In this document: piece after piece, positions 1 to 64,000 of the stretch
Layout of the letters: each line of letters begins with the position of its first letter
Position numbering within the stretch: position 1 is the first letter of the stretch
IMG/VR virus record: IMGVR_UViG_3300035661_000018
Location: 1 to 64,000 of that record
Reading direction: 5' to 3' (one strand)
From: a virus
DNA length: 64,000 nt
The notes under the pieces: model-generated
The model's database searches: none
Told to the model about the DNA's origin: nothing
What the model saw: the letters and a program-made list of their open reading frames with translations, nothing else
Program-made: the position numbers and the translations under genes

Positions 1-495
1 AAATGGGTTAATCATGTTGAAACGACTAACCCTGTGCAGTTTGTTCAAAGCATCAAGGATGTTGAAGGAATTGAGGGCTACGTAATTCAACTGCGCACAG
101 GTCAATTCGTCAAATGCAAGTCGATGTAGTACATGTCGCTTCACCATGCAAAGGATTCGATCAACAACCCCCGTCGTCTGTTCGAAGCAGTCGTCGACGA
201 TCTCCGTTCGATGTTCGCCCACGACGAGCTCGCAATGAAGCAGATCGACGAGATGCAGGTCAAGGTGACCGCAATGTACAACCACCTCGTCACGGTTTGT
301 GAGCAATATCACACAGCTCACAAACACGAAGATCGCAAGACGTACGCAATTGGCGCACAAGGTCTGGAACTGAACAAGATTCGGTTGCTGAGTCTGGTGA
401 TGAATATGTACCTCGGTAAGGATCCGGACTTCAAGGGCTGGTTGAAGGGCAAATACCGCGAATTGGGATTCCGAGATACTTCAATCTCTGACTGA
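1..495 (+). CDS. rnlA: RNA ligase 1 (T4 RnlA type), 3' part, with in-frame TAG
   Basis: The frame is open from base 1 and carries the end of the nucleotidyl-transferase domain (EGYVIQLRTGQFVKCKS, matching ligase motif IV/V). After the stop at 127-129 the same frame continues as YMSLHHAKDSINNP and on to 495, matching the T4 Rnl1 C-terminal domain, including the GKDRKTYA-like stretch seen here as EDRKTYAIGAQG. In T4 Rnl1 the position of the stop is Trp (KSDWY), so TGG appears as TAG. T4 Rnl1 seals tRNA cut in the anticodon loop by host PrrC; the same role is inferred here. The gene starts before the window. The TAG may be a real nonsense mutation, readthrough or an error. Confidence 0.85.
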
Positions 496-1161
496 TTGGA
501 TGGCCCACTGCCGCTTGTAGAGGTTACCGGCACTGGCTGCAGCATACACACTGGATATCTTCCATCCACGTTGACGACACCAATCCTTAATGTCGTCAAC
601 GTGGATGATCTCTCCGGTATTTGCGTTAGTTAGAATCCACCTTCTTGCATTGGGGTTGTTCGATCCAACAGCATTACTTCCACAGTGTCGCATTCGACAC
701 TCAGTTAGGATTGTCTGAACATGAGGTGGCCGTGGAACACCTATTTTGCTATTGGCAATGTTTTGTCGATGTTGTTGTGAATATGTGCGACCCAGGTTAA
801 CCAAGCGTAGTTTTTGTCGCGTCTCTTCTGTTGGTACGTATCCATGCATACCGTCTCCGCCACGAGTCATGTTGTATCCTTTAGTGGGGTGATCTACGTA
901 GAACGTTTGATATGAGGCAATCAGAGCGACTTCCATCTGCTTCGCCTCACCTGCTGTATTCACCGTCAGCAATTCTGTGCACGTGAAAGAATTTACTCCG
1001 TACTTCTTCATGGCTTTATGCACTAAACACTTTGGATGTGCCCCTCGAGCACATGTCTGGTGGCGGGCGAACCGCCTCTCAACTGTCGTCCCCGTAATGC
1101 CAACATACCGCTTACCGTTGATCAAATTCTCTATCAAATATACCCTGTACATATTTTCCAC
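481..1161 (-). CDS. GIY-YIG homing endonuclease
   Basis: The 226-residue protein opens with the GIY-YIG module (YRVYLIENLINGKRYVGIT, residues 5-23; then RFARHQ with the catalytic Arg and a Glu near residue 77). A basic central part (GYNMTRGGDG, EETRQKLR) resembles NUMOD-type DNA-binding segments of I-TevI relatives. It lies opposite to the RNA ligase gene and its last codons overlap the ligase 3' end by 15 bases. Downstream of its start lies a second, diverged copy of the ligase 3' end, so the gene seems to have entered at the ligase C-terminus. It is a free-standing mobile gene; no intron is visible. Confidence 0.9.
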   Translation of the reverse strand: MENMYRVYLIENLINGKRYVGITGTTVERRFARHQTCARGAHPKCLVHKAMKKYGVNSFTCTELLTVNTAGEAKQMEVALIASYQTFYVDHPTKGYNMTRGGDGMHGYVPTEETRQKLRLVNLGRTYSQQHRQNIANSKIGVPRPPHVQTILTECRMRHCGSNAVGSNNPNARRWILTNANTGEIIHVDDIKDWCRQRGWKISSVYAAASAGNLYKRQWAIQSVRD

Positions 1162-1189
1162 TCCCTAGTAGAAGGTATATATGCAAAAC

Positions 1190-1246
1190 GATGTCAAGTA
1201 CAAGGAGCTCGGCTTCAAGGACACGTCAGTGGAGAAGGCTGAATGA
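1190..1246 (+). pseudogene. old 3' end of RNA ligase 1 left beyond the GIY-YIG gene
   Basis: This frame reads DVKYKELGFKDTSVEKAE then stop. The intact ligase upstream ends GKYRELGFRDTSISD. The two are clear homologues at the same gene position but differ in most codons. The simplest reading is that homing of the GIY-YIG gene brought in a new ligase 3' end and left the original one stranded. No start codon is present, so it is not expected to be expressed. Confidence 0.8.
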
Positions 1247-1473
1247 ACATTGAGACGATGCAATGCGAGAATCCCAAGCTTCAACGCTTGCTTGACGTAA
1301 TTGGGATTCTCGACCATTACAAGGTAACCGGTGTATTTGGCGATGACGGGTCGATTGTATTCATCCTAGCAAACGACGAGGTAGTACACCCCGCTCATGT
1401 TCACCTCCTGAATACTATGTACGGTACTTTCAACCAGACTGAACCATCCTCATGGGAGGTGCACCTTGACTGA
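1243..1473 (+). CDS. small hypothetical protein
   Basis: A 76-residue ORF beginning MNIETMQCENPKLQRLLDVI. Its ATG overlaps the TGA of the stranded ligase 3' end (ATGA), as expected if it was once coupled to the ligase gene. No motif is recognised. It is mildly acidic and ends just before a strong Shine-Dalgarno sequence for the next gene. Function unknown. Confidence 0.7.
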   Translation: MNIETMQCENPKLQRLLDVIGILDHYKVTGVFGDDGSIVFILANDEVVHPAHVHLLNTMYGTFNQTEPSSWEVHLD

Positions 1474-1475
1474 AT

Positions 1476-1790
1476 TTGTCAATCCATATGAGATGGTCGA
1501 TGAGTCGTGGACAAACGAGCAGGATCCCGATGGCTCCTGCTCGCGAGCATCGGTGTTATCAGACGACGGGGTTCGAACAACGCACCGATTCGGACGGTAA
1601 CCAACTGCCATACCGCCTCAGGGGAATTACGCGGACGATCATTCAGCATCGGTACAATCCTCTGTTTGGTGATGGTCGCACGTGCACATGCGGTCATTCA
1701 TACTACCGTCACTTTGACAGTCATGAGAACAACACGCCCGTAGGTTGCAAGTATTGCGCTTGCTTCAAGTTCGTAGAAAAGAAAGACTAG
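1476..1790 (+). CDS. small zinc-ribbon protein, start uncertain, possible frameshift
   Basis: The C-terminal half carries a likely zinc site (CTCGHSYYRHF, then CKYCACFKF), so the gene is probably real. The start is unclear: a strong SD (GGGAGGT, 1454-1460) sits before a TTG at 1466 that opens another frame (LTEFVNPYEMVDESWTNEQD) and stops after about 45 codons. The zinc-ribbon frame has only weaker starts (TTG 1476, ATG 1488). A one-base frameshift between the two parts would make one protein of about 108 residues. Function unknown. Confidence 0.6.
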   Translation: MSIHMRWSMSRGQTSRIPMAPAREHRCYQTTGFEQRTDSDGNQLPYRLRGITRTIIQHRYNPLFGDGRTCTCGHSYYRHFDSHENNTPVGCKYCACFKFVEKKD

Positions 1791-1805
1791 TCAAACCAGC
1801 TGGGT

Positions 1806-1813
1806 CATAAATA
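1806..1813 (+). promoter_or_regulatory. T4-type late promoter
   Basis: CATAAATA, one mismatch to the T4 gp55 late-promoter core TATAAATA, 32 bases before the next ATG. The same motif recurs before many virion-type genes in this window. Confidence 0.7.
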
Positions 1814-1844
1814 TCAGGCAACCCTCTCCCGAAGGAACCTGACA

Positions 1845-2876
1845 ATGACAACAGAAGGCTACGTAATCGCGCGCAACCGTAAGACAAGCGACCAGTTTTT
1901 CACCTCCTCCAGCTCGTACGACCGCCCACGTTGGATTCCTGTATCCGAAGCGACCGTATATCTTAGTGCCGATCTCGCTCAGAAAGCGGCCGTTAAGCTC
2001 GGTATCAATGGTGCGTATGGCGCCGTTGTTCGTCCTCTAAAAGAGGCGATCAGCCTAGAGATGCCAGACGACAAGATGGATCAGATGCCTGCTCAAGGTG
2101 CAGAAAACCAGACTCCTGGTGTTGATGACGCAGCTGTTGGTGCTGAGCAAGACGCAGCACACGCAGATCCAGAGTCAGGCATGACAGCTGACGACCAAGA
2201 AGACCCATGCCCAGAATGCAAGCATTGCCCATGCACGTGCCACGATCACGAAGGTGATGACGAAGTTGACGGTGAGATCGCCGATCACTTTGATGGAGAC
2301 GAAGAGCCTGATGACGAAGCTGGCGACGTAATTGATGACGTTGATGCAGCCGTCTCGAAGCAAGCTCCCAATGCACGTATGGAAGGCCTCGACACAACAG
2401 TGACGAAGATCACATACAAGCAAAACGCTGTCGACCAGGATGTTAGCCCCATTGATTCGGGTGCAGACGCTCCCGAAGGCAAGGTAGCCGTTCCTGCCGA
2501 CATCAAGTCAGAACTTGCCGCAGCAATTGCCGACTTTGACAAACAAGCAAAAGCAAACAACGAAGTTGACGACGCGAAGGCAACATTTGCGATGACTGTA
2601 CATTCGGCGCTGTCGCAGTTGAAAGCTGACCTTGATCTAGGCACATCTCTAGGCATGAAGCAAGCTCAGATCCACATGACAAGCTGGATGAGCCCAATTA
2701 CCCAACACGTTCCTCTGAATGTCAAGAAGTTTGTCCAGCAAGGTGGCCGTAAGTCATCATTGAAGGATCTATTTGACACTAAGAAGACAGAAAAGAAGGT
2801 GATTGCAGAGTCGGAAGAGAACCTGCGAGCAGAACAACTACTCGCACAGCGTTTGGCTGCTGTCAAGAGGGCATAA
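1845..2876 (+). CDS. acidic hypothetical virion-type protein
   Basis: A 343-residue protein behind a late promoter, with AAGGA before the ATG. Residues 1-70 look folded; residues 70-190 are very acidic and low in complexity, with a cysteine cluster (CPECKHCPCTCHDH, about residues 121-134) that could bind metal. The C-terminal 130 residues are helical and charged. The base before the next ATG nearly overlaps, so the two form a late operon. No family is recognised; an internal head or scaffold-like role is only an inference from late expression and composition. Confidence 0.75.
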   Translation: MTTEGYVIARNRKTSDQFFTSSSSYDRPRWIPVSEATVYLSADLAQKAAVKLGINGAYGAVVRPLKEAISLEMPDDKMDQMPAQGAENQTPGVDDAAVGAEQDAAHADPESGMTADDQEDPCPECKHCPCTCHDHEGDDEVDGEIADHFDGDEEPDDEAGDVIDDVDAAVSKQAPNARMEGLDTTVTKITYKQNAVDQDVSPIDSGADAPEGKVAVPADIKSELAAAIADFDKQAKANNEVDDAKATFAMTVHSALSQLKADLDLGTSLGMKQAQIHMTSWMSPITQHVPLNVKKFVQQGGRKSSLKDLFDTKKTEKKVIAESEENLRAEQLLAQRLAAVKRA

Positions 2877-2877
2877 G

Positions 2878-3426
2878 ATGAAGTTCACAGAAATCACGTC
2901 GAGTATCACAGAATCAAAGCAAAGTAAGGCGAGTCGTGTTCAGAAGCTGCTTAACGAACGAGCAGCTCTGAGGAACGAATACCGCAAGGCTATTGAGGCT
3001 GGTGATACCGAGCGCGTTGATACTCTCAACGTCAAACTCAACCGTCTGACAGAGACGATCGAAGCTTTACAGGAGTCTGCATCTCCCAAAGTCGCAACTC
3101 GAGCATACATTGCTCAATTGAAGCGTGACCTAGCTGAATTGCATCAGAATCCGAGTAGTCAGGAGGGATACGATGCCCGAGACGAACTACTCGCCAAGAT
3201 CAAGAAAGCAGAATCGGAACTTGCATCGATGACGGAATCGGGCGATACAGCGCTAGCCTATCAAGCAGCTCGTCAGCAAGCGGTTGAAATCTTGAAACGG
3301 TTGTCTGGCCAAGTTGATACTCTGACAGAACAACACGTCCGTCATGGGAATGACTGGGGCTACGTCAATGCGATGCGAGCAACAGTAGCCAAACTGCAGG
3401 AAATCAGCGACTCCTTTGGAGATTGA
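2878..3426 (+). CDS. coiled-coil late protein with possible capsid-targeting N-terminus
   Basis: A 182-residue, charged, helix-rich protein starting at the ATG one base after the previous stop. Residues 15-110 have long heptad-like stretches (VQKLLNERAALRNEYRKAI). The N-terminus MKFTEITSSITESK contains ITE, a fit to the T4 gp21 protease site (L/I)xE. Many late genes in this window begin the same way. It may be an internal head protein. Family not recognised. Confidence 0.75.
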   Translation: MKFTEITSSITESKQSKASRVQKLLNERAALRNEYRKAIEAGDTERVDTLNVKLNRLTETIEALQESASPKVATRAYIAQLKRDLAELHQNPSSQEGYDARDELLAKIKKAESELASMTESGDTALAYQAARQQAVEILKRLSGQVDTLTEQHVRHGNDWGYVNAMRATVAKLQEISDSFGD

Positions 3427-3447
3427 TGTTACTGCACGAATTGCAAA

Positions 3448-3717
3448 ATGCCACACCAAGAGCTGGCCGAGCGAATTGTCAAACGAGGCCAGCGTCAAAC
3501 CATCAAGCCAGAGCCACTCGGCGATAGCCAACATGGCACTGTAATTTCGCAGCCACACTAACCCAATACCGTGCTGAATCGGATGCACTGTGACGGGTTC
3601 TACGAGGACATTCACCCAGGCAACATGATGGTCTGGCGCTCTCCGTACGGCTTCCAACTGGTGTTCACTGACCCGTTTACCTCACACCATTCCGCAGGCG
3701 AAGAATCGAGTAGTTGA
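3448..3717 (+). pseudogene. kinase-like fragment with in-frame TAA
   Basis: One frame runs 90 codons from ATG 3448 with a single TAA at 3559-3561. The second half reads FYEDIHPGNMMVW and then FQLVFTDPF, like the HxxN...DP catalytic and metal-binding pattern of protein-kinase-like phosphotransferases. The N-terminal kinase lobe is missing. It is probably the decayed remainder of a larger gene. Confidence 0.5.
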
Positions 3718-3743
3718 CTTTTTCGTCACTTCGCATATATACT
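3714..3743 (+). promoter_or_regulatory. sigma70-type promoter
   Basis: TTGACT, 18-base spacer, TATACT (or TATATA with 16). It points into the region before the tRNA array and may be an early promoter for it. Confidence 0.6.
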
Positions 3744-3801
3744 ACGACATCGCTGAACAATTCAGCATCCGAAAAAGATTGGCGAACCCAGTTGACATCT
3801 T

Positions 3802-3809
3802 CATAAATA
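3802..3809 (+). promoter_or_regulatory. T4-type late promoter
   Basis: CATAAATA, 48 bases before a possible 45-codon ORF. Confidence 0.45.
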
Positions 3810-3856
3810 GATGTACAGTTCACTAATCGACTGACATTAACGCTCTAAGCAACATC

Positions 3857-3994
3857 ATGACCCATCAACTCCGACAATCCAGTTTGCAGCTCAGCCAACA
3901 TTGGCTGGGGATGCTCTCCGTCCGTTCAGAGCTGTGTGGTGATTATAGCTTCGAACAACCCACGACCGCCCTTTGTGGAGAAACTCTAGCGTAA
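3857..3994 (+). CDS. possible small ORF
   Basis: A 45-codon ORF (MTHQLRQSSLQLSQHW...) lies between a late-promoter match and a terminator. It has no clear Shine-Dalgarno sequence and no recognised family. It may instead be a non-coding leader. Confidence 0.3.
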   Translation: MTHQLRQSSLQLSQHWLGMLSVRSELCGDYSFEQPTTALCGETLA

Positions 3995-4020
3995 ACCGCG
4001 AAAAGTTCAGATCAAACACA

Positions 4021-4051
4021 AAGGGCTCTTGAGAAATCAAGGGCCTTTTTT
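4021..4051 (+). terminator. rho-independent terminator
   Basis: An imperfect hairpin (AAGGGCTCTTGA, loop GAAA, TCAAGGGCCTT) followed by T-rich sequence. Confidence 0.75.
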
Positions 4052-4171
4052 GTTTGCCTTGAGCAAAACAGTTAACGTCATCCAATTGGCTGAACCTCTG
4101 AACTGTCACGATCTTTAACAATTTGTGTTGTTCCGATAAGCCTAGTGCTTATCGGCAAACAAAAGTTCAAT

Positions 4172-4247
4172 GGTGGCCATAGTGTAGTGGTCTGCATGAG
4201 ATGCTGTGAACATCTCGGTACCGGTTCGATCCCGGTTGGACACCCCA
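4172..4247 (+). tRNA. tRNA-His (GTG)
   Basis: Anticodon loop CTGTGAA on an AGATG/CATCT stem. G-1 is encoded and pairs with C73, the histidine identity mark. CCA is encoded. One acceptor mismatch. Confidence 0.9.
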
Positions 4248-4293
4248 AGTTGGGTTCAACGTAAATATATGTTGAACCCAACGGAGAACAGAA

Positions 4294-4752
4294 TTGCCAG
4301 CAAAGATCAAGATATGCACGCAGTGTAAAGCTGAAAAGCCACTCACTGATTACCGGAAGGATAGAAGCAGATTAGACGGTCGAAACTCACATTGCAACGT
4401 GTGCGCTAGGGAGAAACAAAGTATTCGATATCAAGAAGTATATGCAGCGTCCCGATCGATTCGCGACAAAGCACTTCGTGATGCGAATAAACAGAGAATA
4501 GATGAATACAAATCAAGTGGCTGCGTTCTTTGTCATGAAGACGAAACCAGCTGTCTCGATTTCCATCACCTTGATGCAGATAAGAAAGAGTTTGGAATTG
4601 GCGGGAACACGCATCGCACTTGGTCGTATATTGAGCGCGAGCTTGCTAAGTGTGTTCTTGTTTGCAAAAACTGCCATACAAAGATACATGCTGGATTGAT
4701 TGAACTACTTTTGCCAATAAGCATTGGAACTGCGTCAGGAACCGCAGGATAA
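4294..4752 (+). CDS. HNH endonuclease (zinc-finger type)
   Basis: A 152-residue protein from a TTG start with GGAG upstream. An N-terminal zinc ribbon (CTQCKAEKPL, then CNVCAREK) is followed by the HNH core: CVLCHEDETSCLDFHHLD, KCVLVCKNCHTKIHAG. The gene lies between tRNA-His and a tRNA-like RNA, a typical site for phage homing endonucleases. A close relative is at 52.2 kb. Confidence 0.9.
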   Translation: MPAKIKICTQCKAEKPLTDYRKDRSRLDGRNSHCNVCAREKQSIRYQEVYAASRSIRDKALRDANKQRIDEYKSSGCVLCHEDETSCLDFHHLDADKKEFGIGGNTHRTWSYIERELAKCVLVCKNCHTKIHAGLIELLLPISIGTASGTAG

Positions 4753-4821
4753 ACATAACGCCGGACCGCTAAGAGACAGTCGAGTAGCCTTCAGACTGTG
4801 GAGTGCGATAAAGGAATAATT

Positions 4822-4896
4822 CGTCTCGTGGTGTATCAGTGCACACAGTCCGCGAGGGGCTGAGGAGTTGATCGTTAAATTCGATCCGAGACGACA
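4822..4896 (+). ncRNA. tRNA-like RNA without U33
   Basis: It has a perfect 7-bp acceptor (CGTCTCG/CGAGACG), a perfect 5-bp T stem (GATCG/CGATC) and ends A-CA like the nearby tRNAs. The anticodon-arm loop CGCGAGG lacks the otherwise universal U33, and the T loop TTAAATT lacks C56. It is either a decayed tRNA or a stable RNA of another kind. Confidence 0.55.
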
Positions 4897-4899
4897 AAT

Positions 4900-4988
4900 G
4901 GATGATTGGCAGAGTGGTCGATCGCGGGAGTTTGCTAAACTCCAGGGCCTTCACAGGCCCCACAGGTTCGAATCCTGTATCATCCGCA
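4900..4988 (+). tRNA. tRNA-Ser (GCT)
   Basis: Stem GGAGT/ACTCC with loop TTGCTAA, long variable arm, perfect acceptor. The 3' end is G-CA, so full CCA is not encoded. Confidence 0.95.
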
Positions 4989-4995
4989 GATATAT

Positions 4996-5081
4996 GCCTT
5001 CGTGCAGGGAATTGGTAGACCGAGCACGCTCAAAACGTGTTGACTCGAAAGGGTGTGGGTTCGAATCCCACCGAAGGTACA
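4996..5081 (+). tRNA. tRNA-Leu (CAA)
   Basis: Loop CTCAAAA, long variable arm, acceptor closed by a G-U pair, 3' end A-CA. Confidence 0.9.
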
Positions 5082-5086
5082 AACAT

Positions 5087-5158
5087 CTCCGATAAGTGTT
5101 ACGGTAGCACTTGACGTTTGGGGCGTTGGGCGCAGGTTCGATTCCTGCATCAGAGACA
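5087..5158 (+). tRNA. tRNA-Pro (TGG)
   Basis: Stem TGACG/CGTTG with loop TTTGGGG, including G37 as in proline tRNAs. One C-A acceptor mismatch, 3' end A-CA. Confidence 0.85.
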
Positions 5159-5175
5159 GAAGATGTGTGTAGTGT

Positions 5176-5253
5176 CTGGGTATATTGTCAGCCTGGCCAG
5201 ACGGCTCGCCTTGGAAGTGAGAGGACGCAGGTTCGAATCCTGCTACCCAGACA
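5176..5253 (+). tRNA. tRNA, anticodon reads TGG (Pro?)
   Basis: Perfect acceptor and T arm. The 7-base loop CTTGGAA gives TGG by position, but A37 is unusual for proline. A one-base shift would read GGA (Ser) with a poor stem. 3' end A-CA. Confidence 0.75.
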
Positions 5254-5267
5254 GTACACATATCAAT

Positions 5268-5342
5268 CTCTCCGTGGTGAAACTGGATATCACAGAAGAC
5301 TACGAATCTTCAGTTCCGGGCTCGAGTCCTGGCGGAGGGACA
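5268..5342 (+). tRNA. tRNA-Arg (ACG)
   Basis: Stem GAAGA/TCTTC with loop CTACGAA. 3' end A-CA. A34 would need conversion to inosine to read all CGN codons expected. Confidence 0.9.
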
Positions 5343-5357
5343 TAAACTGCTGCGTAG

Positions 5358-5387
5358 TTGACAGATACTTCAAAACTCAAATATGAT
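5358..5387 (+). promoter_or_regulatory. sigma70-type promoter inside the tRNA array
   Basis: Consensus TTGACA, 18-base spacer, TATGAT. It lies in a 118-base gap with no gene, so part of the array can be transcribed on its own. Confidence 0.7.
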
Positions 5388-5460
5388 ACTACAAGATCAA
5401 CTGTCGACGCCTTTGGCTCAGTTTACACGTATGCAGGGAAGAATAACAGAACATGATTAT

Positions 5461-5538
5461 TGGGGTGAAATCGAAGTGGCACGAGATACATGGCTTTGAA
5501 CCATGGTATTAGTAGGTTCGAGTCCTACCACCCTAGCA
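5461..5538 (+). tRNA. tRNA-Gln (TTG)
   Basis: Stem CATGG/CCATG with loop CTTTGAA. Starts with U1 like glutamine tRNAs. 3' end G-CA. Confidence 0.9.
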
Positions 5539-5574
5539 TACAAGGAGACAGTTCAACTCCTTCCCTTTGCCAAT

Positions 5575-5649
5575 CTCACCTTAGCTCAACTGGAAGAGCA
5601 CCTGTCTGAAGAACAGGGTGTTGCAGGTTCAAGTCCTGCTGGGGGAGCA
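5575..5649 (+). tRNA. tRNA-Phe (GAA)
   Basis: Stem CCTGT/ACAGG with loop CTGAAGA and canonical D and T arms. One A-G acceptor mismatch, and an extra base beside the T stem. Confidence 0.8.
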
Positions 5650-5656
5650 AAACATT

Positions 5657-5730
5657 ACCGCGTTAGTATATGGGTTATCATTTCTGGCTGTCTACCAGAA
5701 GAAAGGGGTTCGAGTCCCCTACGCGGTGCA
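5657..5730 (+). tRNA. tRNA-Asp (GTC)
   Basis: Perfect acceptor ACCGCGT/ACGCGGT, stem TCTGG/CCAGA, loop CTGTCTA, discriminator G as in Asp, 3' end G-CA. Confidence 0.93.
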
Positions 5731-5778
5731 CGTATGTTAGTTGACTGAAAACAGGTTATTCAGCTAACATGGAGTAAT

Positions 5779-5863
5779 GGAGTATTAGACAGTTATGGAT
5801 GCTGCCGAGGCTGTAACCCTCGTGTCATTGACCACCTAGGTTCGATTCCTAGATACTTCACCA
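5779..5863 (+). tRNA. tRNA-Tyr (GTA)
   Basis: Stem CGAGG/CCTCG with loop CTGTAAC and a long variable arm. CCA is encoded in full. A hairpin (ATGTTAG/CTAACAT) precedes it. Confidence 0.93.
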
Positions 5864-5864
5864 A

Positions 5865-6296
5865 ATGTTCGAAAATGTTGATACAGATATTCGTAAAAAG
5901 CAGGGCGACTTAGGTGTTGCGTGAGCTATCTATGAGTACGCCCGAAAAGGTTACGTAATACTTGCTCCACTAAGTGATAGCGAGAAGTACGATTTAGTCA
6001 TAGATACGGGTTGTTCCTTGAAGAAAATCCAAGTGAAGACGTCACGCTGCAAGGTTAAAGATTACAAGAGACAGTCAGACCGTACTGGTTATCAAGTAAA
6101 TTTGGCAACGCGTGGTGGCAATACAACTAAGAATACTATTCGAGCACGCATTGATAGTGATTACGATGAATTATTCGTTTTGTTGGAGACGGGTGACTGT
6201 TGGATGATTCCCACATCTGCTTTGGTAGATGCTCATCACACAATCAATCTAGGTTCTGCTAAACCAAATAAGTATGATCAGTACAAAGTAATATAA
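5865..6296 (+). pseudogene. PD-(D/E)XK homing endonuclease with in-frame TGA
   Basis: A 144-codon frame starts at an ATG two bases after tRNA-Tyr CCA. It matches the group-I-intron/Holliday-resolvase-like nucleases: KKQGDLGVA, a stop, AIYEYARKGYVILAPL, then the catalytic KYDLVIDTG and KKIQVKT. The only defect is TGA at 5922-5924, in the first helix before the active site. A short product could start at TTG 6018 but would lack the catalytic Asp. Confidence 0.75.
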
Positions 6297-6297
6297 G

Positions 6298-6495
6298 TTT
6301 TGTTAGTAGTTGGCACTTGAGTACGCATCCGTGAGGATAGCTAATAATTGTACCCTTCAAGTCCAGTACAACGCGTTTGACGCTCAGCAAACGCAAATCT
6401 GGTGCCTGACCTGAGCAGTCAGGAAAGTCTCCGGTTGCGGCGGCCCTTTGTAAGGGAGGCCAGCGATCGAAGCCGAGTGCCAACTACTAACAAAA
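6298..6495 (+). ncRNA. structured RNA closed by a perfect 19-bp stem
   Basis: Arms 6298-6316 and 6477-6495 are exact complements. Inside are further perfect or near-perfect hairpins: GCGTTTG/CAAACGC (6373-6394), CCTGAC/GTCAGG (6405-6423) and GGCCCTT/AAGGGAGGCC (6443-6462). It sits between an endonuclease gene and tRNA-Gln and has no ORF. T4 also has non-tRNA stable RNAs in its tRNA cluster. No known class is recognised. Confidence 0.8.
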
Positions 6496-6499
6496 TTCT

Positions 6500-6575
6500 A
6501 GGGGCGTCGTCTAGCCAAGTTAGGACAGCGGGGTTTGACACCGCAAACGGAGGCTCGATCCCTCTCGCCCCCACA
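6500..6575 (+). tRNA. tRNA-Gln (TTG)
   Basis: Loop GTTTGAC on GCGGG/ACCGC, like bacterial glutamine tRNAs. One mismatch in the stem and an A-C pair at the acceptor end. 3' end A-CA. Confidence 0.75.
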
Positions 6576-6581
6576 GGTTGA

Positions 6582-6827
6582 GTAACTCAACATACGCACA
6601 CAAGTGCGGTTTGTAAATTGCTCCCTGCTTGGATGGGCAATCCAATGCCGTTGATTCTTGATCATATCAATGGTATCAATAATGATCACCGTTTAGAAAA
6701 TCTTCGATTCGTATGTAGTAATTGTGATTCACAGCTGCCAACATACAAATCGAAGAACAAAAAGGAGTGTAGGGTGCTTGGCGCACAACAAGCCTTGAAA
6801 ACTTGCCTACTTGTGATGAACAGGTAA
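6582..6827 (+). pseudogene. C-terminal HNH endonuclease fragment ending inside tRNA-Ser
   Basis: The frame has no start codon at its head. It reads LLPAWMGNPMPLILDHINGI, then ENLRFVCSNCDSQLPTYKS, the C-terminal HNH core shared by its relatives in this window, with only part of the first CxxC. The frame runs 64 bases into the following tRNA-Ser gene before a stop. Confidence 0.8.
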
Positions 6828-6853
6828 CAGTTCGATTCTGTTACACTCCTCCA
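6764..6853 (+). tRNA. tRNA-Ser (TGA)
   Basis: Perfect acceptor GGAGTGT/ACACTCC, loop CTTGAAA, long variable arm, encoded CCA. The upstream HNH frame overlaps its 5' part. Confidence 0.88.
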
Positions 6854-6858
6854 ACTTT

Positions 6859-6935
6859 GTGCCCGTAGCATAACTTAAAGGTAATGCAGCTCGTGAAGAG
6901 AGCAGGATACGGGTTCGAACCCCGTGAGGTACACA
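6859..6935 (+). tRNA. tRNA, probably Phe (GAA), poor acceptor
   Basis: Good D and T arms. A 4-bp stem GCTC/GAGC holds loop GTGAAGA. Two mismatches at the acceptor base. 3' end A-CA. May be decaying. Confidence 0.55.
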
Positions 6936-6936
6936 T

Positions 6937-6993
6937 AGCAAGAATTTGCTACAGCGGAAGCATGTAGCCGGAGTTGTAACACACTCCAACCAA
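6937..6993 (+). ncRNA. short run of overlapping hairpins
   Basis: TAGCA/TGCTA, GCTACA/TGTAGC and GGAG/CTCC hairpins fill the gap between two tRNAs; the first two compete. It ends ACTCCAACCA. Function unknown; it may be a spacer processed away. Confidence 0.35.
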
Positions 6994-6994
6994 T

Positions 6995-7067
6995 GACGAG
7001 TTGGTATAGTGGTAGTGCTTCGGATTGCAAATCCGAGGAGACAGGTTCGATTCCTGTACTCGTCTCA
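6995..7067 (+). tRNA. tRNA-Cys (GCA)
   Basis: Perfect acceptor GACGAGT/ACTCGTC, stem TCGGA/TCCGA, loop TTGCAAA, U73, 3' end T-CA. Confidence 0.95.
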
Positions 7068-7339
7068 TGATACACAAAAGCACATGCCCTCCAGGCACAT
7101 CACTGCACGCGATCAAGTACGTGTTCCTAAAGCCGGCTCGGTTAACCATCCGCAACGGTGAAGATCACACAGTGTACGGCTACGGAATCGGAGAACAGAT
7201 TGAAGTACTCGAGCCGTCGATGCAGTATTTGGTTGCTGGCGGAGTGAAGCTTGAACAGATCCCGCTGGCTGATGGCCGGACAATTGTCCAGTATCCAAAT
7301 GATTTGTGTGTGCAAAGAGTTTATGCCGCGTTAGACTAA
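7067..7339 (+). CDS. hypothetical protein nested between two tRNAs
   Basis: A 90-residue ORF (MIHKSTCPPGTSLHAIKYVF...) whose ATG uses the final A of tRNA-Cys and whose last 15 bases lie inside tRNA-Glu. Codon use and an even composition suggest a real protein, yet cutting out either tRNA would destroy the message. No family recognised. Confidence 0.55.
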   Translation: MIHKSTCPPGTSLHAIKYVFLKPARLTIRNGEDHTVYGYGIGEQIEVLEPSMQYLVAGGVKLEQIPLADGRTIVQYPNDLCVQRVYAALD

Positions 7340-7399
7340 TGGTGAGGTCACCAGGCTTTCAACCTGGATGGATGGGATCGTGACCCATACGCGGCTCCA
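7325..7399 (+). tRNA. tRNA-Glu (TTC)
   Basis: Perfect acceptor GCCGCGT/ACGCGGC, stem CCAGG/CCTGG, loop CTTTCAA, encoded CCA. The T loop is ATCGTGA. Confidence 0.92.
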
Positions 7400-7403
7400 A
7401 ATG

Positions 7404-7476
7404 ATGAGGTAGCTCAGAGAAAGAGTACCTGTCTGCAAAGCAGGAAGTCGTAGGTTGAAGTCCTACCCTCATCTCA
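7404..7476 (+). tRNA. tRNA-Cys (GCA), second copy
   Basis: Perfect acceptor GATGAGG/CCTCATC, loop CTGCAAA, U73, 3' end T-CA. The sequence differs widely from the first Cys gene, so it is not a recent duplicate. Confidence 0.88.
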
Positions 7477-7477
7477 A

Positions 7478-7576
7478 AATCACAGAGTCCATGTGGGACG
7501 TTCCTTGCATCTTGGAGTGAGGCGAGGAAAGTAGGTTTAGGTGGGCACACTCCACAGCCTAGACTGAACTGTGATT
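7478..7576 (+). ncRNA. structured RNA closed by AATCACAG/CTGTGATT
   Basis: A perfect 8-bp closing stem. Inside are GTCC/GGGAC, TTCCT/AGGAA and GTGGG/CTCCAC helices. It has no ORF and lies between two tRNAs. Class unknown. Confidence 0.6.
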
Positions 7577-7580
7577 CTTA

Positions 7581-7652
7581 CGTGGTGAAGCTAAATGGTC
7601 AGGCAGCAGTTTCATAAGCTGTGTATAGTGGGTTCGATTCCCACCACCACGA
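7581..7652 (+). tRNA. tRNA-Met or tRNA-Ile2 (CAT)
   Basis: Acceptor CGTGGTG/CACCACG perfect, stem GCAGT/GCTGT with two G-U pairs, loop TTCATAA. It lacks the initiator C1-A72 mismatch. After A73 comes CGG, so neither CA nor CCA is encoded. Confidence 0.8.
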
Positions 7653-7757
7653 CGGAGGACTTGCCGGTTGGAAACGACCGCTGTATGTGGAAGATCATCC
7701 CGCGTCAGGGATGCCATGTATATCCAACAGACCTGTCGAAGCAAGATACAGCAGGTC
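7653..7757 (+). ncRNA. structured spacer between tRNAs
   Basis: A 105-base gap with hairpins CGGT/ACCG and GACCTGT/ACAG-CAGGTC (about 7729-7756). No ORF; class unknown. Confidence 0.35.
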
Positions 7758-7761
7758 CCTT

Positions 7762-7834
7762 AGGACGCCTGTGGGCTACAGACAGAGAACTCCAAATCCT
7801 CTAGTGCACAGTTCGACTCTGTGGCGTCCTGCCA
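7762..7834 (+). tRNA. tRNA-Trp (CCA)
   Basis: Perfect acceptor AGGACGC/GCGTCCT, loop CTCCAAA, G73 and encoded CCA, as in bacterial tRNA-Trp. One A-C in the anticodon stem. Confidence 0.88.
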
Positions 7835-7836
7835 AT

Positions 7837-7875
7837 AGGTCATTAGTGTAACGGCAACATTACGGTCTCACATCA
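7837..7875 (+). pseudogene. 5' half of a tRNA
   Basis: Acceptor strand AGGTCAT, D arm (AGTGT/ACATT) and the start of an anticodon arm are present, then the sequence breaks at a late promoter and GIY-YIG gene. The matching 3' half is not found after that gene. Confidence 0.6.
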
Positions 7876-7881
7876 TAAATA
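7874..7881 (+). promoter_or_regulatory. T4-type late promoter
   Basis: CATAAATA, 16 bases before the GIY-YIG ATG, with GGAG between. Confidence 0.7.
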
Positions 7882-7896
7882 CGCGATGGAGACATT

Positions 7897-8535
7897 ATGA
7901 TTACACTCTACATCAAAACACACAACGTAACAGGTCTTAAATATTTTGGCAAAACGGGATCCGCGGATCCATATAAGTACCATGGATCTGGGAAGTATTG
8001 GAAACGTCACATTGCAGTTCACGGATATGATGTCACTACGGAAATCATTGGGCAATTTGAGGATTTACAAGAATGTTCTCGAATCGCCTTGAAGTTCAGT
8101 GAAGACCATCAAATCGCAACTTCCGATTTGTGGGCTAACTTCAAGGCAGAGAATGGACTAGACGGCGGATTTGCTCACTTAAACGATGGATCAGAAGCGC
8201 ATCGTACACGGTGTGTTAGAGCAGGTAAGCGATCACAGGAATTACATCCAGAAATTAAAGAGAACTTAGTCCCAACGACTGCCGCTACTGCCGCTCTGGG
8301 TACGGCAACAAAATTGAATAAATATGGGACGTCTTACTTTTCAGACATCGCTAAATATGAAAAAACAGCCGAACATAGACAAAAATTAGCCGAACAATCA
8401 CGGGGTAATGGTGCAGGTAAAGCAAATAAAGGCTTAGTTCGATCTAAGATCGAATGCCCCCATTGTGGTAAACTAGGTGCAAATAATGTGATGAGCAGGT
8501 TTCACCTAAACAACTGCAAAAAACGTTCAACATAG
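7897..8535 (+). CDS. GIY-YIG-type homing endonuclease
   Basis: A 212-residue protein. The start LYIKTHNVTGLKYFGKTG fits a divergent GIY-YIG module, followed by YKYHGSGKYWKRHI, the pattern of phage Seg-like nucleases. The C-terminus has a zinc motif (CPHCGK...H...C). It follows a truncated tRNA and its TAG stop overlaps the first bases of the next tRNA. A typical tRNA-array mobile endonuclease. Confidence 0.85.
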   Translation: MITLYIKTHNVTGLKYFGKTGSADPYKYHGSGKYWKRHIAVHGYDVTTEIIGQFEDLQECSRIALKFSEDHQIATSDLWANFKAENGLDGGFAHLNDGSEAHRTRCVRAGKRSQELHPEIKENLVPTTAATAALGTATKLNKYGTSYFSDIAKYEKTAEHRQKLAEQSRGNGAGKANKGLVRSKIECPHCGKLGANNVMSRFHLNNCKKRST

Positions 8536-8608
8536 GAATATAGCTCAATTGGCAGAGCGTTGGTCTCCAAAACCAAAGGTTGTAAGTTCGAGTCTGTGCG
8601 AACCTGCA
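8534..8608 (+). tRNA. tRNA-Trp (CCA)-like, mismatched 3' half
   Basis: D arm, stem TTGGT/ACCAA and loop CTCCAAA are good. The T stem and acceptor do not pair well (AGGAATA against CGAACCT), as if two tRNAs were joined. 3' end G-CA. Confidence 0.55.
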
Positions 8609-8615
8609 AATTTAA

Positions 8616-8690
8616 GCCGCTTTGGTACAGCTGGTGCGTACAGGAGCTTGAAACCCTTCAGGTCACGGTTCGATTCCGTGAGGTGGCACA
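8616..8690 (+). tRNA. tRNA, probably Phe (GAA)
   Basis: Acceptor GCCGCTT/AGGTGGC and T arm pair well. By position the loop is TTGAAAC (GAA), with one C-C mismatch in the stem; the shifted reading TGA (Ser) is unlikely because the variable region is short. 3' end A-CA. Confidence 0.6.
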
Positions 8691-8692
8691 TA

Positions 8693-8700
8693 GATAAATA
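8693..8700 (+). promoter_or_regulatory. T4-type late promoter
   Basis: GATAAATA, upstream of an HNH gene and of a second late promoter. Confidence 0.5.
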
Positions 8701-8713
8701 GTAGTACAACACC

Positions 8714-8752
8714 GCCCAGGTGGACAAATCTGGTAAATATGCCGTAACCTGG
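8714..8752 (+). pseudogene. 5' half of a tRNA (Leu-like)
   Basis: GCCCAGG then a D-arm-like stretch (CAAATCTGGTAAA), cut off by a late promoter and HNH gene. No matching 3' half follows. Confidence 0.4.
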
Positions 8753-8760
8753 TATAAATA
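8753..8760 (+). promoter_or_regulatory. consensus T4-type late promoter
   Basis: Exact TATAAATA only 8 bases before the HNH ATG, so the message would have almost no leader. Confidence 0.75.
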
Positions 8761-8768
8761 TGTTTACC

Positions 8769-9239
8769 ATGAAATACACCGAAGCACTCCTTCAACCTCT
8801 CGTTGAACAAACAAACACGTACTCAGGGTTGGCTAGATTGTTGAACCTAGCACCCGTGGGAAGCACAGTAACATATCTAAGAAAACGATGTGAACTGTTA
8901 GGATTAAATGTAAGTCATTTTGTTGGCCAAGCTTCCAATAAAGGAAAACCCTCTTTCAACAAGAAATCGGTAGAAGAAATCTTGGTGTTAGGTAAACAGC
9001 TAGATCGCCGAGCTGAGCGGCATCAGCTGATGCGAGCTCCATTGGAGCTTGGTATAGAATACAAATGTGCCGAGTGCACCATCCATAATGTGTGGAATGG
9101 CAAGCCATTAACACTTCAAATTGATCATATCAACGGCCAATATTGGGATAACAGAATAGAAAATCTAAGGTTCCTGTGTCCTAACTGTCACACACAGACG
9201 GTTACGTGGGGAACGCAAAACATTGGGCGTGTGGCGTAG
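8769..9239 (+). CDS. HNH endonuclease ending inside a tRNA
   Basis: A 156-residue protein (an ATG at 8760 lies within the promoter). The N-terminal half is a helical DNA-binding region (YSGLARLLNLAPVGSTVTYL). The HNH core is YKCAECTIHNVWNGKPL, LQIDHING, NRIENLRFLCPNCHTQT. The last codons and TAG lie in the next tRNA. The frame is intact, unlike several relatives here. Confidence 0.88.
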   Translation: MKYTEALLQPLVEQTNTYSGLARLLNLAPVGSTVTYLRKRCELLGLNVSHFVGQASNKGKPSFNKKSVEEILVLGKQLDRRAERHQLMRAPLELGIEYKCAECTIHNVWNGKPLTLQIDHINGQYWDNRIENLRFLCPNCHTQTVTWGTQNIGRVA

Positions 9240-9300
9240 TAGGTAACCGTATTCGTCTCAAACACGAAGTCCTGAGGGTTCGAGTCCCTCCATGCCCACA
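9225..9300 (+). tRNA. tRNA, anticodon CAA (Leu), short variable arm
   Basis: Acceptor GGGCGTG/CATGCCC, stem TTCGT/ACGAA, loop CTCAAAC. The 5-base variable region is not typical of leucine. 3' end A-CA. The HNH stop codon lies in its D region. Confidence 0.75.
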
Positions 9301-9304
9301 ACTT

Positions 9305-9401
9305 GTCGTTGTAGCTCAATGGTAGAGCGCGAAACTGACGCTTTCGGCGTGAAGTTCCCTTTCAAGGCGGAGATGGTGGCTCAATTCCACCCAACAACAC
9401 A
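9305..9401 (+). tRNA. tRNA-Val-like (GAC) with a long inserted variable region
   Basis: The D arm, stem CGAAA/TTTCG and loop CTGACGC (GAC) are good, and the acceptor pairs with one mismatch. Between them and the T stem are about 28 bases that look like the anticodon arm of a Glu tRNA (CCCTTTCAAGGCGGAG). The gene looks like a fusion of two tRNAs. Confidence 0.55.
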
Positions 9402-9407
9402 AACAAT

Positions 9408-9490
9408 GCCCCCGTGGTAAATGCAAATTTGGCACAGCTACTACGTTTAGACCGTGGACTTTTGTCGGTTCGAATCCGACCGGGGGTACA
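9408..9490 (+). tRNA. tRNA-Leu (TAG)
   Basis: Acceptor GCCCCCG/CGGGGGT, loop TTTAGAC, longer variable arm, 3' end A-CA. Confidence 0.88.
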
Positions 9491-9497
9491 AAACTAA

Positions 9498-9887
9498 TCA
9501 ACCCAACACCGACGGCAACTGAATATCGTGCCAGTTGATTCCAGCCTTAGTCATCTTACGGCGAAGCGTAGTCTGTTGTCGTCGAAGGCTAATACGCTCA
9601 GCAACCAATTGGTGCATAGTGCTGCTGATTCGAGCAGCAACGGGGTCAGCTTTATCGTAGTACAAGCCGCACTCACTGCAGCGAGCGGTAATCGAAGTTG
9701 CTAAGTTAGGCCTAGCAAAGAAGTGCTTACCGCGATTTAGCAATGAGCTAGCTTTCAGCATCAAGTGATGAACGTACTTAGACAGGTCAGCATCGGTCTG
9801 GGAGACAGCAAGGTACCGATCGACCAATCGGTTGTGATCAATTGGTGGAAGTTCATCAAACGGTGAGGCAATTTCGATCAGTAGCAT
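9498..9887 (-). CDS. late protein with LIE / PFDELP N-terminus
   Basis: A 129-residue protein starting at the ATG at 9887, 18 bases past a late promoter. The N-terminus MLLIEIASPFDELPP shares the (L/I)xE plus PFxELP pattern with four other leftward genes at 13-17.5 kb. T4 gp21 cuts internal head proteins after (L/I)xE, so this may be an internal virion protein. A possible metal site is CSECGLYYD. The body is helical; no further family recognised. It interrupts the rightward tRNA array. Confidence 0.75.
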   Translation of the reverse strand: MLLIEIASPFDELPPIDHNRLVDRYLAVSQTDADLSKYVHHLMLKASSLLNRGKHFFARPNLATSITARCSECGLYYDKADPVAARISSTMHQLVAERISLRRQQTTLRRKMTKAGINWHDIQLPSVLG

Positions 9888-9905
9888 GACGCGGTCCAAA
9901 GACAG

Positions 9906-9913
9906 TATTTATC
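9906..9913 (-). promoter_or_regulatory. T4-type late promoter (leftward)
   Basis: GATAAATA on the minus strand before the 9887 start. Confidence 0.7.
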
Positions 9914-9967
9914 GAGCGGCTAGTTGACGGGTAACACTTAACATAGGACAATCTGAAAACGGTGAAA

Positions 9968-10147
9968 ATGAACACAAATATTTGGAAACTAGATCTGCTT
10001 GATGTCGCAGTCGACATGGAGTTGCCGAGTGAAGCCTTGTGTAGGAAATTAAGTGAACTAATCACTGACATTGAGGCGTTGTACCGACCTGAAGAACTTC
10101 ACAAGGAGTGGGTTGAAGCGTTTGAAGCTGGCGTATATGACGACTAA
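9968..10147 (+). CDS. small acidic hypothetical protein
   Basis: A 59-residue ORF from ATG 9968 (GTG 9962 is also possible; GGTG precedes). Acidic and helical (LPSEALCRKLSELITDIEAL). No family recognised. Confidence 0.55.
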   Translation: MNTNIWKLDLLDVAVDMELPSEALCRKLSELITDIEALYRPEELHKEWVEAFEAGVYDD

Positions 10148-10156
10148 ATAGAGCAT

Positions 10157-10244
10157 GGAAGGTTGTGTATCTGGTGATACAACTAACTTGGAAAGTTAGT
10201 CCGCTTGTGATGAACAGGCGACGGTTCGACTCCGTATCCTTCCT
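10157..10244 (+). tRNA. tRNA-Ser (GGA)
   Basis: Stem CTAAC/GTTAG with loop TTGGAAA and a long variable arm. Acceptor GGAAGG/CCTTCC. After T73 comes CTG, so no CA or CCA. Confidence 0.85.
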
Positions 10245-10251
10245 CTGATTT

Positions 10252-10325
10252 GTTGCGTAGTAAACAGTTACTTCAATTCTGGAAAAATTGAGTGGACGGT
10301 TCGATTCCGTTTTAATGGTGGGCCA
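10252..10325 (+). pseudogene. tRNA remnant with GGA anticodon arm
   Basis: Stem CAATT/AATTG with loop CTGGAAA and a T arm (GACGG/CCGTT) are intact, but the two acceptor strands do not pair. Confidence 0.55.
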
Positions 10326-10364
10326 ACTTTGTTCTCTGTTTGCGACTTCATCTCAAATCAATAT

Positions 10365-10440
10365 CGGAGTGTAGCGCAGTCTGGTAGCGCATCTGCTTTG
10401 GGAGCAGAGGGTCCAAGGTTCGAATCCTTGTACTCCGACA
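10365..10440 (+). tRNA. tRNA-Pro (TGG)
   Basis: A canonical proline tRNA: acceptor CGGAGTG/TACTCCG, stem TCTGC/GCAGA, loop TTTGGGA, A73, 3' end A-CA. Confidence 0.95.
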
Positions 10441-10442
10441 GT

Positions 10443-10535
10443 ACGTGCTGAGGTAGCTCTTCAGCTAGGAGTTCAGAGCATTCCGAACGAACCGCTTAGC
10501 TGGCGGCAAAGCTCCGATCAGGTGTAAGGCCTGTC
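10443..10535 (+). ncRNA. structured RNA between tRNAs
   Basis: Helices GCTGA/TCAGC, CCGC/GCGG and CAGG/CCTG occur in a row in a 93-base gap with no ORF. Class unknown. Confidence 0.4.
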
Positions 10536-10538
10536 CAT

Positions 10539-10614
10539 GCGGGTAAAGTGTTTACGGTTACACGTCAGTCTTCCAAACTGAAATACTAGGGTTCGAATCC
10601 CTGTACCCGCTCCA
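10539..10614 (+). tRNA. tRNA-Gly (TCC)
   Basis: Perfect acceptor GCGGGTA/TACCCGC, stem TCAGT/ACTGA, loop CTTCCAA, encoded CCA. Confidence 0.95.
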
Positions 10615-10617
10615 AAA

Positions 10618-10755
10618 AGAATTGTGTTTCGCGACACAAAAGGTAGACAGAACGCGCTCGAGAGCTAGTAAGTCTACATCGCTTGGCGCTAGACCGTTAA
10701 TCTAGCGCCAAGAGCATACAGGTTGGTAGGCATATCAACTGCGAGTATGCACCTT
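10618..10755 (+). ncRNA. RNA of four tandem hairpins
   Basis: TTGTGT/ACACAA, GTAGAC/GTCTAC, a perfect 12-bp hairpin at 10682-10712 and GCATAC/GTATGC follow one another with little spacer and no ORF. The order and perfection of the stems suggest a folded RNA rather than chance. Confidence 0.65.
10682..10712 (+). other. 12-bp perfect hairpin with an Asn-anticodon-like loop
   Basis: CTTGGCGCTAGA pairs exactly with TCTAGCGCCAAG. The 7-base loop CCGTTAA matches an Asn anticodon loop (CTGTTAA) except for C33. No T run follows, so it is not a normal terminator. Confidence 0.6.
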
Positions 10756-10829
10756 CAGGGTAGGAGGCGTGTGGTAGCCGATGACGTCCGGAGCGTTGTA
10801 GTCCTGGTTCAACTCCAGGTACCCTGACA
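10756..10829 (+). tRNA. tRNA-like, anticodon position CGG (Pro?) with C33
   Basis: Acceptor CAGGGTA/TACCCTG and T arm are perfect; the anticodon stem equals that of the 5087 proline gene. Loop TCCGGAG has C33 in place of U33. 3' end A-CA. Confidence 0.6.
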
Positions 10830-10837
10830 GTTTGTTG

Positions 10838-10970
10838 TTGCATAGTGTAGGATTTCTTCATACTCAAGCAGCGATTTGTGGGTTCGAGTCCCACCTAGTC
10901 GGAAACGGCTAGTAGCCAAATTGGTAAAGGCAGCCGCCTCAAAAAAGCAGCCTGCGCGCCCACATCTCAA
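10838..10970 (+). pseudogene. two broken tRNA remnants
   Basis: A T arm (GTGGG/CCCAC) with a ruined 5' half, then a Leu-like 5' half (CAAATTGGTAAAGGCAG, loop-like CCTCAAAA) without a T arm. Confidence 0.45.
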
Positions 10971-10979
10971 CAAACCATT

Positions 10980-11053
10980 GCCCCCGTAGTTTAGTGGCTA
11001 GAACGCTGCCCTTTCAAGGTGGAGAAGACGGATCGAAACCGTTCGGGGGTACA
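10980..11053 (+). tRNA. tRNA-Glu (TTC), second copy
   Basis: Acceptor GCCCCCG/CGGGGGT, stem CTGCC/GGTGG, loop CTTTCAA, 3' end A-CA. Confidence 0.88.
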
Positions 11054-11070
11054 TAACAATAAGGCCATAT

Positions 11071-11520
11071 ATGGACCAGAAGAAATGGGACTTACATTTC
11101 CTTGAGGAAGCGAAGCTGATCGCTCGCTTGTCGAAAGATCCTAGCACACAAACAGGTGCTGTGATTGTTGCTCCCGATGGGAAGCGAATTGTGTCGAAAG
11201 GCTACAACGGCTTCCCCAGCAAGATGAAAGACACACACGAGTATCTTCATGATCGCGACGAAAAGTATCGCCGGATCATTCATTGCGAAATGAATGCTGC
11301 AATGTTTGCACGAGAGCCACTTGCGGGGTGTACGCTGTACACATACCCTCTAACATCATGCGATCGATGCTTCGTCCACATGCTCCAGTACGGAATCACG
11401 CGCTTTGTCGGCCCGAGGGCGTCTGACGATATCCGCTCTCGCTGGGGTGACGCACTAGACTGGGTTAAGCGTGAAGCTGCTGCAGCAGGCGTCGAAATGG
11501 TTGAATACGATTTCGACTGA
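11071..11520 (+). CDS. dCMP deaminase
   Basis: A 149-residue protein of the zinc-dependent deoxycytidylate deaminase family. Zinc and catalytic residues are visible as IIHCEMNA (His and proton-shuttling Glu, about residues 70-77) and PLTSCDRC (two zinc Cys). Substrate-site residues DPSTQTGAVIV and GYNGFPSKM are typical. It converts dCMP to dUMP for dTMP synthesis. It lies inside the tRNA array between tRNA-Glu and a split tRNA-Arg. Length is normal for the family. Confidence 0.95.
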   Translation: MDQKKWDLHFLEEAKLIARLSKDPSTQTGAVIVAPDGKRIVSKGYNGFPSKMKDTHEYLHDRDEKYRRIIHCEMNAAMFAREPLAGCTLYTYPLTSCDRCFVHMLQYGITRFVGPRASDDIRSRWGDALDWVKREAAAAGVEMVEYDFD

Positions 11521-11525
11521 ACAAT

Positions 11526-11660
11526 TGTGAGATAGTGTAATGGTCAGCACGGTAAAAACACTCTAAGCGATTTTGACTCATCCTCATGGATGCTGCGTAG
11601 TGTCAGAGTTACTTCTCATTATCAGAGACTAGTGTAGGTTCGATTCCTGCTCTCACAACA
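11526..11660 (+). tRNA. tRNA-Arg (TCT) with a 56-base insertion in the anticodon arm
   Basis: Acceptor TGTGAGA/TCTCACA, D arm and T arm are normal. Stem strands GGTAA (11551-11555) and TTATC (11619-11623) flank loop CTTCTCA, but 56 bases (11556-11611) separate the 5' strand from the loop. The insert holds a CATCC/GGATG hairpin. It is far too short for a group I intron. 3' end A-CA. Confidence 0.65.
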
Positions 11661-11671
11661 ATTTTAACCAC

Positions 11672-11729
11672 GGGAATGTGGCAGAAGAATGCACATTCGG
11701 ATGTAGGTTCATATCCTACCATTCCCTCA
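11672..11729 (+). ncRNA. 58-base tRNA-like RNA lacking one arm
   Basis: Perfect acceptor GGGAATG/CATTCCC and T stem GTAGG/CCTAC with T-CA end, but only about 22 bases lie between them, room for one short hairpin. It could be a deleted tRNA or a functional minihelix. Confidence 0.55.
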
Positions 11730-11745
11730 ACATAAGGACATTAAC

Positions 11746-11946
11746 ATGTCTACTTTGAAACAAATGGTCTCTGACGGAAAGCAGGTGACGTTCAGTCACT
11801 TTCGCCGTAACGAACTTTGGTATACCACGGAATGTGGTTTCCAGTTCGCAGTTCCTGTATCTGACGTGGGTGACGCAACATTCAATAGCACAGAAAAAGC
11901 TATGCTTAATGATGCGATACATTCGCAAGCAGCTGGAAGCAAATGA
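11746..11946 (+). CDS. small hypothetical protein
   Basis: A 66-residue ORF with AAGGA before the ATG. The sequence (VTFSHFRRNELWYTTECGFQF) looks like a compact beta-strand domain; similar short proteins are common beside phage tRNA genes, but I cannot name a family. Confidence 0.65.
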   Translation: MSTLKQMVSDGKQVTFSHFRRNELWYTTECGFQFAVPVSDVGDATFNSTEKAMLNDAIHSQAAGSK

Positions 11947-11971
11947 GGCAGGCCGTCAAGGCTAAGATTAT

Positions 11972-12045
11972 TGGGGTGTAGTATAACGGTTAGTACGATG
12001 GGCTCTGACCCCGTAGGACACGGTTCAACTCCGTGCGCCCTTGCA
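11972..12045 (+). tRNA. tRNA-Gln (CTG)
   Basis: Stem ATGGG/CCCGT, loop CTCTGAC. The acceptor has G-U pairs and a T-T end mismatch. 3' end G-CA. Confidence 0.8.
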
Positions 12046-12141
12046 GAATAAACAACACATATTTGTTAACCCTACCTGGGAAGGTAGGAAACTAATGATG
12101 ATTCACCTACAATGAGATTGACTCTCAACTAAGGGAACATC

Positions 12142-12606
12142 ATGTCACTCCTCTCACGAATCAAAGCAGATCAACTGCAGGCCCGTAAGGCCAAAGACAC
12201 CATCCAGGCGTCTCTTCTAACCACACTGATCGGTGAAGCTGAAGCTGTCGGTAAGAACGACGGCAACCGCGAGACCACGGATAGCGAAGTTGTGGCGATG
12301 ATCAAGAAGTTCCTCAAGAACACCAACGAACTGCTTGCTGTCTTTCCGAAGCCGATCCCTGATCACGACCTCAAGCAGATTGCAGCCTGCAACGTTGCCT
12401 CTCAAGAAAAGCTGATTCTTGAGGCGTATCTGCCAACACAATACACCGGCACAGGTCTACAGTCAATCGTTGCTGCCTCAATCCAATTGGTTGGCGCATC
12501 GACAGCTAAGGACATGGGCAAGGTGATGAAGGATCTCAAGACGCGGTATGACGGCCAATACGACGGCAGTGAGGCAAGCAAGGTGATCAAGGAGCTGTTG
12601 CAATGA
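12142..12606 (+). CDS. GatB/YqeY domain protein
   Basis: A 154-residue protein matching the YqeY family along its length: MSLLSRIKADQLQARKAKD, then KNDGNRETTDSEVVAMIKK, EKLILEAYLPTQ and a C-terminal MGKVMKDLK motif. The same helical domain forms the tail of GatB, where it contacts tRNA in the amidotransferase. A tRNA-linked role is plausible next to the tRNA array but not shown. The stop overlaps the start of the next gene. Confidence 0.88.
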   Translation: MSLLSRIKADQLQARKAKDTIQASLLTTLIGEAEAVGKNDGNRETTDSEVVAMIKKFLKNTNELLAVFPKPIPDHDLKQIAACNVASQEKLILEAYLPTQYTGTGLQSIVAASIQLVGASTAKDMGKVMKDLKTRYDGQYDGSEASKVIKELLQ

Positions 12607-12977
12607 CCACCATGACAATCCTCTGGATCATCCTCGGCCTGTTTACGAAGCACCCGATCGTTGACTTCCTGATGCAGGGACCGTTCCAGTACCGCAACAA
12701 GGGAACGTACGGCCATCCAGGTGGGATTCTTCACTCATTCAACCATCTGATCGGTACTCTGCTGGTGCTGGTGTATCCGTGCTCAATTGTCACTGCAGCG
12801 ACGCTTGCCGCAGTTGATGGAGTGGTTCACTACCACATTGATTGGGCAAAAATGAGCCTCAATAAGAAGCTTGGCTGGGGTCCAACAACGCACGAACAAT
12901 TCTGGTGGCTACTCGGCGTAGATCAGTACCTACACGCGATCACTTACATCAGCTTCGCTTTCTATTTGGCAAGCTGA
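12603..12977 (+). CDS. DUF3307-like membrane protein
   Basis: A 124-residue protein with three to four hydrophobic segments and conserved polar residues of DUF3307 (LFTKHPIVDFLMQ near residue 15, HSFNHL near 45, VHYHIDWAK near 77). The start ATG overlaps the YqeY stop. Found in phages and bacteria; biochemical function unknown. Confidence 0.75.
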   Translation: MTTMTILWIILGLFTKHPIVDFLMQGPFQYRNKGTYGHPGGILHSFNHLIGTLLVLVYPCSIVTAATLAAVDGVVHYHIDWAKMSLNKKLGWGPTTHEQFWWLLGVDQYLHAITYISFAFYLAS

Positions 12978-12990
12978 GAAGCGCTGTGTA

Positions 12991-13449
12991 TCATGGAGAA
13001 ACGCCGCGCTTCTCAGCATCCTTCTCTGCCTTCTTTGCCTTCTGCAATCGATTATACGTCTTAACCTCCCACATTATAGCGGGAGCCATGTGCTGTTTCC
13101 ATAGACGCACTAATTTGTCAAACGCAGGAATGTGCTCCTCAGGGAACAATTGCGTCGAGCGCCAGAAAGGACCATCTGGATATTCCAGCTTCGACCGAAT
13201 CTCATCAACCTTCCGTACCGTGCGGTATCTCCAAATGTCTATGTCTTTAGATCCAGGAATTTGGATCTTCTGAGGCACTCTCTTCATTAACGCAGCGATT
13301 CTCAACGAGAGCGCCTCCTCAACTTGGCGTTCACGGTTGCGTGCATCATTCCATTCCCATTGCAGACGACTCATCTCCGTGGAGTATTGGCGAGCGGGGA
13401 TCTCTGCAAATGGATCGTCCGTGGTTTCTGTGAGTTGTTGTAGTCGCAT
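12991..13449 (-). CDS. late protein with LTE / PFAEIP N-terminus
   Basis: A 152-residue, basic, helical protein, third gene of a leftward late operon. The start MRLQQLTETTDDPFAEIP fits the shared pattern: a short hydrophobic stretch, (L/I)xE, then PFAE(L/I)P. The rest is rich in charged helices (WNDARNRERQVEEALS). Suggested internal head protein by analogy with T4 capsid-targeting sequences. Confidence 0.75.
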   Translation of the reverse strand: MRLQQLTETTDDPFAEIPARQYSTEMSRLQWEWNDARNRERQVEEALSLRIAALMKRVPQKIQIPGSKDIDIWRYRTVRKVDEIRSKLEYPDGPFWRSTQLFPEEHIPAFDKLVRLWKQHMAPAIMWEVKTYNRLQKAKKAEKDAEKRGVSP

Positions 13450-13450
13450 A

Positions 13451-14422
13451 TTATGGGTGGAGTTTCTTCAGTAGTGCATCTTGTTGCGGCTCTGACAGAA
13501 GCGTCAGGTGTGTTGTTTGTATTTTTGTGCCATTGATGTACAGGTAATTTTGTCCGGTGCCGCCACCTCGGTCATACTTGTACCACACCACAGTATCGGT
13601 GGGGTTGACACCAATAAAGTTCAGACATGAAGTTGGTGTGTAGTTCGCCGCATACAATGTATCGATTTCCGGAATGCCATTACGCTTCAGCGCTGCATTG
13701 ATCGTTAAGAATGTGTCCAGTGACGGTGTAGAGAACGGGAACTTGTAAGGATCACCCGCGTATCGCTGATTGGCAAATAAATGGTATGGGTTCTTCAGCT
13801 TAGACGTACCCGTATCAATTGTGACGGGCACTTTTCCTGGAGGAATCGTGTTACCTCCAGCAAAGTCAGGGGCCCATCCAGACTTTGCTGCTGCACCTTG
13901 TTTAGCTGCTTGTTTAGCTGCCTTTTGCTGCTTACGCAGAGCATTGCACCGATCGTGTAGGTCGTGATACAACGCCAATTCTGGCACTTGTTGGCGAACT
14001 AGGTTAACTACCCCTTCGATCCTCCGCTGTAAGTCGCCGGACAGTTTGCTGAAGGACGGATAAATCTGAGCGACCGATCCTCGGATCCAGAGGGGAAGAT
14101 TCACGCTAGCAACCGAGATTAACAACAATGGAAAAAAGGCGGCACCACCGTATTTGTCGTTAATACGACGATTGATTCTTGTGATCATATCATTGATGAC
14201 CCCAAGGTGTAGCTTTGTGTGGTGATTCAAAGCACGCTTGATTTCTTCCAGGCGGTGCAGGTCAGACGACGTCTCCCATCCTGTTGTGTCAGGTAGTTCT
14301 GTGTGAAATAGTGCTAAATCCGACCATTCGTCGCGATAAACACGACCGAACAAAGAACTGGGATCGCGAGGATCCTCCGCAAATGGATTGTTTGTCTCGA
14401 TCAAGTACGTTAGGAAGTTCAT
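13451..14422 (-). CDS. late protein, NPFAE family with C-terminal beta domain
   Basis: A 323-residue protein starting MNFLTYLIETNNPFAEDP. The middle is helical; a KQQKAAKQAAKQG linker leads to a C-terminal domain with NAALKRNGIPEIDTLY shared with the neighbours at 14.4 and 16.7 kb. The ATG overlaps the previous TGA. The three proteins look like diverged paralogues. Probable internal or structural virion protein; function unknown. Confidence 0.8.
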   Translation of the reverse strand: MNFLTYLIETNNPFAEDPRDPSSLFGRVYRDEWSDLALFHTELPDTTGWETSSDLHRLEEIKRALNHHTKLHLGVINDMITRINRRINDKYGGAAFFPLLLISVASVNLPLWIRGSVAQIYPSFSKLSGDLQRRIEGVVNLVRQQVPELALYHDLHDRCNALRKQQKAAKQAAKQGAAAKSGWAPDFAGGNTIPPGKVPVTIDTGTSKLKNPYHLFANQRYAGDPYKFPFSTPSLDTFLTINAALKRNGIPEIDTLYAANYTPTSCLNFIGVNPTDTVVWYKYDRGGGTGQNYLYINGTKIQTTHLTLLSEPQQDALLKKLHP

Positions 14423-15309
14423 GGAACATACGCCTTGAGAGCTTGATCTTGAGCAGCAGTTCCTGCACCAAAGAATTGACGAGCGTCAACTCGCTGACCA
14501 CTCACGTACACGTTATGACGATATAGCGTGCCACTAGCGATCTTCTCCCACACAATTGAGTTACGACCGCCGGAATTACCACAACCACCGCCAATGATCG
14601 TGAAACTAGTGTTTGAGGTTCGGCCGTAGTTCTGTGAGAAATATGTGGTCGCAGATGCGTATGTTGTGTGAAGTTCGGGAATACTGTTGCGTTTGAGAGC
14701 AGCATTCAACTCATCAAACAGAGCGCCAGCCAATGTCGAGTACGGATACGTGTTCGCATCGCCAGCGTATCGTTCTATGTTGCTTTCAAAATACGCATTC
14801 TTCAACCGGCGGTGATACACATCAATTTCCTCAGGAACATCCGCTTCATCGATCGTATTGCCAAGGTCGAACGCCTCTTGCCTTGCAGATGCCTTAGTTT
14901 GCCTTTGCGCCATCGAAGCCTCGCTCTTACGTTGGTTGATTTCTTGTGTGTGATTCTGGTACGTAGTTCGCAGTTGATCTCGATGGACCTTAACATTGCT
15001 TAAGGCTCGGTATGCATTGCGGATGCGTGGATCCGCATCCTTTCGAACGGCGTAGTTGCCAAATTGATCGTATTGGTTCTCTTTCTCAGACGGGACACTC
15101 CACGAAGATAGTATCGTTCCCGCTGGAGGGACCAGTTGTTGGACAATAGCATTGGCTTTAGCCTCATAGTGATCATACGCCGCCTGAGCCTCAGCCGTCG
15201 CAACCCGCAGCTCTTCGTTGTACTTCTTCTCACTCTTGGCGCGAGGGAGTTCTTCAAACGGGTTTAACGCAGGTGTGCGTGCTTCAATGACGATCTGTGT
15301 GAGTTTCAT
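14419..15309 (-). CDS. late protein, NPFEELP family, first gene of leftward operon
   Basis: The start is set at 15309 (MKLTQIVIEARTPALNPFEELP), 22 bases past a late promoter; the longer ORF would run through the promoter. VIEA closely resembles the T4 internal-protein targeting end (FIxEA). A coiled-coil middle is followed by the C-terminal domain with NAALKRNSIPELHTTY and a Gly-rich stretch. About 296 residues. Confidence 0.8.
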   Translation of the reverse strand: MKLTQIVIEARTPALNPFEELPRAKSEKKYNEELRVATAEAQAAYDHYEAKANAIVQQLVPPAGTILSSWSVPSEKENQYDQFGNYAVRKDADPRIRNAYRALSNVKVHRDQLRTTYQNHTQEINQRKSEASMAQRQTKASARQEAFDLGNTIDEADVPEEIDVYHRRLKNAYFESNIERYAGDANTYPYSTLAGALFDELNAALKRNSIPELHTTYASATTYFSQNYGRTSNTSFTIIGGGCGNSGGRNSIVWEKIASGTLYRHNVYVSGQRVDARQFFGAGTAAQDQALKAYVP

Positions 15310-15331
15310 GGTGTTGAGCCTTTGGATCCGA

Positions 15332-15339
15332 TATTTATT
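15332..15339 (-). promoter_or_regulatory. T4-type late promoter (leftward)
   Basis: AATAAATA on the minus strand before the three-gene leftward operon. Confidence 0.7.
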
Positions 15340-15376
15340 GCTACGCGTTGCTAAGGCTCGGGTATTTGCTGTAGCG

Positions 15377-15384
15377 TATAAATA
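15377..15384 (+). promoter_or_regulatory. consensus late promoter (rightward)
   Basis: Exact TATAAATA, 27 bases before ATG 15411; divergent with the 15332 promoter. Confidence 0.8.
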
Positions 15385-15410
15385 TGGGACGAACCTCATG
15401 GGAGTCCTCA

Positions 15411-15626
15411 ATGAAGCTGACTGAACTACCTACAGCACCACAAGCTACCACAATTCAAACGCCCGTCCAAGTTGACGAGAGCGTTGAGGCGGCTGCGCCT
15501 CAAGATCTGCCAGGAATGTACGGCATCGATCCCAAGTCTGCTGAAGGTGTGACAATGCTTAAGCGTCTGAAGCGGATGCAGAAGACGGATCCAGCTTTGT
15601 ACGCTCGAATCATGAGCATGGATTGA
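15411..15626 (+). CDS. small late protein
   Basis: A 71-residue protein (MKLTELPTAPQATTIQTPVQ) with GGAG before the ATG and its own late promoter. The C-terminal half (GVTMLKRLKRMQKTDPALY) is a basic helix pair. Function unknown. Confidence 0.7.
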   Translation: MKLTELPTAPQATTIQTPVQVDESVEAAAPQDLPGMYGIDPKSAEGVTMLKRLKRMQKTDPALYARIMSMD

Positions 15627-15648
15627 GTGGAGGGATAAACTAGCGTCA

Positions 15649-15656
15649 CATAAATA
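15649..15656 (+). promoter_or_regulatory. T4-type late promoter
   Basis: CATAAATA, 34 bases before ATG 15690. Confidence 0.7.
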
Positions 15657-15689
15657 CGCGTTCAACACCACCTTGTGTAGGACACGATT

Positions 15690-16685
15690 ATGCGACTGTT
15701 AGATGTATCTAAGCTACTCGAAATGGCTGGCCCAGCCCAAACCTGCGGCAACTGCGGAGCTAGCCCAATCCACAAAACCCACAACTACAGCAAAGATGCA
15801 AATGGCGGCACCCGCTGGGCATGTCGCGGCGCAAACGTTCAAGCGTTCCAAGCTGCTGGCGGTAAGCCAACTCCCGATCCCGCTACTGGTCGGTATTTCT
15901 TTGTGCCCGCTACCGGCACTACACCTGCCGTAACCACTCCAGCTGCAGCACCCACAGCCGGTCCAGCATCATCCGCGACACCCGCAGCACCAAAAGCAGC
16001 AGTTCCTAAAGCAGCACCAAAGCCCGCTGCTACCCCTGCTCCGGCACCATCCAGTCCTGCTCGCCCCTTCCGTAAGCAGGCAGAAGAATGGCTAAAGAGT
16101 AAGAAGGTAGAAAACTTTACCTTTAACGCTGACGATTCCGTTGACGTTGATGATGACGTTACGTTCGCTGCACTCCGCTACACAACGCTGCCGATTAAGT
16201 TTGGCAAAGTTGCAGGCAACTTCTCTGTGGTTGGTAGCGCATTGACGTCATTCAAGAACTTCCCCGATCGCGTGGATGGTTCACTGTATGTGTCTGCCTC
16301 CCCAATCACCCACCTGGATGGCTGCACAACATCGATTGGTGAAGACTTCACGTTGAAAGACATGAAGGAATTGGAATCGATGGCTTCTGCGAAGCCTATT
16401 GAGGTTGGTGAAGACTTTAAGCTCAGCGCCCCACTGTTGAGCTCACTACCTGGCATCAACAAGTACATCAAGCGCGTTGGCGGCCGAGTCACCATTGAAA
16501 TGGAACTCAAGAGTCATGCTCTAGGTTTGATGGCAATCCGTGGTGTAAAAGAAGTTCAATTACAATACCAAAACCGCGCAGTCTCAGACATCATGAACAA
16601 GCACTTGAAGTCGGAAGATCGCGACATCAATGCGGCTCAAGAAGAAATGATTGACGCAGGCTTCACAGCCCTCGCTAAGATGTAA
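15690..16685 (+). CDS. late repeat protein with zinc site and Pro/Ala linker
   Basis: A 331-residue protein. MRLLDVSKLLEM carries an LLE site. Residues 17-50 hold CGNCGASPIHKTHNY, a likely zinc finger. A long Pro/Ala-rich linker (about residues 75-130) leads to a leucine-rich-repeat-like domain (LPIKFGKVAGNFSVVGS, LTSFKNFPDRVDGSLYV) ending DINAAQEEMIDAGFTALAKM. A shorter paralogue is at 49.5 kb and a broken one beside it. Likely virion-associated; function unknown. Confidence 0.75.
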   Translation: MRLLDVSKLLEMAGPAQTCGNCGASPIHKTHNYSKDANGGTRWACRGANVQAFQAAGGKPTPDPATGRYFFVPATGTTPAVTTPAAAPTAGPASSATPAAPKAAVPKAAPKPAATPAPAPSSPARPFRKQAEEWLKSKKVENFTFNADDSVDVDDDVTFAALRYTTLPIKFGKVAGNFSVVGSALTSFKNFPDRVDGSLYVSASPITHLDGCTTSIGEDFTLKDMKELESMASAKPIEVGEDFKLSAPLLSSLPGINKYIKRVGGRVTIEMELKSHALGLMAIRGVKEVQLQYQNRAVSDIMNKHLKSEDRDINAAQEEMIDAGFTALAKM

Positions 16686-16701
16686 CCTTAATGATTCAGA
16701 G

Positions 16702-17532
16702 TTACCTAGCGTGTCGCAAGTAACTCTGAATCACAGCAGCATCTCTCCACATAAACGTCTTCAAGGTCATCAGTTGACTACCAATGTAGACGTACGTTAC
16801 TATCGTACCACCGTGCTTGTCGCGCAAGATCAGGGCGTTCTTAGTTGTATTGCGGACCGCAAACACATACTCGCCCGTGTCTTTGAAGCTTGAGTATTGT
16901 TGGGTCAGGGTAGGCATGCCCTCAGCAACCAACAGCCTGTTTAACCTGTCAATACCAGCCTTAGCTTCTGTTGACATTAGACGTGTGTTAACCGATCCGT
17001 GGTATTGGCCGATTGAGCCACCCCAGTATGGGTTGGAGATATTTTGAGCCTTGATGCGTCCATTGAATATCGTTAAGGCTTTAGTCATTGTCGAATCAAC
17101 GGGCTGCTGCGGGACAGCTGTTGAGGCTCGCGTTTGAGCAGAGGTGACCTTCTTGTCGATGATTTCCTGCTTGCGCTTCTTTTTCAATTCTGATAAGCGC
17201 TTACTCAACTCTGCCAATTGTGTTGACACGCGTGCGTACGCCTTACAGGCGCGGACGATAGTGGGATCTGGTTGGTTGCCACGCGCGCATACGTAAGACA
17301 TGTACTGCGACAGGGGAAGTTTAACCAGGGGTGGTGTCAGCGTTGTCCACGACATCGCCAGTTGGTTTGGGTAGCGCTTCACCAAACGCTCTCGCATGTG
17401 CTGCTCTGCATGCGCTAGAGTTTGCCTCTCATCCTTAATCCGCGTGATGATTTTCTCCGTTTTGTTTGGAGTGTCATCCGGCAGTTCTGCGAACGGGTCG
17501 TTGGTTTCAATCAGGAATTGGAGTAGATTCAT
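16702..17532 (-). CDS. late protein, NDPFAELP family
   Basis: A 276-residue protein starting MNLLQFLIETNDPFAELPDD. It repeats the plan of the genes at 13.5 and 14.4 kb: targeting-like N-terminus, basic coiled coil (LSKRLSELKKKRKQEI), then a C-terminal domain opened by LNRLLVAEGMPTLTQQY. Single leftward late gene facing the 15.7 kb gene. Confidence 0.8.
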   Translation of the reverse strand: MNLLQFLIETNDPFAELPDDTPNKTEKIITRIKDERQTLAHAEQHMRERLVKRYPNQLAMSWTTLTPPLVKLPLSQYMSYVCARGNQPDPTIVRACKAYARVSTQLAELSKRLSELKKKRKQEIIDKKVTSAQTRASTAVPQQPVDSTMTKALTIFNGRIKAQNISNPYWGGSIGQYHGSVNTRLMSTEAKAGIDRLNRLLVAEGMPTLTQQYSSFKDTGEYVFAVRNTTKNALILRDKHGGTIVTYVYIGSQLMTLKTFMWRDAAVIQSYLRHAR

Positions 17533-17557
17533 GGTCAGGAGGCTTAGTGTGAGCAGG

Positions 17558-17565
17558 TATTTATC
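17558..17565 (-). promoter_or_regulatory. T4-type late promoter (leftward)
   Basis: GATAAATA on the minus strand before the 17532 start. Confidence 0.75.
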
Positions 17566-17591
17566 AAACCTGGCGCTGGACCGCCGTTGGT

Positions 17592-17599
17592 GATAAATA
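17592..17599 (+). promoter_or_regulatory. T4-type late promoter (rightward)
   Basis: GATAAATA, followed by GGAG and the 17629 ATG; divergent with the 17558 promoter. Confidence 0.75.
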
Positions 17600-17628
17600 G
17601 GAGATCAACTTGACTAACGGGATCTCGC

Positions 17629-20600
17629 ATGGCCAATCAACAAACAATGAAACTGACCCAAAAAGTGCTTCGTCATATGGAAGCTATGGCGTCAGGCAAT
17701 CAAGTCGGTAGCATCTTACTCGCAGGCGACCCAGGCATTGGTAAGACAACAATGATCTCTCTGCTTGCAGCGTTGCTCGGCATGAAGGCTGTGATCATTG
17801 AAATTCCGCACATCACTGAAGAACACTTGATCAACATCCCGTTCTTGGTGTTCAACTCTACGACCGGCGCAAAGACACACGGTTCCACAAACGTTGACAC
17901 AAACGTTGACACAAGCAAGATGTCAATGGTTCTGGCTGACTCGAACCTGTTTACTGCACTACAAAGCGCAAAGGCACTGTCAGATGCAGAGTACTTGACA
18001 TATATGTCAACAAAGGCTCCCCGTCACGTCCAGATGGTCTATCAACAGATGGGTGGCACTGCTGATAAGATTCCACCAGCGATTGCCCGTGCACGTAAGT
18101 CACACAGCACGATTTTGTTCCTCGACGAATACTACCGTATGACGTCCATGCGTATCCGCAACATCATGCGTGGTATCCTGAACGGTAACATCGGTATGCA
18201 CAAGATTCCAAAAAATGTGTACATCATGTACGCATCTAACATGCGCGATCCGCATGCTGGTCTGGAGGAAATCCCATCGAATCACCAATTCAACGTTGTT
18301 GAATTCAAGCCGCCAACCAAAGACGAATGGTTCATCTATCTCGCATCCACGTATGAGCACCACTCTCATATCCGCCTGAACGAGACTGTGATCCGTAAGT
18401 TTCAGAAGATTCTAAAGGATGAAGACATCAGCTATGATGACGTCAACGTTGGCGTCCGCACATCACCGCGTCGTTGGGAACAACTGATCACGTACATCAA
18501 CACGTCGATTCCCGTCAAAGATACGACAGAAGCTCGCGCTCTGCTGACAAACGTCAAGAACAACTTCATCCACTACCAAGAGGAAACGCACAGCAATCTC
18601 GCCGGCAAGGTGACGAAGGCAGTTGCGGAGCTAATCAAGGAAACGTCTGGTATTGACGTCAATGAAAAGGATACGCTAGAGCCACACGAATGGCGTACGG
18701 CTCTAGATCACGCAATCACTCAAATCATTCGTTCTGGTGGCGATCGGAAGCACATCCCCGTTGTTTCCGGCCCTCCAGGTATCGGTAAAGCTCAGCCACT
18801 GTATTCTAAAATCAAGACTCCAACGGGCTGGACCACGATGGGAGAGATCCGCGTTGGTGACGTATTAACTATGCCCAACGGAGATAAGGCACCTGTGAGT
18901 GCTGTATATCCTCAAGGGAGGAAAGAGATTTTCGAACTGACGTTTGCGGATGGTCGAAAGACGCATGCATGTGCTGAGCACCTATGGAACATTAAAAAAG
19001 ACCGTGAAAATAACTGGCAAACCGTTGACACGCATGAAATAGAACGCCTACTGAACACAACGAATCGTTGGGTGTACGTGCAGCTACCCGACAATACTGC
19101 CCCCCCTGTTGATGTTCCAATGGATCCATACTTGTTGGGTGTACTGTTGGGCGATGGTTCAATGACATCCCACACAATTAGCCTATCAACTGCCGATACA
19201 CAGATTCTTAGCAACGTAAATGATCTGCTGTCAGAAGGTTATAGTTTCAGGCACAGTAGCAACTACGATTATCGTCTGACTCGAGAGCGTGACTCGTATG
19301 AAATTGAACCTACGTGGAAGATGGCAGGAATGTATGAAAACGCGTATGTTCAAAAATTAAGTGCTCTTGGATTGCTCGGCAAGAGCAGCCTAGAGAAGTT
19401 TATTCCTAATGTATATAAGCAGGGATCGCGCGAACAAATTGAACAACTTCTGGCGGGATTAGTTGATACAGACGGATATGTGAACAAACAAGGCGCAATC
19501 TCTATCTCTACAAGCAGTCGTCAATTGGCTGAGGATATTCAATACATTGTTCGATCAATTGGTGGTATTGCGAAGATAGCGACAAAGTATCCAACTTACA
19601 CTTATCAAGGTGAAAGGAAAATTGGCAGTGTGGCATACACTGTGTCAATTCGCTATCCAACACCTCGCGCATTATCTCACCTCGATCGTAAGCTTGCTCG
19701 AATCCCCAACCACTATCAGTATAGCGATTTGAACCTTCGCGTAGTGTCTATCGATTCAATCGGGGAGGACGAAGCACAGTGCATCATGGTTGATCACCCC
19801 GAACATCTGTATATCACAGATGACTTTATCGTGACACACAACACATCCCAAGCATGGGAAATCGCCGAAAAGCACAACCTTCGTTTGATTGAAATTGACG
19901 TCAGTGAGTTGTTTGCTGACGACGCTGTCGGTATGCCGCTGCCAGGCGAACGCAACGGCAATCAGATCAAGGTGCAATTCTCCGCTCCCAAATTGTATAA
20001 GCAAATCATGGACATGATTGAGCGTAAGGATAAGGCGTACATTGATGAATTGTCGCAAGACCCTGAGGCGGATGCTCAGGCTGAGATTGCCAAGTACAAA
20101 AAGCAACCATTTAAGTATCTGATTCTGCTTGACGAATTGAACCGCGTTGACCAGAAGACGTTCAACTCCCTTCGCCGCGTGATCTTGGAAAAGAACTTTG
20201 GTGGTAAGGATGAAGAAACGGGTGAGGAATACAAGCTGCCTAAGTCCGCAATTGTGATTGGTGCTATCAATCCACACGGTGCTGGTACGGAAACACTGAC
20301 GCAACACTTCCGGGATGCAATTGACGTGATTCCTGCCAAGGGTTCGTGGGACGCGACAAAGTCGTGGCTGAAGGGTAAGAAGTTCGAGGGAATCACAGAT
20401 GACGTCCGTACGGTCGTTGAACAGCTGATGAATGCATTCGCAGATAAGTTTGCCGACAAGAGTGAAACACACGGTAAGCACCAGCGTGCGTTCAACCTCG
20501 ACATCAATGGCATGCCTCTGTACATCTCTCCTCGTGAGTACTCTGACATGCACGCAACTTTGATGCGTGAAATCAATGCACGATTCAAGTACCTACTGGA

Positions 20601-21273
20601 TGACCCCGACATCAAGGAATCGCAGATGCGTCCTGAGTTGGATGAGGCTGTGTATGAAGCGTTTGAAGACTCGCTGAACATGGTGTTCTACAAGCAGAAT
20701 GCTGACATGAAGGATGAATTCATGGCTAAGTTGCATTCATGGGTTACGCACCTGCCAGCAACAATGTATAATCAGTTGATCAAGAAGACAGCCTCAGGCA
20801 TTCACGCTCTGTCTAACGTCATGAGCAAGTACTTGGATGGATCAACAGATCTAGCCAAGATGCCCGACGACGTCCACATCGTTAACGCAAACAACACAAT
20901 TAACCATGCCCAGTTCATGGAAGAAATCAAGTCGGCACTAACGAACAAGATCGTTGATGACAGCACGGTTCAGAAGTACATTCTTGATGAAGTACACCCA
21001 CGCGTTCGGTTGCAGGGTGACGAAATCATTGCCGATGGTCCTGACACCTCCTTGCTAACCAACTTCTTCATGTCGTTGCTATACACACTGCACTTGCACG
21101 AGTACGCACACGACCGTCTGGCAGTCGTTGGTAAGGCACTGTCAACAATGATGTCAGACACACGTAAGCGTCTGATCAAGGACGGCAAGATCACAGAAGA
21201 TATTGCCGACGAAGCATCCACGTCTGTTGCTAACCTGCGCTCTGAATTGGTCGACGTAATTGAGGCTCTATAA
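17629..21273 (+). CDS. double MoxR-like AAA ATPase with intein
   Basis: A 1214-codon gene. Domain 1 has Walker A GDPGIGKT (residues 33-40) and Walker B TILFLDEYYR (near 162). Domain 2 has Walker A GPPGIGK at about 381-387, split by an intein exactly before the Thr, and Walker B ILLDELNR (near 831). Without the intein the protein is about 863 residues. It overlaps the start of a metallopeptidase-VWA gene; MoxR ATPases and VWA proteins work as chaperone pairs, so the two products probably act together. Late promoter upstream. Splicing is needed for domain 2 to bind ATP. Confidence 0.92.
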   Translation: MANQQTMKLTQKVLRHMEAMASGNQVGSILLAGDPGIGKTTMISLLAALLGMKAVIIEIPHITEEHLINIPFLVFNSTTGAKTHGSTNVDTNVDTSKMSMVLADSNLFTALQSAKALSDAEYLTYMSTKAPRHVQMVYQQMGGTADKIPPAIARARKSHSTILFLDEYYRMTSMRIRNIMRGILNGNIGMHKIPKNVYIMYASNMRDPHAGLEEIPSNHQFNVVEFKPPTKDEWFIYLASTYEHHSHIRLNETVIRKFQKILKDEDISYDDVNVGVRTSPRRWEQLITYINTSIPVKDTTEARALLTNVKNNFIHYQEETHSNLAGKVTKAVAELIKETSGIDVNEKDTLEPHEWRTALDHAITQIIRSGGDRKHIPVVSGPPGIGKAQPLYSKIKTPTGWTTMGEIRVGDVLTMPNGDKAPVSAVYPQGRKEIFELTFADGRKTHACAEHLWNIKKDRENNWQTVDTHEIERLLNTTNRWVYVQLPDNTAPPVDVPMDPYLLGVLLGDGSMTSHTISLSTADTQILSNVNDLLSEGYSFRHSSNYDYRLTRERDSYEIEPTWKMAGMYENAYVQKLSALGLLGKSSLEKFIPNVYKQGSREQIEQLLAGLVDTDGYVNKQGAISISTSSRQLAEDIQYIVRSIGGIAKIATKYPTYTYQGERKIGSVAYTVSIRYPTPRALSHLDRKLARIPNHYQYSDLNLRVVSIDSIGEDEAQCIMVDHPEHLYITDDFIVTHNTSQAWEIAEKHNLRLIEIDVSELFADDAVGMPLPGERNGNQIKVQFSAPKLYKQIMDMIERKDKAYIDELSQDPEADAQAEIAKYKKQPFKYLILLDELNRVDQKTFNSLRRVILEKNFGGKDEETGEEYKLPKSAIVIGAINPHGAGTETLTQHFRDAIDVIPAKGSWDATKSWLKGKKFEGITDDVRTVVEQLMNAFADKFADKSETHGKHQRAFNLDINGMPLYISPREYSDMHATLMREINARFKYLLDDPDIKESQMRPELDEAVYEAFEDSLNMVFYKQNADMKDEFMAKLHSWVTHLPATMYNQLIKKTASGIHALSNVMSKYLDGSTDLAKMPDDVHIVNANNTINHAQFMEEIKSALTNKIVDDSTVQKYILDEVHPRVRLQGDEIIADGPDTSLLTNFFMSLLYTLHLHEYAHDRLAVVGKALSTMMSDTRKRLIKDGKITEDIADEASTSVANLRSELVDVIEAL
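18790..19842 (+). mobile_element. intein with LAGLIDADG endonuclease in the second Walker A
   Basis: A 351-residue insert between GPPGIGK and TSQAWE. It starts with Ala, not Cys or Ser, and ends VTHN before +1 Thr. Two dodecapeptide motifs, LLGVLLGDGSM and LAGLVDTDGYV, mark a homing endonuclease. Trp in the B block (CAEHLWN), Cys in the F block (AQCIMVD) and Thr before the final His-Asn fit a class 3 intein, which splices from a Cys-linked intermediate. Confidence 0.93.
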
Positions 21274-23243
21274 TGAAGTTCTATCGTATCGATGAAGCCC
21301 TGGAGCAGCGCCGCTTTGCTCCGGGCGCTGTGAAGTTTTCAAAGTCAGATTTCACAGATCCACACATCGTTGCCGTAATTCAAGCAATGGCACAGGCACC
21401 TGGCGTCACCCCACAGGCGATTGAGGCACAGGTCCAAGCTCGCCTGAACAAGCTGCATACGATGGCAGCCCGTGCTCCGTTTCTGTATCAAACAATCATC
21501 CAGAATGGTGTTGAAAATGAACTGTTTTCAATGTTCTGGAAGATGGACGTTCCAGTTAACGGCCCCAAGTTCCGCAGCCTAACGTTCCAGCGTCTGCAGC
21601 GTACAATTGCCGGTGAACATGATGAATTCTGGCCTCTGCGTAGTTTCATTGAGAAACGGCCACTAACAGCTAAGTGGGATCTCAATGAAATCCCACCCGG
21701 CCAACCAGGCGTAACGACCGCGGCAGCAACCCCAAGTGGTACGTTCATCTTCAACATTCCATTCATGCAGAAGTTGATGGACTACGCTCACCTGAAACAG
21801 GTGAAGCCAAAAGGCCGCAAATACGTATGCAATGGTGGTGACATCCCTGATGAATATGCGTACATCGAGTTCTTGATCATGCACGAACTGATGCACTACA
21901 GCAATGATGACTTCTATTACCAGAAGATCATTCCAAATGCTAACCCCCGAATCATCAACTGGGTTGGCGACTTCCGCTCAAATTACCTTTTGGTTAAAAG
22001 TGGATACGAACAGTTGCCTCTGGGACTTTTCAACGACGGAATCAATTATGACCGCCAAAAGTCATACGTTGAGATGTACAACATTGTCAAGGCGGAATTT
22101 GACAAGCTAAACGCCCAGGAACAAGAAGAGGTTGGTGACAAGCTTGATGAGATGGGTGACGACCATAAGCCTGGCCAGGAAGAAGGCGCTGAAAGCGACG
22201 TCCAACCCGGTGAGGGCGAAGGTGAGGGCGAAGGTGAGGGCGAAGGTGAGGGCGAAGGTGAGGGCGAAGGTGAGGGCGAAGGTGAGGGCGAAGGTGAGGG
22301 CGAAGGTGAAGGAGACGGTGCCGACCCATCCGCAAAGGGCAACAAGAAAGCCCCCACAGGCCGTCCAGGCACAATGACCCCAGAACAAATCGATGAGAAC
22401 GCGCGCCGCATTGCCGGTCAGATGAAAGACGGCAAGGATAAGACCTCTCAAGAAGTTGAGAAAGAAACCAAGGCCAAGCGTGCTGGAGAAGGATCCGGAG
22501 AGAGCTCCGCAAACGGCGCGCCCGGTTCCGGTAATGGCGGTAGCCCGTTAGAGATTGACTATTCTAAGGTCAAGCCGTCGTTCGACTGGAAGACGCTCGT
22601 TAAGCGATTCCTTTCTACTGCAAAGCCGCAGATGGAAGATACGTATGCGAAACCGAACCGTCGAGCTGTTTCACAGCTCGACATCGCCCGGCAGCTCGGT
22701 GCGGGTGCAATGAAGCCAGGAGAGCGTGTTGGTGCAACAACTGACAGTAAACTGGGCTTCTTGTTTGACGCGTCTGGCTCAATGGCTGGCGTGATTTCAA
22801 AAGTGTTTGCAAACGCTGTCAACTTGTTGAAGACGCCACAGTTCAAGAATGCTACGTCGCTGGTGTTCCGCTTTAGTGGATCGTACTCAATGTACAAAGT
22901 AATGTTTGCTCAGAACAAGGCAGCAAAAATCGCCAGTGTCAAGGATAAAGTTGCAGCTTGGCCTCTAACGCCGCATGCGGCGTTTAACATGGCAGAGAGT
23001 GGTGGCACTGTATTCTCAAACGTGCTCGCTGGTAAGATCATTGAAGCATTGAAGGATAAGTGGAACATCATCTTTTTCTTGGATAGCGACATTTACACAG
23101 GCAACGAGAACCTGATCAACTTCCTGACTGTAATCAAAGCAGCACCAAACCAAGTGTTCGTTGTGTTCGACAGCGTTCAAACATATCAACAATTCCGCAA
23201 GATTAGTGGGATCACTACCCCAAATATCACCCATTTCAGTTGA
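21273..23243 (+). CDS. metallopeptidase-like plus VWA domain protein
   Basis: A 656-residue protein. The N-terminal part has HELMH (about residue 203) as in the zinc metallopeptidase-like domain of DUF2201 proteins. A Gly-Glu repeat (about 313-345) joins it to a C-terminal VWA-like domain with the metal site DASGS (about 499). MKFYRIDEALEQ also fits a gp21-like site. It overlaps the MoxR-like gene by one base. Such ATPase/VWA pairs remodel protein complexes or insert metals; the phage target is unknown. Confidence 0.88.
   Translation: MKFYRIDEALEQRRFAPGAVKFSKSDFTDPHIVAVIQAMAQAPGVTPQAIEAQVQARLNKLHTMAARAPFLYQTIIQNGVENELFSMFWKMDVPVNGPKFRSLTFQRLQRTIAGEHDEFWPLRSFIEKRPLTAKWDLNEIPPGQPGVTTAAATPSGTFIFNIPFMQKLMDYAHLKQVKPKGRKYVCNGGDIPDEYAYIEFLIMHELMHYSNDDFYYQKIIPNANPRIINWVGDFRSNYLLVKSGYEQLPLGLFNDGINYDRQKSYVEMYNIVKAEFDKLNAQEQEEVGDKLDEMGDDHKPGQEEGAESDVQPGEGEGEGEGEGEGEGEGEGEGEGEGEGEGEGEGEGDGADPSAKGNKKAPTGRPGTMTPEQIDENARRIAGQMKDGKDKTSQEVEKETKAKRAGEGSGESSANGAPGSGNGGSPLEIDYSKVKPSFDWKTLVKRFLSTAKPQMEDTYAKPNRRAVSQLDIARQLGAGAMKPGERVGATTDSKLGFLFDASGSMAGVISKVFANAVNLLKTPQFKNATSLVFRFSGSYSMYKVMFAQNKAAKIASVKDKVAAWPLTPHAAFNMAESGGTVFSNVLAGKIIEALKDKWNIIFFLDSDIYTGNENLINFLTVIKAAPNQVFVVFDSVQTYQQFRKISGITTPNITHFS
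22209..22304 (+). repeat. 12-base tandem repeat, eight copies
   Basis: Unit GGTGAGGGCGAA, in frame, encodes the Gly-Glu linker of the VWA protein. Perfect copies suggest recent expansion and likely length variation between isolates. Confidence 0.95.
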
Positions 23244-23368
23244 TCAAACGGTAGGGTAACTTGGATAGTGTTAGCATTGAAAAACAAGGAAGTATATGTG
23301 GCAATACTGCAACAAGCGTGCACACGATAGCATTTAACCCCAGACACCCACCCAAAAAGGTACCTCGA

Positions 23369-23560
23369 ATGGCTGATGAAGCGAACGCCCCCGTGATCCG
23401 CGCGTTGTTCGGTATGGTACTCCTGATGGTGATATCAGTGGGTTACGTGCTGTACAGCTTGTCCTCCAGCTTTGTGCCCAAGTACATCAGCATCCCAATC
23501 GGGTGCATTCCAGCCACATGGCTGGCTTACACCCAGGTTCTCCGATGGTTCAGAAAGTGA
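23369..23560 (+). CDS. small membrane protein
   Basis: A 63-residue ORF with two hydrophobic segments (LFGMVLLMVISVGYVLYSL and ISIPIGCIPATWLAY), from ATG 23369 with AAGG upstream. No family recognised; could be an inner-membrane protein. Confidence 0.6.
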   Translation: MADEANAPVIRALFGMVLLMVISVGYVLYSLSSSFVPKYISIPIGCIPATWLAYTQVLRWFRK

Positions 23561-23564
23561 CATC

Positions 23565-23930
23565 ATGACACCGGCAATTGGCTTCCTATACCAACACGTT
23601 GATGGTGGCTTATACCAAGTTACAGGACTTGGCAAAAGCACTGTTGACCAAACGGATCAGGTAGTGTATAAGCACCTGTTCCCATTTGAAGCAGCAACGT
23701 GGATTCGTCCTCTAGTGGAATGGACCGAACAACGGTTTCGGTTGATCTCCTCAAAAGAGTATGACCACATCACCGCTTCGACAACGCGAGAAAAGATGCA
23801 ACAACGCATTGAACAACACAAGGCAGCCCGCAAAGCGCCCGTCAAGCATCAGTGTGAATGGTGCAGCGACACCAAGACGGTGTCTGACAATCTAGGTAAC
23901 CACTACGATTGCATCTGCACTGTTTCGTAA
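23565..23930 (+). CDS. DUF1653-like protein with zinc ribbon
   Basis: A 121-residue protein. Residues 1-65 match DUF1653 (LYQHVDGGLYQVTGLG, VVYKHLFPFEAATWIRPL). The C-terminal CEWCSDTKTV...CIC is a probable zinc site. Starts four bases after the previous stop. Function unknown. Confidence 0.75.
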   Translation: MTPAIGFLYQHVDGGLYQVTGLGKSTVDQTDQVVYKHLFPFEAATWIRPLVEWTEQRFRLISSKEYDHITASTTREKMQQRIEQHKAARKAPVKHQCEWCSDTKTVSDNLGNHYDCICTVS

Positions 23931-23933
23931 CTA

Positions 23934-24005
23934 TCGGGCGTAGAGTAGGTATGAAGTGAGCTGTATACAGCTCACTTCACAGGTTCAATTCCTGTCACCC
24001 GAACA
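23934..24005 (+). ncRNA. tRNA-like RNA with a long self-complementary anticodon arm
   Basis: Acceptor TCGGGCG/CACCCGA (one mismatch), T arm ACAGG/CCTGT and A-CA end are tRNA-like. The anticodon arm is an 8-bp hairpin GTGAGCTG/CAGCTCAC with loop TATA, and no D stem is seen. Confidence 0.55.
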
Positions 24006-24019
24006 AATAAGGATTTGCC

Positions 24020-24445
24020 ATGGACTGGCATCAAGGATCCGGCACGATCATCTACGATCCACATCGTGCTGGCATGAAACGAGACATCGACGGTTGGTGC
24101 ATCATTGCCGCCGATCGTGAAATCACCCGCTACTACCGCTGGTGGTTGCAGAAGGAACGGCATATCTTGCTGGATCAACCGTCCTGGGATGCGCACATTT
24201 CCGTCGTTCGTGGCGAACTTCGTGCAACTCGCCATCAAAACTGGAAGCGTCGCGCAGCAATGAAGGTCAACTTCAAGTACCAGCACGGAGACGTGCAAAC
24301 TACGAAGGATGCGGATCGTCCCGGAACGTTCTACTGGATTCGCGTTGACTGTCCTGCAGTTGATGAGATCCGGACGGAGCTTGGTCTTCCGACGTCTTGG
24401 AAATACCATCACATGACGATCGGTCGGACCCATTACGACTGTTGA
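24020..24445 (+). CDS. 2H phosphoesterase-like protein
   Basis: A 141-residue protein with two HxS/T motifs, AHISVVRGE (about residues 59-67) and HHMTIGR (about 129-135), the signature of the 2H superfamily. These enzymes open 2',3'-cyclic or 2'-5' phosphodiester bonds; the phage anti-CBASS nuclease Acb1 is a member with similar motifs. A role in RNA repair with the ligase or in destroying a cyclic nucleotide signal is possible. Motif spacing supports the family, not the substrate. Confidence 0.75.
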   Translation: MDWHQGSGTIIYDPHRAGMKRDIDGWCIIAADREITRYYRWWLQKERHILLDQPSWDAHISVVRGELRATRHQNWKRRAAMKVNFKYQHGDVQTTKDADRPGTFYWIRVDCPAVDEIRTELGLPTSWKYHHMTIGRTHYDC

Positions 24446-24497
24446 AAGGTGAAAAGTCATCAGCTATTCTAGGTGTTAACTAGAAGAAGGATAGTTG

Positions 24498-24770
24498 ATG
24501 ACCAAATCCCGGATCAAGATTGTATTCCCTCCAGAAACGATCGCTCAGATTGAGCGTGATTACCCTGCTGACCAAGTTCAAAAGGTCATCGACGAACTGA
24601 CTGCAGCAGCACAGCAATCACTCGACGAAGATACAGGGACTGTGTTTGATGAACTTCACGAAGAAGACCCCGAACTGCTGATTGCACTACAAGCGCAAAT
24701 GAAGCGTCTCGGATATTCCACGTTGGATGAATGGTTCAACGCAGAGACAGAAAAACCTGTCTTGAACTGA
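24498..24770 (+). CDS. small acidic hypothetical protein
   Basis: A 90-residue protein from ATG 24498 with AGAAGG upstream. Acidic and helical (VQKVIDELTAAAQQSLDED). No family recognised. Confidence 0.6.
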   Translation: MTKSRIKIVFPPETIAQIERDYPADQVQKVIDELTAAAQQSLDEDTGTVFDELHEEDPELLIALQAQMKRLGYSTLDEWFNAETEKPVLN

Positions 24771-24779
24771 CATATATAC

Positions 24780-24926
24780 ATGACCATTGATCACAGCTAT
24801 TACCGAACAGAACTTCACGTGTTGCAAAACGTTTGTCACGGTGACAACGAAAAGTTCCTGAACGCTGTTGCTACGATCATTGGCAACCTGACTGCTCAAA
24901 GAGATCGGTTTGCTACCGATCTCTGA
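24780..24926 (+). CDS. very small ORF ending in a hairpin
   Basis: A 48-codon ORF (MTIDHSYYRTELHVLQNV...). Its last codons form a perfect 10-bp hairpin AGAGATCGGT/ACCGATCTCT with loop TTGCT, which may end or stabilise the message. A CATATATA motif lies just before the ATG. Confidence 0.45.
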   Translation: MTIDHSYYRTELHVLQNVCHGDNEKFLNAVATIIGNLTAQRDRFATDL

Positions 24927-24978
24927 ATGGCAGAGCATGAGATTCGTATGTTGCGAACTTGGTATCTGTAGCCATTAA

Positions 24979-25431
24979 ATGGCCAAACAGCGTCATACAC
25001 CTACACATTCCTCATGTAAGCAATGAGGAAAGCTCAAGGTGTGGAATTATCACTCCACAAATACGTATTGCTCTAACGCATGTCAAGCAGATTGGAAGTG
25101 GCGGAACGTAACAATTTTGCAGATTGAAGCTGGAGAAAAGTCATACCATGCTGTCAACACTCTAAAGCGATACCTATGCGAAAAAGTTGGTGAAAAATGT
25201 GCTGTGTGTGGTCAACTTCCGGAGTGGCAAGGTAAACCCTTGGTATTGCAAGTTGATCATATAGATGGAAACAGTGATAATAACTTTCCTTCAAACATCA
25301 GGTTGATTTGTCCAAATTGTCACACTCAAACGGATACATTTGGTACTAAAGGTCAAGGATCTAGGTATCAGAAGGTCACTAAACGTAACGCATATATACG
25401 AGAATACCGAGGGAGCTTGGCGCAGCGGTAG
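24979..25431 (+). pseudogene. HNH endonuclease with in-frame TGA in a zinc finger
   Basis: A 150-codon frame from ATG 24979, intact except for TGA at 25024-25026. The stop replaces the second Cys of a CxxC pair (SCKQ-stop-GKL, then YCSNACQADW). The HNH core follows: KCAVCGQLPEWQGKPL, LQVDHIDG, NIRLICPNCHTQT. A GTG at 25039 could give a product lacking the first finger half. The frame ends inside tRNA-Val. Confidence 0.8.
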
Positions 25432-25484
25432 CGCAACGCTCTTACACAGCGAAGGTCACAGGTTCGATCCCTGTAGCTCCTACA
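25411..25484 (+). tRNA. tRNA-Val (TAC)
   Basis: Acceptor GGGAGCT/AGCTCCT, loop CTTACAC, 3' end A-CA. The upstream HNH stop codon lies in its D loop. Confidence 0.9.
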
Positions 25485-25499
25485 TATTAGAGGAACAAA

Positions 25500-25628
25500 A
25501 TGTCCAACAAGTTTGACACAATCGACAAGATCGTCAGCCATGTGATGTTCGGGTTCTCGCCTGATGACTTCGCTCACTTCCAAGGCATCACGCTCGAAGC
25601 GATCTGGCACAAGATTCGCGCTGAATGA
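25500..25628 (+). CDS. small hypothetical protein
   Basis: A 42-residue ORF (MSNKFDTIDKIVSHVMFGFS) with GAGGA before the ATG. Its stop overlaps the ATG of the next HNH frame (ATGA). No family recognised. Confidence 0.55.
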   Translation: MSNKFDTIDKIVSHVMFGFSPDDFAHFQGITLEAIWHKIRAE

Positions 25629-25912
25629 AAGTTAACCAATACGGTCCACGTCGTGATGACGTAGATGTGTTTGTAGAGAACAGCACATATGCTCGTCATA
25701 TATTGAAAGAGCGTATCATGAAGCAACAGTTGCTGCCTAACAAATGCGCAATCTGCTAAATGTCTCCCGCGTGGAATGGAAAACCACTGATTCTAATTCT
25801 AGATCATATCAATGGAGTCAACAATGATAATAGACTTGACAATCTTAGGTTAATCTGTCATAATTGTGACTCGCAATTGCCGACATACAAATCACGCAAT
25901 CGCAAGAAGTAA
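25625..25912 (+). pseudogene. HNH endonuclease with in-frame TAA
   Basis: A 95-codon frame with one TAA at 25757-25759, just after the first zinc pair (NKCAIC-stop-MSPAWNGKPL). The rest is a full HNH core (LILDHINGV, RLDNLRLICHNCDSQLPTY). It ends three bases before tRNA-Ser. Confidence 0.8.
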
Positions 25913-25915
25913 ACT

Positions 25916-26002
25916 GGAAAGTTGGCCGAGTGGTTTAAGGCAGCAGTCTTGAAAATTGCCGGGTGTAACAGCCCCGTGAGTTCGAATCTCACACTTTCCG
26001 CA
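25916..26002 (+). tRNA. tRNA-Ser (TGA), second copy
   Basis: Perfect acceptor GGAAAGT/ACTTTCC, stem GCAGT/ATTGC, loop CTTGAAA, long variable arm, 3' end G-CA. Confidence 0.93.
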
Positions 26003-26004
26003 AA

Positions 26005-26129
26005 TACAGGATGGCCCGAACACCAACCAGGGAACACTTGAGACGCCTAGCGTCGTGGGTCTGCCGTAGAGTGTAAACGTCGTACTAGTCACCGATGTAT
26101 GTGAGGTTGGAGTCCTCACTCCTGTATCA
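26005..26129 (+). ncRNA. 125-base RNA with tRNA-like ends
   Basis: Perfect acceptor TACAGGA/TCCTGTA and T arm GTGAGG/CCTCAC with T-CA end. Between them are about 85 bases forming ACACT/AGTGT and GACGC/GCGTC helices in place of D and anticodon arms. No U33-type anticodon loop is seen. Confidence 0.65.
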
Positions 26130-26145
26130 GATAACTGGAGAAAAC

Positions 26146-26340
26146 ATGTTTCCTGTACTCTTTCGTACAACGTGGCGCACATCAGGCTATGCGTTAGCCC
26201 AGACAGTCACAGAATTCGACACGTACGAACTGGCTGAAAATGCAATCAAGGCTCTTGATGCATACCAGTCAAATCTTCATAAGACAACGAGTCACGTCAC
26301 TACGCTACCTCACACGGAAGCAATTCGTCTTTACCAATAA
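26146..26340 (+). CDS. small hypothetical protein
   Basis: A 64-residue ORF (MFPVLFRTTWRTSGYALAQT) with TGGAG before the ATG. No family recognised. Confidence 0.6.
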   Translation: MFPVLFRTTWRTSGYALAQTVTEFDTYELAENAIKALDAYQSNLHKTTSHVTTLPHTEAIRLYQ

Positions 26341-26352
26341 CAGGAGAAACAA

Positions 26353-26553
26353 ATTCCAATCTACACCTACAAATGCAGTCGCTGCAACACGACTGAAGAC
26401 TACCTCGTCAAGATCAATGATCCAATTCCTCCGTGCAAGGAATGTGGCAACCCTGACCAAGAGAAGCAATTGTCAACAGGCACAGGATTCTGCCTGATGG
26501 GCTACGGTTGGGCCAAGAACGGAATGAACGCCAAAAAGGTTGGTGACAGGTGA
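26353..26553 (+). CDS. FmdB-like zinc-ribbon protein with ATT start
   Basis: A 66-residue protein. IPIYTYKCSRCNTTEDYLV and CKECGNPD match the FmdB family of small zinc ribbons, which almost always begin MPIY. Here the start position is ATT, with AGGAG eight bases upstream. ATT is a rare but real start (infC). It may also be a mutated or misread ATG. Confidence 0.75.
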   Translation: MPIYTYKCSRCNTTEDYLVKINDPIPPCKECGNPDQEKQLSTGTGFCLMGYGWAKNGMNAKKVGDR

Positions 26554-26561
26554 AGACGCGC

Positions 26562-26759
26562 ACAGAAGTGTGAGTTGCTCTTGTGGCAACGGAGTCTGGC
26601 GACGATCACGTGTGGAATGGTAAGCCGTTAACCCTTGAGTTAGATCACGTAAATAGTGATAATACTGACAACAGTTTACGGAATTTGAGAGTGTTATGTC
26701 CGCACTGTCATTCTCAGACTCCAACGTTTAGGCGTAAGAAATCCGCGCGAGTGGCGTAA
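26562..26759 (+). pseudogene. frameshifted HNH fragment
   Basis: The final part VWNGKPLTLELDHVNSDN, then LRVLCPHCHSQTPTFR, is an HNH core. A zinc-pair remnant (CSCGNGVW) precedes it in another frame. The N-terminus is missing. The stop lies within tRNA-Leu. Confidence 0.75.
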
Positions 26760-26829
26760 TTGGTAGCCGCATCTGACTTAAAATCAGCCGCCCCTTGGGC
26801 GTACGGGTTCGAGTCCCGTCTCGCGCACA
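26745..26829 (+). tRNA. tRNA-Leu (TAA)
   Basis: Perfect acceptor GCGCGAG/CTCGCGC, loop CTTAAAA, long variable arm, 3' end A-CA. Confidence 0.92.
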
Positions 26830-26842
26830 TAAATAGACGACT

Positions 26843-26925
26843 GCCCCGATGGCGGAATCGGCAGACGCAGCAGGTTTAGGTCCTGCCGCTCTTTGAGTGT
26901 GGGGGTTCGAGTCCCCCTCGGGGCA
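26843..26925 (+). tRNA. tRNA-Leu (TAG), second copy
   Basis: Perfect acceptor GCCCCGA/TCGGGGC, stem GCAGG/CCTGC, loop TTTAGGT, long variable arm. A73 is followed by CGG, so CA is not encoded. Confidence 0.92.
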
Positions 26926-26997
26926 CGGAGCCAGGTAACACTGGGCATAATGCACTTCGTCCTCGATAACAGGCGATCTAAGGTGCGGGAGATTGAG

Positions 26998-27244
26998 ATG
27001 ACAAAACAAAGCGTCTGCTATGTAACGCTATGTAACGCTGGGCAATGAATCTGCGAACAAGTTTATCGACATTAGCAGTGAGTTCGTACGTGCGTACGAA
27101 TCTCCTGGTGGAGACGGGGTGGTGATCAAAGAGCCGACGTATCTGTCGGTCAGTGCAGACGGCCATAGAGTGTTTGACGCTTATGGTACTTGCTACTACA
27201 ATCCCAGGGGATGGATTGTGCTGAAGTGGAATGCCCGTGATTGA
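26998..27244 (+). pseudogene. small gene broken by a 10-base tandem duplication
   Basis: CTATGTAACG occurs twice in tandem (27018-27027, 27028-27037). Removing one copy restores an open frame from ATG 26998: MTKQSVCYVTLGNESANKFI and on to YNPRGWIVLKWNARD. As it stands the frame stops after 16 codons. Function unknown. Confidence 0.75.
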
Positions 27245-27292
27245 CACCCACATTTCGTCAAGTAAATACATGATGGCTCAGGCCATCTCAAT

Positions 27293-27368
27293 GTCGCAGA
27301 AGCTGAAAAGGAACAGCGCTATCCTCCGAAGGTAGAGAATGTGGGTTCGATTCCCATCTGCGGCTCCA
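27293..27368 (+). tRNA. tRNA-Arg (CCG)
   Basis: Acceptor GTCGCAG/CTGCGGC, stem CTATC/GGTAG, loop CTCCGAA, encoded CCA. Confidence 0.92.
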
Positions 27369-27370
27369 AT

Positions 27371-27480
27371 GCGGGAGTAGCTCAGTAGTGCACAGAGGGC
27401 TTACACATTTCGGCCGTACAGTGTGTAAGATGTAAGTGCTGTCTAGGATCGAGTCGGTAATAAGGGCGTGTAGCTAACGC
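27371..27480 (+). ncRNA. tRNA-like 5' half fused to a hairpin RNA
   Basis: GCGGGAGTAGCTCAG is a typical tRNA 5' end, but it runs into an 8-bp hairpin CTTACACA/TGTGTAAG and no T arm follows. Probably a rearranged tRNA. Confidence 0.4.
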
Positions 27481-27491
27481 TTGGAAGATCG

Positions 27492-27564
27492 ATGGGTGAT
27501 CAGGCGGTAGAGCAGCCAGTTTCTAACTGGAAGGTCGTTGGTTCGATCCCAACTTCCCGTACCA
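27492..27564 (+). tRNA. tRNA-Arg (TCT)
   Basis: Stem CCAG/CTGG, loop TTTCTAA, T arm GTTGG/CCAAC, encoded CCA. The acceptor has weak pairs and one T-T mismatch. Confidence 0.75.
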
Positions 27565-27568
27565 ATAT

Positions 27569-28258
27569 ATGAACGTCCAATACCAACTCGCAGAACTGCA
27601 GCCATCGGTTTTCCTGATCACGTCAGATAATCGGTACGATCTGGCACAACTATTTGCTTGTGTGCAGGAGTTCTACGAGAGTTCCGATCCGCAATGGAAA
27701 GGTAAACACTTCCCCCGTGAAGTGTTTGAACGTTGGTACGCACTGAATCAATGCGAAGACCACATCTTCTCGTATCCAATGGATTGGAGTGGATTCAACG
27801 TACCGAGTTGGGCGATAGACGAGTTCTATAAGCAGTCGCCGTATAACACCGATAACAACTTCTACGACAGAATGATCAAGCACATTGACAGCTTGATTTC
27901 TGAGCGTATAGGCGTTGACATCCCGTACTACCTCATCGGGACTCAGTCAAACGATTTGGAAACGCTGGATCACGAGATCGCTCATGGGTTGTACGCAACG
28001 TCTCCTGGCTACAAAATGATGATGGATGAGCAGATTGGCAACCTGCCAACACGGACTCGCAACCGCCTCGCAAGTGTGCTAACGAACATGGGATATGCTG
28101 AATCAGTGCACGATGATGAGATCCAGGCAAACTTTGCCACGGGATTGACGTCGTACTTTAAGGGCTTTCAGCGGTTCTGTCCACCATTTATTGAGGCGTT
28201 TGAGCAATACCGCCAACCATTCAATCCAGACTTCACGATAGTCCATCCTTGCCCATAA
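27569..28258 (+). CDS. putative zinc metallopeptidase-like protein
   Basis: A 229-residue protein with HEIAHGLYATSPGYK (about residues 136-150), an HExxH zinc motif, and a later acidic stretch ESVHDDEIQANFATG that could give the third ligand. Substrate unknown; related HExxH proteins are frequent in large phages. Starts five bases after tRNA-Arg without a clear SD. Confidence 0.7.
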   Translation: MNVQYQLAELQPSVFLITSDNRYDLAQLFACVQEFYESSDPQWKGKHFPREVFERWYALNQCEDHIFSYPMDWSGFNVPSWAIDEFYKQSPYNTDNNFYDRMIKHIDSLISERIGVDIPYYLIGTQSNDLETLDHEIAHGLYATSPGYKMMMDEQIGNLPTRTRNRLASVLTNMGYAESVHDDEIQANFATGLTSYFKGFQRFCPPFIEAFEQYRQPFNPDFTIVHPCP

Positions 28259-28261
28259 ATA
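28254..28261 (+). promoter_or_regulatory. T4-type late promoter
   Basis: CATAAATA, 25 bases before ATG 28286 and overlapping the previous stop. Confidence 0.7.
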
Positions 28262-28285
28262 TCCACTCACACAGTGGAGACTGGC

Positions 28286-28528
28286 ATGAAACTATTTGAA
28301 ATCTTGAACGAAATTGATGCAGGTGATCTGTATCTGGCACATATGGTCGATGATCGCCGCAACCGTGGTGAGCGTGATCGCAACTCTTACCTAACAGGCT
28401 TCTGGTTGATCGATCCGACGTCCGGTAAGAAGATTACCGGACCGTTCAAAGATAAGGAAGCAGCACTGCGCTTCAAGGCCAATCGCCCTGATAAGGTCCC
28501 TGCAAACGCTGTTGTAAAACCTCTGTGA
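28286..28528 (+). CDS. small late protein, LNE N-terminus
   Basis: An 80-residue protein (MKLFEILNEIDAGDLYLAHM) with GGAG before the ATG and a late promoter. ILNE fits the gp21-type site. The C-terminal half (DPTSGKKITGPFKDKEAAL) is compact and basic. Possible internal head protein. Confidence 0.7.
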   Translation: MKLFEILNEIDAGDLYLAHMVDDRRNRGERDRNSYLTGFWLIDPTSGKKITGPFKDKEAALRFKANRPDKVPANAVVKPL

Positions 28529-28537
28529 AAGTTTTAC

Positions 28538-28620
28538 GTCCCCATGGCTTAGGTAAATAGGTACAGCCAAACCTCTTAAAAGGGTTCGCTTTTGTCGGTT
28601 CGAATCCGACTGGGGATACA
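28538..28620 (+). tRNA. tRNA-Leu (TAA), second copy
   Basis: Acceptor GTCCCCA/TGGGGAT, stem AACCT/GGGTT, loop CTTAAAA, 3' end A-CA. Confidence 0.85.
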
Positions 28621-28622
28621 AA

Positions 28623-28925
28623 ATGAAAAAACAAACACCCGACGTACGACAGCTCGTGTACGTCGTGCAAGATTATGATCAGCAATTGTGTGGCGTCTAC
28701 ACCACACTGCGGCTAGCAGCAGAGCGCTACCAACACATCGTAGATCAAGACCTGACAAAGGAAGAGATCGAGACGATGATTGAAGAATATGGCGAAGAGT
28801 TTCGCTCTCAATTCGAACGGGCTCCCTGTATCGTTGTCTACCGACTAGACACAGGATGGATCTGGTCATACGATTCCTTGCACGAAATCAAACATGCTCT
28901 TGAGGGTGGAGAGCAATACGACTAA
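28623..28925 (+). CDS. hypothetical protein
   Basis: A 100-residue acidic protein (MKKQTPDVRQLVYVVQDYDQ) starting two bases after tRNA-Leu. It has no motif I recognise. It is followed by thioredoxin eight bases downstream. Confidence 0.65.
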   Translation: MKKQTPDVRQLVYVVQDYDQQLCGVYTTLRLAAERYQHIVDQDLTKEEIETMIEEYGEEFRSQFERAPCIVVYRLDTGWIWSYDSLHEIKHALEGGEQYD

Positions 28926-28933
28926 GGAAGACA

Positions 28934-29251
28934 ATGGCTATCGAAGCAACGAGCGAAACGTTCGAACAAGAAGTACTAAACAGTGATCTGCCCGTACTGG
29001 TTGATTTTTGGGCACCGTGGTGTGGACCGTGCAAAGCACTAGCGCCAACGTTTGAAGCGGTTTCTGCTGACTATGCAGGGAAGGTCAAATTCGTCAAGGT
29101 CAACGTTGACGAGACAGACCTTGCAAGTAAATATGGCGTCCGTGGCATCCCTGCGCTGCTGGCGTTCAGGGGAGGCCGGGTACAAGCGTCGAAGTCCGGC
29201 GCCGTTAGCAAGGCAGTGCTAACGCAACTTGTGGATGCTCAGTTGCTATGA
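28934..29251 (+). CDS. trxA: thioredoxin
   Basis: A 105-residue thioredoxin with active site FWAPWCGPCKAL (about residues 27-38), cis-Pro GIPALLAF and a normal length. It reduces disulfides and can feed ribonucleotide reductase. AAGGA precedes the ATG. The stop overlaps the next start (ATGA). Confidence 0.95.
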   Translation: MAIEATSETFEQEVLNSDLPVLVDFWAPWCGPCKALAPTFEAVSADYAGKVKFVKVNVDETDLASKYGVRGIPALLAFRGGRVQASKSGAVSKAVLTQLVDAQLL

Positions 29252-29508
29252 TCGAACAAAGCCCCGTGTTCTACTATATGTCGTTTGATGAGATCGTTAC
29301 AGATTTGATGCTGTACAAGATGTCAGAGGCAACAAAGCGGTACCTCAGGGGGCAGTCGGATCAAGCACAGGAAGTTGCGCGAGTAATGTTTCCCCTGATT
29401 AACAACTATTACAGGTTGACGGATCAGGCCAATACGCACACAAACGATATCCTACCGTCTGTGTTCTGTCAGAAGATATTTCGAACGATCTGGGGTCGTC
29501 TCCAATAA
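29248..29508 (+). CDS. hypothetical protein coupled to thioredoxin
   Basis: An 86-residue helical protein (MIEQSPVFYYMSFDEIVTDL) overlapping the thioredoxin stop. No family recognised. Confidence 0.6.
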   Translation: MIEQSPVFYYMSFDEIVTDLMLYKMSEATKRYLRGQSDQAQEVARVMFPLINNYYRLTDQANTHTNDILPSVFCQKIFRTIWGRLQ

Positions 29509-29564
29509 CGTTGATCGTCACTTCAAACGGTTATACGGTTACTTGACGGAAACTGTTTAGGATA

Positions 29565-29858
29565 ATGATGAGCAATTTCAATTTCGATGAATGGGCTGAA
29601 CTGTACCGAACAGACCCCCGCGCCTTCGACAAGAAGCGCCGTGAGGCAACAGATGCAGCAATTGCGAGCGCACCGGAGCATCTTCGTGCCAAGTTGCGCG
29701 AAACACAAACGCAATGTGATGCAATTCACACAACACAGCCGGGCCGCGAAGGTGCATCACGGATGTTCGCAATGATGCATGACAGTCTGTTGGACATGCA
29801 AAATGCGTGGTACGATCTCGCATTCGCCCACCGCGAATTGGCAGCCGTTGCCAAGTAG
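29565..29858 (+). CDS. DUF3135-like protein
   Basis: A 97-residue helical protein. FDEWAELYRTDPRAFDKKRR and the later RAKLRETQTQCDAI match DUF3135. Two ATGs (29565, 29568) are possible, with AGGATA upstream. Function unknown. Confidence 0.75.
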   Translation: MMSNFNFDEWAELYRTDPRAFDKKRREATDAAIASAPEHLRAKLRETQTQCDAIHTTQPGREGASRMFAMMHDSLLDMQNAWYDLAFAHRELAAVAK

Positions 29859-29897
29859 GTTGAAAACGGCTAAGGTATTTGACTAAATACCAAACAT

Positions 29898-29990
29898 GGA
29901 TGGTTAACCGCACAGGCGTGCGGCACTGTTTCGAAAACAGTTGGAGTCGGCTAGAACCCGGCTTGGGGATCAAGACCTCAGCCATCCGCA
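29898..29990 (+). tRNA. tRNA-Ser (CGA)
   Basis: Stem ACTGT/ACAGT, loop TTCGAAA, long variable arm, acceptor GGATGGT/GCCATCC, 3' end G-CA. T loop is ATCAAGA. Confidence 0.9.
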
Positions 29991-30064
29991 TAAGGTGAAC
30001 CACACCCGGCAATTAGAGCCTCAAGTGTCGTACCTACTCATAACTATACTCAGGGGAGACTCTG

Positions 30065-30325
30065 CTGCGTCCAGACCATGATAAACTCTTTCACGAGCCA
30101 GAACGAGCTGGCTCCTCTAACGGTTACAACAACGTTCGTACCCGTCGCGCGTACGAAGAACGTTTTGATGATCGATATTACGACGGCGTGTTGTCGCCGT
30201 CGATGATTGGCTCTGTTGCCCGTGAGGGCATGTGCCTCCGCCACAACTGACATTGGAGCGAGGACAAGGGCCAGCGCTACAACACCAACGCAATCCGTGG
30301 CTTGATTCATAAGAACGTTGACTGA
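30065..30325 (+). pseudogene. conserved-looking small gene with CTG start position and in-frame TGA
   Basis: The frame LRPDHDKLFHEPERAGSSNG... runs 86 codons with one TGA at 30248-30250 (CLRHN-stop-HWSEDKG). AGGGGAG lies upstream of CTG 30065, and no ATG, GTG or TTG is available there. Both defects are single-base changes from ATG and probably TGG. Function unknown. Confidence 0.55.
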
Positions 30326-30365
30326 CCCTATCCGCTTCCGGATAGTTTGCAATAAGGAGATTCAC

Positions 30366-30500
30366 ATGCTTTGTTGCAAATGCCAGTCCCGCCTGTCGCT
30401 GAACTTGGAGAAGTTGAAGCTGATGAATAAATACACCTCTGCGGAGGTGCAGCGTGACAACAGTGCGTACATACATCCGTGCAGTTGTGCACGGACATGA
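30366..30500 (+). CDS. small cysteine-rich protein
   Basis: A 44-residue ORF MLCCKCQSRLSLNLEKLK ending HPCSCART, with AAGGAG before the ATG. CCKC and CSC could bind zinc. A 7-bp hairpin (CTATCCG/CGGATAG) lies just upstream. A late-promoter match lies inside it. Confidence 0.55.
   Translation: MLCCKCQSRLSLNLEKLKLMNKYTSAEVQRDNSAYIHPCSCART
30426..30433 (+). promoter_or_regulatory. possible late promoter
   Basis: AATAAATA, 20 bases before the GTG at 30454, inside the previous small gene. Confidence 0.4.
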
Positions 30501-30678
30501 GACAGTAGTATTTGAAATTCCAGCATGGAAACCAGGCGTCTGGATTCATTTGTCGAAGAGGGATGTACCACCAATTGAACGAGCACATTTACACCCTGGA
30601 TTCAGGTGTAACGTGACGATCAACATTGACGCAGAAACACCAGACCAACTTCATATCCGTGATTGGGGTTTGGATTGA
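30454..30678 (+). CDS. hypothetical protein, GTG start
   Basis: A 74-residue protein from GTG 30454, with GGAGG six bases upstream. It overlaps the previous gene in another frame. Sequence (VHGHETVVFEIPAWKPGVWI) suggests a small beta-rich fold. No family recognised. Confidence 0.6.
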   Translation: MTTVRTYIRAVVHGHETVVFEIPAWKPGVWIHLSKRDVPPIERAHLHPGFRCNVTINIDAETPDQLHIRDWGLD

Positions 30679-30682
30679 GCCT

Positions 30683-30758
30683 GTCCCCATAGTTCAAATG
30701 GACAGAATAAGACACTCCTAAGGTCAAGATCCGAGTTCGAACCTCGGTGGGGGCTCCA
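30683..30758 (+). tRNA. tRNA-Arg (CCT)
   Basis: Acceptor GTCCCCA/TGGGGGC, T arm CCGAG/CTCGG, loop CTCCTAA on a weak stem (GAC/GTC core), encoded CCA. Confidence 0.75.
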
Positions 30759-30761
30759 AAC

Positions 30762-30995
30762 ATGAAAAAGTACATCACGGTAATCAACCCACAAGGCGCC
30801 ACTCTAGATGGGGTGTTTGTTCCGATTAGCCACAGAATCCTAATTGAGGGAACAACCATGCATGGGTATGAGAGTACTGCAAAGCTGTTCCCCACATATC
30901 AACAGTTTGCTGATTTTGTCAGCCAAGCTGCGCGATCTCCATCAGGTACGACTGGGACCGTGCGTACCCTCAGTTGGGAAGTTGCCGACGCGTAA
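30762..30995 (+). CDS. small hypothetical protein
   Basis: A 77-residue ORF (MKKYITVINPQGATLDGVFV) starting three bases after the CCA of tRNA-Arg. No separate SD; GGGGGCT of the tRNA is the only candidate. Function unknown. Confidence 0.6.
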   Translation: MKKYITVINPQGATLDGVFVPISHRILIEGTTMHGYESTAKLFPTYQQFADFVSQAARSPSGTTGTVRTLSWEVADA

Positions 30996-31018
30996 AGCGT
31001 CATATATACTTGAATCAT

Positions 31019-31104
31019 GCTGGTGTCGCATAGCGGCTATTGCACCGGTCTTGTAAGCCGGCAGGGAAACCTAATCGTGAGTTCGAGTCTCACCGCCAGC
31101 ACCA
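31019..31104 (+). tRNA. tRNA-Thr (TGT) with an extra-long variable region
   Basis: Acceptor GCTGGTG/CGCCAGC, stem CCGGT/GCCGG, loop CTTGTAA, encoded CCA. About 15 bases of variable region (with GG/CC pairing) are unusual for threonine. Confidence 0.85.
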
Positions 31105-31130
31105 ATTTATGGTAGATCAACCGACTGAGT

Positions 31131-31138
31131 CATAAATA
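31131..31138 (+). promoter_or_regulatory. T4-type late promoter
   Basis: CATAAATA, 16 bases before the HNH ATG, followed by AGGAG. Confidence 0.7.
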
Positions 31139-31153
31139 TCCCCAGGAGATTTT

Positions 31154-31795
31154 ATGACCAGCGCTTACCATCAAATACAACAACACGACGAGTCTATCAT
31201 CATCGGGATGATGCAAGATGGGCAGTCAAACACTGCAATCATCACCACTCTGGTGAATGAAAAAGCGGCAAGCGATCCACGAATTCGCAAGTACGTAACC
31301 ACGATACGAGATCGAGCCGGCATTAAGGCTAAGCGACTACGTCACGCATACGCAGTTGACGATGTTCGCAACGCTGTGGCTGCATCCATGTGTATGTCCG
31401 ACGTCCTTCGCATACTGGGGTTAGCTACCCACGGCGGCAATGGTGAAACAATTCACCGACTGATCTGTGATCATGAAATTGACATCTCTCACTTTGACGT
31501 CAACTACAGCCGGACCCGCAACCGTCGGCAGTGGACTCGAGAAACTGTGTTTGTTCAGCACTCCAAGGTGCCACGACCAACCCTCTCTGGCTACGTGAAG
31601 CGGTTCAACGCACTTGAATACAAGTGTACCGGCTGTGGAAATCCCGGTGAGTGGTTGGGTAAACCTATCACGCTAACAGTTGATCATAAGAACGGCGTGA
31701 GTGACGATAATCGCATTGAAAATTTACGTTACCTCTGCCCTAACTGCCATGCACAGACAGATACATTTGGCAACAGGAATAGAACCACTAAATGA
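31154..31795 (+). CDS. HNH endonuclease
   Basis: A 213-residue intact protein. Residues 1-110 are helical and shared with the 51.5 kb paralogue (MCMSDVLRILGLATHGGN). The C-terminus has the HNH core: YKCTGCGNPGEWLGKPI, LTVDHKNGVSDDNRIENLRY, CPNCHAQTDTF. Late promoter and good SD. A likely free-standing homing endonuclease next to tRNA-Thr. Confidence 0.9.
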   Translation: MTSAYHQIQQHDESIIIGMMQDGQSNTAIITTLVNEKAASDPRIRKYVTTIRDRAGIKAKRLRHAYAVDDVRNAVAASMCMSDVLRILGLATHGGNGETIHRLICDHEIDISHFDVNYSRTRNRRQWTRETVFVQHSKVPRPTLSGYVKRFNALEYKCTGCGNPGEWLGKPITLTVDHKNGVSDDNRIENLRYLCPNCHAQTDTFGNRNRTTK

Positions 31796-31812
31796 CTAAC
31801 AAACGTTGACGA

Positions 31813-32280
31813 ATGACCCGAATCAATCTTGTCGATCCTGTTGAACTAACAGACCAACACCTGATCGCTGAGTACCGCGAAACGCGCCTGTTGACAGCGA
31901 ACATGCGTAAGTCGTTTAGGCTGACGGGGTACGATAAGCAAAAGATCCCGAAGCAGTTTACGTTGAATGCAGGGCACGTAACGTTCTTCAAGAACAAGGG
32001 CCCGTACATCTCCAATCGGTATCACAAGTTGATCTACGAGATGGAAAACTGTTGGTTTACCCCCACGTACACGTCAATCGATACAACTGCGTGGCCAGCC
32101 AATTGCTTCAACGACTGGACACCTACAGAGCGTGACAAACAAATCGTCCGTGAGCGAATCGCCTTGCGGATATCGGCTAAACCGTTGTGGTATCGGTACT
32201 ACAGCAAACCTCTCGGAGAACTCTATGACGCGCGTTGTCGAATGTCCAACCTCAGCTCTACAGCTCCTGCACGAACCTGA
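31813..32280 (+). CDS. denV: endonuclease V, pyrimidine-dimer DNA glycosylase/lyase
   Basis: A 155-residue homologue of T4 DenV. MTRINLVDPVELTDQHLIAEYRE keeps Thr2, the nucleophile after Met removal, and Glu23 of the active site. AGHVTFFKNKGPYI and WYRYYSKPLGE match conserved parts. It removes UV-induced cyclobutane pyrimidine dimers. The C-terminus is about 17 residues longer than T4. Its end overlaps the next gene by 56 bases. Confidence 0.95.
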   Translation: MTRINLVDPVELTDQHLIAEYRETRLLTANMRKSFRLTGYDKQKIPKQFTLNAGHVTFFKNKGPYISNRYHKLIYEMENCWFTPTYTSIDTTAWPANCFNDWTPTERDKQIVRERIALRISAKPLWYRYYSKPLGELYDARCRMSNLSSTAPART

Positions 32281-32743
32281 TAATCGGTACGTGTTCCTTG
32301 CAGGCGGAATCTCAGGATGCCCCGACTGGCAGAAGGAGATGATCGCTCGCTTCAAGGGCGTTGATGATCACCTCGTGCTCGTCAATCCACGTCGTGCCTC
32401 CTTCGATATTACCAACCCATCAGAGAGCGATTTCCAGATCGAATGGGAGGCAACGCATTTGCATATGTGCGATGCTGCGATCTTCTGGTTTCCGTTTCAC
32501 ACACTGTGTCCGATTACGCTGTTCGAAATTGGCAAGCATGCAGAACAGGGAATGACGCTATTCGTTGGCTGCCATCCTGCATATGCCCGTGCGTTCGACG
32601 TGCGCAAGCAGCTATCTCTGATGCGTCCGGATATCGTCGTGCATGACAGTTTCACCCCGTTGGTGGAACAGACGATTGACTGGTATCATCGTTCTGTTGA
32701 TGAGAACCGATTCATCGCTGAGTCAGTTGGTGGCAACACTTAA
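32225..32743 (+). CDS. nucleoside 2-deoxyribosyltransferase-like protein
   Basis: A 172-residue protein from ATG 32225. YVFLAGGISGCPDWQ, a middle IEWEATHLHMCDAAIFWFP and LFEIGKHAEQGMTLFVG match the Rossmann-like deoxyribosyltransferase family that swaps bases on deoxyribose. It may serve nucleotide salvage or sensing. It starts inside denV. Confidence 0.8.
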   Translation: MTRVVECPTSALQLLHEPDNRYVFLAGGISGCPDWQKEMIARFKGVDDHLVLVNPRRASFDITNPSESDFQIEWEATHLHMCDAAIFWFPFHTLCPITLFEIGKHAEQGMTLFVGCHPAYARAFDVRKQLSLMRPDIVVHDSFTPLVEQTIDWYHRSVDENRFIAESVGGNT

Positions 32744-33140
32744 ACAGGCTTAGAGGAAGTTCGGGGCTACACAGAGCAAGACTCGGCGCTCTGTGGGAGA
32801 CACCATGTGCACTTACGGAAGCCGTCCTTGAGACGAGTTGACCTTCCAGTGCCTCGACAGTCGGGTAGAATACGCTAGTGCTCTGAGCATGAAGGTCGCA
32901 ATAGGTTGGTAGCCGCCGCGATCAGTTCCCTCGAGTAGGCGTACCTATCTGGACAACATGCCGTTCGCGGGCCGGGAGGTGCGGTCGTTTGTACCACAAC
33001 GTTGACTGTAGCAAGCCAAACAGATCCTGCTGACGTTGCTCGCCGAGGGATCGGGTTGGTGCAGCTGCCTATAAACGGCAGCCAGGTCGTAAGGCCTGAG
33101 ATGAATGATGAATTAGAAACAGGACTCCGGCTATGAGTTC
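32735..33140 (+). ncRNA. rnpB: probable phage RNase P RNA
   Basis: The 380-base gap holds conserved bacterial RNase P RNA blocks in order: AGAGGAAGTTCGGGGCTAC (32751-32769, like GAGGAAAGUCCGGGCUCC), AGCAAGCCAAACAG (33009-33022, like AGCAAGGCCAAAUAGG), GAGATGAATGATGA (33098-33111, like UAGAUGAAUGAC) and ACAGGACTCCGGCTATGAG (33119-33137, like ACAGAACCCGGCUUAU). The first and last pair as helix P4 with a bulged U at the usual place. An ACTTA/TGAGT pair may close the ends. It would supply the catalytic RNA for tRNA 5' processing, probably with host protein. No RNase P protein gene is seen here. Confidence 0.82.
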
Positions 33141-33556
33141 TCCGCGACACTGCTAGCGCTCAAATATTGGATTGCACTTTCCAGTATTTGGGCGTTATCT
33201 TTTGCCAAGCCCAACATTACATTGCAGTTTCGACAGAGGATTCCACGCACAGCTCCGGTAGTGTGGCAGTGATCGACGGCAACCAAATTGGATGTGATGG
33301 GCGCTAGCTTGTCTTTGCATATAGCACACTTACCATCTTGATCAACGATCATTTGCTTTTTGTGCTCTAACGTAATGCCGTACTTCTGCTGAAGGCGCTC
33401 ACACGGCGTCATTCGTCTTCGATTCGGATGTGATTTCGACCATGCTCGCGATTTGGCCTTAGCGCACTCCTTGCACTTTGAATGGATGACCCCTTCTTTT
33501 GACTTGTAGAAATCTGGTTCTGGCTTGATAGTAGCACATTGCTTGCATTGTTTCAT
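33131..33556 (-). CDS. endonuclease VII-like HNH protein
   Basis: A 141-residue protein starting MKQCKQCATIKPEPDFYKS, with an N-terminal zinc ribbon. The rest matches the endonuclease VII family: YGITLEHKKQMIVDQDGKCA, ICKDKL, VDHCHTTGAVRGILCRNCN. In T4 this fold resolves DNA junctions (gp49), but free-standing copies with a zinc ribbon are often homing-type nucleases. Its 3' end overlaps the end of the RNase P RNA. Confidence 0.85.
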   Translation of the reverse strand: MKQCKQCATIKPEPDFYKSKEGVIHSKCKECAKAKSRAWSKSHPNRRRMTPCERLQQKYGITLEHKKQMIVDQDGKCAICKDKLAPITSNLVAVDHCHTTGAVRGILCRNCNVMLGLAKDNAQILESAIQYLSASSVAENS

Positions 33557-33592
33557 GCAGCTATTTACATCCTTAACACACAAGGAAACACC

Positions 33593-33685
33593 ATGTTTCT
33601 ACTCGGTCTTTTCATCGGTTTCGTTGTCGGTTTTGTGTTTGGTCCCAAGCTGCGGGACGAATACAACTCTGTTGCGAACAAGTGA
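33593..33685 (+). CDS. tiny membrane protein
   Basis: A 30-residue ORF: one hydrophobic, glycine-spaced helix (LLGLFIGFVVGFVFG) then a charged tail. AAGGA precedes the ATG. The stop lies in a terminator stem. Function unknown. Confidence 0.6.
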   Translation: MFLLGLFIGFVVGFVFGPKLRDEYNSVANK

Positions 33686-33723
33686 ACGTAAGTGAGCGGT
33701 TTTGTCCGCTCACTTACGTTCAC
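33682..33723. terminator. perfect 18-bp hairpin
   Basis: GTGAACGTAAGTGAGCGG pairs exactly with its complement across a TTTTGT loop. No long T run follows, so it may act as a transcript end-stabiliser or protein-dependent terminator. Confidence 0.65.
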
Positions 33724-33734
33724 CCTTCATATAT

Positions 33735-33869
33735 ACGGTTGTTGAGATGATTGCGGATCGCATTTATTGTTTCAACAACCGTAACGAGAAGTCAGGCCTC
33801 ATCAAATTCTGACACAACAGCCAATCGGACAGACCGATTGCGTATCAACTATTGCAAAGGAACTTTGCC
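33735..33869 (+). promoter_or_regulatory. structured leader of nadV
   Basis: Four hairpins in the 135 bases before the nadV ATG: ACGGTTGTTGA/TCAACAACCGT, GTCAG/CTGAC, CAATCGG/CCGATTG and GCAAAG/CTTTGC. The last one holds the AAGGA ribosome site, so its opening could control translation. Confidence 0.6.
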
Positions 33870-35336
33870 ATGCTATCTCTGATCAAGTCTCCCAATTTCA
33901 TCATGGCCCGCGACAGCTACAAGGCTGGTCACTGGCAGGAAATCCCATCCGACATCAAATACGCCGTGTCGGCAATCGTCCCCCGCAAGCCAAGCAAACG
34001 ACTGAACATCAACGAAGTCGTCGCTGCCGGTCTCGCCGTTTGTGCGGAGATCCTCGTGAATACGCGGATCACGCATGCGATGATCGACGAAGCGGAAATC
34101 GAGGCGAATGAACAGGGCTATGAGTTCAACCGTGCAGGCTGGGAGCGAATCGTTACGGAATGTGACGGCAAGCTGCCGATCGCGATGTACGGCGTTGAAG
34201 AAGGCCGCGTCGTGCACCCGCAGACGCCGATCGCGATGTTCACCAACACCAAGCCTGGCTTTGCTTGGCTGGCGTCCGACATCGAAACATGGTCTCAGGG
34301 GATCATCTGGAAGATGTCGTCTGTCGCCAGCGTGTGCCGTGCTGCTCGTCTGAAGATTCGCGCAGGCATGATCAAGTCTGGTGCCGATCTGGCATGGCTG
34401 GACTACAAGCTGCATAACTTCGGCGACCGTGCAACGACGCCGGAAGACGCAATTATGGCTGGTATCGCGCACGCGATGTTGTTCAACGGGTCCGACTGCC
34501 TCCGCGCGAACGGGTACATCAAGACGATCTACCACACGAACGAGGCATACCTGTCCAGCGTCGAAGCGACCGAGCACAGCACGATGTGCATGAACAGCAA
34601 CGCCGCTGAGAAGGATGACTTCGGTGCGGCAGAAATGGCTGTCACGCGCTTGGAAGCGGTCGTCAAGCGCGTCAAGCAAAAGTACATCGGTATTCCGCTG
34701 ATGAGCGCTGTGATTGACACGTACGACAGTCGTCGTTTCGTGCGCGAATACCTCGGCACTCGCCTGAAGGACCGAATTCTCGCTAGCGGTGGCAAGTTCG
34801 TCGCTCGTCCGGACAGTGGTGATGTCGCTGTTGAACCTGGCCTCGTTGCCAAAGACTGGGAAGACACTGTCGGTCTTGCCGGCTACACGTCGACCGGCTA
34901 CAAGATCCTGAACCCCGCTGTTGGTGTGCTGCAAGGCGACGGCATCCGCTTGAACACGATTGATGCAGTGCAGGAAGGGTTCATGTCCGCAGGCTACAGT
35001 TGGGACAACTTCGTGCTCGGCATGGGTCACGGTACGACGAATGACGTGTCTCGCGACGACTTCAGCTTCAGCATGAAGGCAATGGCGTTCAGCCGTGATG
35101 GCAAGTCGTGGACCCGCCTGCTCAAGGAACCGAAGACTGACCTCAGTAAGAAGTCGCTGAGCGGCCTAATCCGCTGCGCAGAGACGGTTGATGGTGATCT
35201 CGACGTGATTGACATGACGAACGACCCAGCTGGCTACTTCACGTCTACCCCTGGCTGGCGTCTGTACTCTAAGGACGGTGAACGGCATTACCTTCAGTCG
35301 TTCGACGATGTCATGGCGCGAGCGCGATCGCTGTAA
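33870..35336 (+). CDS. nadV: nicotinamide phosphoribosyltransferase (NadV/NAMPT)
   Basis: A 488-residue protein of normal NAMPT length. Conserved parts include KLHNFGDRATT (catalytic His region), VIDTYDSRRF and ARPDSGD. It makes NMN from nicotinamide and PRPP, the first step in rebuilding NAD. The start is set at ATG 33870, after the SD in the last leader hairpin; the longer TTG start is unlikely. GC-rich codon use stands out slightly from the neighbours. NAD kinase and NADAR genes follow. Confidence 0.95.
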   Translation: MLSLIKSPNFIMARDSYKAGHWQEIPSDIKYAVSAIVPRKPSKRLNINEVVAAGLAVCAEILVNTRITHAMIDEAEIEANEQGYEFNRAGWERIVTECDGKLPIAMYGVEEGRVVHPQTPIAMFTNTKPGFAWLASDIETWSQGIIWKMSSVASVCRAARLKIRAGMIKSGADLAWLDYKLHNFGDRATTPEDAIMAGIAHAMLFNGSDCLRANGYIKTIYHTNEAYLSSVEATEHSTMCMNSNAAEKDDFGAAEMAVTRLEAVVKRVKQKYIGIPLMSAVIDTYDSRRFVREYLGTRLKDRILASGGKFVARPDSGDVAVEPGLVAKDWEDTVGLAGYTSTGYKILNPAVGVLQGDGIRLNTIDAVQEGFMSAGYSWDNFVLGMGHGTTNDVSRDDFSFSMKAMAFSRDGKSWTRLLKEPKTDLSKKSLSGLIRCAETVDGDLDVIDMTNDPAGYFTSTPGWRLYSKDGERHYLQSFDDVMARARSL

Positions 35337-35337
35337 C

Positions 35338-35361
35338 ATGAAGGGCCTTTGGGCCCTTCAT
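35338..35361 (+). terminator. terminator-like hairpin after nadV
   Basis: ATGAAGGGCC pairs with GGGCCCTTCAT across TTT. No long T run follows. Confidence 0.6.
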
Positions 35362-35377
35362 CCGTTTGGAGACCACT

Positions 35378-35609
35378 ATGGAACGAAAAACAAGTTGTAT
35401 TAGCGCGGTCCGACCTGTTCATGATCCTTCGGAAACACATGCTAGAGCTGTTTCCAAATGACAACACGTGTAACGTGTCATTTGCGGTTGATGGGAAGCC
35501 GCTGGACGTTACCACAGCTGATGTAAAGGTGATCGTTCACATGACGACGTACGAGATTGATCCACAGAAGGCTCAGCGTGTAATCCCTCGCGGTCGATCG
35601 TCTGATTGA
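35378..35609 (+). CDS. small hypothetical protein, probable frameshift near start
   Basis: TTTGGAGA before ATG 35378 is a good ribosome site, but that frame (MERKTSCISAVRP) stops early. The frame VVLARSDLFMILRKHMLELF to RVIPRGRSSD is the likely body. One extra base near 35390 (AAAAACAAG) would explain it; otherwise translation may begin at ATG 35420 or so. Function unknown. Confidence 0.5.
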
Positions 35610-35727
35610 ATTACGGATTCGAAAATGGTCCAGTGGGTGGTGTAAATGATACGCCGTATGGGTCGCATGGAGTATGTAAATTTGCAGGTAGGAATAGCGC
35701 TGGGCCTGTGTGAAACATCAGTTGCCT

Positions 35728-36550
35728 CTACGGAACGTGAGGATCCGTTTCTGTTAGCGTGCCATCATTAGCAACCCACAACGGAGCGCCGACTGTGCTC
35801 CAATTCCAGTCGGGATTGACGATCGTTGATGTTTGTAAGTCGTCGTACGTCGCCAGATTCAATTGGCCGAAATCAGAGAACTTAACAACCTGATACTTGG
35901 CCATTGTCTCAAGAGCCGTGCCAGTAACCACAGTTGCGTCAAGACGGACCGGGTTGATCACCGAACCGTCGACAAAGAAGTTGCTTTCAGAGGTAAAAAA
36001 AAGTGCCGTTGCTCTGGCGAATTGGCACACCTACAGAATCAGTGATAATGTGGCCCACGGCAACATTTGCTGTGTTTAGGTCAACCTGTGATCCTGCATA
36101 TGGCTTCGACGGAAAGCCAGCCCCAAGGCCAGCAAACGTTGATGTGTTGACCTTGGCAGCAAATACACGAATCACTTCGCGGTAACGCCCGCTGGTAAAC
36201 ACGTACTGGATCGCATTAGTTGTATCAAACCAGTGCTGATCTGGAACACCAGGAATCTGCGATGGACTATATACAGGCTTAACAGTTGTAAATCCAAACG
36301 TACGAGCCCCAGTGCGCAGATCAAGATCCCAGTACAGCCAGCAATCTATACTAGACGGAATTGGACCCCACGCATTGTTAACGTCTGTATCCTCAGTCAA
36401 CAGGTAATCAGCTGTGCGGTGTGCAAACGCAACATCAACGTGAGAGGTTGATGCACGTAGGGAAACGTACAACCCTTGCTTCTGCAAAAACGCTTGTGCA
36501 CCACCAGAAATTGGGTAAGAGACGATACCCTGACGGAAATTGATTCGCAT
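35728..36550 (-). CDS. putative virion structural protein, split by frameshift at an 8-base T tract
   Basis: The first frame starts at ATG 36550 (MRINFRQGIVSYPISGGAQA) with AAGGGG upstream and stops at 35987 just after a run of eight T (minus strand, about 35996-36003). Losing one T joins it to SESNFFVDGSVINPVRLD, ending at 35728, giving about 273 residues. Beta-rich composition and late promoter suggest a fibre or decoration protein. The tract could vary in length, cause +1 slippage or be misread. Confidence 0.7.
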
Positions 36551-36573
36551 TTGAACCCCTTGTTGAGATGTCA

Positions 36574-36581
36574 TATTTATA
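36574..36581 (-). promoter_or_regulatory. consensus late promoter (leftward)
   Basis: Exact TATAAATA on the minus strand, 24 bases before ATG 36550. Confidence 0.8.
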
Positions 36582-36651
36582 CAGCGGCCGGCAAGTTGAT
36601 CTGTGCGAATCGTATCTGTATAGTGATCAAATCTAGACTCAAGTAACCAGC

Positions 36652-37491
36652 ATGGCCTTCATCGACATACATATCGTCCCGAAGTTGAACGCGACAGATG
36701 ACCCAAAAGTACTCGGCGCGATCTCTGTGATCGAGAACCTTGCCAACCAGCTTGGGGTTCCTGTCGTCCCAGAACAATCAGTGAATAGTGGAACACTATG
36801 TATCGCTGTCGGCGGTGACGGGACGATGATCGAAGCAATGCGTCGCGCTGCTCGATCCCGAGGATGGGCCCTAGGGATTAACCTTGGCCACATCGGCTTC
36901 TTGACTGACTACACAGCAACCTCACAGCTGCATGAGCAGTTGCGTGATGTGATCTTCAACCTCGATGAAATGCATCAGAGTGACTTCATGAGCTTCGAAC
37001 GCCGAGCGGTATTGGAGAACTCTCTCGTTGACCGGCTGGCAATAAACGACGTGTCAATCTCGTCGCTCGCCTCCGATGAGATGATCAAGTACCAACTACT
37101 GATTGACGACCATAATGCAGGGATTCACCGAGCAAACTCATTGTTGGTGTCGACAGCGACAGGATCAACAGCGTACTCCCTGTCGGCTGGTGGAGCACTA
37201 TTGATGCCCGGCATGCAATCGATCCAGGTTGTGCCAGTCGCCGCAGCTACGATGACGTCTCGCCCCCTGATCGTCAGCAGTCGTTCAAAGGTTACTGTCC
37301 GCGTGTTTGGACAGGGGGTTTCGGTTCGCGTGGATGGCCAACGTGTGTTCTCGAGTGAACAATCGTATACGAAGGATGCTCCGTTTGAAGTGGTTGTCAA
37401 CCGGTATTCGCAAGATGTTGCTGTGATTCACCCGAAGGGCTGGAACTTTTTTGACATGCTGTCTATGAAACTTGGGTGGATCAAGGAATGA
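36652..37491 (+). CDS. nadK: NAD kinase
   Basis: A 279-residue NAD kinase: GGDGTMIEAMR (54-64), GINLGHIGFLTDY, a conserved INDVSIS segment, and STATGSTAYSLSAGG. It phosphorylates NAD to NADP, needed for reductive DNA precursor synthesis. Close after nadV and coupled to the NADAR gene by an ATGA overlap, so the three form an NAD module. Confidence 0.95.
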   Translation: MAFIDIHIVPKLNATDDPKVLGAISVIENLANQLGVPVVPEQSVNSGTLCIAVGGDGTMIEAMRRAARSRGWALGINLGHIGFLTDYTATSQLHEQLRDVIFNLDEMHQSDFMSFERRAVLENSLVDRLAINDVSISSLASDEMIKYQLLIDDHNAGIHRANSLLVSTATGSTAYSLSAGGALLMPGMQSIQVVPVAAATMTSRPLIVSSRSKVTVRVFGQGVSVRVDGQRVFSSEQSYTKDAPFEVVVNRYSQDVAVIHPKGWNFFDMLSMKLGWIKE

Positions 37492-37898
37492 TGTTCGACG
37501 AACCAACTGTGGCACCGATCCTCGAGTTCTCAGGCGAGCACCACTTTCTGTCAAACTTCCACGAGGGTGATCCGTTCGTTTGGAACGGCGATCTCTGGCT
37601 GACATCGGAGCATGCGTACCAGGCTGCGAAGTGTGCTCGTGAATACCAGTACCACTTGATTCGTAACCTGGCTCGTCCAAACCAAGCGAAGCGCGCAGGT
37701 AAGCATGTTGAGCTGCGTAGCGACTGGGAGCAGGTCAAAGATGGCATCATGCTCAGCATCGTTCGTGCAAAGTTCAATTCGCATCAACACCTTGCCCGCC
37801 TGTTGCTAGCAACAGGTGATGCCCATCTCGAAGAGGGGAATTGGTGGAAGGATCGGTACTGGGGTGTTTTGCCCCGTTGGAGGGTCGGGACAAAATAA
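37488..37898 (+). CDS. NADAR domain protein (YbiA type)
   Basis: A 136-residue protein with NADAR motifs LEFSGEHHFLSNF, TSEHAYQAAKC and DRYWGVLPRW. NADAR enzymes are N-glycosidases; members act on riboflavin intermediates and some remove ADP-ribose from guanine, reversing DarT-type attack. Overlaps the NAD kinase stop. The ADP-ribose role is an inference from the family and neighbours. Confidence 0.9.
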   Translation: MMFDEPTVAPILEFSGEHHFLSNFHEGDPFVWNGDLWLTSEHAYQAAKCAREYQYHLIRNLARPNQAKRAGKHVELRSDWEQVKDGIMLSIVRAKFNSHQHLARLLLATGDAHLEEGNWWKDRYWGVLPRWRVGTK

Positions 37899-37952
37899 GT
37901 TGGGGAAAATTCTAATGATCGTTCGAGACGAACTGACCTTTAGGAGCGAGCA

Positions 37953-38147
37953 GTGACTGAATACAAAGTGATTGAAGAACGATTCAAGCCAGACTTCGAA
38001 CTGGCTGTTAACCTTTTTCTACGCGATGGCTGGAAACTCGTTGGTGTCGCAATGAATGATGGCTACTACATCCAGACAATGACGCGCGCGGCAAACTGGG
38101 ACTACCGAGGTGAATGTTCAGCTCACCTTGCATTGCGTCCAAAGTGA
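37953..38147 (+). CDS. DUF1737-like small protein
   Basis: A 64-residue protein from GTG 37953 with GGAGCGAG upstream. EYKVIEERFKPDFELAVNLF and LRDGWKLVGVA match the short DUF1737 pattern (long helix, GW, strand). Function unknown. Confidence 0.6.
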   Translation: MTEYKVIEERFKPDFELAVNLFLRDGWKLVGVAMNDGYYIQTMTRAANWDYRGECSAHLALRPK

Positions 38148-38174
38148 TGGGCAAGTTCTACGCCGGTCTTAAAG

Positions 38175-38182
38175 CATAAATA
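38175..38182 (+). promoter_or_regulatory. T4-type late promoter
   Basis: CATAAATA, 18 bases before the HNH-like ATG, with AGGAG between. Confidence 0.7.
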
Positions 38183-38199
38183 CCCGCATAGGAGACTTT

Positions 38200-38775
38200 A
38201 TGCCAAAGACCAGAACAGCTACGCCTCGTGAATTTGAAATTCGTACAGAAAATCGGTATACGTTGCATCCCCTCGATAAGAAGCGATGCACTGTGTGTGA
38301 AATTGTGTACGATGGGATCGTTGACCATTTTGACATCCACCACCTCAAACTTGACGGTACATATTCATATGCAGGACAATGTAAGCAATGTCTAGCAGCC
38401 ATTCGTGCTGATCGGACGATGACATATAAGTCTGACATATCTCTGTACGTCAAGCGACTACTCCCAGCAGTTCGGTGTCGAGCAAAAGAAGTTGGCGTTG
38501 AGTTCAATCTCACACCCAACGCTCTGATCGAACAGTGGAATCGACAGCATGGCCTGTGCTATTACACTCACATACCCATGGACTTACAAGCCACCAGCGC
38601 GTCGGGAAAAGCCCCTCACCATGACTTTCCATCGTTAGATCGTAAGACCCCCAAAGACGGTTACACGGTGAATAACGTAGTATGGACTACCTTCGCGGTG
38701 AACAGAATGAAAAATGATCTAACAGACAATTTGTTTGTTGAACTGTGTCGCAAGGTACTAACTTATCATGGCTAA
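38200..38775 (+). CDS. HNH-like endonuclease
   Basis: A 191-residue protein with zinc pairs CTVCEIVYDG and CKQCLAAI, then GLCYYTHIPMDL and SLDRKTPKDGYTVNNVVW, the pattern of a divergent HNH family common in large phages. Its 3' end overlaps the start of the DprA-like gene by eight bases. Likely mobile endonuclease. Confidence 0.78.
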   Translation: MPKTRTATPREFEIRTENRYTLHPLDKKRCTVCEIVYDGIVDHFDIHHLKLDGTYSYAGQCKQCLAAIRADRTMTYKSDISLYVKRLLPAVRCRAKEVGVEFNLTPNALIEQWNRQHGLCYYTHIPMDLQATSASGKAPHHDFPSLDRKTPKDGYTVNNVVWTTFAVNRMKNDLTDNLFVELCRKVLTYHG

Positions 38776-39298
38776 ATATTTCGCCGGAATTGGTTCAAGG
38801 GAGACACCTGATGACGTGCTGGAGCAAATGCGTGAGCTGGCAAAGTTGGCTGCGCGTCTCAACTGGTCTCTGCGTTCTGGAGCAGCTCCAGGCGCTGATA
38901 CAGCGTTCGAACAGGGTTGTGATCTGGCTGGGGGATTGAAAGAAATCATGTTGCCGTGGAAAGGGTTTAACGGCAGCACCTCTCCTTATGCAAAGCACAA
39001 TGAAGCAGCCTTCCAAGTTGCATCCGTTATCCACCCCGCATGGTCTTTCCTGAAACCCGCAGCAAAGCAATTGGCCGCGCGCAATATGCAACAGATTATG
39101 GGGGAAGACATGAATAACCCTGTAAAATGTGTAATTTGCTGGACTAGAGATGGTGCTCGAACGCATCGCGAGTACAGTCACAAAACAGGTGGAACTGGAA
39201 CAGCCATTGCCCTCGCGTCTCTGTTTGATATTCCCGTGTTTAATTTGAAGCGCCCGTTGGATCATGACATGGCTGTTGAGTTCCTTCAATCAGTATAA
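38768..39298 (+). CDS. DprA-like (SLOG) nucleotide-binding protein
   Basis: A 176-residue Rossmann-like protein. YFAGIGSRETPDDVL, LRSGAAPGADTAFEQGC and KTGGTGTAIALASL match the DprA/LOG superfamily that binds nucleotides or single-stranded DNA. Its 3' end is followed at once by an opposing GIY-YIG gene, beyond which a second diverged 3' end occurs. Confidence 0.85.
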   Translation: MAKYFAGIGSRETPDDVLEQMRELAKLAARLNWSLRSGAAPGADTAFEQGCDLAGGLKEIMLPWKGFNGSTSPYAKHNEAAFQVASVIHPAWSFLKPAAKQLAARNMQQIMGEDMNNPVKCVICWTRDGARTHREYSHKTGGTGTAIALASLFDIPVFNLKRPLDHDMAVEFLQSV

Positions 39299-40002
39299 CG
39301 CCACGCCATTCCGTTGAGGGTATGTGAATAGCGATAGCCCTTACAGCATGCAACAATGTTGGCGGCACTTATGTCATACGCCAGAGCGGCCGCTTTGATT
39401 GACGGAAACGTAGCAACTACAACATTGTCCTGTAGGCACTCCACACGCTTCCGACGGAGAGCATGCCTACTTTCTGTGATTGGCTGCAGTGGTTCCCCCG
39501 AATATGCCCAACGAAATCCGTATGCTTGGTTGGTCCGGCCCTTGCAACATTGTAGAATGCTCGCGATTCTGACAGATAGAGCGGCAGCTGCTTGAGAGGC
39601 TGACGGGAACGTCTGCACCAAATCCCCATCCATGGTATATTGGATCACTTCCTTAGTCTGTCGCTTAGCATTACCCGTTCTTCGATCTGAACTGCATCCG
39701 TAAACATTTGTTAGAATTCCTGTCCCGGTTACCAGCAGGCCGTACTTGGTAATCAATGCATCTTCCATGACATATGCGGTGTGTTCATCCAAGTGCTCTT
39801 GCACCTTAATAATTTTGACCTCGTACCCCTGAGACCAAATTGAGTTAATACGTTCACATTTAATTGCATTAGTCCAAGTTGTTTTGGGCCGCTTGGCCTC
39901 TGCTAAATGCGACCTGTCACGATAACCTACACCCTTACCTACATAGAACGGGTGATCATTCCTGGGATCAATTAGTTCGTAAACGTAATAGTTGCCGGTC
40001 AT
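39286..40002 (-). CDS. GIY-YIG homing endonuclease with NUMOD repeats
   Basis: A 238-residue protein from ATG 40002 (GGGGAG upstream). YYVYELIDPRNDHPFYVGKG is the GIY-YIG start; two NUMOD1-like DNA-binding repeats follow (VQTFPSASQAAAALSV and VVATFPSIKAAALAYDIS). It overlaps the DprA-like 3' end by 13 bases, the same arrangement as the ligase/GIY-YIG pair at 0.5 kb. Late promoter at 40023. Confidence 0.9.
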   Translation of the reverse strand: MTGNYYVYELIDPRNDHPFYVGKGVGYRDRSHLAEAKRPKTTWTNAIKCERINSIWSQGYEVKIIKVQEHLDEHTAYVMEDALITKYGLLVTGTGILTNVYGCSSDRRTGNAKRQTKEVIQYTMDGDLVQTFPSASQAAAALSVRIASILQCCKGRTNQAYGFRWAYSGEPLQPITESRHALRRKRVECLQDNVVVATFPSIKAAALAYDISAANIVACCKGYRYSHTLNGMAWRYTD

Positions 40003-40022
40003 CCTGAACTCCCCTATCATCT

Positions 40023-40030
40023 TATTTATG
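40023..40030 (-). promoter_or_regulatory. T4-type late promoter (leftward)
   Basis: CATAAATA on the minus strand, 21 bases before ATG 40002. Confidence 0.7.
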
Positions 40031-40033
40031 ATA

Positions 40034-40191
40034 GTACACGCGACGGATGTGAGAGCATTAAGACTTACAACCGGAAAACTGGGGGTACGGGAACTGCTAT
40101 TGCATTTGCTTCATCTCAAGATATACCAATTTTTAACCTGAACAATCCGTTCCGCTACGAATATGCGATCGATTTTCTTCAAACCAACTAA
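40034..40191 (+). pseudogene. old 3' end of the DprA-like gene
   Basis: Reads TRDGCESIKTYNRKTGGTGT, then ASSQDIPIFNLNNPF and a stop. The intact gene upstream has TRDGARTHREYSHKTGGTGT and ASLFDIPVFNLKRP. It is the stranded former end beyond the GIY-YIG gene. Confidence 0.88.
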
Positions 40192-40200
40192 GGACTACTC

Positions 40201-40488
40201 ATGTTGTTTGGAATTCTGTTTTTCGCCGCCCTGCCTGCAGGGATTCTCAAGCGTGATGTGTACGGCAATCGTCGGTTAGGTTCACATTACCTGTGCTCAC
40301 TTTGCGGCACCGCAGAGCAGAAGCATGGGGCACACTTTGTGTCCAAAATTTCACCCCAGTACTGTAAAGGGTGCGTTGACATCGTCAATACGACGAACGA
40401 AACCCACCACGACCGGTATCAATTCTTCCTTCAATACATGGAAGGAACGAACCAACAAGTAACTTCAAGGATTACGAATGGTCGATGA
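40201..40488 (+). CDS. small protein with N-terminal hydrophobic segment and zinc pairs
   Basis: A 95-residue protein. MLFGILFFAALPAGIL is a membrane or signal segment; CSLCGTAEQKH and CKGC could bind metal. Ends inside the next gene. Function unknown. Confidence 0.65.
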   Translation: MLFGILFFAALPAGILKRDVYGNRRLGSHYLCSLCGTAEQKHGAHFVSKISPQYCKGCVDIVNTTNETHHDRYQFFLQYMEGTNQQVTSRITNGR

Positions 40489-40987
40489 CATCTTAGAGAA
40501 ATTACGCCAATGTGCCGATACTGCAGCAGCCGTACCTGTTGTTCCTCAGAAAACTGAACAAGAACTCGCCCTTGACGTTGTTGCTGCTTGTCCGTCAAAG
40601 TGCTATCTTGGTGGGTCGCGACGTATGGCAGAGCGGGCTCCATTTCGGATCACTGTGACTGATAGCACAGACTATGACTACTACGTCACACATTCTGCAT
40701 CCGTTCTGAGCTATTTCCTTGCGAACGGCTTCGATTACGCGCCCTCATCGAGAGGCGGGTATTATCTCGACGACGAGGCTGTTGACATTGTTCAGCGTGG
40801 CCCCGTTCAAGTAGTACTACGCCATGACGCAGAGTTCTACTACGACGTTTTCGAAACGATCGACTCTAGATTCTACTACGAGATGTTGTGGAAATCGTCG
40901 CCCGTAGTGACGACTGACATGCGCAAGAACATTCAACCAATTTTCAACGCTTTATTCCAAGCCGCACATTCAAGAGAGGACAGCTGA
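40478..40987 (+). CDS. nucleotidyltransferase-like protein
   Basis: A 169-residue protein. LGGSRRMAERAPFRI followed by DSTDYDYYVTHS gives the GS...DxD layout of minimal nucleotidyltransferases; VDIVQRGPVQVVLRHD could hold the third acidic residue. Substrate unknown. Overlaps both neighbours by a few bases. Confidence 0.6.
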   Translation: MVDDILEKLRQCADTAAAVPVVPQKTEQELALDVVAACPSKCYLGGSRRMAERAPFRITVTDSTDYDYYVTHSASVLSYFLANGFDYAPSSRGGYYLDDEAVDIVQRGPVQVVLRHDAEFYYDVFETIDSRFYYEMLWKSSPVVTTDMRKNIQPIFNALFQAAHSREDS

Positions 40988-41277
40988 TGCCATATATCCG
41001 TCAAGAAAAGCGAGAAGCACTCGACCCCGTGATTACCGAAACTCTCCAGGCCCTCCGCGGCCTGGAGAGTGACGACCCCACCAACGACATGGGTGGCAAT
41101 CTGAATTACCTGTTCTCGTGCTTGCTTGATGCTTGCTACGGTAAGAAGTATAGCGAAATGGCTCAGGCTGTATCCGTCCTCGAGATGGCCAAGCTTGAGT
41201 ATTATCGCAGGCGCGCTGCTCCGTACGAAGACAATAAAGCATACCAGAATGGTGAGGTGTACGAACCTTTACTGTAA
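40987..41277 (+). CDS. DUF6899-like phage protein
   Basis: A 96-residue protein (MPYIRQEKREALDPVI, GGNLNYLFSCLLDACYG, LEMAKLEYYRRRAAPYEDNK). This helical family is widespread in phages with unknown function. The ATG overlaps the previous stop. Confidence 0.75.
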   Translation: MPYIRQEKREALDPVITETLQALRGLESDDPTNDMGGNLNYLFSCLLDACYGKKYSEMAQAVSVLEMAKLEYYRRRAAPYEDNKAYQNGEVYEPLL

Positions 41278-41283
41278 CCTATA

Positions 41284-41334
41284 GGGAACCTCCAAAATTG
41301 AGTGCATACATACAGCACTGATTTGGAGGTTCCC
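41284..41334 (+). promoter_or_regulatory. hairpin hiding a ribosome site
   Basis: GGGAACCTCCAAA pairs exactly with TTTGGAGGTTCCC, with an inner AGTGC/GCACT helix. The right arm contains the GGAGG of the next gene and ends one base before its ATG. Confidence 0.75.
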
Positions 41335-41514
41335 ATGCTCACAGAAGTGTCGCCAACGTTTTGGGCTGTACGTGTAAACGGCCGCATTGTTGCTTCAAAC
41401 CTGCCTTCGCAGCGTCTTGCAGAACATACGATCCTGTCCCTCCCGCCTGAGCAACAGCGTGTTGCTGAAGTCGTCCCCATGACGAGCAGCGGTCAGCAGA
41501 TTTTGCTTGGATAA
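41335..41514 (+). CDS. small hypothetical protein under hairpin control
   Basis: A 59-residue protein (MLTEVSPTFWAVRVNGRIVA). Its only SD is in the preceding hairpin stem, so translation should be low unless the stem opens. Family not recognised. Confidence 0.65.
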   Translation: MLTEVSPTFWAVRVNGRIVASNLPSQRLAEHTILSLPPEQQRVAEVVPMTSSGQQILLG

Positions 41515-41578
41515 TCTGGCTGTTTTGGGTAGCCCCTCGTAAATACGGTCAGCTTGTTTTGACCCTATATGAGGCCCC

Positions 41579-41728
41579 ATGAACACCACATCCCTGTACG
41601 AACTGCTAGAGCGGGTTGACGACTTTATTGCCGCTCTAGAGCAGGACGAAAATCGATTCTATGTAGCGATCGATTTGGCTCATCAGCTGCGTGATGAGTT
41701 ATCCCAGACTATCGAATTGGCTGAGTAA
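41579..41728 (+). CDS. small acidic helical protein
   Basis: A 49-residue ORF (MNTTSLYELLERVDDFIAAL) preceded by GAGG. Function unknown. Confidence 0.55.
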   Translation: MNTTSLYELLERVDDFIAALEQDENRFYVAIDLAHQLRDELSQTIELAE

Positions 41729-41759
41729 TGTTGATTTCGCAGGCTCTGGTTGCGTCTTC

Positions 41760-41767
41760 AATAAATA
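41760..41767 (+). promoter_or_regulatory. T4-type late promoter
   Basis: AATAAATA, 31 bases before ATG 41798. Confidence 0.65.
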
Positions 41768-41797
41768 CCTCCCACAACCTCCTGCAGGATAACAAAC

Positions 41798-41992
41798 ATG
41801 AGTGACAACACAACTGATTACGAGCCAATGGCTCTTCTCAAGGAAATGCTTCAGCTCGACGAAGCAAAGAAAAAGGTGCCCCTCAAGAAGGCCGCAAAGT
41901 CCGTGTATCACCGTGACTACATGAAGACTCGCAACAAGCCATACCGTAAGTACAGTCCAGAAGACGAAGAATTGTCTTCTGACAAGGAGTAA
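41798..41992 (+). CDS. small basic late protein
   Basis: A 64-residue protein with a late promoter. MALLKEMLQLDEAKKKVPLK contains LLKE and LDE sites like gp21 targets; the rest is very basic (AAKSVYHRDYMKTRNKPYRK). Possible DNA-associated internal protein. Confidence 0.65.
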   Translation: MSDNTTDYEPMALLKEMLQLDEAKKKVPLKKAAKSVYHRDYMKTRNKPYRKYSPEDEELSSDKE

Positions 41993-41994
41993 AC

Positions 41995-42819
41995 ATGGGG
42001 CTGAAAACTGTTCGTTGTGAGACGGTAACGGAAGGTCCAATGGACTTCCTACGAGGCGCCGCAGGCGCCGCTGGTCAGAAGGTTGCCACAGGCGCCCGTA
42101 ATGTTGGTGCTGCAGTTGCTAACACAGCACGTGATATTCACGCCGCCGGCCAACAAGCGTCTCTTCAGGGTGATCTTCAAGCAGCCCTGGTTGATCTCGC
42201 AAAGACTCTGTTTGTGCTCGATAAGCTGAAGACAAATGCTGCCGGTGCAAATGCTGGCGAACAACATCAACAAGCTGAAGAGCCGCCACAGCAGCAGCAA
42301 CAACAAGCTGAAGATCCCACCTTGGCTAATAATCCATTCCGCACACCAAAGAATGTGCCAACACAACAAAAACCGCGCGCCAGCACAGTCAACCGCAGTG
42401 GTGCATATCCCGGGTACGGCCCTCAACTGCAATTCAGTAGCTACCTGCAAGCAACACACGGCGAGCGCATTGACGAAGGTGTGTGGGATTTCGTGAAGGG
42501 TGCTGGTTCCTATGTTGGTTCACGAATCAAGGACAAAATTAACCGGTACGCTGGTACAACGGGCGAAGTCCTAAATGACGTGATCAAGGCGGGACGGCAA
42601 GCCTCTGCTGAAGGTGACCAACGTAAGTTGGGTGAACAACTGCAGCAGACACAGGCCGCTGCTCAGCAGAAGGTTAAGAGCGTCCTGGGCATGGTTGAAA
42701 AACTTGGTCCCAATGGTGCAGCAATGTTGAAGGCGGCGGTGGCAAAGATTGACCCACGCATGCAGCGTCGCTTGGCATACGTGCAGCCCCTACAGAAGAT
42801 GTTGCAACCTCAGCAATAA
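41995..42819 (+). CDS. late protein with two repeated helical modules
   Basis: A 274-residue protein. Two related modules, EGPMDFLRGAAGAAGQK (about 13) and EGVWDFVKGAGSYVGSR (about 161), each follow a VTE or IDE sequence that fits gp21-type cleavage. Gln-rich linker at about 95-110. Probably an internal head protein cut into pieces; a T4-like parallel, not a match I can name. Confidence 0.7.
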   Translation: MGLKTVRCETVTEGPMDFLRGAAGAAGQKVATGARNVGAAVANTARDIHAAGQQASLQGDLQAALVDLAKTLFVLDKLKTNAAGANAGEQHQQAEEPPQQQQQQAEDPTLANNPFRTPKNVPTQQKPRASTVNRSGAYPGYGPQLQFSSYLQATHGERIDEGVWDFVKGAGSYVGSRIKDKINRYAGTTGEVLNDVIKAGRQASAEGDQRKLGEQLQQTQAAAQQKVKSVLGMVEKLGPNGAAMLKAAVAKIDPRMQRRLAYVQPLQKMLQPQQ

Positions 42820-42846
42820 TCGTTTTTGGGGTTACCCTCATGACAT

Positions 42847-42882
42847 AGTAAGCTCCAGCTAATCACTGGAGCTTACTTTTTA
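42847..42882 (+). terminator. rho-independent terminator
   Basis: AGTAAGCTCCAG pairs exactly with CTGGAGCTTACT, followed by TTTTT. Confidence 0.9.
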
Positions 42883-42902
42883 TGGTCCCCCACAATCCAA
42901 AT

Positions 42903-43274
42903 ATGAACGTCAAACTTTGGGTTGACGATCTTCGCATTCCGCCTGATGATACATTTGACGTTGCTCGTACGTTTAACGATGCGATTCAAGCGTTGATGGC
43001 CGTCGAGTACGAGGAAATCTACCTCGATCACGACCTCAGTTCTTGGGATGATGTGGGCCGCGAACGGACAGGAGCACACATTGTCGATTGGTTGGCAGAA
43101 CAATCGATGACCGTCCCTGGATTTGCAGCACCGAAGCGGTTTTACATCTTGTCCGACAATGGTCCAGGTATCCGCACGATGCGGTTGACGATTGAGCGGT
43201 ACTTCGGTCCCGTGCAGCCGTGGATCAAACCGAGCAATTTGAAGTCAATCGCTGACGTGGAGCATTCGAGATGA
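42903..43274 (+). CDS. cyclic-phosphate-processing receiver-like domain protein
   Basis: A 123-residue protein (ATG 42903; ATG 42882 lies in the terminator). KLWVDDLRIPPDD, then EEIYLDHDLSSWD, TGAHIVDWLAEQS match the small receiver-like domain found with cyclic-phosphate enzymes in RNA repair contexts. The role is inferred. Its end overlaps the next gene. Confidence 0.65.
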   Translation: MNVKLWVDDLRIPPDDTFDVARTFNDAIQALMAVEYEEIYLDHDLSSWDDVGRERTGAHIVDWLAEQSMTVPGFAAPKRFYILSDNGPGIRTMRLTIERYFGPVQPWIKPSNLKSIADVEHSR

Positions 43275-43473
43275 GAACATTCAAAATTACGGTCAAAGCT
43301 CGCCGCGCCAAGATCGAATTTGCGCCCGGTATGGGCGTTGGAACTCTGGTGTCCCGGGAGATCAGCTCCCCGACAACGCACGTGAGGTTGAGATGGGACT
43401 GATGGTTGACAATCTGTGTCAAGAGCTGATTCGAGATGCAATCGAAGTCACGACCGAGGAGGTCACGAAATGA
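43271..43473 (+). pseudogene. small gene with a one-base frameshift
   Basis: MRTFKITVKARRAKIEF and on to SREISSP in one frame, then [20 protein letters not shown] and VTTEEVTK in another. Adding one base near 43371 (CCCCGACAAC) restores about 66 codons. The end overlaps the CCA-enzyme ATG. Function unknown. Confidence 0.65.
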
Positions 43474-44567
43474 AGAAGTACCTCGTAGGTGGTGCGGTTC
43501 GTGACCTGCTGCTCGGGATCAAGCCGAAGGATCGCGACTGGGTGGTAGTAGGATCCTCTCCTGAGGAGATGCTCGCACTTGGATACCAGCAGGTAGGAGC
43601 ATCTTTCCCCGTCTTCATTAAGGATGGTGAAGAATATGCACTGGCGCGTACCGAACGAAAGACGGGCGTTGGATACAACGGGTTCGATGTCACGTTCGAT
43701 CCTTCTGTCACATTGGAGGAGGACCTGATCCGCCGCGACCTGACGATCAACGCGATGGCGCTCGACATCGATACGTACCAACTGATCGATCCGCACGGCG
43801 GTCGCAGGGACTTACACAACGGAATCCTTCGCCATACCAGCCTCGCGTTCGCGGAAGATCCCGTCCGTGTTCTCCGCACAGCTCGGTTCGCTGCTCGGTA
43901 CCAGTTCTCCGTGGATCCGACAACGATCCGTCTGATGTCCGACGTTGCACATGAACTTGTGCACGTGCCCCAAGAGCGGATCTGGGCGGAGTTCAAGAAG
44001 GGCCTGACGGAAGATACACCTCATCTGATGATGGACGTTCTCAGCCGCTGTGGCGCGTTGTCAACACCTGCGCTCGAGATCTACAGCCACGCCAATTTGG
44101 ACATGATCCGGAATCTGTCCCCAACCCATCCAATGCACGTTCGCCTTGGCGCTGTGTTCCGGAACACAGTGGGTGACGTCAATGCGTGGTCGAAAAAGCT
44201 GAACAATGCGAAGATCCCTGCTGCATTGATCAAGATTCTCGTCACGTACCTGCGTGAGTATGACATCCTGTACAACTACTGTCTGCAAGATGCGGATACA
44301 CGCGTTCGGTTGCTTGACCGCCTTCGTGCGTTCTCGGATCCGAACCTGTTGTCACACGTGATGGATTGCATGATCAACAACGATCTGATGTACTTCTACG
44401 TGTATCGCCCAATCCCGTCGTATCTGACCGGTCAGAAGGCGGCAGCTTTTCGTGATCTCGATACGATTCAAGCGAACGTTGACAGCGTTGCAATCGCTGC
44501 GTCAGTCGATACCAAGTCGATCAAGCAGGCGATTCATGATGCACGCGTTGCGGCATTGAGCAAGTAG
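43470..44567 (+). CDS. cca: CCA-adding tRNA nucleotidyltransferase
   Basis: A 365-residue class II (bacterial-type) enzyme. [13 protein letters not shown] (4-16), DRDW (20s, the two metal Asp), [28 protein letters not shown] and the nucleotide-choosing motif PQERIWAEF are all present. The C-terminal HD domain of E. coli Cca is absent. It would complete the many tRNAs here whose genes stop at N73-CA or earlier and repair damaged ends. Coupled to the previous gene. Confidence 0.96.
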
Positions 44568-44584
44568 CCGGCTTAGTGATCGTC

Positions 44585-44621
44585 AAGAGGGTGGTTGGGC
44601 AATGCCCAACCACCCTCTTCG
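44585..44621 (+). terminator. strong hairpin after cca
   Basis: AAGAGGGTGGTTGGGC pairs with GCCCAACCACCCTCTT across AAT, followed by CGTTTCG. Confidence 0.75.
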
Positions 44622-44633
44622 TTTCGCCTCGTA

Positions 44634-44641
44634 CATAAATA
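44634..44641 (+). promoter_or_regulatory. T4-type late promoter
   Basis: CATAAATA, 49 bases before ATG 44690; start of a virion gene run. Confidence 0.7.
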
Positions 44642-44689
44642 CGTGCTTAACGTATTGGGTTGAGCCGCTGGCTCCCCTTGAGGAACAAA

Positions 44690-45040
44690 ATGATCACTCC
44701 AGCCCAGCACAACTTCATCATCTATCAAGGCTCCACGCTACGTAAGCCATTTGTGTGGCAGGCAAACAACGTGCCTGTTGACATCACGGGATACACTGGC
44801 CGTTGTCAATTCCGCCCAACGCTGGACTCTGACATTGTTGCCCTCAATCTAACGACACTAAACGGTGGCGTGTTGATTGATGGTCCAACGGGCACGATCA
44901 CCCTGTACGCGAGTGACGCCCAGACAGCAGCGCTGACGCTGGACAAGTATGTGTATGATCTTGAAATTGTGGACACTGTTGGTGATGTCAGCCGTCTAGT
45001 GTTTGGTACCGTGACTCTCAGTAAGGAGATCACGCGGTGA
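44690..45040 (+). CDS. tail/fibre-associated protein
   Basis: A 116-residue protein. FIIYQGSTLRKPFVWQ, VPVDITGYTGRCQFR and GPTGTITLYAS match a small beta-sandwich family that sits near tail-fibre or capsid-decoration genes in many phages. GAGGA before the ATG. The stop overlaps the next GTG. Confidence 0.75.
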   Translation: MITPAQHNFIIYQGSTLRKPFVWQANNVPVDITGYTGRCQFRPTLDSDIVALNLTTLNGGVLIDGPTGTITLYASDAQTAALTLDKYVYDLEIVDTVGDVSRLVFGTVTLSKEITR

Positions 45041-45567
45041 GCACTCCAGTCCTAGTCACTCCCGCACCGTCAACGACGGTAGTGGTTGGCACTAATGATA
45101 CGGTGATTCTGCAGACAACTGAGACGCCTGTATCACTGATTGTCAACCCTGAAGTGACATACACAATCGTGACAGCTGCCGAGCAAGGCCCGCGTGGTAC
45201 TGACGGCGTGAGTCCGGGAGCAATAATCTACCCAGCGGCGACGACTTTGTCTGGCCATATGTTTGTGTATGTTAACACAAGCGGCCAAGTAGATGTCGCT
45301 GACGCTACGGTTATTGCTTCTGCGGCATCCGTTGTAGGAATCACGACAGGTGCCGTAGTTGCAGGGGCGCCCGTCATTCCTCAGTCTTCTGGTGTGATTG
45401 TGTTTAACGGCTGGTCATTTACGCCAGGCGCTAATATAGTGCTGGGTACTAATGGCCAGCCTGTACAAACGCCCGTGCCTGGATCAGCCTTCACTCTCAG
45501 CGTTGGGACAGCTTTGTCGGCGACGAAGTTGCTCATTAGTATCCGTTCGCCGATCATAAATACCTAA
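45037..45567 (+). CDS. fibre-like virion protein with a collagen-like triplet
   Basis: A 176-residue protein from GTG 45037. The N-terminal part is beta-rich; QGPRGTDGVSPG is a short collagen-like stretch; the C-terminal part (VVGITTGAVVAGAPVIPQSS) resembles head-fibre/decoration repeats. Function inferred from position. Confidence 0.7.
   Translation: MSTPVLVTPAPSTTVVVGTNDTVILQTTETPVSLIVNPEVTYTIVTAAEQGPRGTDGVSPGAIIYPAATTLSGHMFVYVNTSGQVDVADATVIASAASVVGITTGAVVAGAPVIPQSSGVIVFNGWSFTPGANIVLGTNGQPVQTPVPGSAFTLSVGTALSATKLLISIRSPIINT
45555..45562 (+). promoter_or_regulatory. T4-type late promoter
   Basis: CATAAATA, overlapping the end of the previous gene and 27 bases before ATG 45589. Confidence 0.65.
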
Positions 45568-45588
45568 CACGCCTACAAGGACGACACC

Positions 45589-46191
45589 ATGGGAACCACC
45601 TCCACAACGAAGTACATCAAGCAGGTTGCTGGTGTATTGACAGAAGAAGCAGCACTAACAACCAGCGCCGGCGCTGGTGACGCACAAAAGATTCCAGCTC
45701 TGAACGCTTCCGGTGTGCTGGATCCGTCAATCGTTAACGCAACGACCGCAAGCGCTGGTGTAGGTTCGTCGGGGCAGGTTGCTGCTCTTGATAGTTCTGG
45801 CCGCCTTGACATAACGATGATGCCGGTAGGCGTTGTTGCAGAAACAGCGTTGATCACTGCAAGTGAGGCACTTGCATCAGGTGACTACGTCAACGTGTGG
45901 AACAGCTCTGGTGCAAAGGTTCGTAAAGCAGACGCCACGGTTGCTGGCAAGGAAGCAATGGGTTTCGTTCTTGCATCGGTTGGTAGCGGTTCTCCAGCAA
46001 CTGTATACTTTGAAGGTACCAACACGGCTGTTTCTGGCCAGACAGCTGGCAATGTGTTCCTGTCAACAACGCCGGGCCAAGGCACATCAACACCTCCGTC
46101 TGGCTCTGGTAACGTTGTTCAACCAATTGGTTTTGCTGTCAGCGCAACAGCCGTCAACTTTAACGCATCCCGTCCTGTAACGCTGGCCTAA
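45589..46191 (+). CDS. head-fibre or tail-fibre-like protein
   Basis: A 200-residue protein. DAQKIPALNASGVLDPSIVN and SSGQVAALDSSGRLDITMMP are repeats typical of fibre shafts, followed by a small beta domain (GFVLASVGSGSPATVYFEG). AAGGA-type SD. Virion surface role inferred. Confidence 0.75.
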   Translation: MGTTSTTKYIKQVAGVLTEEAALTTSAGAGDAQKIPALNASGVLDPSIVNATTASAGVGSSGQVAALDSSGRLDITMMPVGVVAETALITASEALASGDYVNVWNSSGAKVRKADATVAGKEAMGFVLASVGSGSPATVYFEGTNTAVSGQTAGNVFLSTTPGQGTSTPPSGSGNVVQPIGFAVSATAVNFNASRPVTLA

Positions 46192-46192
46192 C

Positions 46193-46393
46193 ATGACAAC
46201 AGCTAAGCCGATCATCGTTGTCAATGGACAACTGCAGGAAATGTCGCCAACGATCCAGATTGATCCTATCAATCTGGGTGCCGGCACACCTGACGGCACG
46301 AAGTTCTTGCGCGATGATGGTACGTTTGTCACGCCAACGGTGGTTGCGCTACCACCTAGTATTGCACGCACATTCATGATGATGGGGGCCTAA
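46193..46393 (+). CDS. small structural protein
   Basis: A 66-residue protein starting one base after the previous stop. GTPDGTKFLRDDGTFVTP is a fibre-type repeat (GDGTkFLRGDG-like). Probably part of a surface fibre. Confidence 0.65.
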   Translation: MTTAKPIIVVNGQLQEMSPTIQIDPINLGAGTPDGTKFLRDDGTFVTPTVVALPPSIARTFMMMGA

Positions 46394-46722
46394 TGGCTGA
46401 CGCATTCAAAATTCTAGGCCAAGCAATCCCCGCCGCTACGACGCTGACGGACGTGTATACCGTCACTACTGGCGCAATGGCAACCGTGTCCACGGTTACG
46501 TTCTGTAATCAATCAGCAAACGCAACAACAGTACGCATGGCTGTAGCTGTTGCGGGAGCAGCAAACACACCTGCACAGTATGTCGTAATGGACGCCTCCG
46601 TTCGTGGCAACGACACTCTAACACTAACGATCGGGATGACTCTCGGATCAACTGACGTTCTGCGTGGTTATAGCGCTAACGGACAAGTGTCAATCAACGT
46701 TTTTGGTGTTGAGGTACAATAA
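46393..46722 (+). CDS. small structural protein
   Basis: A 109-residue beta-rich protein (TDVYTVTTGAMATVSTVTFC). Starts on the base that ends the previous stop and is coupled likewise to the next. Resembles small virion proteins that bind fibres; no firm family. Confidence 0.65.
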   Translation: MADAFKILGQAIPAATTLTDVYTVTTGAMATVSTVTFCNQSANATTVRMAVAVAGAANTPAQYVVMDASVRGNDTLTLTIGMTLGSTDVLRGYSANGQVSINVFGVEVQ

Positions 46723-48515
46723 TGTCCGCAGGATCAATCCTCAATCTGTCACCAAGTGAAGGCACCACAGGCCAAGCAGTTCCAGGAGTTGCTCAATTGT
46801 TGGGCTACTCCAGCGGCGGTACGTTAACAGGTGTTGCTGTTTCAGCCGGTCTGCCCGTATCACTAAACCAGATTTACTACCCCTCAAGCGCCGCCAACAG
46901 CAGCACCGTCCAGCTCGCAGCAGGCGCCTCATTCACAGGCTCAATTGAAACGATCCTGAGTCTCCAAGCGGCGCAGATTGAAATCGTTTGCGATCAACCG
47001 TACACTGTAACGATCAACCAGTACATCGATGCTGCAGGAACGAAGCTGTCGAGCACAGACGTGTTCACTATTGGTGCAGGCGTACCGTTTTCTCAGAACG
47101 TAACGCTGCCAGGCAACTACTTTAATTTGGTTGTAACAAACAATGGTGTTGTACCAACGACAACGCTGACGATTAACACCACGTTTGGTATCATGGATAC
47201 GTTGCCGCGTACGCTTACGCTGCTTGGTAATGCTCGCGTCGCTCTGAATGAAGTTGGTGGCACTGCACTGACGCTTGGACAAAAGACGTCCGCGGGCTCC
47301 ATTCCCGTCGTCCTCCCATCGGATCAGGTCGTCATAGTACAAGACACAGACAGCTCCGTTGTGTACTCCGCAACGTTGAATGCTATCGGTTACGGTACGT
47401 CAATCGACACCTCAGGCGCAGGTGCTGTAACGTTCCAATTTGTCGGCTCCGGCTTCTGGAACATTGGAATTGAAGGTAGTAACAACAACACCAACTGGGC
47501 TCCCGTGTTGATCCAACGCCTGGACAGCAACACTCTGACAGAATATGTTGGTCATGCTGGCAACTTTGCCGTTAAGACCAGTACGCGCTACCTACGTCTG
47601 AACGTTCGCGCGATCGTTGGAACGGCTACAGTCACAGCAGTAGCCCGCAACACTGTGGGGCCAAGCCCGTCAGACTTGCTAGCTCTTGCTCTTGATTCAG
47701 AACACAACGTCCAAATGAACGTCAACTTGGCATCCGGCCTAAAGACGGACGCTGTACAGGCGATGGTTCCGAGCGACGCCCCACTGCCAATCACGATTCA
47801 AGCAGCTGTCAACACGCCGTTCATCATTGACACGCAAGGTTACTCAACATTGCACTTGACCACTGCTGCTCTTGCAGGTGCACTAACGTGCTCCAACGAT
47901 AAGGTTACGTGGTCTGCTTTGCAGGCTGTACCAATCGCAATTGCCGCACCAGTGAGTTCGATTGTGGCCAACACTGGTTACGTGATCAACTGCTCGGCAC
48001 GATACATTCGTATCGTGCCGACGACTGCTGGTACAGCAGTCGGTTACCTGCGCGCCGCCGCTCCTGCCCTAACTACGTCAAACATCGCATTCGTTGGTAA
48101 CTCACTGACCGCGTCGCCAGGCCTTGCCGGCGCATTTGCAGTTGGTGGCGGTACAGCTGCTGGCGCCGCTACATCAATGTACCCGGTTCTTGTAGGTGGT
48201 GTTGATACCGGCGCCCTCGTTCGTCGTCTCCTAACAGATACTGCAGGCCGTCTTGCTGTAGCAGCCGATCAGGTTGGCTCGGGTGTTCGCGCTCCAAGTA
48301 CACAAACGTCATATTTGAACGGTGCAGCACTAAATATACAGGACACGTCGCAGTTTGAAGGTCAATCATTCGTAGAACTGCTGGCTCAGATCCTCCTCGA
48401 ACTGAGGATTATGAACCAGTATATGTATGATCTGCCAGAAACCCTACAGAGCGGTTATGGCTTTACCTCTGAACCGCAACACTTCCGTGCTGATACCACG
48501 GTATTCAACCTATAA
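46722..48515 (+). CDS. large beta-rich virion protein
   Basis: A 597-residue protein, mostly beta strands with Ser/Thr/Ala and no obvious enzyme motif. Middle segments (FVGSGFWNIGIEGSNNNTNW, TSTRYLRLNVRAIVGTATVT) resemble discoidin or carbohydrate-binding-like sandwiches seen in tail spikes and fibres. It ends with a helical tail (FVELLAQILLELRIMNQYMY). Likely surface fibre or decoration protein. Confidence 0.65.
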   Translation: MSAGSILNLSPSEGTTGQAVPGVAQLLGYSSGGTLTGVAVSAGLPVSLNQIYYPSSAANSSTVQLAAGASFTGSIETILSLQAAQIEIVCDQPYTVTINQYIDAAGTKLSSTDVFTIGAGVPFSQNVTLPGNYFNLVVTNNGVVPTTTLTINTTFGIMDTLPRTLTLLGNARVALNEVGGTALTLGQKTSAGSIPVVLPSDQVVIVQDTDSSVVYSATLNAIGYGTSIDTSGAGAVTFQFVGSGFWNIGIEGSNNNTNWAPVLIQRLDSNTLTEYVGHAGNFAVKTSTRYLRLNVRAIVGTATVTAVARNTVGPSPSDLLALALDSEHNVQMNVNLASGLKTDAVQAMVPSDAPLPITIQAAVNTPFIIDTQGYSTLHLTTAALAGALTCSNDKVTWSALQAVPIAIAAPVSSIVANTGYVINCSARYIRIVPTTAGTAVGYLRAAAPALTTSNIAFVGNSLTASPGLAGAFAVGGGTAAGAATSMYPVLVGGVDTGALVRRLLTDTAGRLAVAADQVGSGVRAPSTQTSYLNGAALNIQDTSQFEGQSFVELLAQILLELRIMNQYMYDLPETLQSGYGFTSEPQHFRADTTVFNL

Positions 48516-48530
48516 CCCGGAGAGAAACTC

Positions 48531-49151
48531 ATGCTAGTACAATCACAAGTCGGTCCAGTAACAGCCGTTACTTCTATTTCAGCAGGTACCCAGCCGCCTC
48601 TGCGTGCTGGTCAGATGGGTGACGTTATCGTCTCCGAACTGCACGGCCGTTACTACGAAACCTCATATCGTCGCGCGCTGTACGCAGCTGCCAACCAGGC
48701 TGCCCAGGCAACAACTGTTGCTCTTGCAACAACCTACACTGGCCTCTGCTTGTCAAATCCTGCTGGCTCTACAGTCAACTTGGTACTGAATAAAGTTGGC
48801 CTCACACTGACTGTTGCTCCTGCCGCCGCCGCTTCGCTTGGCATCATGACTGGTTACAACAGCACAACCAACGTGACCCACACCACGCCTGTGACACCTC
48901 GTTCACAGTTCTTCGGTGCTGGTGCCGCTGGTATCGGGTTGGTTGATGCTGCCGCCACTCTACCAACCGCTCCCGTGGTCAACACGATGCTGATGGGTGG
49001 TTTCACAGCTGCCGCTCTGCCAAGCACTTCCCCAGCTCTAATCGACTTGGAAGGCTCGATCATTCTGCCTCCGGGCGCCTACGCTGCGATCTACACACTG
49101 ACGGCCGTTACTGGTATGTTCAGCTTCCAGTGGGAAGAAGTTCCAATCTAA
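48531..49151 (+). CDS. putative capsid decoration or fibre protein
   Basis: A 206-residue Ala/Thr-rich protein. RAGQMGDVIVSELHGRYYET near the start, then repeated small beta segments. GGAGAGA before the ATG. Last gene of the run, closed by a strong terminator. Exact family not recognised. Confidence 0.65.
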   Translation: MLVQSQVGPVTAVTSISAGTQPPLRAGQMGDVIVSELHGRYYETSYRRALYAAANQAAQATTVALATTYTGLCLSNPAGSTVNLVLNKVGLTLTVAPAAAASLGIMTGYNSTTNVTHTTPVTPRSQFFGAGAAGIGLVDAAATLPTAPVVNTMLMGGFTAAALPSTSPALIDLEGSIILPPGAYAAIYTLTAVTGMFSFQWEEVPI

Positions 49152-49170
49152 TCGTACGTTGGTTAGACGA

Positions 49171-49198
49171 AGAAAAAGGGCCATATGGCCCTTTTTCT
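49171..49198. terminator. bidirectional terminator
   Basis: A perfect palindrome AGAAAAAGGGCCATATGGCC... with A and T runs at the two ends, between the rightward virion genes and leftward genes. Confidence 0.9.
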
Positions 49199-49200
49199 GT

Positions 49201-49463
49201 TTATATCATCGCCCACAGTTTCATCCCGTTGTCTATCATCGCTTCTTGGATCTCGTTCAGATCTTTTCCTTGGTCAGCACAGGACATGGTTTGGGCGATT
49301 ACCCAGATGCACGCTGCCGTCGATATCAAGCATCCGGTCTTCACGAACCTTAACTTTGATGTAGAACCCATCATCTTTGCACCGTTGCAGAGCCATCTTT
49401 TTTGTATTGATCGAATGGGATTTCTGGCTCCAGGTTGGCTAGTTTAATTTTGTGGAGTTTCAT
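49201..49463 (-). pseudogene. decayed paralogue of the repeat proteins
   Basis: Starts MKLHKIKLANLEPEIPFDQY, coupled by ATGA to the gene before it. Frames then shift: VREDRMLDIDGSVHLGN in a second frame and GKDLNEIQEAMIDNGMKLWA in a third. The end matches the tails at 49.5 kb (DINQFQEELLDAGMKAQ) and 16.6 kb. The central repeats are deleted. Confidence 0.75.
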
Positions 49464-50086
49464 AGTCGCGCCTGCGCTTTCATCCCTGCATCCAGTAGTT
49501 CTTCTTGGAATTGATTGATGTCATGGTGTGAGACGTCAAAGTTGATGTTGCGTTTTGACCGCACAATGTGTACTGATGAAATTCCTGGGATTAGTGCTAG
49601 CCCAAGGATGTTGGTCATATTAGGAGACAAGTATACTCCCTCCTTGACTACGAGGGCCTTGTGCGTCTTGTGAATGCCAGACAATGACTGGATATTCTCT
49701 AGGTACATCAGATTCAGGAACCTCCCAATCTTCGTTGGCATGTGCTCCAACGAAGTCAGCTTAGGATTATACTTGATGGATAGCATGCCGCCAACTTGTG
49801 AAGGTGCAAATGCCAAAGTCGTCAGCTGACGACTCATAGACATGTCACCACCAACCACAGATGGAGCTCCCCTCAACGTTGTCAGATAAGAGCAGTAGAA
49901 GTTACCTGTCACAATGCCAAATTGCACAGGTAACACACTTTCGTCGTAGCTGATACTACCATTAACGTGAACAATCCCGTCCTTATCAGCGTTCCATTGA
50001 CCGGCAATGTTGAACCGATCCATCACTCTATCGAGGTCCCCAGGGAACGTTGCAGACGTTGAATCAAGAATTTCGGTTAAGCGCAT
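49460..50086 (-). CDS. leucine-rich-repeat-like late protein
   Basis: A 208-residue protein behind a leftward late promoter. The start MRLTEILDSTSATFPGD fits the late N-terminal pattern. Repeats (LPVQFGIVTGNFYCSYLTTL, LTTLAFAPSQVGGML) form a small solenoid; the C-terminus DINQFQEELLDAGMKAQARL is shared with the 15.7 kb protein. Likely virion-associated; function unknown. Confidence 0.8.
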   Translation of the reverse strand: MRLTEILDSTSATFPGDLDRVMDRFNIAGQWNADKDGIVHVNGSISYDESVLPVQFGIVTGNFYCSYLTTLRGAPSVVGGDMSMSRQLTTLAFAPSQVGGMLSIKYNPKLTSLEHMPTKIGRFLNLMYLENIQSLSGIHKTHKALVVKEGVYLSPNMTNILGLALIPGISSVHIVRSKRNINFDVSHHDINQFQEELLDAGMKAQARL

Positions 50087-50105
50087 AGCAATCCTTCTTT
50101 CAAGT

Positions 50106-50113
50106 TATTTATC
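50106..50113 (-). promoter_or_regulatory. T4-type late promoter (leftward)
   Basis: GATAAATA on the minus strand, 20 bases before the 50086 start. Confidence 0.7.
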
Positions 50114-50197
50114 TGACCCCGTTGACTCAATAGGCTAAGTGACGGATAGTCAACGAACTGATTTCAACATCGCGATTGCAACTTTTCTTGCAGTTGC

Positions 50198-50205
50198 CAT
50201 AAATA
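50198..50205 (+). promoter_or_regulatory. possible late promoter (rightward)
   Basis: CATAAATA, 45 bases before a 26-codon ORF and a terminator. Confidence 0.5.
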
Positions 50206-50249
50206 CCCATACAGACAATCACGTCTACCAAATACAAGAGTTACACGAA

Positions 50250-50330
50250 ATGTTCACCACAACTGTTATCACCGTCAAGGTCGTGACAAATGCGATTAAA
50301 AATTCGCAGGGGACTCTTCGTACCAATTAA
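50250..50330 (+). CDS. possible 26-residue peptide
   Basis: MFTTTVITVKVVTNAIKNSQ, between a late-promoter match and a terminator. No clear SD. It may be a real micropeptide or part of a short non-coding transcript. Confidence 0.35.
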   Translation: MFTTTVITVKVVTNAIKNSQGTLRTN

Positions 50331-50351
50331 GCATCTGCTAATTAACACAAG

Positions 50352-50386
50352 AGCCCCGCAGAACTAGTTTCTCCGGGGCTTTTTTG
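50352..50386 (+). terminator. rho-independent terminator
   Basis: AGCCCCG/CGGGGCT stem followed by TTTTTT. Confidence 0.85.
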
Positions 50387-50488
50387 TTAGTTTGTCGAAA
50401 TTGAAACCAGCTCGATTCCGCGCGTCAACATGCGAACCGCGGCAGCATTTCAACCAGATACTGTTCTTTTACAATTTGCGCACGTTTT

Positions 50489-50561
50489 GGGCTTGAAGCT
50501 TTAAGGTGAAGCAGCGGACTTTTAATCCGCAGAAGAGGGGTCAGTACCCTCCAGGCCTACA
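50489..50561 (+). tRNA. tRNA-Lys (TTT)
   Basis: Stem GCGGA/TCCGC, loop CTTTTAA, acceptor GGGCTTG/CAGGCCT, 3' end A-CA. T loop is GTCAGTA. Confidence 0.88.
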
Positions 50562-50564
50562 AAT

Positions 50565-50673
50565 GTGTCTATTGCTCCGTCCGGGCTGGCTTGGTGAAGG
50601 CCTCTGACTGTTAATCAGAAGGATGCAGAAAATGCATGCGAGGATCGTAACCTCGGGACGGAGCAATAGACAC
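50565..50673 (+). repeat. 18-bp inverted repeat enclosing tRNA-Asn
   Basis: 50565-50582 and 50656-50673 are exact complements. Seven pairs are the tRNA acceptor; eleven more (GTGTCTATTGC/GCAATAGACAC) extend it outward without a break. Confidence 0.9.
50576..50665 (+). tRNA. tRNA-Asn (GTT) with long variable arm and extended acceptor
   Basis: Stem TCTGA/TCAGA, loop CTGTTAA, perfect acceptor TCCGTCC/GGACGGA, G73, 3' end G-CA. The variable arm contains an ATGCA/TGCAT hairpin, unusual for Asn. Confidence 0.85.
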
Positions 50674-50682
50674 TTAGACAAT

Positions 50683-50758
50683 TCCTCTTTAGCTCAGTTG
50701 GTAGAGCGTTGCACTGTTAATGCAAATGTCGTTGGTTCGAACCCAGCAAGAGGAGCCA
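50683..50758 (+). tRNA. tRNA-Asn (GTT), canonical copy
   Basis: Perfect acceptor TCCTCTT/AAGAGGA, stem TTGCA/TGCAA, loop CTGTTAA, G73, encoded CCA. Confidence 0.95.
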
Positions 50759-50763
50759 AATTT

Positions 50764-50837
50764 GGGATGCAAGCTTTAAGGTGAAGCAACTGGCTCTTAC
50801 CCAGTAGAACTCGGTTCAATACCGTGGCGTCCTACCA
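50764..50837 (+). tRNA. tRNA-Lys (CTT)
   Basis: Stem ACTGG/CCAGT, loop CTCTTAC, acceptor GGGATGC/GCGTCCT, encoded CCA. One T-stem mismatch. Confidence 0.85.
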
Positions 50838-50838
50838 C

Positions 50839-50912
50839 TCTTCCGTTGGTGTAATTGGCAACACAGCTGGCTTTTACGCAGTCGTTCTCGAATCGTTGCC
50901 GAGGCGGAGGAC
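50839..50912 (+). tRNA. tRNA-Lys-like (TTT), weak
   Basis: Loop CTTTTAC on a mismatched stem, acceptor TCTTCCG/CGGAGGA, T loop abnormal. No CA end. Possibly decaying. Confidence 0.5.
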
Positions 50913-50954
50913 TTAGACGATTATAGAACAACATAATATCTGGAGACGAAATAG

Positions 50955-51191
50955 ATGATTGGTGTCACGACCCTCTCGCGTGAAGAACGCGTTAAGCTGA
51001 AGAAGGCGCTCGAACGAATCGAGGAAGAAGCAACGAAGACGTACGCGATCACACTAAAGATCGTCGTCAAGGAAACTCGCAGTGACGACCTTGCAGAACC
51101 GGGAAGTGCAGTTGACAGCATTGTTGACGTGCTGCTACCTGGCTCTGAAAGGCTGGTCGTCCTCAACCTGACGTTCCCTGACGAAGAATAA
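50955..51191 (+). CDS. small acidic hypothetical protein
   Basis: A 78-residue protein (MIGVTTLSREERVKLKKALE) with GGAGA upstream. The N-terminal helix is followed by two strand-like segments. Function unknown. Confidence 0.65.
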   Translation: MIGVTTLSREERVKLKKALERIEEEATKTYAITLKIVVKETRSDDLAEPGSAVDSIVDVLLPGSERLVVLNLTFPDEE

Positions 51192-51201
51192 CAGGACAAA
51201 T

Positions 51202-51275
51202 TACCGCGTAGCTCAGAAGTAGAGCAACACTCTTACAAAGTGAAGGTCGAGATTGCAAAATTCTCCGTGGCAACA
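51202..51275 (+). tRNA. tRNA-Val-like (TAC)
   Basis: Stem CACT/AGTG, loop CTTACAA, acceptor TACCGCG/CGTGGCA with one mismatch. The T loop is 9 bases (TTGCAAAAT), so function is doubtful. 3' end A-CA. Confidence 0.55.
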
Positions 51276-51279
51276 AAAT

Positions 51280-51355
51280 GGTCGCGTAGCTCAATTGGTA
51301 GAGCGTTCTCTTGATAGGGGGAATGGTTGTAGGTTCAACTCCTACCGTGGCCACA
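51280..51355 (+). tRNA. tRNA-Ile (GAT)
   Basis: Acceptor GGTCGCG/CGTGGCC, stem TTCTC/GGGGA, loop TTGATAG, 3' end A-CA. Confidence 0.88.
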
Positions 51356-51360
51356 AATAT

Positions 51361-51434
51361 ACCCGCGTAATTCAGTGGTAGAATGCACGCTTGATAGGCG
51401 TGAGGTCGTAGGTTCAAGTCCTACCGTGGGTACA
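51361..51434 (+). tRNA. tRNA-Ile (GAT), second copy
   Basis: Acceptor ACCCGCG/CGTGGGT, perfect stem CACGC/GCGTG, loop TTGATAG, 3' end A-CA. Confidence 0.92.
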
Positions 51435-51467
51435 ATGTTTAGGATACGGTACTATACCATATCGACT

Positions 51468-51475
51468 CATAAATA
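51468..51475 (+). promoter_or_regulatory. T4-type late promoter
   Basis: CATAAATA, 21 bases before the HNH ATG, with AGGAG between. Confidence 0.7.
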
Positions 51476-51495
51476 ACTTCAGCACAGGAGTTAGC

Positions 51496-52134
51496 ATGCA
51501 GTCTATGGAAATTATTCGTCAGGTGGAGATTGAGCGGCTTATTGAGGCATATGCTGAAACAGGGTCAATCGCAGGTGTGGGTCGAGTGATGGGAATATCT
51601 GTTAAGGCTCCATGTGTTCGCAAGCTAATAAAGCAGCGCCTGGCAGCAGCAAGCCCATCATTAATGAAGGAGCATTCCGCCCGCGGATCGTATAGCATTG
51701 AGCAAATAAGAGCTGCAGTAGCGAAATCGATCTGTATGTCAGAAGTGTTGCGAGAAATTGGATTAAGTACACATGGGTCTTGCGCTAATGTAATCAAGCG
51801 AATCATGAAAGAACACAACATTCTTTCAGATCACTTTGATCCTGCTTTGGCGCTTCGTAAAGGTAACGCTCGTAGATGGTCACCAGACGAAGTGTTTATC
51901 GAGCACAGCCCAATCCCACGGGCCACTCTGCACACGCATGTTAAACGGCATAACGTAATTGGGACACCGGTGTGCAGTGAATGTGGAGTTGCAACTACTT
52001 ACAATCGTAAGCCGATTTCTCTGACCGTTGACCATATAAACGGCGTTAGTGATGATAATCGAATAGAAAATCTAAGGTGGCTATGTCCAAATTGTCATTC
52101 ACAGACGAGTACGTATTGTGGGAAGAACAAGTGA
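51496..52134 (+). CDS. HNH endonuclease
   Basis: A 212-residue intact paralogue of the 31.2 kb gene: shared helical part (ICMSEVLREIGLSTHGS), a linker with WSPDEVFIEHSPIPRATLHT, and the HNH core VCSECGVATTYNRKPI, LTVDHINGVSDDNRIENLRW, CPNCHSQT. Same promoter arrangement. It precedes tRNA-Ala. Confidence 0.9.
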   Translation: MQSMEIIRQVEIERLIEAYAETGSIAGVGRVMGISVKAPCVRKLIKQRLAAASPSLMKEHSARGSYSIEQIRAAVAKSICMSEVLREIGLSTHGSCANVIKRIMKEHNILSDHFDPALALRKGNARRWSPDEVFIEHSPIPRATLHTHVKRHNVIGTPVCSECGVATTYNRKPISLTVDHINGVSDDNRIENLRWLCPNCHSQTSTYCGKNK

Positions 52135-52162
52135 CGGTGTTTCTTGCAGAGAAGTAAAGAAC

Positions 52163-52237
52163 GGGCCTCTAGTATAGGGGATATTATGCCGTGCTTGCAC
52201 CGCAGAGACCTAGGGTTCGATTCCCTTCTCTCCTACA
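52163..52237 (+). tRNA. tRNA-Ala (TGC)-like, acceptor mismatched
   Basis: Loop CTTGCAC and T loop TTCGATT are good. The acceptor strands (GGGCCTC, CTCTCCT) hardly pair, so the two halves may come from different genes. 3' end A-CA. Confidence 0.55.
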
Positions 52238-52238
52238 A

Positions 52239-52682
52239 ATAAAAAAGACATGCACACGATGCAAGCAAGAAAAGCTTCTACAAGACTTCACACGAGACTC
52301 ATCCCAAAAAGAAGGACATTATTCTGCTTGTAAATTGTGCAAGCGTTTCACAGCCAGGATTCGTCATAAAGGTGATAATGTGGCGCAGGCGCGAAACAAG
52401 CTAAGAGTACAGCAAACATCGCAGATGATTCGTGATAAAAAGTCTTCAGGATGCATTGTATGTGGTGAGCTTGAGCCAGTCTGCTTAGATTTACACCACA
52501 CGGATCCAAGTAAGAAAGACGTTGATCCAAACAAGCTGTGGAACCGTGTGTGGGATAAGTTCATGCAGGAGGCACAAAAGTGTATTGTCGTGTGTAGTAA
52601 CTGTCACAAAAAGATTCATGCAGGGATGATCGTCAGCCAGTGTGACGGGACTGCAACAATGTTAAGAGCTGATCAAGTGTAA
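52239..52682 (+). CDS. HNH endonuclease, start codon ATA or lost
   Basis: A 147-codon frame. IKKTCTRCKQEKLLQDF lines up with relatives that start M; the codon is ATA and no SD is near. The zinc pairs and HNH core are intact (CIVCGELEPVCLDLHH, KCIVVCSNCHKKIHAG), close to the 4.3 kb gene. The frame ends 15 bases inside tRNA-Thr. Confidence 0.78.
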   Translation: MKKTCTRCKQEKLLQDFTRDSSQKEGHYSACKLCKRFTARIRHKGDNVAQARNKLRVQQTSQMIRDKKSSGCIVCGELEPVCLDLHHTDPSKKDVDPNKLWNRVWDKFMQEAQKCIVVCSNCHKKIHAGMIVSQCDGTATMLRADQV

Positions 52683-52741
52683 GTGGTGACACGCCTCTCT
52701 CGTAAGGAGGAGAACGGAGTTCAATTCTCCGGATCAGCACA
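52668..52741 (+). tRNA. tRNA-Thr (CGT)
   Basis: Perfect acceptor GCTGATC/GATCAGC, stem CCTCT/GGAGG, loop CTCGTAA, 3' end A-CA. Confidence 0.92.
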
Positions 52742-52745
52742 AATT

Positions 52746-52818
52746 GCCCCTATAGTTAAATGGTATAACAGGACCTTTGTAACGTTCAGTCCACAGTTCG
52801 ATTCTGTGTAGGGGCACA
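52746..52818 (+). tRNA. tRNA-Thr (TGT), second copy
   Basis: Perfect acceptor GCCCCTA/TAGGGGC, loop TTTGTAA with one stem mismatch, 3' end A-CA. Confidence 0.85.
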
Positions 52819-52841
52819 CACTGCAAACAATGGAGGATGCT

Positions 52842-52889
52842 ATGACACAGCTAAACGCAGAACCAATGGAGTACCGCGCAAGTCGGTAA
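52842..52889 (+). CDS. possible 15-residue peptide
   Basis: MTQLNAEPMEYRASR with GGAGG six bases before the ATG. The ribosome site is better than for many larger genes here, but the peptide is too short to judge. Confidence 0.3.
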   Translation: MTQLNAEPMEYRASR

Positions 52890-52901
52890 ACGGAGTTTCA
52901 A

Positions 52902-52925
52902 ACAAGTTCAAACAAGTTCAAACGA
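52902..52925 (+). repeat. short tandem repeat before a gene
   Basis: CAAACAAGTT occurs twice, then a partial third copy, directly before ATG 52926 and in place of a normal SD. Confidence 0.6.
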
Positions 52926-53264
52926 ATGTCTGAACTTTACAGGCACTTTTCCAAAGACTGGGAGCATGTACTTGATTACTCTGATCAAGCACTACTCGAC
53001 TTGTACAACCAAGAATCATACGGTGGCCGCGTAGAGTCCAACAACGGATTCGCTGTCGGTAAGAAATGGTTGAACGTCTACGTAACAGCATGGAAACAAT
53101 CGATCAGAGAAGGTACTCTGTTCGTCCATGAACTGTACGAAGACCCAGGTTTCCCACATTGGTGGCTAGATAGCGTACTGAAGGGTGTGTACGACAATCT
53201 AGACGTCTGGTGGCAAGACTACAGCAAGACGAAAGTACATCATGATCTCACAAGCGCTTCATAG
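52926..53264 (+). CDS. hypothetical protein
   Basis: A 112-residue aromatic-rich protein (MSELYRHFSKDWEHVLDYSD, FPHWWLDSVLKGVYDNLDVW). It overlaps the next gene by 23 bases. No family recognised. Confidence 0.65.
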   Translation: MSELYRHFSKDWEHVLDYSDQALLDLYNQESYGGRVESNNGFAVGKKWLNVYVTAWKQSIREGTLFVHELYEDPGFPHWWLDSVLKGVYDNLDVWWQDYSKTKVHHDLTSAS

Positions 53265-53565
53265 CAAGTTTCTAACAAACACAGACGATACGGGCCGATT
53301 TGTTGTGTATTCACAGCGAACCGGTCGTCGGTACTACGTTGAGCCGATCGAAACACAACACACCCCCAAGTGGGGTTCAGTTGATCCAGCAACGGGTGAA
53401 CTGATGCACAAGAAAGGCGATGGCAAGTACCGTGGCGGTGTCTCTCCAAAGGAGAGCCTGGTCACAGCTGAAAACGGGTTCAGCATCATTCATGAGCTTG
53501 GTATTGGCGTGAGCCCACACCATGCAATCGATGTGATTGATGCTAAGTATCCAGACAAAGCATAA
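53242..53565 (+). CDS. hypothetical protein
   Basis: A 107-residue protein (MISQALHSKFLTNTDDTGRF, TGRRYYVEPIETQHTPKWGS). Beta-rich N-terminal half. Starts inside the previous gene. Function unknown. Confidence 0.65.
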   Translation: MISQALHSKFLTNTDDTGRFVVYSQRTGRRYYVEPIETQHTPKWGSVDPATGELMHKKGDGKYRGGVSPKESLVTAENGFSIIHELGIGVSPHHAIDVIDAKYPDKA

Positions 53566-53651
53566 CAGGCCAATGTACAAACAGTGTCCCGGGTTCATTG
53601 TTATGCTGTAGTAGGGTTTCCTCACTTTGTCCCACCTATACAAAGTGATAC

Positions 53652-53727
53652 GGGGGCGGGGTGTTTACCGGATAGCATATTACCCTTGCAAGGTTTTGGA
53701 TCGAGTTCGAGTCTCGACGCCTCCACA
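53652..53727 (+). tRNA. tRNA-Ala (TGC)
   Basis: Acceptor GGGGGCG/CGCCTCC, loop CTTGCAA, 3' end A-CA. The outer anticodon-stem pairs are weak. An 8-bp hairpin (TCACTTTG/CAAAGTGA) lies upstream. Confidence 0.8.
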
Positions 53728-53796
53728 AACGCTGTTGATTTACCCTGTTGTAATCGAGAAGATTATGTCACAAATGGGAATAGTCAGGGGCGAGAA

Positions 53797-54012
53797 ATGG
53801 AAAAAGCACTCGTGGTATTCGGTTGCACGATAGTTGGCGGTGGTGCTGGCTATCTAGTCAGCCCCGATGGAACTGCCGTGACAATCGGAAGTGCAGTCGG
53901 TTTTCTGATTGGCTGCATGTTGGTCAGTGGCAGCGGCGGCGACGGCGGAAGTGCAGCGATCGTTGACCTGATTGACGACCTCACTGACGGCTTCGCAACC
54001 AGTCACCACTGA
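53797..54012 (+). CDS. small glycine-zipper membrane protein
   Basis: A 71-residue protein from ATG 53797. Two hydrophobic Gly-rich segments (VFGCTIVGGGAGYLV and IGSAVGFLIGCMLVSG) suggest a membrane glycine zipper, then an acidic tail. Function unknown. Confidence 0.6.
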   Translation: MEKALVVFGCTIVGGGAGYLVSPDGTAVTIGSAVGFLIGCMLVSGSGGDGGSAAIVDLIDDLTDGFATSHH

Positions 54013-54020
54013 CAATTTTT

Positions 54021-54090
54021 GGGGATTAGTACAGCTGGAAAAACGCTAGCCTTGCACGCTTGAGTCAGGAGTTCGATCCTCCACCAGCTA
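54021..54090 (+). pseudogene. tRNA-Ala (TGC) remnant
   Basis: 5' half GGGGATTAGTACAGCTGG and loop CTTGCAC are Ala-like, but the 3' acceptor strand (CCAGCTA) does not pair with it. Confidence 0.55.
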
Positions 54091-54113
54091 GAAGTCAAAC
54101 AAAGACAAATAAT

Positions 54114-54187
54114 AGCTCCATAGCTCAATGGTAGAGCACTGCGTTGACATCGCAGATACGAAGGTTCGATTCCTTCTGGAGCTACCA
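54114..54187 (+). tRNA. tRNA-Val (GAC)
   Basis: Perfect acceptor AGCTCCA/TGGAGCT, stem CTGCG/CGCAG, loop TTGACAT, encoded CCA. Confidence 0.95.
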
Positions 54188-54198
54188 ATTAAAGGAAC

Positions 54199-54535
54199 AT
54201 GATGATTTACGTCGCAGCACCACACAGCGACCCTGATCTTGCGATCAAGGACGCTAGGGTGCGCGAGTTCTACGAGTTTGAGACCACCAAATATAGTCAG
54301 ATGCCTGATGATTGGGTCTACTGGCAACAGTACAGTGAGCAAATGCTGAGCAAGTGTGACGGGATGGTCTTGCTGCTGCTAGAAGGCTGGGATAAGTCGA
54401 CGGGCGTCCTCGCAGAACTCCGTACTGCCGAGACAACGGAATCCCATCCTCGTGACGGATGTCCGCTGGAAGCAGTTGTACGTTCCCGGACAGGGAATCG
54501 AATCATTCGTCATCAAACTGATAACCACTAAATAA
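54199..54535 (+). CDS. DUF1937-like protein with probable frameshift
   Basis: MMIYVAAPHSDPD and MLSKCDGMVLLLLEGWDKST match DUF1937, a Rossmann-like family related to deoxyribosyltransferases. After LRTAE the zero frame runs to 54531 with unlikely sequence; one base out, the frame reads RNPILVTDVRWKQLYVPGQG to a stop at 54533-54535 and looks like the true C-terminus. Confidence 0.7.
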
Positions 54536-54558
54536 GTGGTCCAGTTAAGGGAGCCCTT

Positions 54559-54717
54559 ATGCGTCTGCAAGACCTTTCATTCATCACAGAACAACAACTC
54601 CGTGAGCAAGCTGTTGCCCAACAGGCTCATGCTTTGCTAGAATCTGCAACTCCTGAGGAACTGATTTTGTCGGAACCTCGCAGCGCAGAAGACGTAATTG
54701 CGGAGTTGTACAAGTGA
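54559..54717 (+). CDS. small late-type protein, FITE N-terminus
   Basis: A 52-residue protein, MRLQDLSFITEQQLREQAVA, with a CTAAATAAG late-promoter-like motif and GGGAG upstream. FITE fits the T4 internal-protein site (FIxE). Its stop overlaps the GTG of the next gene; as an upstream small helical partner it could instead be an antitoxin. Confidence 0.65.
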   Translation: MRLQDLSFITEQQLREQAVAQQAHALLESATPEELILSEPRSAEDVIAELYK

Positions 54718-55067
54718 TCGAAGTTCGCACGTGCATCTTGTTTCGTAAAACCTCGGTACAGCACTCACGTGATCCGCGAGTGCGCGACAAGATCGTAGAC
54801 TTCATCCGATTCAAGTCAGAGCACCCCCTTGAGTTGTATGGCTCGAAGGATCGTGCGTTTGCTAATGAAGGCAACTTGCGTGGTTTCATCCACGCAGGCC
54901 TAACGTTTGACGTTTCGATCGTGTACAAGATTGGGATGGTCGGTGGTAAGCGGACGTTGGATCTGTACGGCGTGTTCTCCCACGACGAGCTTGGTACAGG
55001 CCAGCCTCGTAACATCAATCGTCAACGTTCTGCTGGTGAAAAGCTGCGGAACCAAGAGATGGAGTAA
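54714..55067 (+). CDS. RelE/YafQ-like toxin-fold protein
   Basis: A 117-residue protein from GTG 54714. DKIVDFIRFKSEHPLELYGS, GLTFDVSIVYKIG and LDLYGVFSHDELGTGQP resemble phage RelE/YafQ-fold proteins. Catalytic residues of RelE are not clearly kept. It may be a toxin module, mRNA interferase or a repurposed fold. Confidence 0.55.
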   Translation: MIEVRTCILFRKTSVQHSRDPRVRDKIVDFIRFKSEHPLELYGSKDRAFANEGNLRGFIHAGLTFDVSIVYKIGMVGGKRTLDLYGVFSHDELGTGQPRNINRQRSAGEKLRNQEME

Positions 55068-55082
55068 CGCTCCATCTTTCAT

Positions 55083-55155
55083 GCTCTGTTAGTATAGTGG
55101 GATAATAACTCCTTGGTACGGAGTAGACACAGGTTCAATTCCTGTACAGAGCACA
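55083..55155 (+). tRNA. tRNA-Thr (GGT)
   Basis: Perfect acceptor GCTCTGT/ACAGAGC, stem ACTCC/GGAGT, loop TTGGTAC, 3' end A-CA. Confidence 0.93.
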
Positions 55156-55160
55156 AAACA

Positions 55161-55239
55161 TCGCCTGGTGAGCGTAGCGGGTGACACCTCCTCTCCTACA
55201 AAGAGGTATTGCAGGGTTCGAACCCAGCCGTGGCCACCA
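55161..55239 (+). tRNA. tRNA-Val-like (TAC) with C33, mismatched ends
   Basis: Stem CCTCT/AGAGG with loop CCTACAA (C33). The acceptor strands do not pair and the T stem is poor. CCA is encoded. Probably a rearranged tRNA. Confidence 0.45.
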
Positions 55240-55254
55240 TCTAAAGGAACAAAC

Positions 55255-55477
55255 GTGCGCAATATTGTCCAGTATCCATTACAGTACGATGAGGTCGTCA
55301 CGAGCGCTTGAGCGCACAGCTCAAGCGCTCGCTGAAAAAGAAGCCGGTACTTGCGGGAGCATTGACGCACACGTGTTGAATTGGCTGCACCGGTTTGTGT
55401 TGAGCAACAAGACCAGGATGATCGATGAACTCGCAAACGCTGACCAATACGGCCGCAACCGTCCTTGCCAGGCCTGA
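55255..55477 (+). pseudogene. small gene with +1 frameshift at TGA
   Basis: From GTG 55255: MRNIVQYPLQYDEVVTSA then TGA (55309-55311). In the +1 frame the sequence goes on as ERTAQALAEKEAGTCGSIDA and LSNKTRMIDELAN to 55477. The join is GCT TGA G, which a +1 slip would decode as GCT-GAG or CTT-GAG. SD AAGGA before the start. Confidence 0.65.
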
Positions 55478-56306
55478 TCGCCTGGCGTACCACGCAACGT
55501 CGTACGACGAAGTATACCAATACTTCCTGATGCGCAACCTTCAACTTGCTCCTCACGGCTTTCGTTGGTCGTTTGAGTTGACGCCACAAGAAGGTGGCTA
55601 CACAACACATCTAACCAGCCAAGATGGTACCACGTATGATTCGTTTTATGTAACGAATCAAGGTAAGGGTGTTGGCAGGCGACTACTCAAGCAGTGCCAC
55701 AACAAAATCATCACAATCGGCGATTGCCAAATCGTTGAGTGGCTCCGTCATCATGACGCGAACTTTGAAGTGATTCATGGTGTCTTTGACACCGTAGAAT
55801 ACCAGATGATTCAGCGGACGTATGGCAACGAGCGCGCTAAACGTAGCGGTGTGTTTAAGATGAACCACATCGACGAAGGAATCTACATTCTGTCCAAGCT
55901 CGGCGCATCGTCAATCGCACAGAAAGCGTTCTGCTTGCATCCCCTGCTGCAGCTGGATCCTGACCTCGAAAAGAACTTCGACGTCATCGTCGCACAGTGT
56001 GACAAGCGTGCTGTTGCGCTGGCGATGGAGTACCGGAATATCGCCAACGCATACCTTAGCCGTCGGGAGATCGATACGCTGGAAGAAGTTGCCCTCAGTC
56101 CTCTGGAAGGCGTCAACCGCATGTTGGTTGCTGACAAGATCCAAAACTATAAGGACTTTATGGCACATCACTACGAAACGCACCCGCGTCGTCGTGAACT
56201 GAACGAGTACTTCCACAATTGGTTCGAGCGTTTGGGTGAAGATCGAATGGGCAATCTGCATTGGGTTGACTGGATCGCAAGCCTCGAATCCCTCCACACC
56301 AAGTGA
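55425..56306 (+). CDS. hypothetical protein
   Basis: A 293-residue protein starting inside the previous frame. Segments AYHATSYDEVYQYFLMR, AQKAFCLHPLLQLDPDLEKN, AMEYRNIANAYLSRREID and HHYETHPRRRELNEYFHNWF look conserved and helical, but I cannot assign a family. The His-rich C-terminal part could be an active site. Confidence 0.7.
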   Translation: MNSQTLTNTAATVLARPDRLAYHATSYDEVYQYFLMRNLQLAPHGFRWSFELTPQEGGYTTHLTSQDGTTYDSFYVTNQGKGVGRRLLKQCHNKIITIGDCQIVEWLRHHDANFEVIHGVFDTVEYQMIQRTYGNERAKRSGVFKMNHIDEGIYILSKLGASSIAQKAFCLHPLLQLDPDLEKNFDVIVAQCDKRAVALAMEYRNIANAYLSRREIDTLEEVALSPLEGVNRMLVADKIQNYKDFMAHHYETHPRRRELNEYFHNWFERLGEDRMGNLHWVDWIASLESLHTK

Positions 56307-56312
56307 GCAACT

Positions 56313-56579
56313 ATGAAAATGATCCTCCCACCACCGCACGCGTCAAATACAACGTTCCCTCTACTGACGATCAACGTCGGCGAGGTGTGGCACGTTCGAT
56401 TTCCTGAAGAGACGCGTATTCGACGTGTCTTGGTCGAATCGTTCACGGAGCGAGTGATCGAGCTGCGCGTGTACAAGGACGGGCACGGTGACTCGAAGTT
56501 CAAGTTCCGTAGCTACATCGTCGATGACCTGCAGTGGATTCATCAGCTCGCTGAACCCGATCCTGAATCTGTTGACTGA
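56313..56579 (+). CDS. small hypothetical protein
   Basis: An 88-residue beta-rich protein (INVGEVWHVRFPEETRIRRV) starting six bases after the previous stop. Function unknown. Confidence 0.6.
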   Translation: MKMILPPPHASNTTFPLLTINVGEVWHVRFPEETRIRRVLVESFTERVIELRVYKDGHGDSKFKFRSYIVDDLQWIHQLAEPDPESVD

Positions 56580-56629
56580 CACCTGCCGTTTTCAGGAAGA
56601 TGGGCTGACTTAACAAGAAAGGTCAGTCC

Positions 56630-57187
56630 ATGAGCTCACTAGCAGATGTCGGAATCCCTGGGGTTGGCACGGGAATTCTTCAACCAAATTTAGCATACAA
56701 GTTCCGTGTACGGATCGTTGAGAATGACGTTCAGTACAACGAGCTGTCAATGCAAGTTGTATCAACATCAGATTTTGGATATTGGTCATCCCAGTACGGT
56801 GGACACCGCCTAACCGTCGTATTCCAAGACGACGTAACTAACCAGGCCGCCCGCCGGCTAGTTGATCTGCATGCACGAGGTGCAAAGATTGACGTGTTCG
56901 TAGACATTTTAGACGGCAACGACACCGTTACACGCACGCACGCTTTCAACGACGCAGTGATCGCCGGCGACCTCGTATTTTCACCGTTGGATTACGCTGG
57001 TGGCGGTTCTCCCGAACAGTTCGTGTTCAACAGCAACAATCGCGACGATAACCCTTTACGAACTATGCTAAGTGGCAGTAGGGTAGAGTTTTATAAGCGC
57101 GATCACAAGACGGGCGTAAATACGATCACCGCAACGTTTTTTGCACAGCAGTACCAGGTTTTGTTCCCCCAACCGACTAAGGAATAG
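56630..57187 (+). CDS. possible tail-tube-like virion protein
   Basis: A 185-residue protein with AAAGG upstream. NLAYKFRVRIVENDVQYNEL, RLTVVFQDDVTNQAARRLVD and AVIAGDLVFSPLDYAGGGSP follow the strand-helix-strand layout of tail-tube-like proteins. Sequence similarity to T4 gp19 is too weak to be sure. Confidence 0.5.
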   Translation: MSSLADVGIPGVGTGILQPNLAYKFRVRIVENDVQYNELSMQVVSTSDFGYWSSQYGGHRLTVVFQDDVTNQAARRLVDLHARGAKIDVFVDILDGNDTVTRTHAFNDAVIAGDLVFSPLDYAGGGSPEQFVFNSNNRDDNPLRTMLSGSRVEFYKRDHKTGVNTITATFFAQQYQVLFPQPTKE

Positions 57188-57219
57188 TCATGCAATAGGT
57201 TTTTGAAAAGGTCGTTATC

Positions 57220-57454
57220 GTGTTTCACTTTAACAAGGCTCATCTAGCGGATCCGACGATCCCAATGTGGGTGTTGAAAGTGAAGGGTGAGTCACACTAT
57301 GTGTCGCACGTTGAAGTGCAACCCGGGTGTGGGATTCTCCACGAAGGAAACTCCTGACAATCCACACACCGAAGGTGCGATCAAGATCAAGATCAGGGGG
57401 AATCTAAAATTGTTCACCAACGACCAAGGAGAACCTGAAGCATTGATCTACTGA
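57220..57454 (+). pseudogene. conserved small phage gene with one-base insertion
   Basis: From GTG 57220 (AAAAGG upstream): MFHFNKAHLADPTIPMWVLK, VKGESHYVSHVEVQPG, then GFSTKETPDNPHTEGAIKIK in another frame. Removing one G from GGG near 57326-57328 joins them into about 77 codons. The STKETPDNP stretch is familiar from other large phages. Function unknown. Confidence 0.72.
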
Positions 57455-57455
57455 C

Positions 57456-57689
57456 ATGCGCAAATATCGAATCGTGTGCCGCGTATATGGCGATGGCTCC
57501 TGCACGTACACACCTCAGTATAAGGTGCGGTTTTGGCCGTTCTGGCTCCACTTCACAGACAATTACCCACAATGTCCTGAGGTGTTTAACCAGCTGCACG
57601 AGGCACGGGAGTTTGTGATGCTTGAGATTAATCGAGAGCGTTCACACACGTTGGTATCAACCTACATTGAAATGTGCGCCAAGGAATGA
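57456..57689 (+). CDS. small hypothetical protein
   Basis: A 77-residue protein (MRKYRIVCRVYGDGSCTYTP, VRFWPFWLHFTDNYPQCPEV), starting one base after the previous stop. Beta-rich. Its stop overlaps the next ATG. Confidence 0.65.
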   Translation: MRKYRIVCRVYGDGSCTYTPQYKVRFWPFWLHFTDNYPQCPEVFNQLHEAREFVMLEINRERSHTLVSTYIEMCAKE

Positions 57690-58198
57690 TCAAGTACTTG
57701 TACCGCTATCGGTACGTGCTGTTTGATGCAGCGATAGTGGCAGCGGTAATTTGGACGATCTGGCAGTTTTCACTACCGCCAATCACCGTTGTCTCTTTCC
57801 TGCTCGCATACCTTGGTATGCGGCACACTGTATCGAGGCAGCATGATCGCGAACAGCGCGAACTCGCTGTTCGCATTTTGCTTGAAAACGCGAAGTTCCA
57901 CACAGAACAAAATTCAGGCAAGACCGCCGTCAAGGCGCTTCCCGTTTACCGAACGAATTGGTTTACAGGTAAGCAAACTGGTGAGATAATCGGCGCTCGC
58001 ATTTTGTATTCCGATGGTCCATCGTCTGAATCGGATGTGTTCACGACACCAACGTTCCTCAGTTTCATGTTCACCATCAATCCTGTCGTAACACGCAAGC
58101 AACACGTCAATCATGCTGACCACCAATTTCACACACACCACGCAGCGTCTACCAAACGGTGGCGTTCAGATCGTTCTGACACGGCTGGAGGACGGTAA
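57686..58198 (+). CDS. membrane-anchored hypothetical protein
   Basis: A 170-residue protein from ATG 57686. Two hydrophobic segments (VLFDAAIVAAVIWTIWQF and ITVVSFLLAYLGMRH) then a soluble domain. The last 28 codons overlap the next gene and look non-native (HHAASTKRWRSDRSD), so the true stop may have been lost by a small change. Confidence 0.6.
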   Translation: MIKYLYRYRYVLFDAAIVAAVIWTIWQFSLPPITVVSFLLAYLGMRHTVSRQHDREQRELAVRILLENAKFHTEQNSGKTAVKALPVYRTNWFTGKQTGEIIGARILYSDGPSSESDVFTTPTFLSFMFTINPVVTRKQHVNHADHQFHTHHAASTKRWRSDRSDTAGGR

Positions 58199-58532
58199 GA
58201 CGCATACGATCGTTGAGCGCCGCACGTCGTACTATGACGATACTGCTCTTGCACGGCTCGTCCAACAAATGGAGTCATTTACGGACGAGTGTTGCGAATG
58301 CTACTTCCCAAAACCTCGCAAGACGAAGGAAGAGAAGAAGGCTGAAAAGGTCGTTGTGGAGAGGGCTCCGTTGACGAAAGAACAGCTTGAAGAACGGGAG
58401 AAGCAAGCGAAGGCAAAGGCTGAAAAGGCCGAGCGCGCGGCTGCTCGTGAGTTGCGAAAAGCTGAAAAGCGAGAACAAAAGATGAGGGAACGAAATGGCA
58501 ACATGGTTACCGATGTCGACTGTGCCACTTGA
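58113..58532 (+). CDS. charged coiled-coil protein
   Basis: A 139-residue protein. The N-terminal 70 residues look folded (GGVQIVLTRLEDGKTHTIVE), with CCECYF; the C-terminal half is a Lys/Glu/Ala helix (KEQLEEREKQAKAKAEKAER). Overlaps the next gene. Function unknown. Confidence 0.65.
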   Translation: MLTTNFTHTTQRLPNGGVQIVLTRLEDGKTHTIVERRTSYYDDTALARLVQQMESFTDECCECYFPKPRKTKEEKKAEKVVVERAPLTKEQLEEREKQAKAKAEKAERAAARELRKAEKREQKMRERNGNMVTDVDCAT

Positions 58533-58761
58533 TGGCACAGAGGTTCTGCTGAAGACGAACATTGGTGTCGTCTCCGCGTGGTGGGCCACTCCTGTAATTA
58601 CTCATGACTACTTCGACGGTGATGACATGGAAGGGTGTGAGTGGATATGCTATGACGATAAGTTCAGAATTCAAGTTGAGTGGTACAGTGATGCACCAAA
58701 TGGTGAAGAATTCTGGCATAGCAGCGCTGGGATCACTGGCTGGATGCCAATTCCTCAATAA
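58495..58761 (+). CDS. DUF551-like protein
   Basis: An 88-residue protein. WLPMSTVPLDGTEVLLKT and the final GWMPIPQ match DUF551, common in phages. Starts inside the previous gene. Function unknown. Confidence 0.78.
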   Translation: MATWLPMSTVPLDGTEVLLKTNIGVVSAWWATPVITHDYFDGDDMEGCEWICYDDKFRIQVEWYSDAPNGEEFWHSSAGITGWMPIPQ

Positions 58762-58772
58762 ATAGGTTAATT

Positions 58773-58842
58773 GTCCCCGCCTATTGGATAGTAGTCGCTC
58801 TTCTAAAGCGACGGTGAAAGTTCGACTCTTTCCGGGGGCACA
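58773..58842 (+). tRNA. tRNA-Arg (TCT), further copy
   Basis: Acceptor GTCCCCG/CGGGGGC, stem TCGCT/AGCGA, loop CTTCTAA, 3' end A-CA. The D region is short. Confidence 0.85.
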
Positions 58843-58929
58843 CACTCCCTCATCTTGGGAGCACAACCGTCGAGGACACGCAGACGTTAAAACAGTGGTG
58901 GGAGTCCAGTGGAAGCCTGGTACCGAATT

Positions 58930-58937
58930 GATAAATA
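58930..58937 (+). promoter_or_regulatory. T4-type late promoter
   Basis: GATAAATA, 25 bases before ATG 58962. Confidence 0.7.
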
Positions 58938-58961
58938 GTCCACTAACCTAAGGGGCTATTG

Positions 58962-59924
58962 ATGAAATTCCTGAAGACTATTGTGGCAGCAGCTCTGTTT
59001 GCCATTTCTACAGCACAAGCGTGCACACCCATCACTCTAACAGCTGGCGCTAAAGGCAACAGCATTTGCTGGGGCTCTGAAACGTGGAATGAAGCTGCGA
59101 ACAACGGTAAGTTGATGTCGCAGACGCTGAACTTCTACGCTGCAACAACGAATCCGTCAGCACCACTGATCATCTACTTCCACCCAAATGGTGGTAGCAG
59201 CTATATTGACCAGAAGCAAAACCCAACACTGTACAGCCAGATTGTGCAACCTGCATTGGCTGCTGGTTACGCTATTGCTTCTGTAGAGTTCCGTCATCCG
59301 GTGGACAACGACAACGTACCAAACCGTGTTTCAGATCCACGCGTTCCTCACTGGGACGCCGCCCGAGCAATCCAGTTCTTGCGTGCTAACGCAACAGCCC
59401 TTGGCATTGACAAGCGCAATGTATTCGTGGTGGGTCATTCACGTGGCACACTATCGATGTGGACGGCTATGCAAGATGACATGGCGATCTCCAATAGCCC
59501 CGACGCTATTGCTCGTGAATCAACACGTGTTCGCGCAGTTTGGGCATATCAAGGTCAGACCTCATACAATCCGGTGGAATTTGCAGAGTGGTTCCTAATC
59601 CCGTCTGACCGTGCTCAAGCAGAAACAGGCTTTGAAACGCTGCATCCAAAGTGGCAGCAATTTGGTAGCGCCGTTGCATCCGTTACCCCCGATGATCCTC
59701 CGGTTCACCTACGCTACAAGCAACAGTTCATGCAGGGGTTCATTTCGTATCAAACAATGACGACAAAGTTCAACCCTGAACACTATCCTGATTTTGGCGT
59801 TCAATTGTGCACGCGGTACACACAAGTGAATAATCGAAATGAGTGTGTTGCAGAGCAGCTAATTCCTGAGACAGGTGCATACACGGGAATGATCGACTTT
59901 TTCAACAAGTACCTGATCCCTTAA
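58962..59924 (+). CDS. exported alpha/beta hydrolase
   Basis: A 320-residue protein. Residues 1-21 (MKFLKTIVAAALFAISTAQA) form a clear signal peptide with an AxA-like cut site. LIIYFHPNGGS gives the oxyanion region and VFVVGHSRGT (about residue 156) the nucleophile elbow GxSxG; later His and Asp are available. It resembles secreted esterases. A phage lytic or surface-polymer role would act in the periplasm or outside. Late promoter; strong terminator follows. Confidence 0.85.
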   Translation: MKFLKTIVAAALFAISTAQACTPITLTAGAKGNSICWGSETWNEAANNGKLMSQTLNFYAATTNPSAPLIIYFHPNGGSSYIDQKQNPTLYSQIVQPALAAGYAIASVEFRHPVDNDNVPNRVSDPRVPHWDAARAIQFLRANATALGIDKRNVFVVGHSRGTLSMWTAMQDDMAISNSPDAIARESTRVRAVWAYQGQTSYNPVEFAEWFLIPSDRAQAETGFETLHPKWQQFGSAVASVTPDDPPVHLRYKQQFMQGFISYQTMTTKFNPEHYPDFGVQLCTRYTQVNNRNECVAEQLIPETGAYTGMIDFFNKYLIP

Positions 59925-59929
59925 GCTAA

Positions 59930-59961
59930 CAAAAACGGCGTTGTCGACAACGCCGTTTTTG
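59930..59961. terminator. bidirectional terminator
   Basis: A perfect palindrome, AAAAACGGCGTTGTC and its complement, with A and T runs at the ends. Confidence 0.92.
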
Positions 59962-60010
59962 TTTACGATAATGGAATGTCTGCCTATCCATTAACTGTCT
60001 CGATCCCGTT

Positions 60011-60220
60011 TTGGCCGTACAATTTCAGGTTCAACAAAATGACCTGAGGTTCAGTAATGGCATTGATGTTGCGGCTGATATGACGCATGTGATTGTCACT
60101 CAATTCCAACAGTTAGACCCAACACTGTCACGATTGCATATCATTGGTGCTATCAATGGTATGCGTGCTCGCTTACGTTTGTCGCCAGAAGGGCGTCAAG
60201 CTGATCAAGTACGAAATTGA
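60011..60220 (+). CDS. small hypothetical ORF
   Basis: A 69-codon ORF from TTG 60011 (AVQFQVQQNDLRFSNGIDVA, LHIIGAINGMRARLRLSPEG). No SD seen. The sequence looks protein-like, but the start is uncertain. Confidence 0.4.
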   Translation: MAVQFQVQQNDLRFSNGIDVAADMTHVIVTQFQQLDPTLSRLHIIGAINGMRARLRLSPEGRQADQVRN

Positions 60221-60300
60221 ACATAATGGAAGTTCATACATAAGTATACAAGGCCTGGTTGAGTGGTGTTAACCAGGAATTTGAAACAAGGAGCACCAAC

Positions 60301-60981
60301 ATGAAGACAATTGTCGAAATCCACTCCGCTGAAGGCGGTGACGACAGCAAGTTGTTTGTTAAGGACCTAGCACAAGCATACGGGAAGATGTTCAGCCGTT
60401 TTGGCTGAAAGCACCATGTTGTGTTAGATACTTCGGGAGAGGTCCACATAGAAGTAAGTGGCACTGATCTAACGCAGCTTAACAATGAACCAGGAGGTCA
60501 TCGCCTCCAGCGTATTCCACCAACTGAACGCAAGGGTCGCGTCCATTCCTCATCGGTAATGGTTGCCGTAATCCGTGTTGATCAATATGCCCAACCTGAC
60601 TATTCGAAGATTGATCCGTCGGACTTCAAGATTGAATGGTACTCGGGAACAGGTGCAGGTGGACAACATCGCAACAAACACCAAAACAGCATCCGCTTGA
60701 CCCATGTTCCTACAGGAGCAATGGTCACATCTCAGTGTCGTAGTCGAGAGAATTCGTACGCTGAGGCAATGCAAGAATTGATCAAGCGTCTGCAATCGGA
60801 CGCAAAGTACCGCAGCATTGTGGCACAGTCAATTGAACGCAAGAAGCAGATGGGCTCTGGTATGCGTGGCGACAAGGTACGGACGTACCGGTTCCAAGAT
60901 AACATTGCGACTGATCATCGCACAGAGAAAAAAGTTCCGCTGTCCAAAGTAATGGACGGTAATTTTGATTTGTTGTGGTAA
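60301..60981 (+). CDS. RF1-type release factor with in-frame TGA
   Basis: A 226-codon frame with AAGGAG before ATG. GGHRLQRIPPTERKGRVHSS holds a PxT stop-reading motif of RF1 (UAA/UAG), and GTGAGGQHRNKHQNS the GGQ motif that frees the peptide. Domain 1 of RF1 is absent. TGA at 60406-60408 interrupts FSRFG-stop-KHHVV, where RF1 relatives usually have Trp. It needs readthrough, TGG or is broken. A start after the TGA would lose a core strand. Confidence 0.85.
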
Positions 60982-61104
60982 TTAAGTGCGGAAGGTGAAT
61001 AGTGTTTGACCGTTAGTCGTCTTGACGGCAACGCGTGACGATAATCTACTGGCGATACGCCGATAGATGGACGCACGCTTCGGGTCGGGTGTAGCAAATC
61101 CCAC
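60982..61104 (-). CDS. possible small leftward ORF
   Basis: A 40-codon frame from GTG 61104: MGFATPDPKRASIYRRIASR and GQTLFTFRT. It fills the gap between the release factor and the ligase fragment. No SD; may be a remnant. Confidence 0.3.
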   Translation of the reverse strand: MGFATPDPKRASIYRRIASRLSSRVAVKTTNGQTLFTFRT

Positions 61105-61118
61105 TGTTTGATGTATTT

Positions 61119-61373
61119 GTGTTCAAGCACGGGTTTATTCCGCCGAAGCAGTTTGCTAAATTGTTCCATCGGCATGATTGGTCCGCAGAAGTTGTGTACG
61201 AGGGGAATATGAACCATCAATTCATCAATGACGTGCGTACCGGCAAGTACCCAGTTTATGAAGGGGTCATTTGCAAAGGTGCTGACTGGACAGCTAAAAT
61301 CAAAACGATTGAATTCCTAGATCGTCTCAAAGGTGAGAATGAAGGATTGTGGAACATCGAAAAGGATGAGTAA
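61119..61373 (+). pseudogene. C-terminal part of a second RNA ligase
   Basis: FKHGFIPPKQFAKLF, TGKYPVYEGVICKGADWTAK and IKTIEFLDRLKGENEGLW match the end of a phage RNA-ligase family (motifs IV EGV and V KIKT). The adenylation Lys motif and N-terminus are missing upstream, where no matching frame is found. Confidence 0.75.
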
Positions 61374-61770
61374 ATTGGCTAAAGATCGACCGTTTATTGA
61401 AATCAAGGTGTCAGGTGCGACGGGAGCTGGCAAGAGCGCAGTTGTGCAATTGATTGCCAAGGCTCTACAGGACGCGGGGATGCAAGTGTCCGCGTTGACG
61501 TTGGATCATGATTTTCGCACTCCTAAGCGGCATCAGCGGGCGATTGAATCGATCGCTGCGAAGGGTGCGCTGGTTGGAATCGAGGAATATGTACCCGCAT
61601 GTTACTCGAACACGATCACGGATGGGCACCAGTGGGTCCGTCACCTTGACGACATGATGACCAACGGAAGTGGGGTGTGCCACACATTCCTTGAAGCGGG
61701 TGGCCCCAACGCGCCAACGGCTCCTGAAGATCCAATTGCTGCATATGACCGAGCAATGAAGGTAATCTGA
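61366..61770 (+). CDS. P-loop NTPase
   Basis: A 134-residue protein from ATG 61366. FIEIKVSGATGAGKSAVVQL has Walker A GATGAGKS (about residues 15-22). No clear kinase lid; GIEEYVPACYS may follow Walker B. Substrate unknown. Overlaps both neighbours. Confidence 0.75.
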   Translation: MSKLAKDRPFIEIKVSGATGAGKSAVVQLIAKALQDAGMQVSALTLDHDFRTPKRHQRAIESIAAKGALVGIEEYVPACYSNTITDGHQWVRHLDDMMTNGSGVCHTFLEAGGPNAPTAPEDPIAAYDRAMKVI

Positions 61771-62042
61771 TGCCAACAGCCAAAAAGCCAGCGATGCGTA
61801 GGACGGGACTGCTGTGTGAAAAGCATGGTGGTTCTGTCAAGCCATATGATGCGATGTGGTGCTGCGACGAATGTGCAATCGTGGGGTACCTGCCATGTGT
61901 TAAATGTAATGGTAACGCTCGTGGCTTTGGAGAAGCGTTGTTTGCTGTTGCAGGATGTGAAATGTGTGATGAATTTGTTTGTGGGACTAACGTAGATGTG
62001 CGTATGCTTTGGAATGCAGGCGTGCGCGGAAAGGTAAACTAA
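61770..62042 (+). CDS. small multi-zinc protein
   Basis: A 90-residue protein with many Cys pairs: LLCEKHGG, WCCDECAIVG, LPCVKCNG, CEMCDEFVCG. Probably binds two or three zinc ions. Function unknown. Confidence 0.7.
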   Translation: MPTAKKPAMRRTGLLCEKHGGSVKPYDAMWCCDECAIVGYLPCVKCNGNARGFGEALFAVAGCEMCDEFVCGTNVDVRMLWNAGVRGKVN

Positions 62043-62446
62043 TGGTGCATTCAGATTACAATGCGGATGTCACGATGCGCAGCAAAACGATGAGCTTCCC
62101 GGACATGCAGGATCTATTCGAGCATCTCAGAGCACTTGCCGACCGGTACAACATTACGTTCACGTTGCGCCAAAAAGTAAAGGACCATTTTGTGGTCCTT
62201 TACGATGTAAACCCAACGGTTGGCTTTACTGCGTCACAGCTGGCTGTTGTTCAGTGGGAGCGGGGGAGCTCTTTGATGCAACAGGAGCGGCCTTACCTGA
62301 ACGTAGACCAGAGATCACTGCCGCGTCATCTGCAGGGAATCCTGCAGCGCGAAGCTGGCGTTGGAGAGCGGCGCGAACCTTGTTCAGGTTCACAAACGTG
62401 GCAGACATCCACTTCTTCTTGTCTGCTGGGTCCGGAAGAGTGCTAA
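62042..62446 (+). CDS. small protein, stop probably lost by a one-base change
   Basis: MVHSDYNADVTMRSKTMSFP to ITFTLRQK looks native. The frame then runs through a perfect terminator hairpin (62177-62203) and on the wrong side of the leftward gene. One A fewer in the AAAAA run near 62172 would place a TAA right after LRQK, just before the terminator. Confidence 0.55.
   Translation: MVHSDYNADVTMRSKTMSFPDMQDLFEHLRALADRYNITFTLRQKVKDHFVVLYDVNPTVGFTASQLAVVQWERGSSLMQQERPYLNVDQRSLPRHLQGILQREAGVGERREPCSGSQTWQTSTSSCLLGPEEC
62177..62203. terminator. hairpin terminator between convergent genes
   Basis: GTAAAGGACCA pairs exactly with TGGTCCTTTAC across TTTTG. Confidence 0.75.
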
Positions 62447-62606
62447 CGATCTTCAACGCACGGCTGCAAGCGTCGAGACGCTTGATCAGTTCGTCCAGCG
62501 ACAGATCATCACTGAGCTCCACAACTTCCATGAGTGACGAGTAAGTGGGGTTGTCAGTGCTATCTTTGGCAAGACCAGCAAGCTGTTTTAGGCGGGTTGT
62601 ATCCAT
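62226..62606 (-). CDS. late helical protein
   Basis: A 126-residue protein from ATG 62606 with GGAG upstream and a late promoter. MDTTRLKQLAGLAKD then acidic helices (LSDDLSLDELIKRLD) and a Pro/Ala tail. Probably virion-associated; family not recognised. Confidence 0.7.
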   Translation of the reverse strand: MDTTRLKQLAGLAKDSTDNPTYSSLMEVVELSDDLSLDELIKRLDACSRALKIVSTLPDPADKKKWMSATFVNLNKVRAALQRQLRAAGFPADDAAVISGLRSGKAAPVASKSSPAPTEQQPAVTQ

Positions 62607-62627
62607 GTGTTTGATCTCCAAATAGGA

Positions 62628-62635
62628 TATTTATG
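62628..62635 (-). promoter_or_regulatory. T4-type late promoter (leftward)
   Basis: CATAAATA on the minus strand, 22 bases before ATG 62606. Confidence 0.7.
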
Positions 62636-62791
62636 CTAACATTGTTTCTTGATACAGAGTTTTACCGACTTCGGAAGCCGAATGGAATGCAGCAGTACTA
62701 CAACATTGACCCGCGCCAACACCATGCGCTCGTTGATGCAAAAGCAAACCACCATGGCTGGTGGCAAGGATATCAGGCAGGACTACAATGA
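62633..62791 (+). CDS. internally deleted DnaQ-like exonuclease remnant
   Basis: A 52-residue ORF. MLTLFLDTEFY matches motif I of DEDD 3'-5' exonucleases and RQHHALVDAKANHHG the last motif (HHALxDA); the middle of the enzyme is absent. Coupled to the next gene by ATGA. It may be a dead relic kept for coupling, or a small binding protein. Confidence 0.6.
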   Translation: MLTLFLDTEFYRLRKPNGMQQYYNIDPRQHHALVDAKANHHGWWQGYQAGLQ

Positions 62792-63744
62792 ATAACACGA
62801 TTGACAAACTCCATGGCGGTTTATACGGCGCCTTAATTGGTGACGCCGTTGGTGTACCGTATGAGTTCAAGACAACTCTACAGATCCCCCACCCCCCAAC
62901 GATGGTTCCACCACCTAAGTTCAACCGATCGTATCTTGGCGTCCCTCCTGGCACGTGGTCTGATGACGGTGCGCTGACGCTATGTCTGATGGAATCGTTG
63001 TTGAAGGCCGACGACTGGCTGGATACCGACTGGGTGCACGCGTTCGGACACCGGATGTCAAGGTGGCGATACGAAGGGTACATGACGCCAGACAACAAGA
63101 AGTTTGACATTGGAAACCAGACCTCGGAGGCAATCCGTCTCCTGGAGTTTGGCCTTGATCCACTCGAGCTGACGTATACAGAATACGAAAACGGCAACGG
63201 CGGCTTGATGCGTGCACTTCCTGTTGTTCTGGCGTTGTGGAAGTCGGAAGATATCGACCTAATCTGCGCCGTCTCGGACATGCATCACATGGTGTCGCAC
63301 GGCCATCCAATCTCGTTGATCTGCGGTCAAATCTACGTAATGACAGCGATCATGCTGCTGCGTGGCGATAAGTTTAACGACGCCTTCTGGGCTGCCGTTG
63401 ACATTGTTGAAGCTCGGTGTGACGATACCGAATGGCAAGGGCATTTCGCTACTGTCCTTGCAGGGAAAGACGAAGAGCCTCGCGGCACGGGATACGTTGT
63501 TGACACGCTATGGTCGGCACGTTTTGCAGTGCAAAGTTCGCTGATGGGCGATAACACGTTCATGAATGCAATCGAACGCGCCATCCTTCTCGGTAACGAC
63601 ACAGACACAACTGCATGCGTGGCAGGTGGATGGGCTGGTATCATCTACGGCTGGAAGGGCATTCCTCAAGAGTGGCGTGATGGGTTGCGCGGTAAAGACC
63701 TCGTTAAGCCAATGGCAGATCGACTGGTGGCACTAAATGACTGA
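62788..63744 (+). CDS. ADP-ribosylglycohydrolase (DraG/ARH type)
   Basis: A 318-residue protein. GGLYGALIGDAVGVPYEF, GTWSDDGALTLCL and AILLGNDTDTTACVAGG are the metal-binding motifs of the family (usual TDDT is SDDG here). It removes ADP-ribose from proteins or other targets. With NADAR and NAD-rebuilding genes elsewhere in the window it points to defence against ADP-ribosylating systems. Overlaps the Pth2 start by eight bases. Confidence 0.92.
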   Translation: MNNTIDKLHGGLYGALIGDAVGVPYEFKTTLQIPHPPTMVPPPKFNRSYLGVPPGTWSDDGALTLCLMESLLKADDWLDTDWVHAFGHRMSRWRYEGYMTPDNKKFDIGNQTSEAIRLLEFGLDPLELTYTEYENGNGGLMRALPVVLALWKSEDIDLICAVSDMHHMVSHGHPISLICGQIYVMTAIMLLRGDKFNDAFWAAVDIVEARCDDTEWQGHFATVLAGKDEEPRGTGYVVDTLWSARFAVQSSLMGDNTFMNAIERAILLGNDTDTTACVAGGWAGIIYGWKGIPQEWRDGLRGKDLVKPMADRLVALND

Positions 63745-64000
63745 ATACGTTAAGCAGGTAATTGTCGTCCGCAAGGACCTTAAAATGCCGAAGGGCAAGA
63801 TTGCAGCACATGCTGCCATGGCTCCTCTGCTGAAGATGATGGACAAAGACTTTGGTACCAGTGAAACGGAAGGTTGGATGCTTCGATTCAAGCACGGAAG
63901 CGCTCTCGACAGCTGGTTGAATGGGTCGTACACCAAGGTTTGTCTTGGTGTAGAAGACGAGGAGCAATTGCTTGCCCTGTTCGCAGCCGCAGAACAGGCA
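63737..64000 (+). CDS. pth2: peptidyl-tRNA hydrolase 2 (partial)
   Basis: The first 88 codons match Pth2: VKQVIVVRKDLKMPKGKIAA, HAAMAPLL, then TKVCLGVEDEEQLLAL. Pth2 frees tRNA from dropped-off peptidyl-tRNA; it is normal in archaea and eukaryotes and found in some large phages. The gene runs off the window end. Fits the tRNA-maintenance theme. Confidence 0.92.
   Translation, partial: MTEYVKQVIVVRKDLKMPKGKIAAHAAMAPLLKMMDKDFGTSETEGWMLRFKHGSALDSWLNGSYTKVCLGVEDEEQLLALFAAAEQA

Follow-up and report, generated by a model that had tools for sequence, protein, structure and literature searches.

The closest described systems to the locus presented here are the WHO elements of the yeasts Torulaspora and Lachancea, which reside at FBA1 and for which allele-specific cutting has been proven by experiment (PMC7282813). 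Like the phage locus, they combine an endonuclease gene with a replacement 3′ end and leave the target gene chimeric, and they likewise show a former 3′ end that persists as a decaying fragment and serves, as it may in the phage, as homology arm, discordant divergence of 5′ and 3′ parts, and several insertions of one family (PMC7282813). Gene hybrids are also formed by fungal mitochondrial mobile ORFs, in atp6, atp9, cox2 and nad3 of Glomus and in atp6 of Allomyces; here too a foreign C-terminal part replaces the native one, which is stranded downstream, and in one case (atp9) the enzyme is of the GIY-YIG type, as in the phages (PMC3630166). The free-standing seg/mob endonucleases of T4 are, as far as the accessible part of their description goes, similar in being GIY-YIG enzymes of large phages (phrog_314) with short gene overlaps, co-conversion of flanks, and late or middle promoters (PMC2988022). 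The cyanophage enzyme F-CphI, which takes part in collaborative homing with the psbA intron, is again free-standing beside its target gene, and a changed site prevents self-cutting (PMC6083498).

The DNA analyzed here (the window) comprises 64,000 nucleotides, positions 1 to 64,000 of the IMG/VR virus record IMGVR_UViG_3300035661_000018. It contains a DprA-like gene whose final 13 nt also belong to a convergent GIY-YIG gene, followed by a second version of the DprA 3′ end:

38768–39298, + strand: DprA-like gene in use, probably a native 5′ part to about 39142 joined to an incoming 3′ end
39143–39298, + strand: putative incoming (replacement) DprA 3′ end, TRDGARTH...EFLQSV and stop; scores below the stranded end against L053, L054 and L056
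39286–40020, − strand: GIY-YIG homing-type endonuclease gene, 244 aa, convergent to the DprA-like gene
40023–40030, − strand: late-promoter-like box CATAAATA upstream of the endonuclease, matching T4 TATAAATA at 7/8 positions; a motif match only
40036–40191, + strand: stranded, startless, probably native DprA 3′ end, recognized by tblastn, the selection test and its position 9 nt before the next gene
40201–40488, + strand: downstream gene, its start resembling the membrane-protein gene after dprA in L053, L054 and L069

The DprA-like gene (176 aa) matches phrog_768, 'DprA-like DNA recombination-mediator protein', over residues 2–175 (E 6e-52), and the opposing gene product carries a Pfam LEM-3_GIY-YIG domain (E 5e-14) together with NUMOD1 and I-HmuI NUMOD-like domains. 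Its start codon is probably the second possible one, at 40002 (MTGNYYVY), which is preceded by GGGGAG. By tblastn its relatives are phage homing endonucleases, and in an alignment with these Y12, Y14, Y26, R34, E86 and N105 are invariant; the nuclease domain and the conserved Y, R, E and N place the predicted protein in the GIY-YIG homing endonuclease family. A single-protein search of viral contigs with this endonuclease as query returned only the identical sibling contig. Within its own genome, the DprA end finds its second copy by tblastn at 40012–40185 (E 2e-14, 50% identity, query residues 118–175). The stranded end at 40036–40191 reads TRDGCESIKTYNRKTGGTGTAIAFASSQDIPIFNLNNPFRYEYAIDFLQTN followed by a stop codon, and across 50 aligned codons it agrees with the fused end in 28/50 residues, 9/50 codons and 54.7% of bases; the Smith-Waterman score of this pair is 151, compared with 36 for the 99th percentile of mismatched gene-tail/region pairs. 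The initial annotation had described a DprA-like gene overlapped at its 3′ end by a facing GIY-YIG gene and followed by a diverged duplicate of its last 50 codons; the domain matches, the 13 nt overlap and the tblastn hit bear out both statements, including positions and motifs. The same arrangement, 100% identical, is found in another IMG/VR contig, L003, and a DNA-level search of the whole region against phage records gave no match. The late-promoter-like box sits five bases from the stranded end. On the other side, an HNH/endonuclease VII-like gene (38200–38775) overlaps the DprA start and has homologs at the corresponding position in L053 (62%) and L069 (55%), which means that DprA is flanked on both sides by unrelated endonuclease genes.

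In order to identify the native end, the locus was compared with relatives (L053, L054, L058, L069 and L079) that keep parts of the dprA neighborhood and have another gene directly behind dprA; none of the five carries a GIY-YIG gene in this position. In L053, L054 and L069 the start codon after dprA opens a small hydrophobic protein, and a similar small-protein start (40201) comes 9 nt after the stranded DprA end in the window; on this comparison the stranded end is the one that retains the native junction with the next gene. The gene at 40201–40488 itself combines the start of the small membrane-protein gene with the C-terminal part of a 247-residue L054 protein and is probably a deletion fusion. 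Against L053, L054 and L056 the stranded end scores 144, 158 and 156, compared with 116, 113 and 129 for the fused end, while L058 is neutral between the two. As the locus has no close known relative (the nearest reaches at best 55% protein identity), these comparisons give moderate support for a native stranded end and an incoming fused end.

A sister case lies at the start of the window, where a different GIY-YIG gene overlaps the end of an RNA ligase gene by 15 nt:

133–495, + strand: RNA ligase/tail fibre attachment catalyst, C-terminal part (phrog_562)
451–495, + strand: putative RNA ligase replacement end, KYRELGFRDTSISD and stop; poor match to endonuclease-less relatives
481–1161, − strand: second, different GIY-YIG endonuclease, convergent to the RNA ligase gene (Pfam GIY-YIG, E 2e-8; phrog_314 homing endonuclease)
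1196–1245, + strand: stranded, apparently native RNA ligase end, KYKELGFKDTSVEKAE and stop, the stop overlapping the next start codon (ATGA)

The duplication is real, although shorter than that of DprA, the whole case spanning 133–1245, and the claim of two cases in one window is upheld. The late-type box upstream of this endonuclease is a 6/8 match only. For the RNA ligase the contigs of L053 and L054 provide the comparison as loci L294 and L293, respectively, neither of which has an endonuclease there. Their RNA ligases end in KYKELGFKDTSVDKKED (L294) and KYKELGFKDTATEKTSAE (L293), each followed by a stop codon; the stranded end of the window shares 31/36 bases with the former and 30/36 with the latter, compared with 23/36 and 21/36 for the end in use. 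This comparison decisively favors the stranded RNA ligase end as native and the fused end as foreign. In a third locus, L133, which carries a metallophosphoesterase gene, the stranded remnant SGHWHKDIEL (then stop) meets the same gene junction as in the endonuclease-less L138, with 83% identity upstream, and there is strong support that it is the native end. Taken together, the relatives demonstrate what sequence comparison identifies as empty, uninserted sites.

Several further features of this genome were recorded. The RNA ligase frame of the window has an in-frame TAG at 128–130 and 12 nt fewer than the sibling contig (L292), the frame of which instead has a 1-nt deletion. Differences between the two contigs are concentrated in 128–324, and the following ~2.2 kb are identical; candidate explanations are an assembly error at the contig end, genuine decay, or a tract of recombination next to the homing site. 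This genome also has a third GIY-YIG gene in convergent position, of the same family (G000 78598–79566; L295:16598–17566), which shares ~60 nt with the end of a dCTP deaminase-like gene; a stranded end is not visible there. About 44 predicted tRNA genes occur in clusters (4173–12044, 25411–31104 and 50576–58841) among HNH and GIY-YIG genes.

To assess recurrence in other phages, we collected loci from viral contigs (80 DprA, 80 metallophosphoesterase and 80 GIY-YIG loci, most of them metagenomic) and searched 3.2 Mb of viral sequence for genes with a further copy of their C-terminal end downstream in the same orientation. Outside the window, seven more cases with a GIY-YIG gene emerged from other phages; they involve several gene families, and the endonuclease is convergent in five of them and on the same strand in two:

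Metallophosphoesterase, L187: convergent GIY-YIG, score 174
Metallophosphoesterase, L194: convergent GIY-YIG, score 147
126-residue gene, L286: convergent GIY-YIG, score 144
147-residue phrog_447 gene, L254: convergent GIY-YIG, score 104
Metallophosphoesterase, L127: convergent GIY-YIG, score 88
L217 gene: same-strand GIY-YIG, score 125
YspA-type SLOG protein, L139: same-strand GIY-YIG, score 91

The stranded metallophosphoesterase end of L127 contains a stop codon. Two decayed forms were also found, one in L133 and the other in the cultured Ochrobactrum phage vB_OspM_OC, where FFGHWH and a stop codon are left behind a convergent endonuclease. After leaving out whole-gene paralogs, repeats and shared endonuclease motifs, 9/10 strong partial-end duplications enclose a GIY-YIG gene, the exception being L079. 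A directed test for stranded ends at 144 endonuclease ORFs comprised 63 convergent and 58 same-strand tests. Scores of at least 45 were reached by 8/63 convergent tests, where ~0.2 would be expected from mismatched pairs; one of the eight is a tRNA artefact, which leaves 7/63 real positives, counting the window's own two. Clear same-strand positives number 2/58. The apparent case at 7897–8535 was discarded, the similarity being between antisense readings of tRNA genes. By these counts the arrangement recurs beyond chance, and the search of other genomes that the initial annotation had proposed as a check thus turned up the pattern, in the seven outside cases and the two decayed forms.

Its further suggestion, that this is a general way for such elements to enter gene ends, is supported with refinements. 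The recurrence in several gene families supports it, but not every convergent endonuclease fits. In the Rhizobium phage RHph_I1_18 (L010), three convergent homing endonuclease genes overlap the ends of their target genes, ribonucleotide reductase by 24 nt, metallophosphoesterase by 31 nt and RNA ligase 2 by 8 nt; stranded ends were sought there for ribonucleotide reductase and RNA ligase 2 and not found, and the dCTP deaminase case likewise falls outside the pattern. An alignment of FYVGKG-type enzymes covered 27 loci, most of which lie in other contexts; none of them gave a stranded end that rose above the background scores of 22–39.

The metallophosphoesterases also bear on the exchange of gene ends. 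Between L187 and L194 the N-terminal part is 77% identical and the tail 52%, a discordance reached by 4% of control pairs; for L127 and L133 the values are 80% and 60% (6.5% of control pairs). It is clear in these two pairs only, where it is suggestive of end swapping, and its absence from the other endonuclease-bearing metallophosphoesterase pairs speaks against replacement of ends by a homing element. A correlation of tail with N-terminus over all DprA homologs was set aside, as the subfamilies differ in length.

The anatomy of the unit is similar across cases. Where the endonuclease is convergent, it overlaps the gene end by 0–38 nt, and because of this overlap the replaced end, where overlapping, cannot be inherited apart from the endonuclease. 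A TATAAATA-like box lies upstream of the endonuclease start with 8/8 matches in 5/14 cases and at least 7/8 in 10/14, compared with 0.9% (8/8) and 5.7% (at least 7/8) in random stretches; these boxes match the consensus of the T4 late-promoter motif and are putative promoters. The endonucleases of L187, L194, L139 and L254 have a common leader behind the late-type box that ends in an AGGAG-TNTCAGCATG-like sequence with possible pairing, and no Rfam family matched this leader. Base differences between fused and stranded ends, on which a resistance of the replaced end could rest, are present. The stranded metallophosphoesterase ends start at FGHWH, a motif conserved among these enzymes, and since they begin at this conserved motif, the cut is presumably made there.

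Three described kinds of element were considered for the DprA locus and rejected. A group I intron does not apply, since an Rfam scan of the window returned tRNAs only and the coding sequence is already complete ahead of the endonuclease. The element is not an intergenic insertion of the T4 seg/mob type, as it lies inside coding sequence and the native end is displaced. Nor is it a WHO element proper, having GIY-YIG and NUMOD domains only and not an intein-derived protein with zinc fingers; it appears to work like a WHO element without being one. What is found is an endonuclease gene between an apparently intact chimeric gene and a stranded, probably native fragment, the organization of a homing element that replaces 3′ ends.

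We therefore read the locus, with a probability of roughly 0.8, as a homing element without intron or intein, made up of a replacement 3′ end, a convergent GIY-YIG endonuclease and its own late-type promoter. In a co-infected cell, the endonuclease would cut the target gene of the element-free phage close to its 3′ end, within a conserved coding motif; candidate motifs are about the WTRDG codons in DprA, FGHWH in metallophosphoesterase and KYKELGFKD in RNA ligase. Repair would then copy the unit from the donor into the cut site, separating its halves. The left one, joined to the incoming end, would form an intact, differently spelled gene, presumably immune to the enzyme, and the right one, which is the 3′ end that the recipient had before, would be pushed behind the endonuclease and no longer be part of the gene. 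It could act as right homology arm in the next homing event and then decay. From the arrangement we infer the cutting and its exact site, the immunity conferred by the replaced end, present mobility, expression, and the role of the stranded end as homology arm. The fused end seems to travel with the endonuclease, and both strand orientations occur.

The most serious rival, which we consider improbable though worth weighing, is passive co-conversion, in which an ordinary free-standing endonuclease brings along a foreign 3′ end as its co-conversion tract, the stranded copy results from imprecise joining at the right end, and the element makes no use of either end. Phage homing endonucleases normally co-convert their flanks (PMC2988022), and some convergent endonucleases have no stranded end. 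A comparison of the Sinorhizobium phages phiM12 and phiN3 also speaks for it: most of the metallophosphoesterase gene is nearly identical, as is the following gene, but the last ~150 nt of the metallophosphoesterase differ at 9–17 per 30 bases, and phiM12 has gained an HNH gene there, a related event of end swap and endonuclease gain without a stranded copy. The joint gain of end and HNH gene in phiM12 is at the same time evidence for the homing element. What co-conversion does not account for is that the break point of the stranded copy coincides, at FGHWH, among several metallophosphoesterases whose endonucleases differ, and that overlaps of up to 38 nt keep replacement end and endonuclease from being inherited apart.

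A tandem duplication of the gene end, with an endonuclease inserted between the copies later, would explain why the two copies are adjacent. At L079:6506–8125, an NAMPT gene is separated by 70 nt, which hold no endonuclease, from a diverged repeat of its last ~38 codons downstream; this could be an intermediate of such a process, or possibly an element that has lost its endonuclease. The divergence of the copies argues against prior duplication. If the stranded copy is modeled as a duplicate that drifted away from the end in use, at 54.7% base identity, 13.3±2.3 identical residues are expected for the DprA ends, compared with the 28/50 observed, and 83% of simulated drifting copies contain a stop, while the real stranded end is open. 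In each of the nine end pairs tested (eight enclosing an endonuclease, and L079), the number of identical residues exceeds what drift would leave (largest P 0.0065). The excess residue identity and the open frame indicate that both ends diverged while functional, in different lineages: coding selection has evidently shaped both, and the two DprA ends have, on this test, diverged under purifying selection and do not represent a decayed tandem duplicate. The copies thus differ like two functional alleles rather than like a gene and a drifting copy, the stranded RNA ligase end resembles other phages more than it does the copy next to it, and 9/10 strong partial-end duplications enclose a GIY-YIG gene. 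Duplication before insertion is accordingly very unlikely, and the initial annotation is not refuted on this count, which it had itself named, given the allele-like divergence and the endonuclease-less relatives that mark the stranded copy as native. An assembly chimera of two phage strains, which the metagenomic origin of the record and a dense cluster of changes relative to the sibling contig near the window start might suggest, can be dismissed in view of the 100% identical DprA arrangement in the sibling contig, the same anatomy in many contigs and the decayed form in the cultured phage vB_OspM_OC.

Beyond the single locus, we lean, with less confidence, towards a widespread unnamed class in large phages, in which an inseparable GIY-YIG gene and recoded end, like a natural home-and-rescue gene drive, would repeatedly invade conserved, even active-site, codons of several genes and keep exchanging C-terminal ends between lineages. 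Such a class would account for C-terminal mosaicism and for orphan fragments of gene ends in phage genomes, would predict endonuclease cut sites from sequence alone as the start of the stranded fragment, and would provide natural allele pairs, one allele presumably sensitive and the other resistant; with the cultured Sinorhizobium phages phiM12 and phiN3, a related event is already accessible to experiment.

In the open-access literature we found no phage precedent for the replacement of a gene end, and one in a subscription journal may have been missed. The T4 seg/mob genes differ in lying between genes and in having their cut sites at distances of hundreds or thousands of bases, and the accessible part of their description mentions neither a replacement gene end nor a stranded fragment (PMC2988022). 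In the case of F-CphI, protection comes from a group I intron and not from a replaced gene end (PMC6083498). Mitochondrial mobile ORFs are mostly of the LAGLIDADG type, run along the direction of the gene, sometimes in frame, and, unlike the phage elements, have no phage-type late promoter (PMC3630166). WHO proteins are intein-derived with zinc fingers and act in the yeast nucleus on one main target gene (PMC7282813), whereas the phage elements use GIY-YIG enzymes, are usually antisense, overlap the gene end and have several target genes. The idea itself is thus already known in biology from yeast WHO elements and fungal mitochondrial mobile ORFs, which show how an intron-less endonuclease invades conserved coding sequence without destroying the gene; apparently new are its occurrence in phages, the other enzyme class and the mostly antisense arrangement. 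Phages appear to reach the same solution with unrelated enzymes, usually in the opposite gene orientation.
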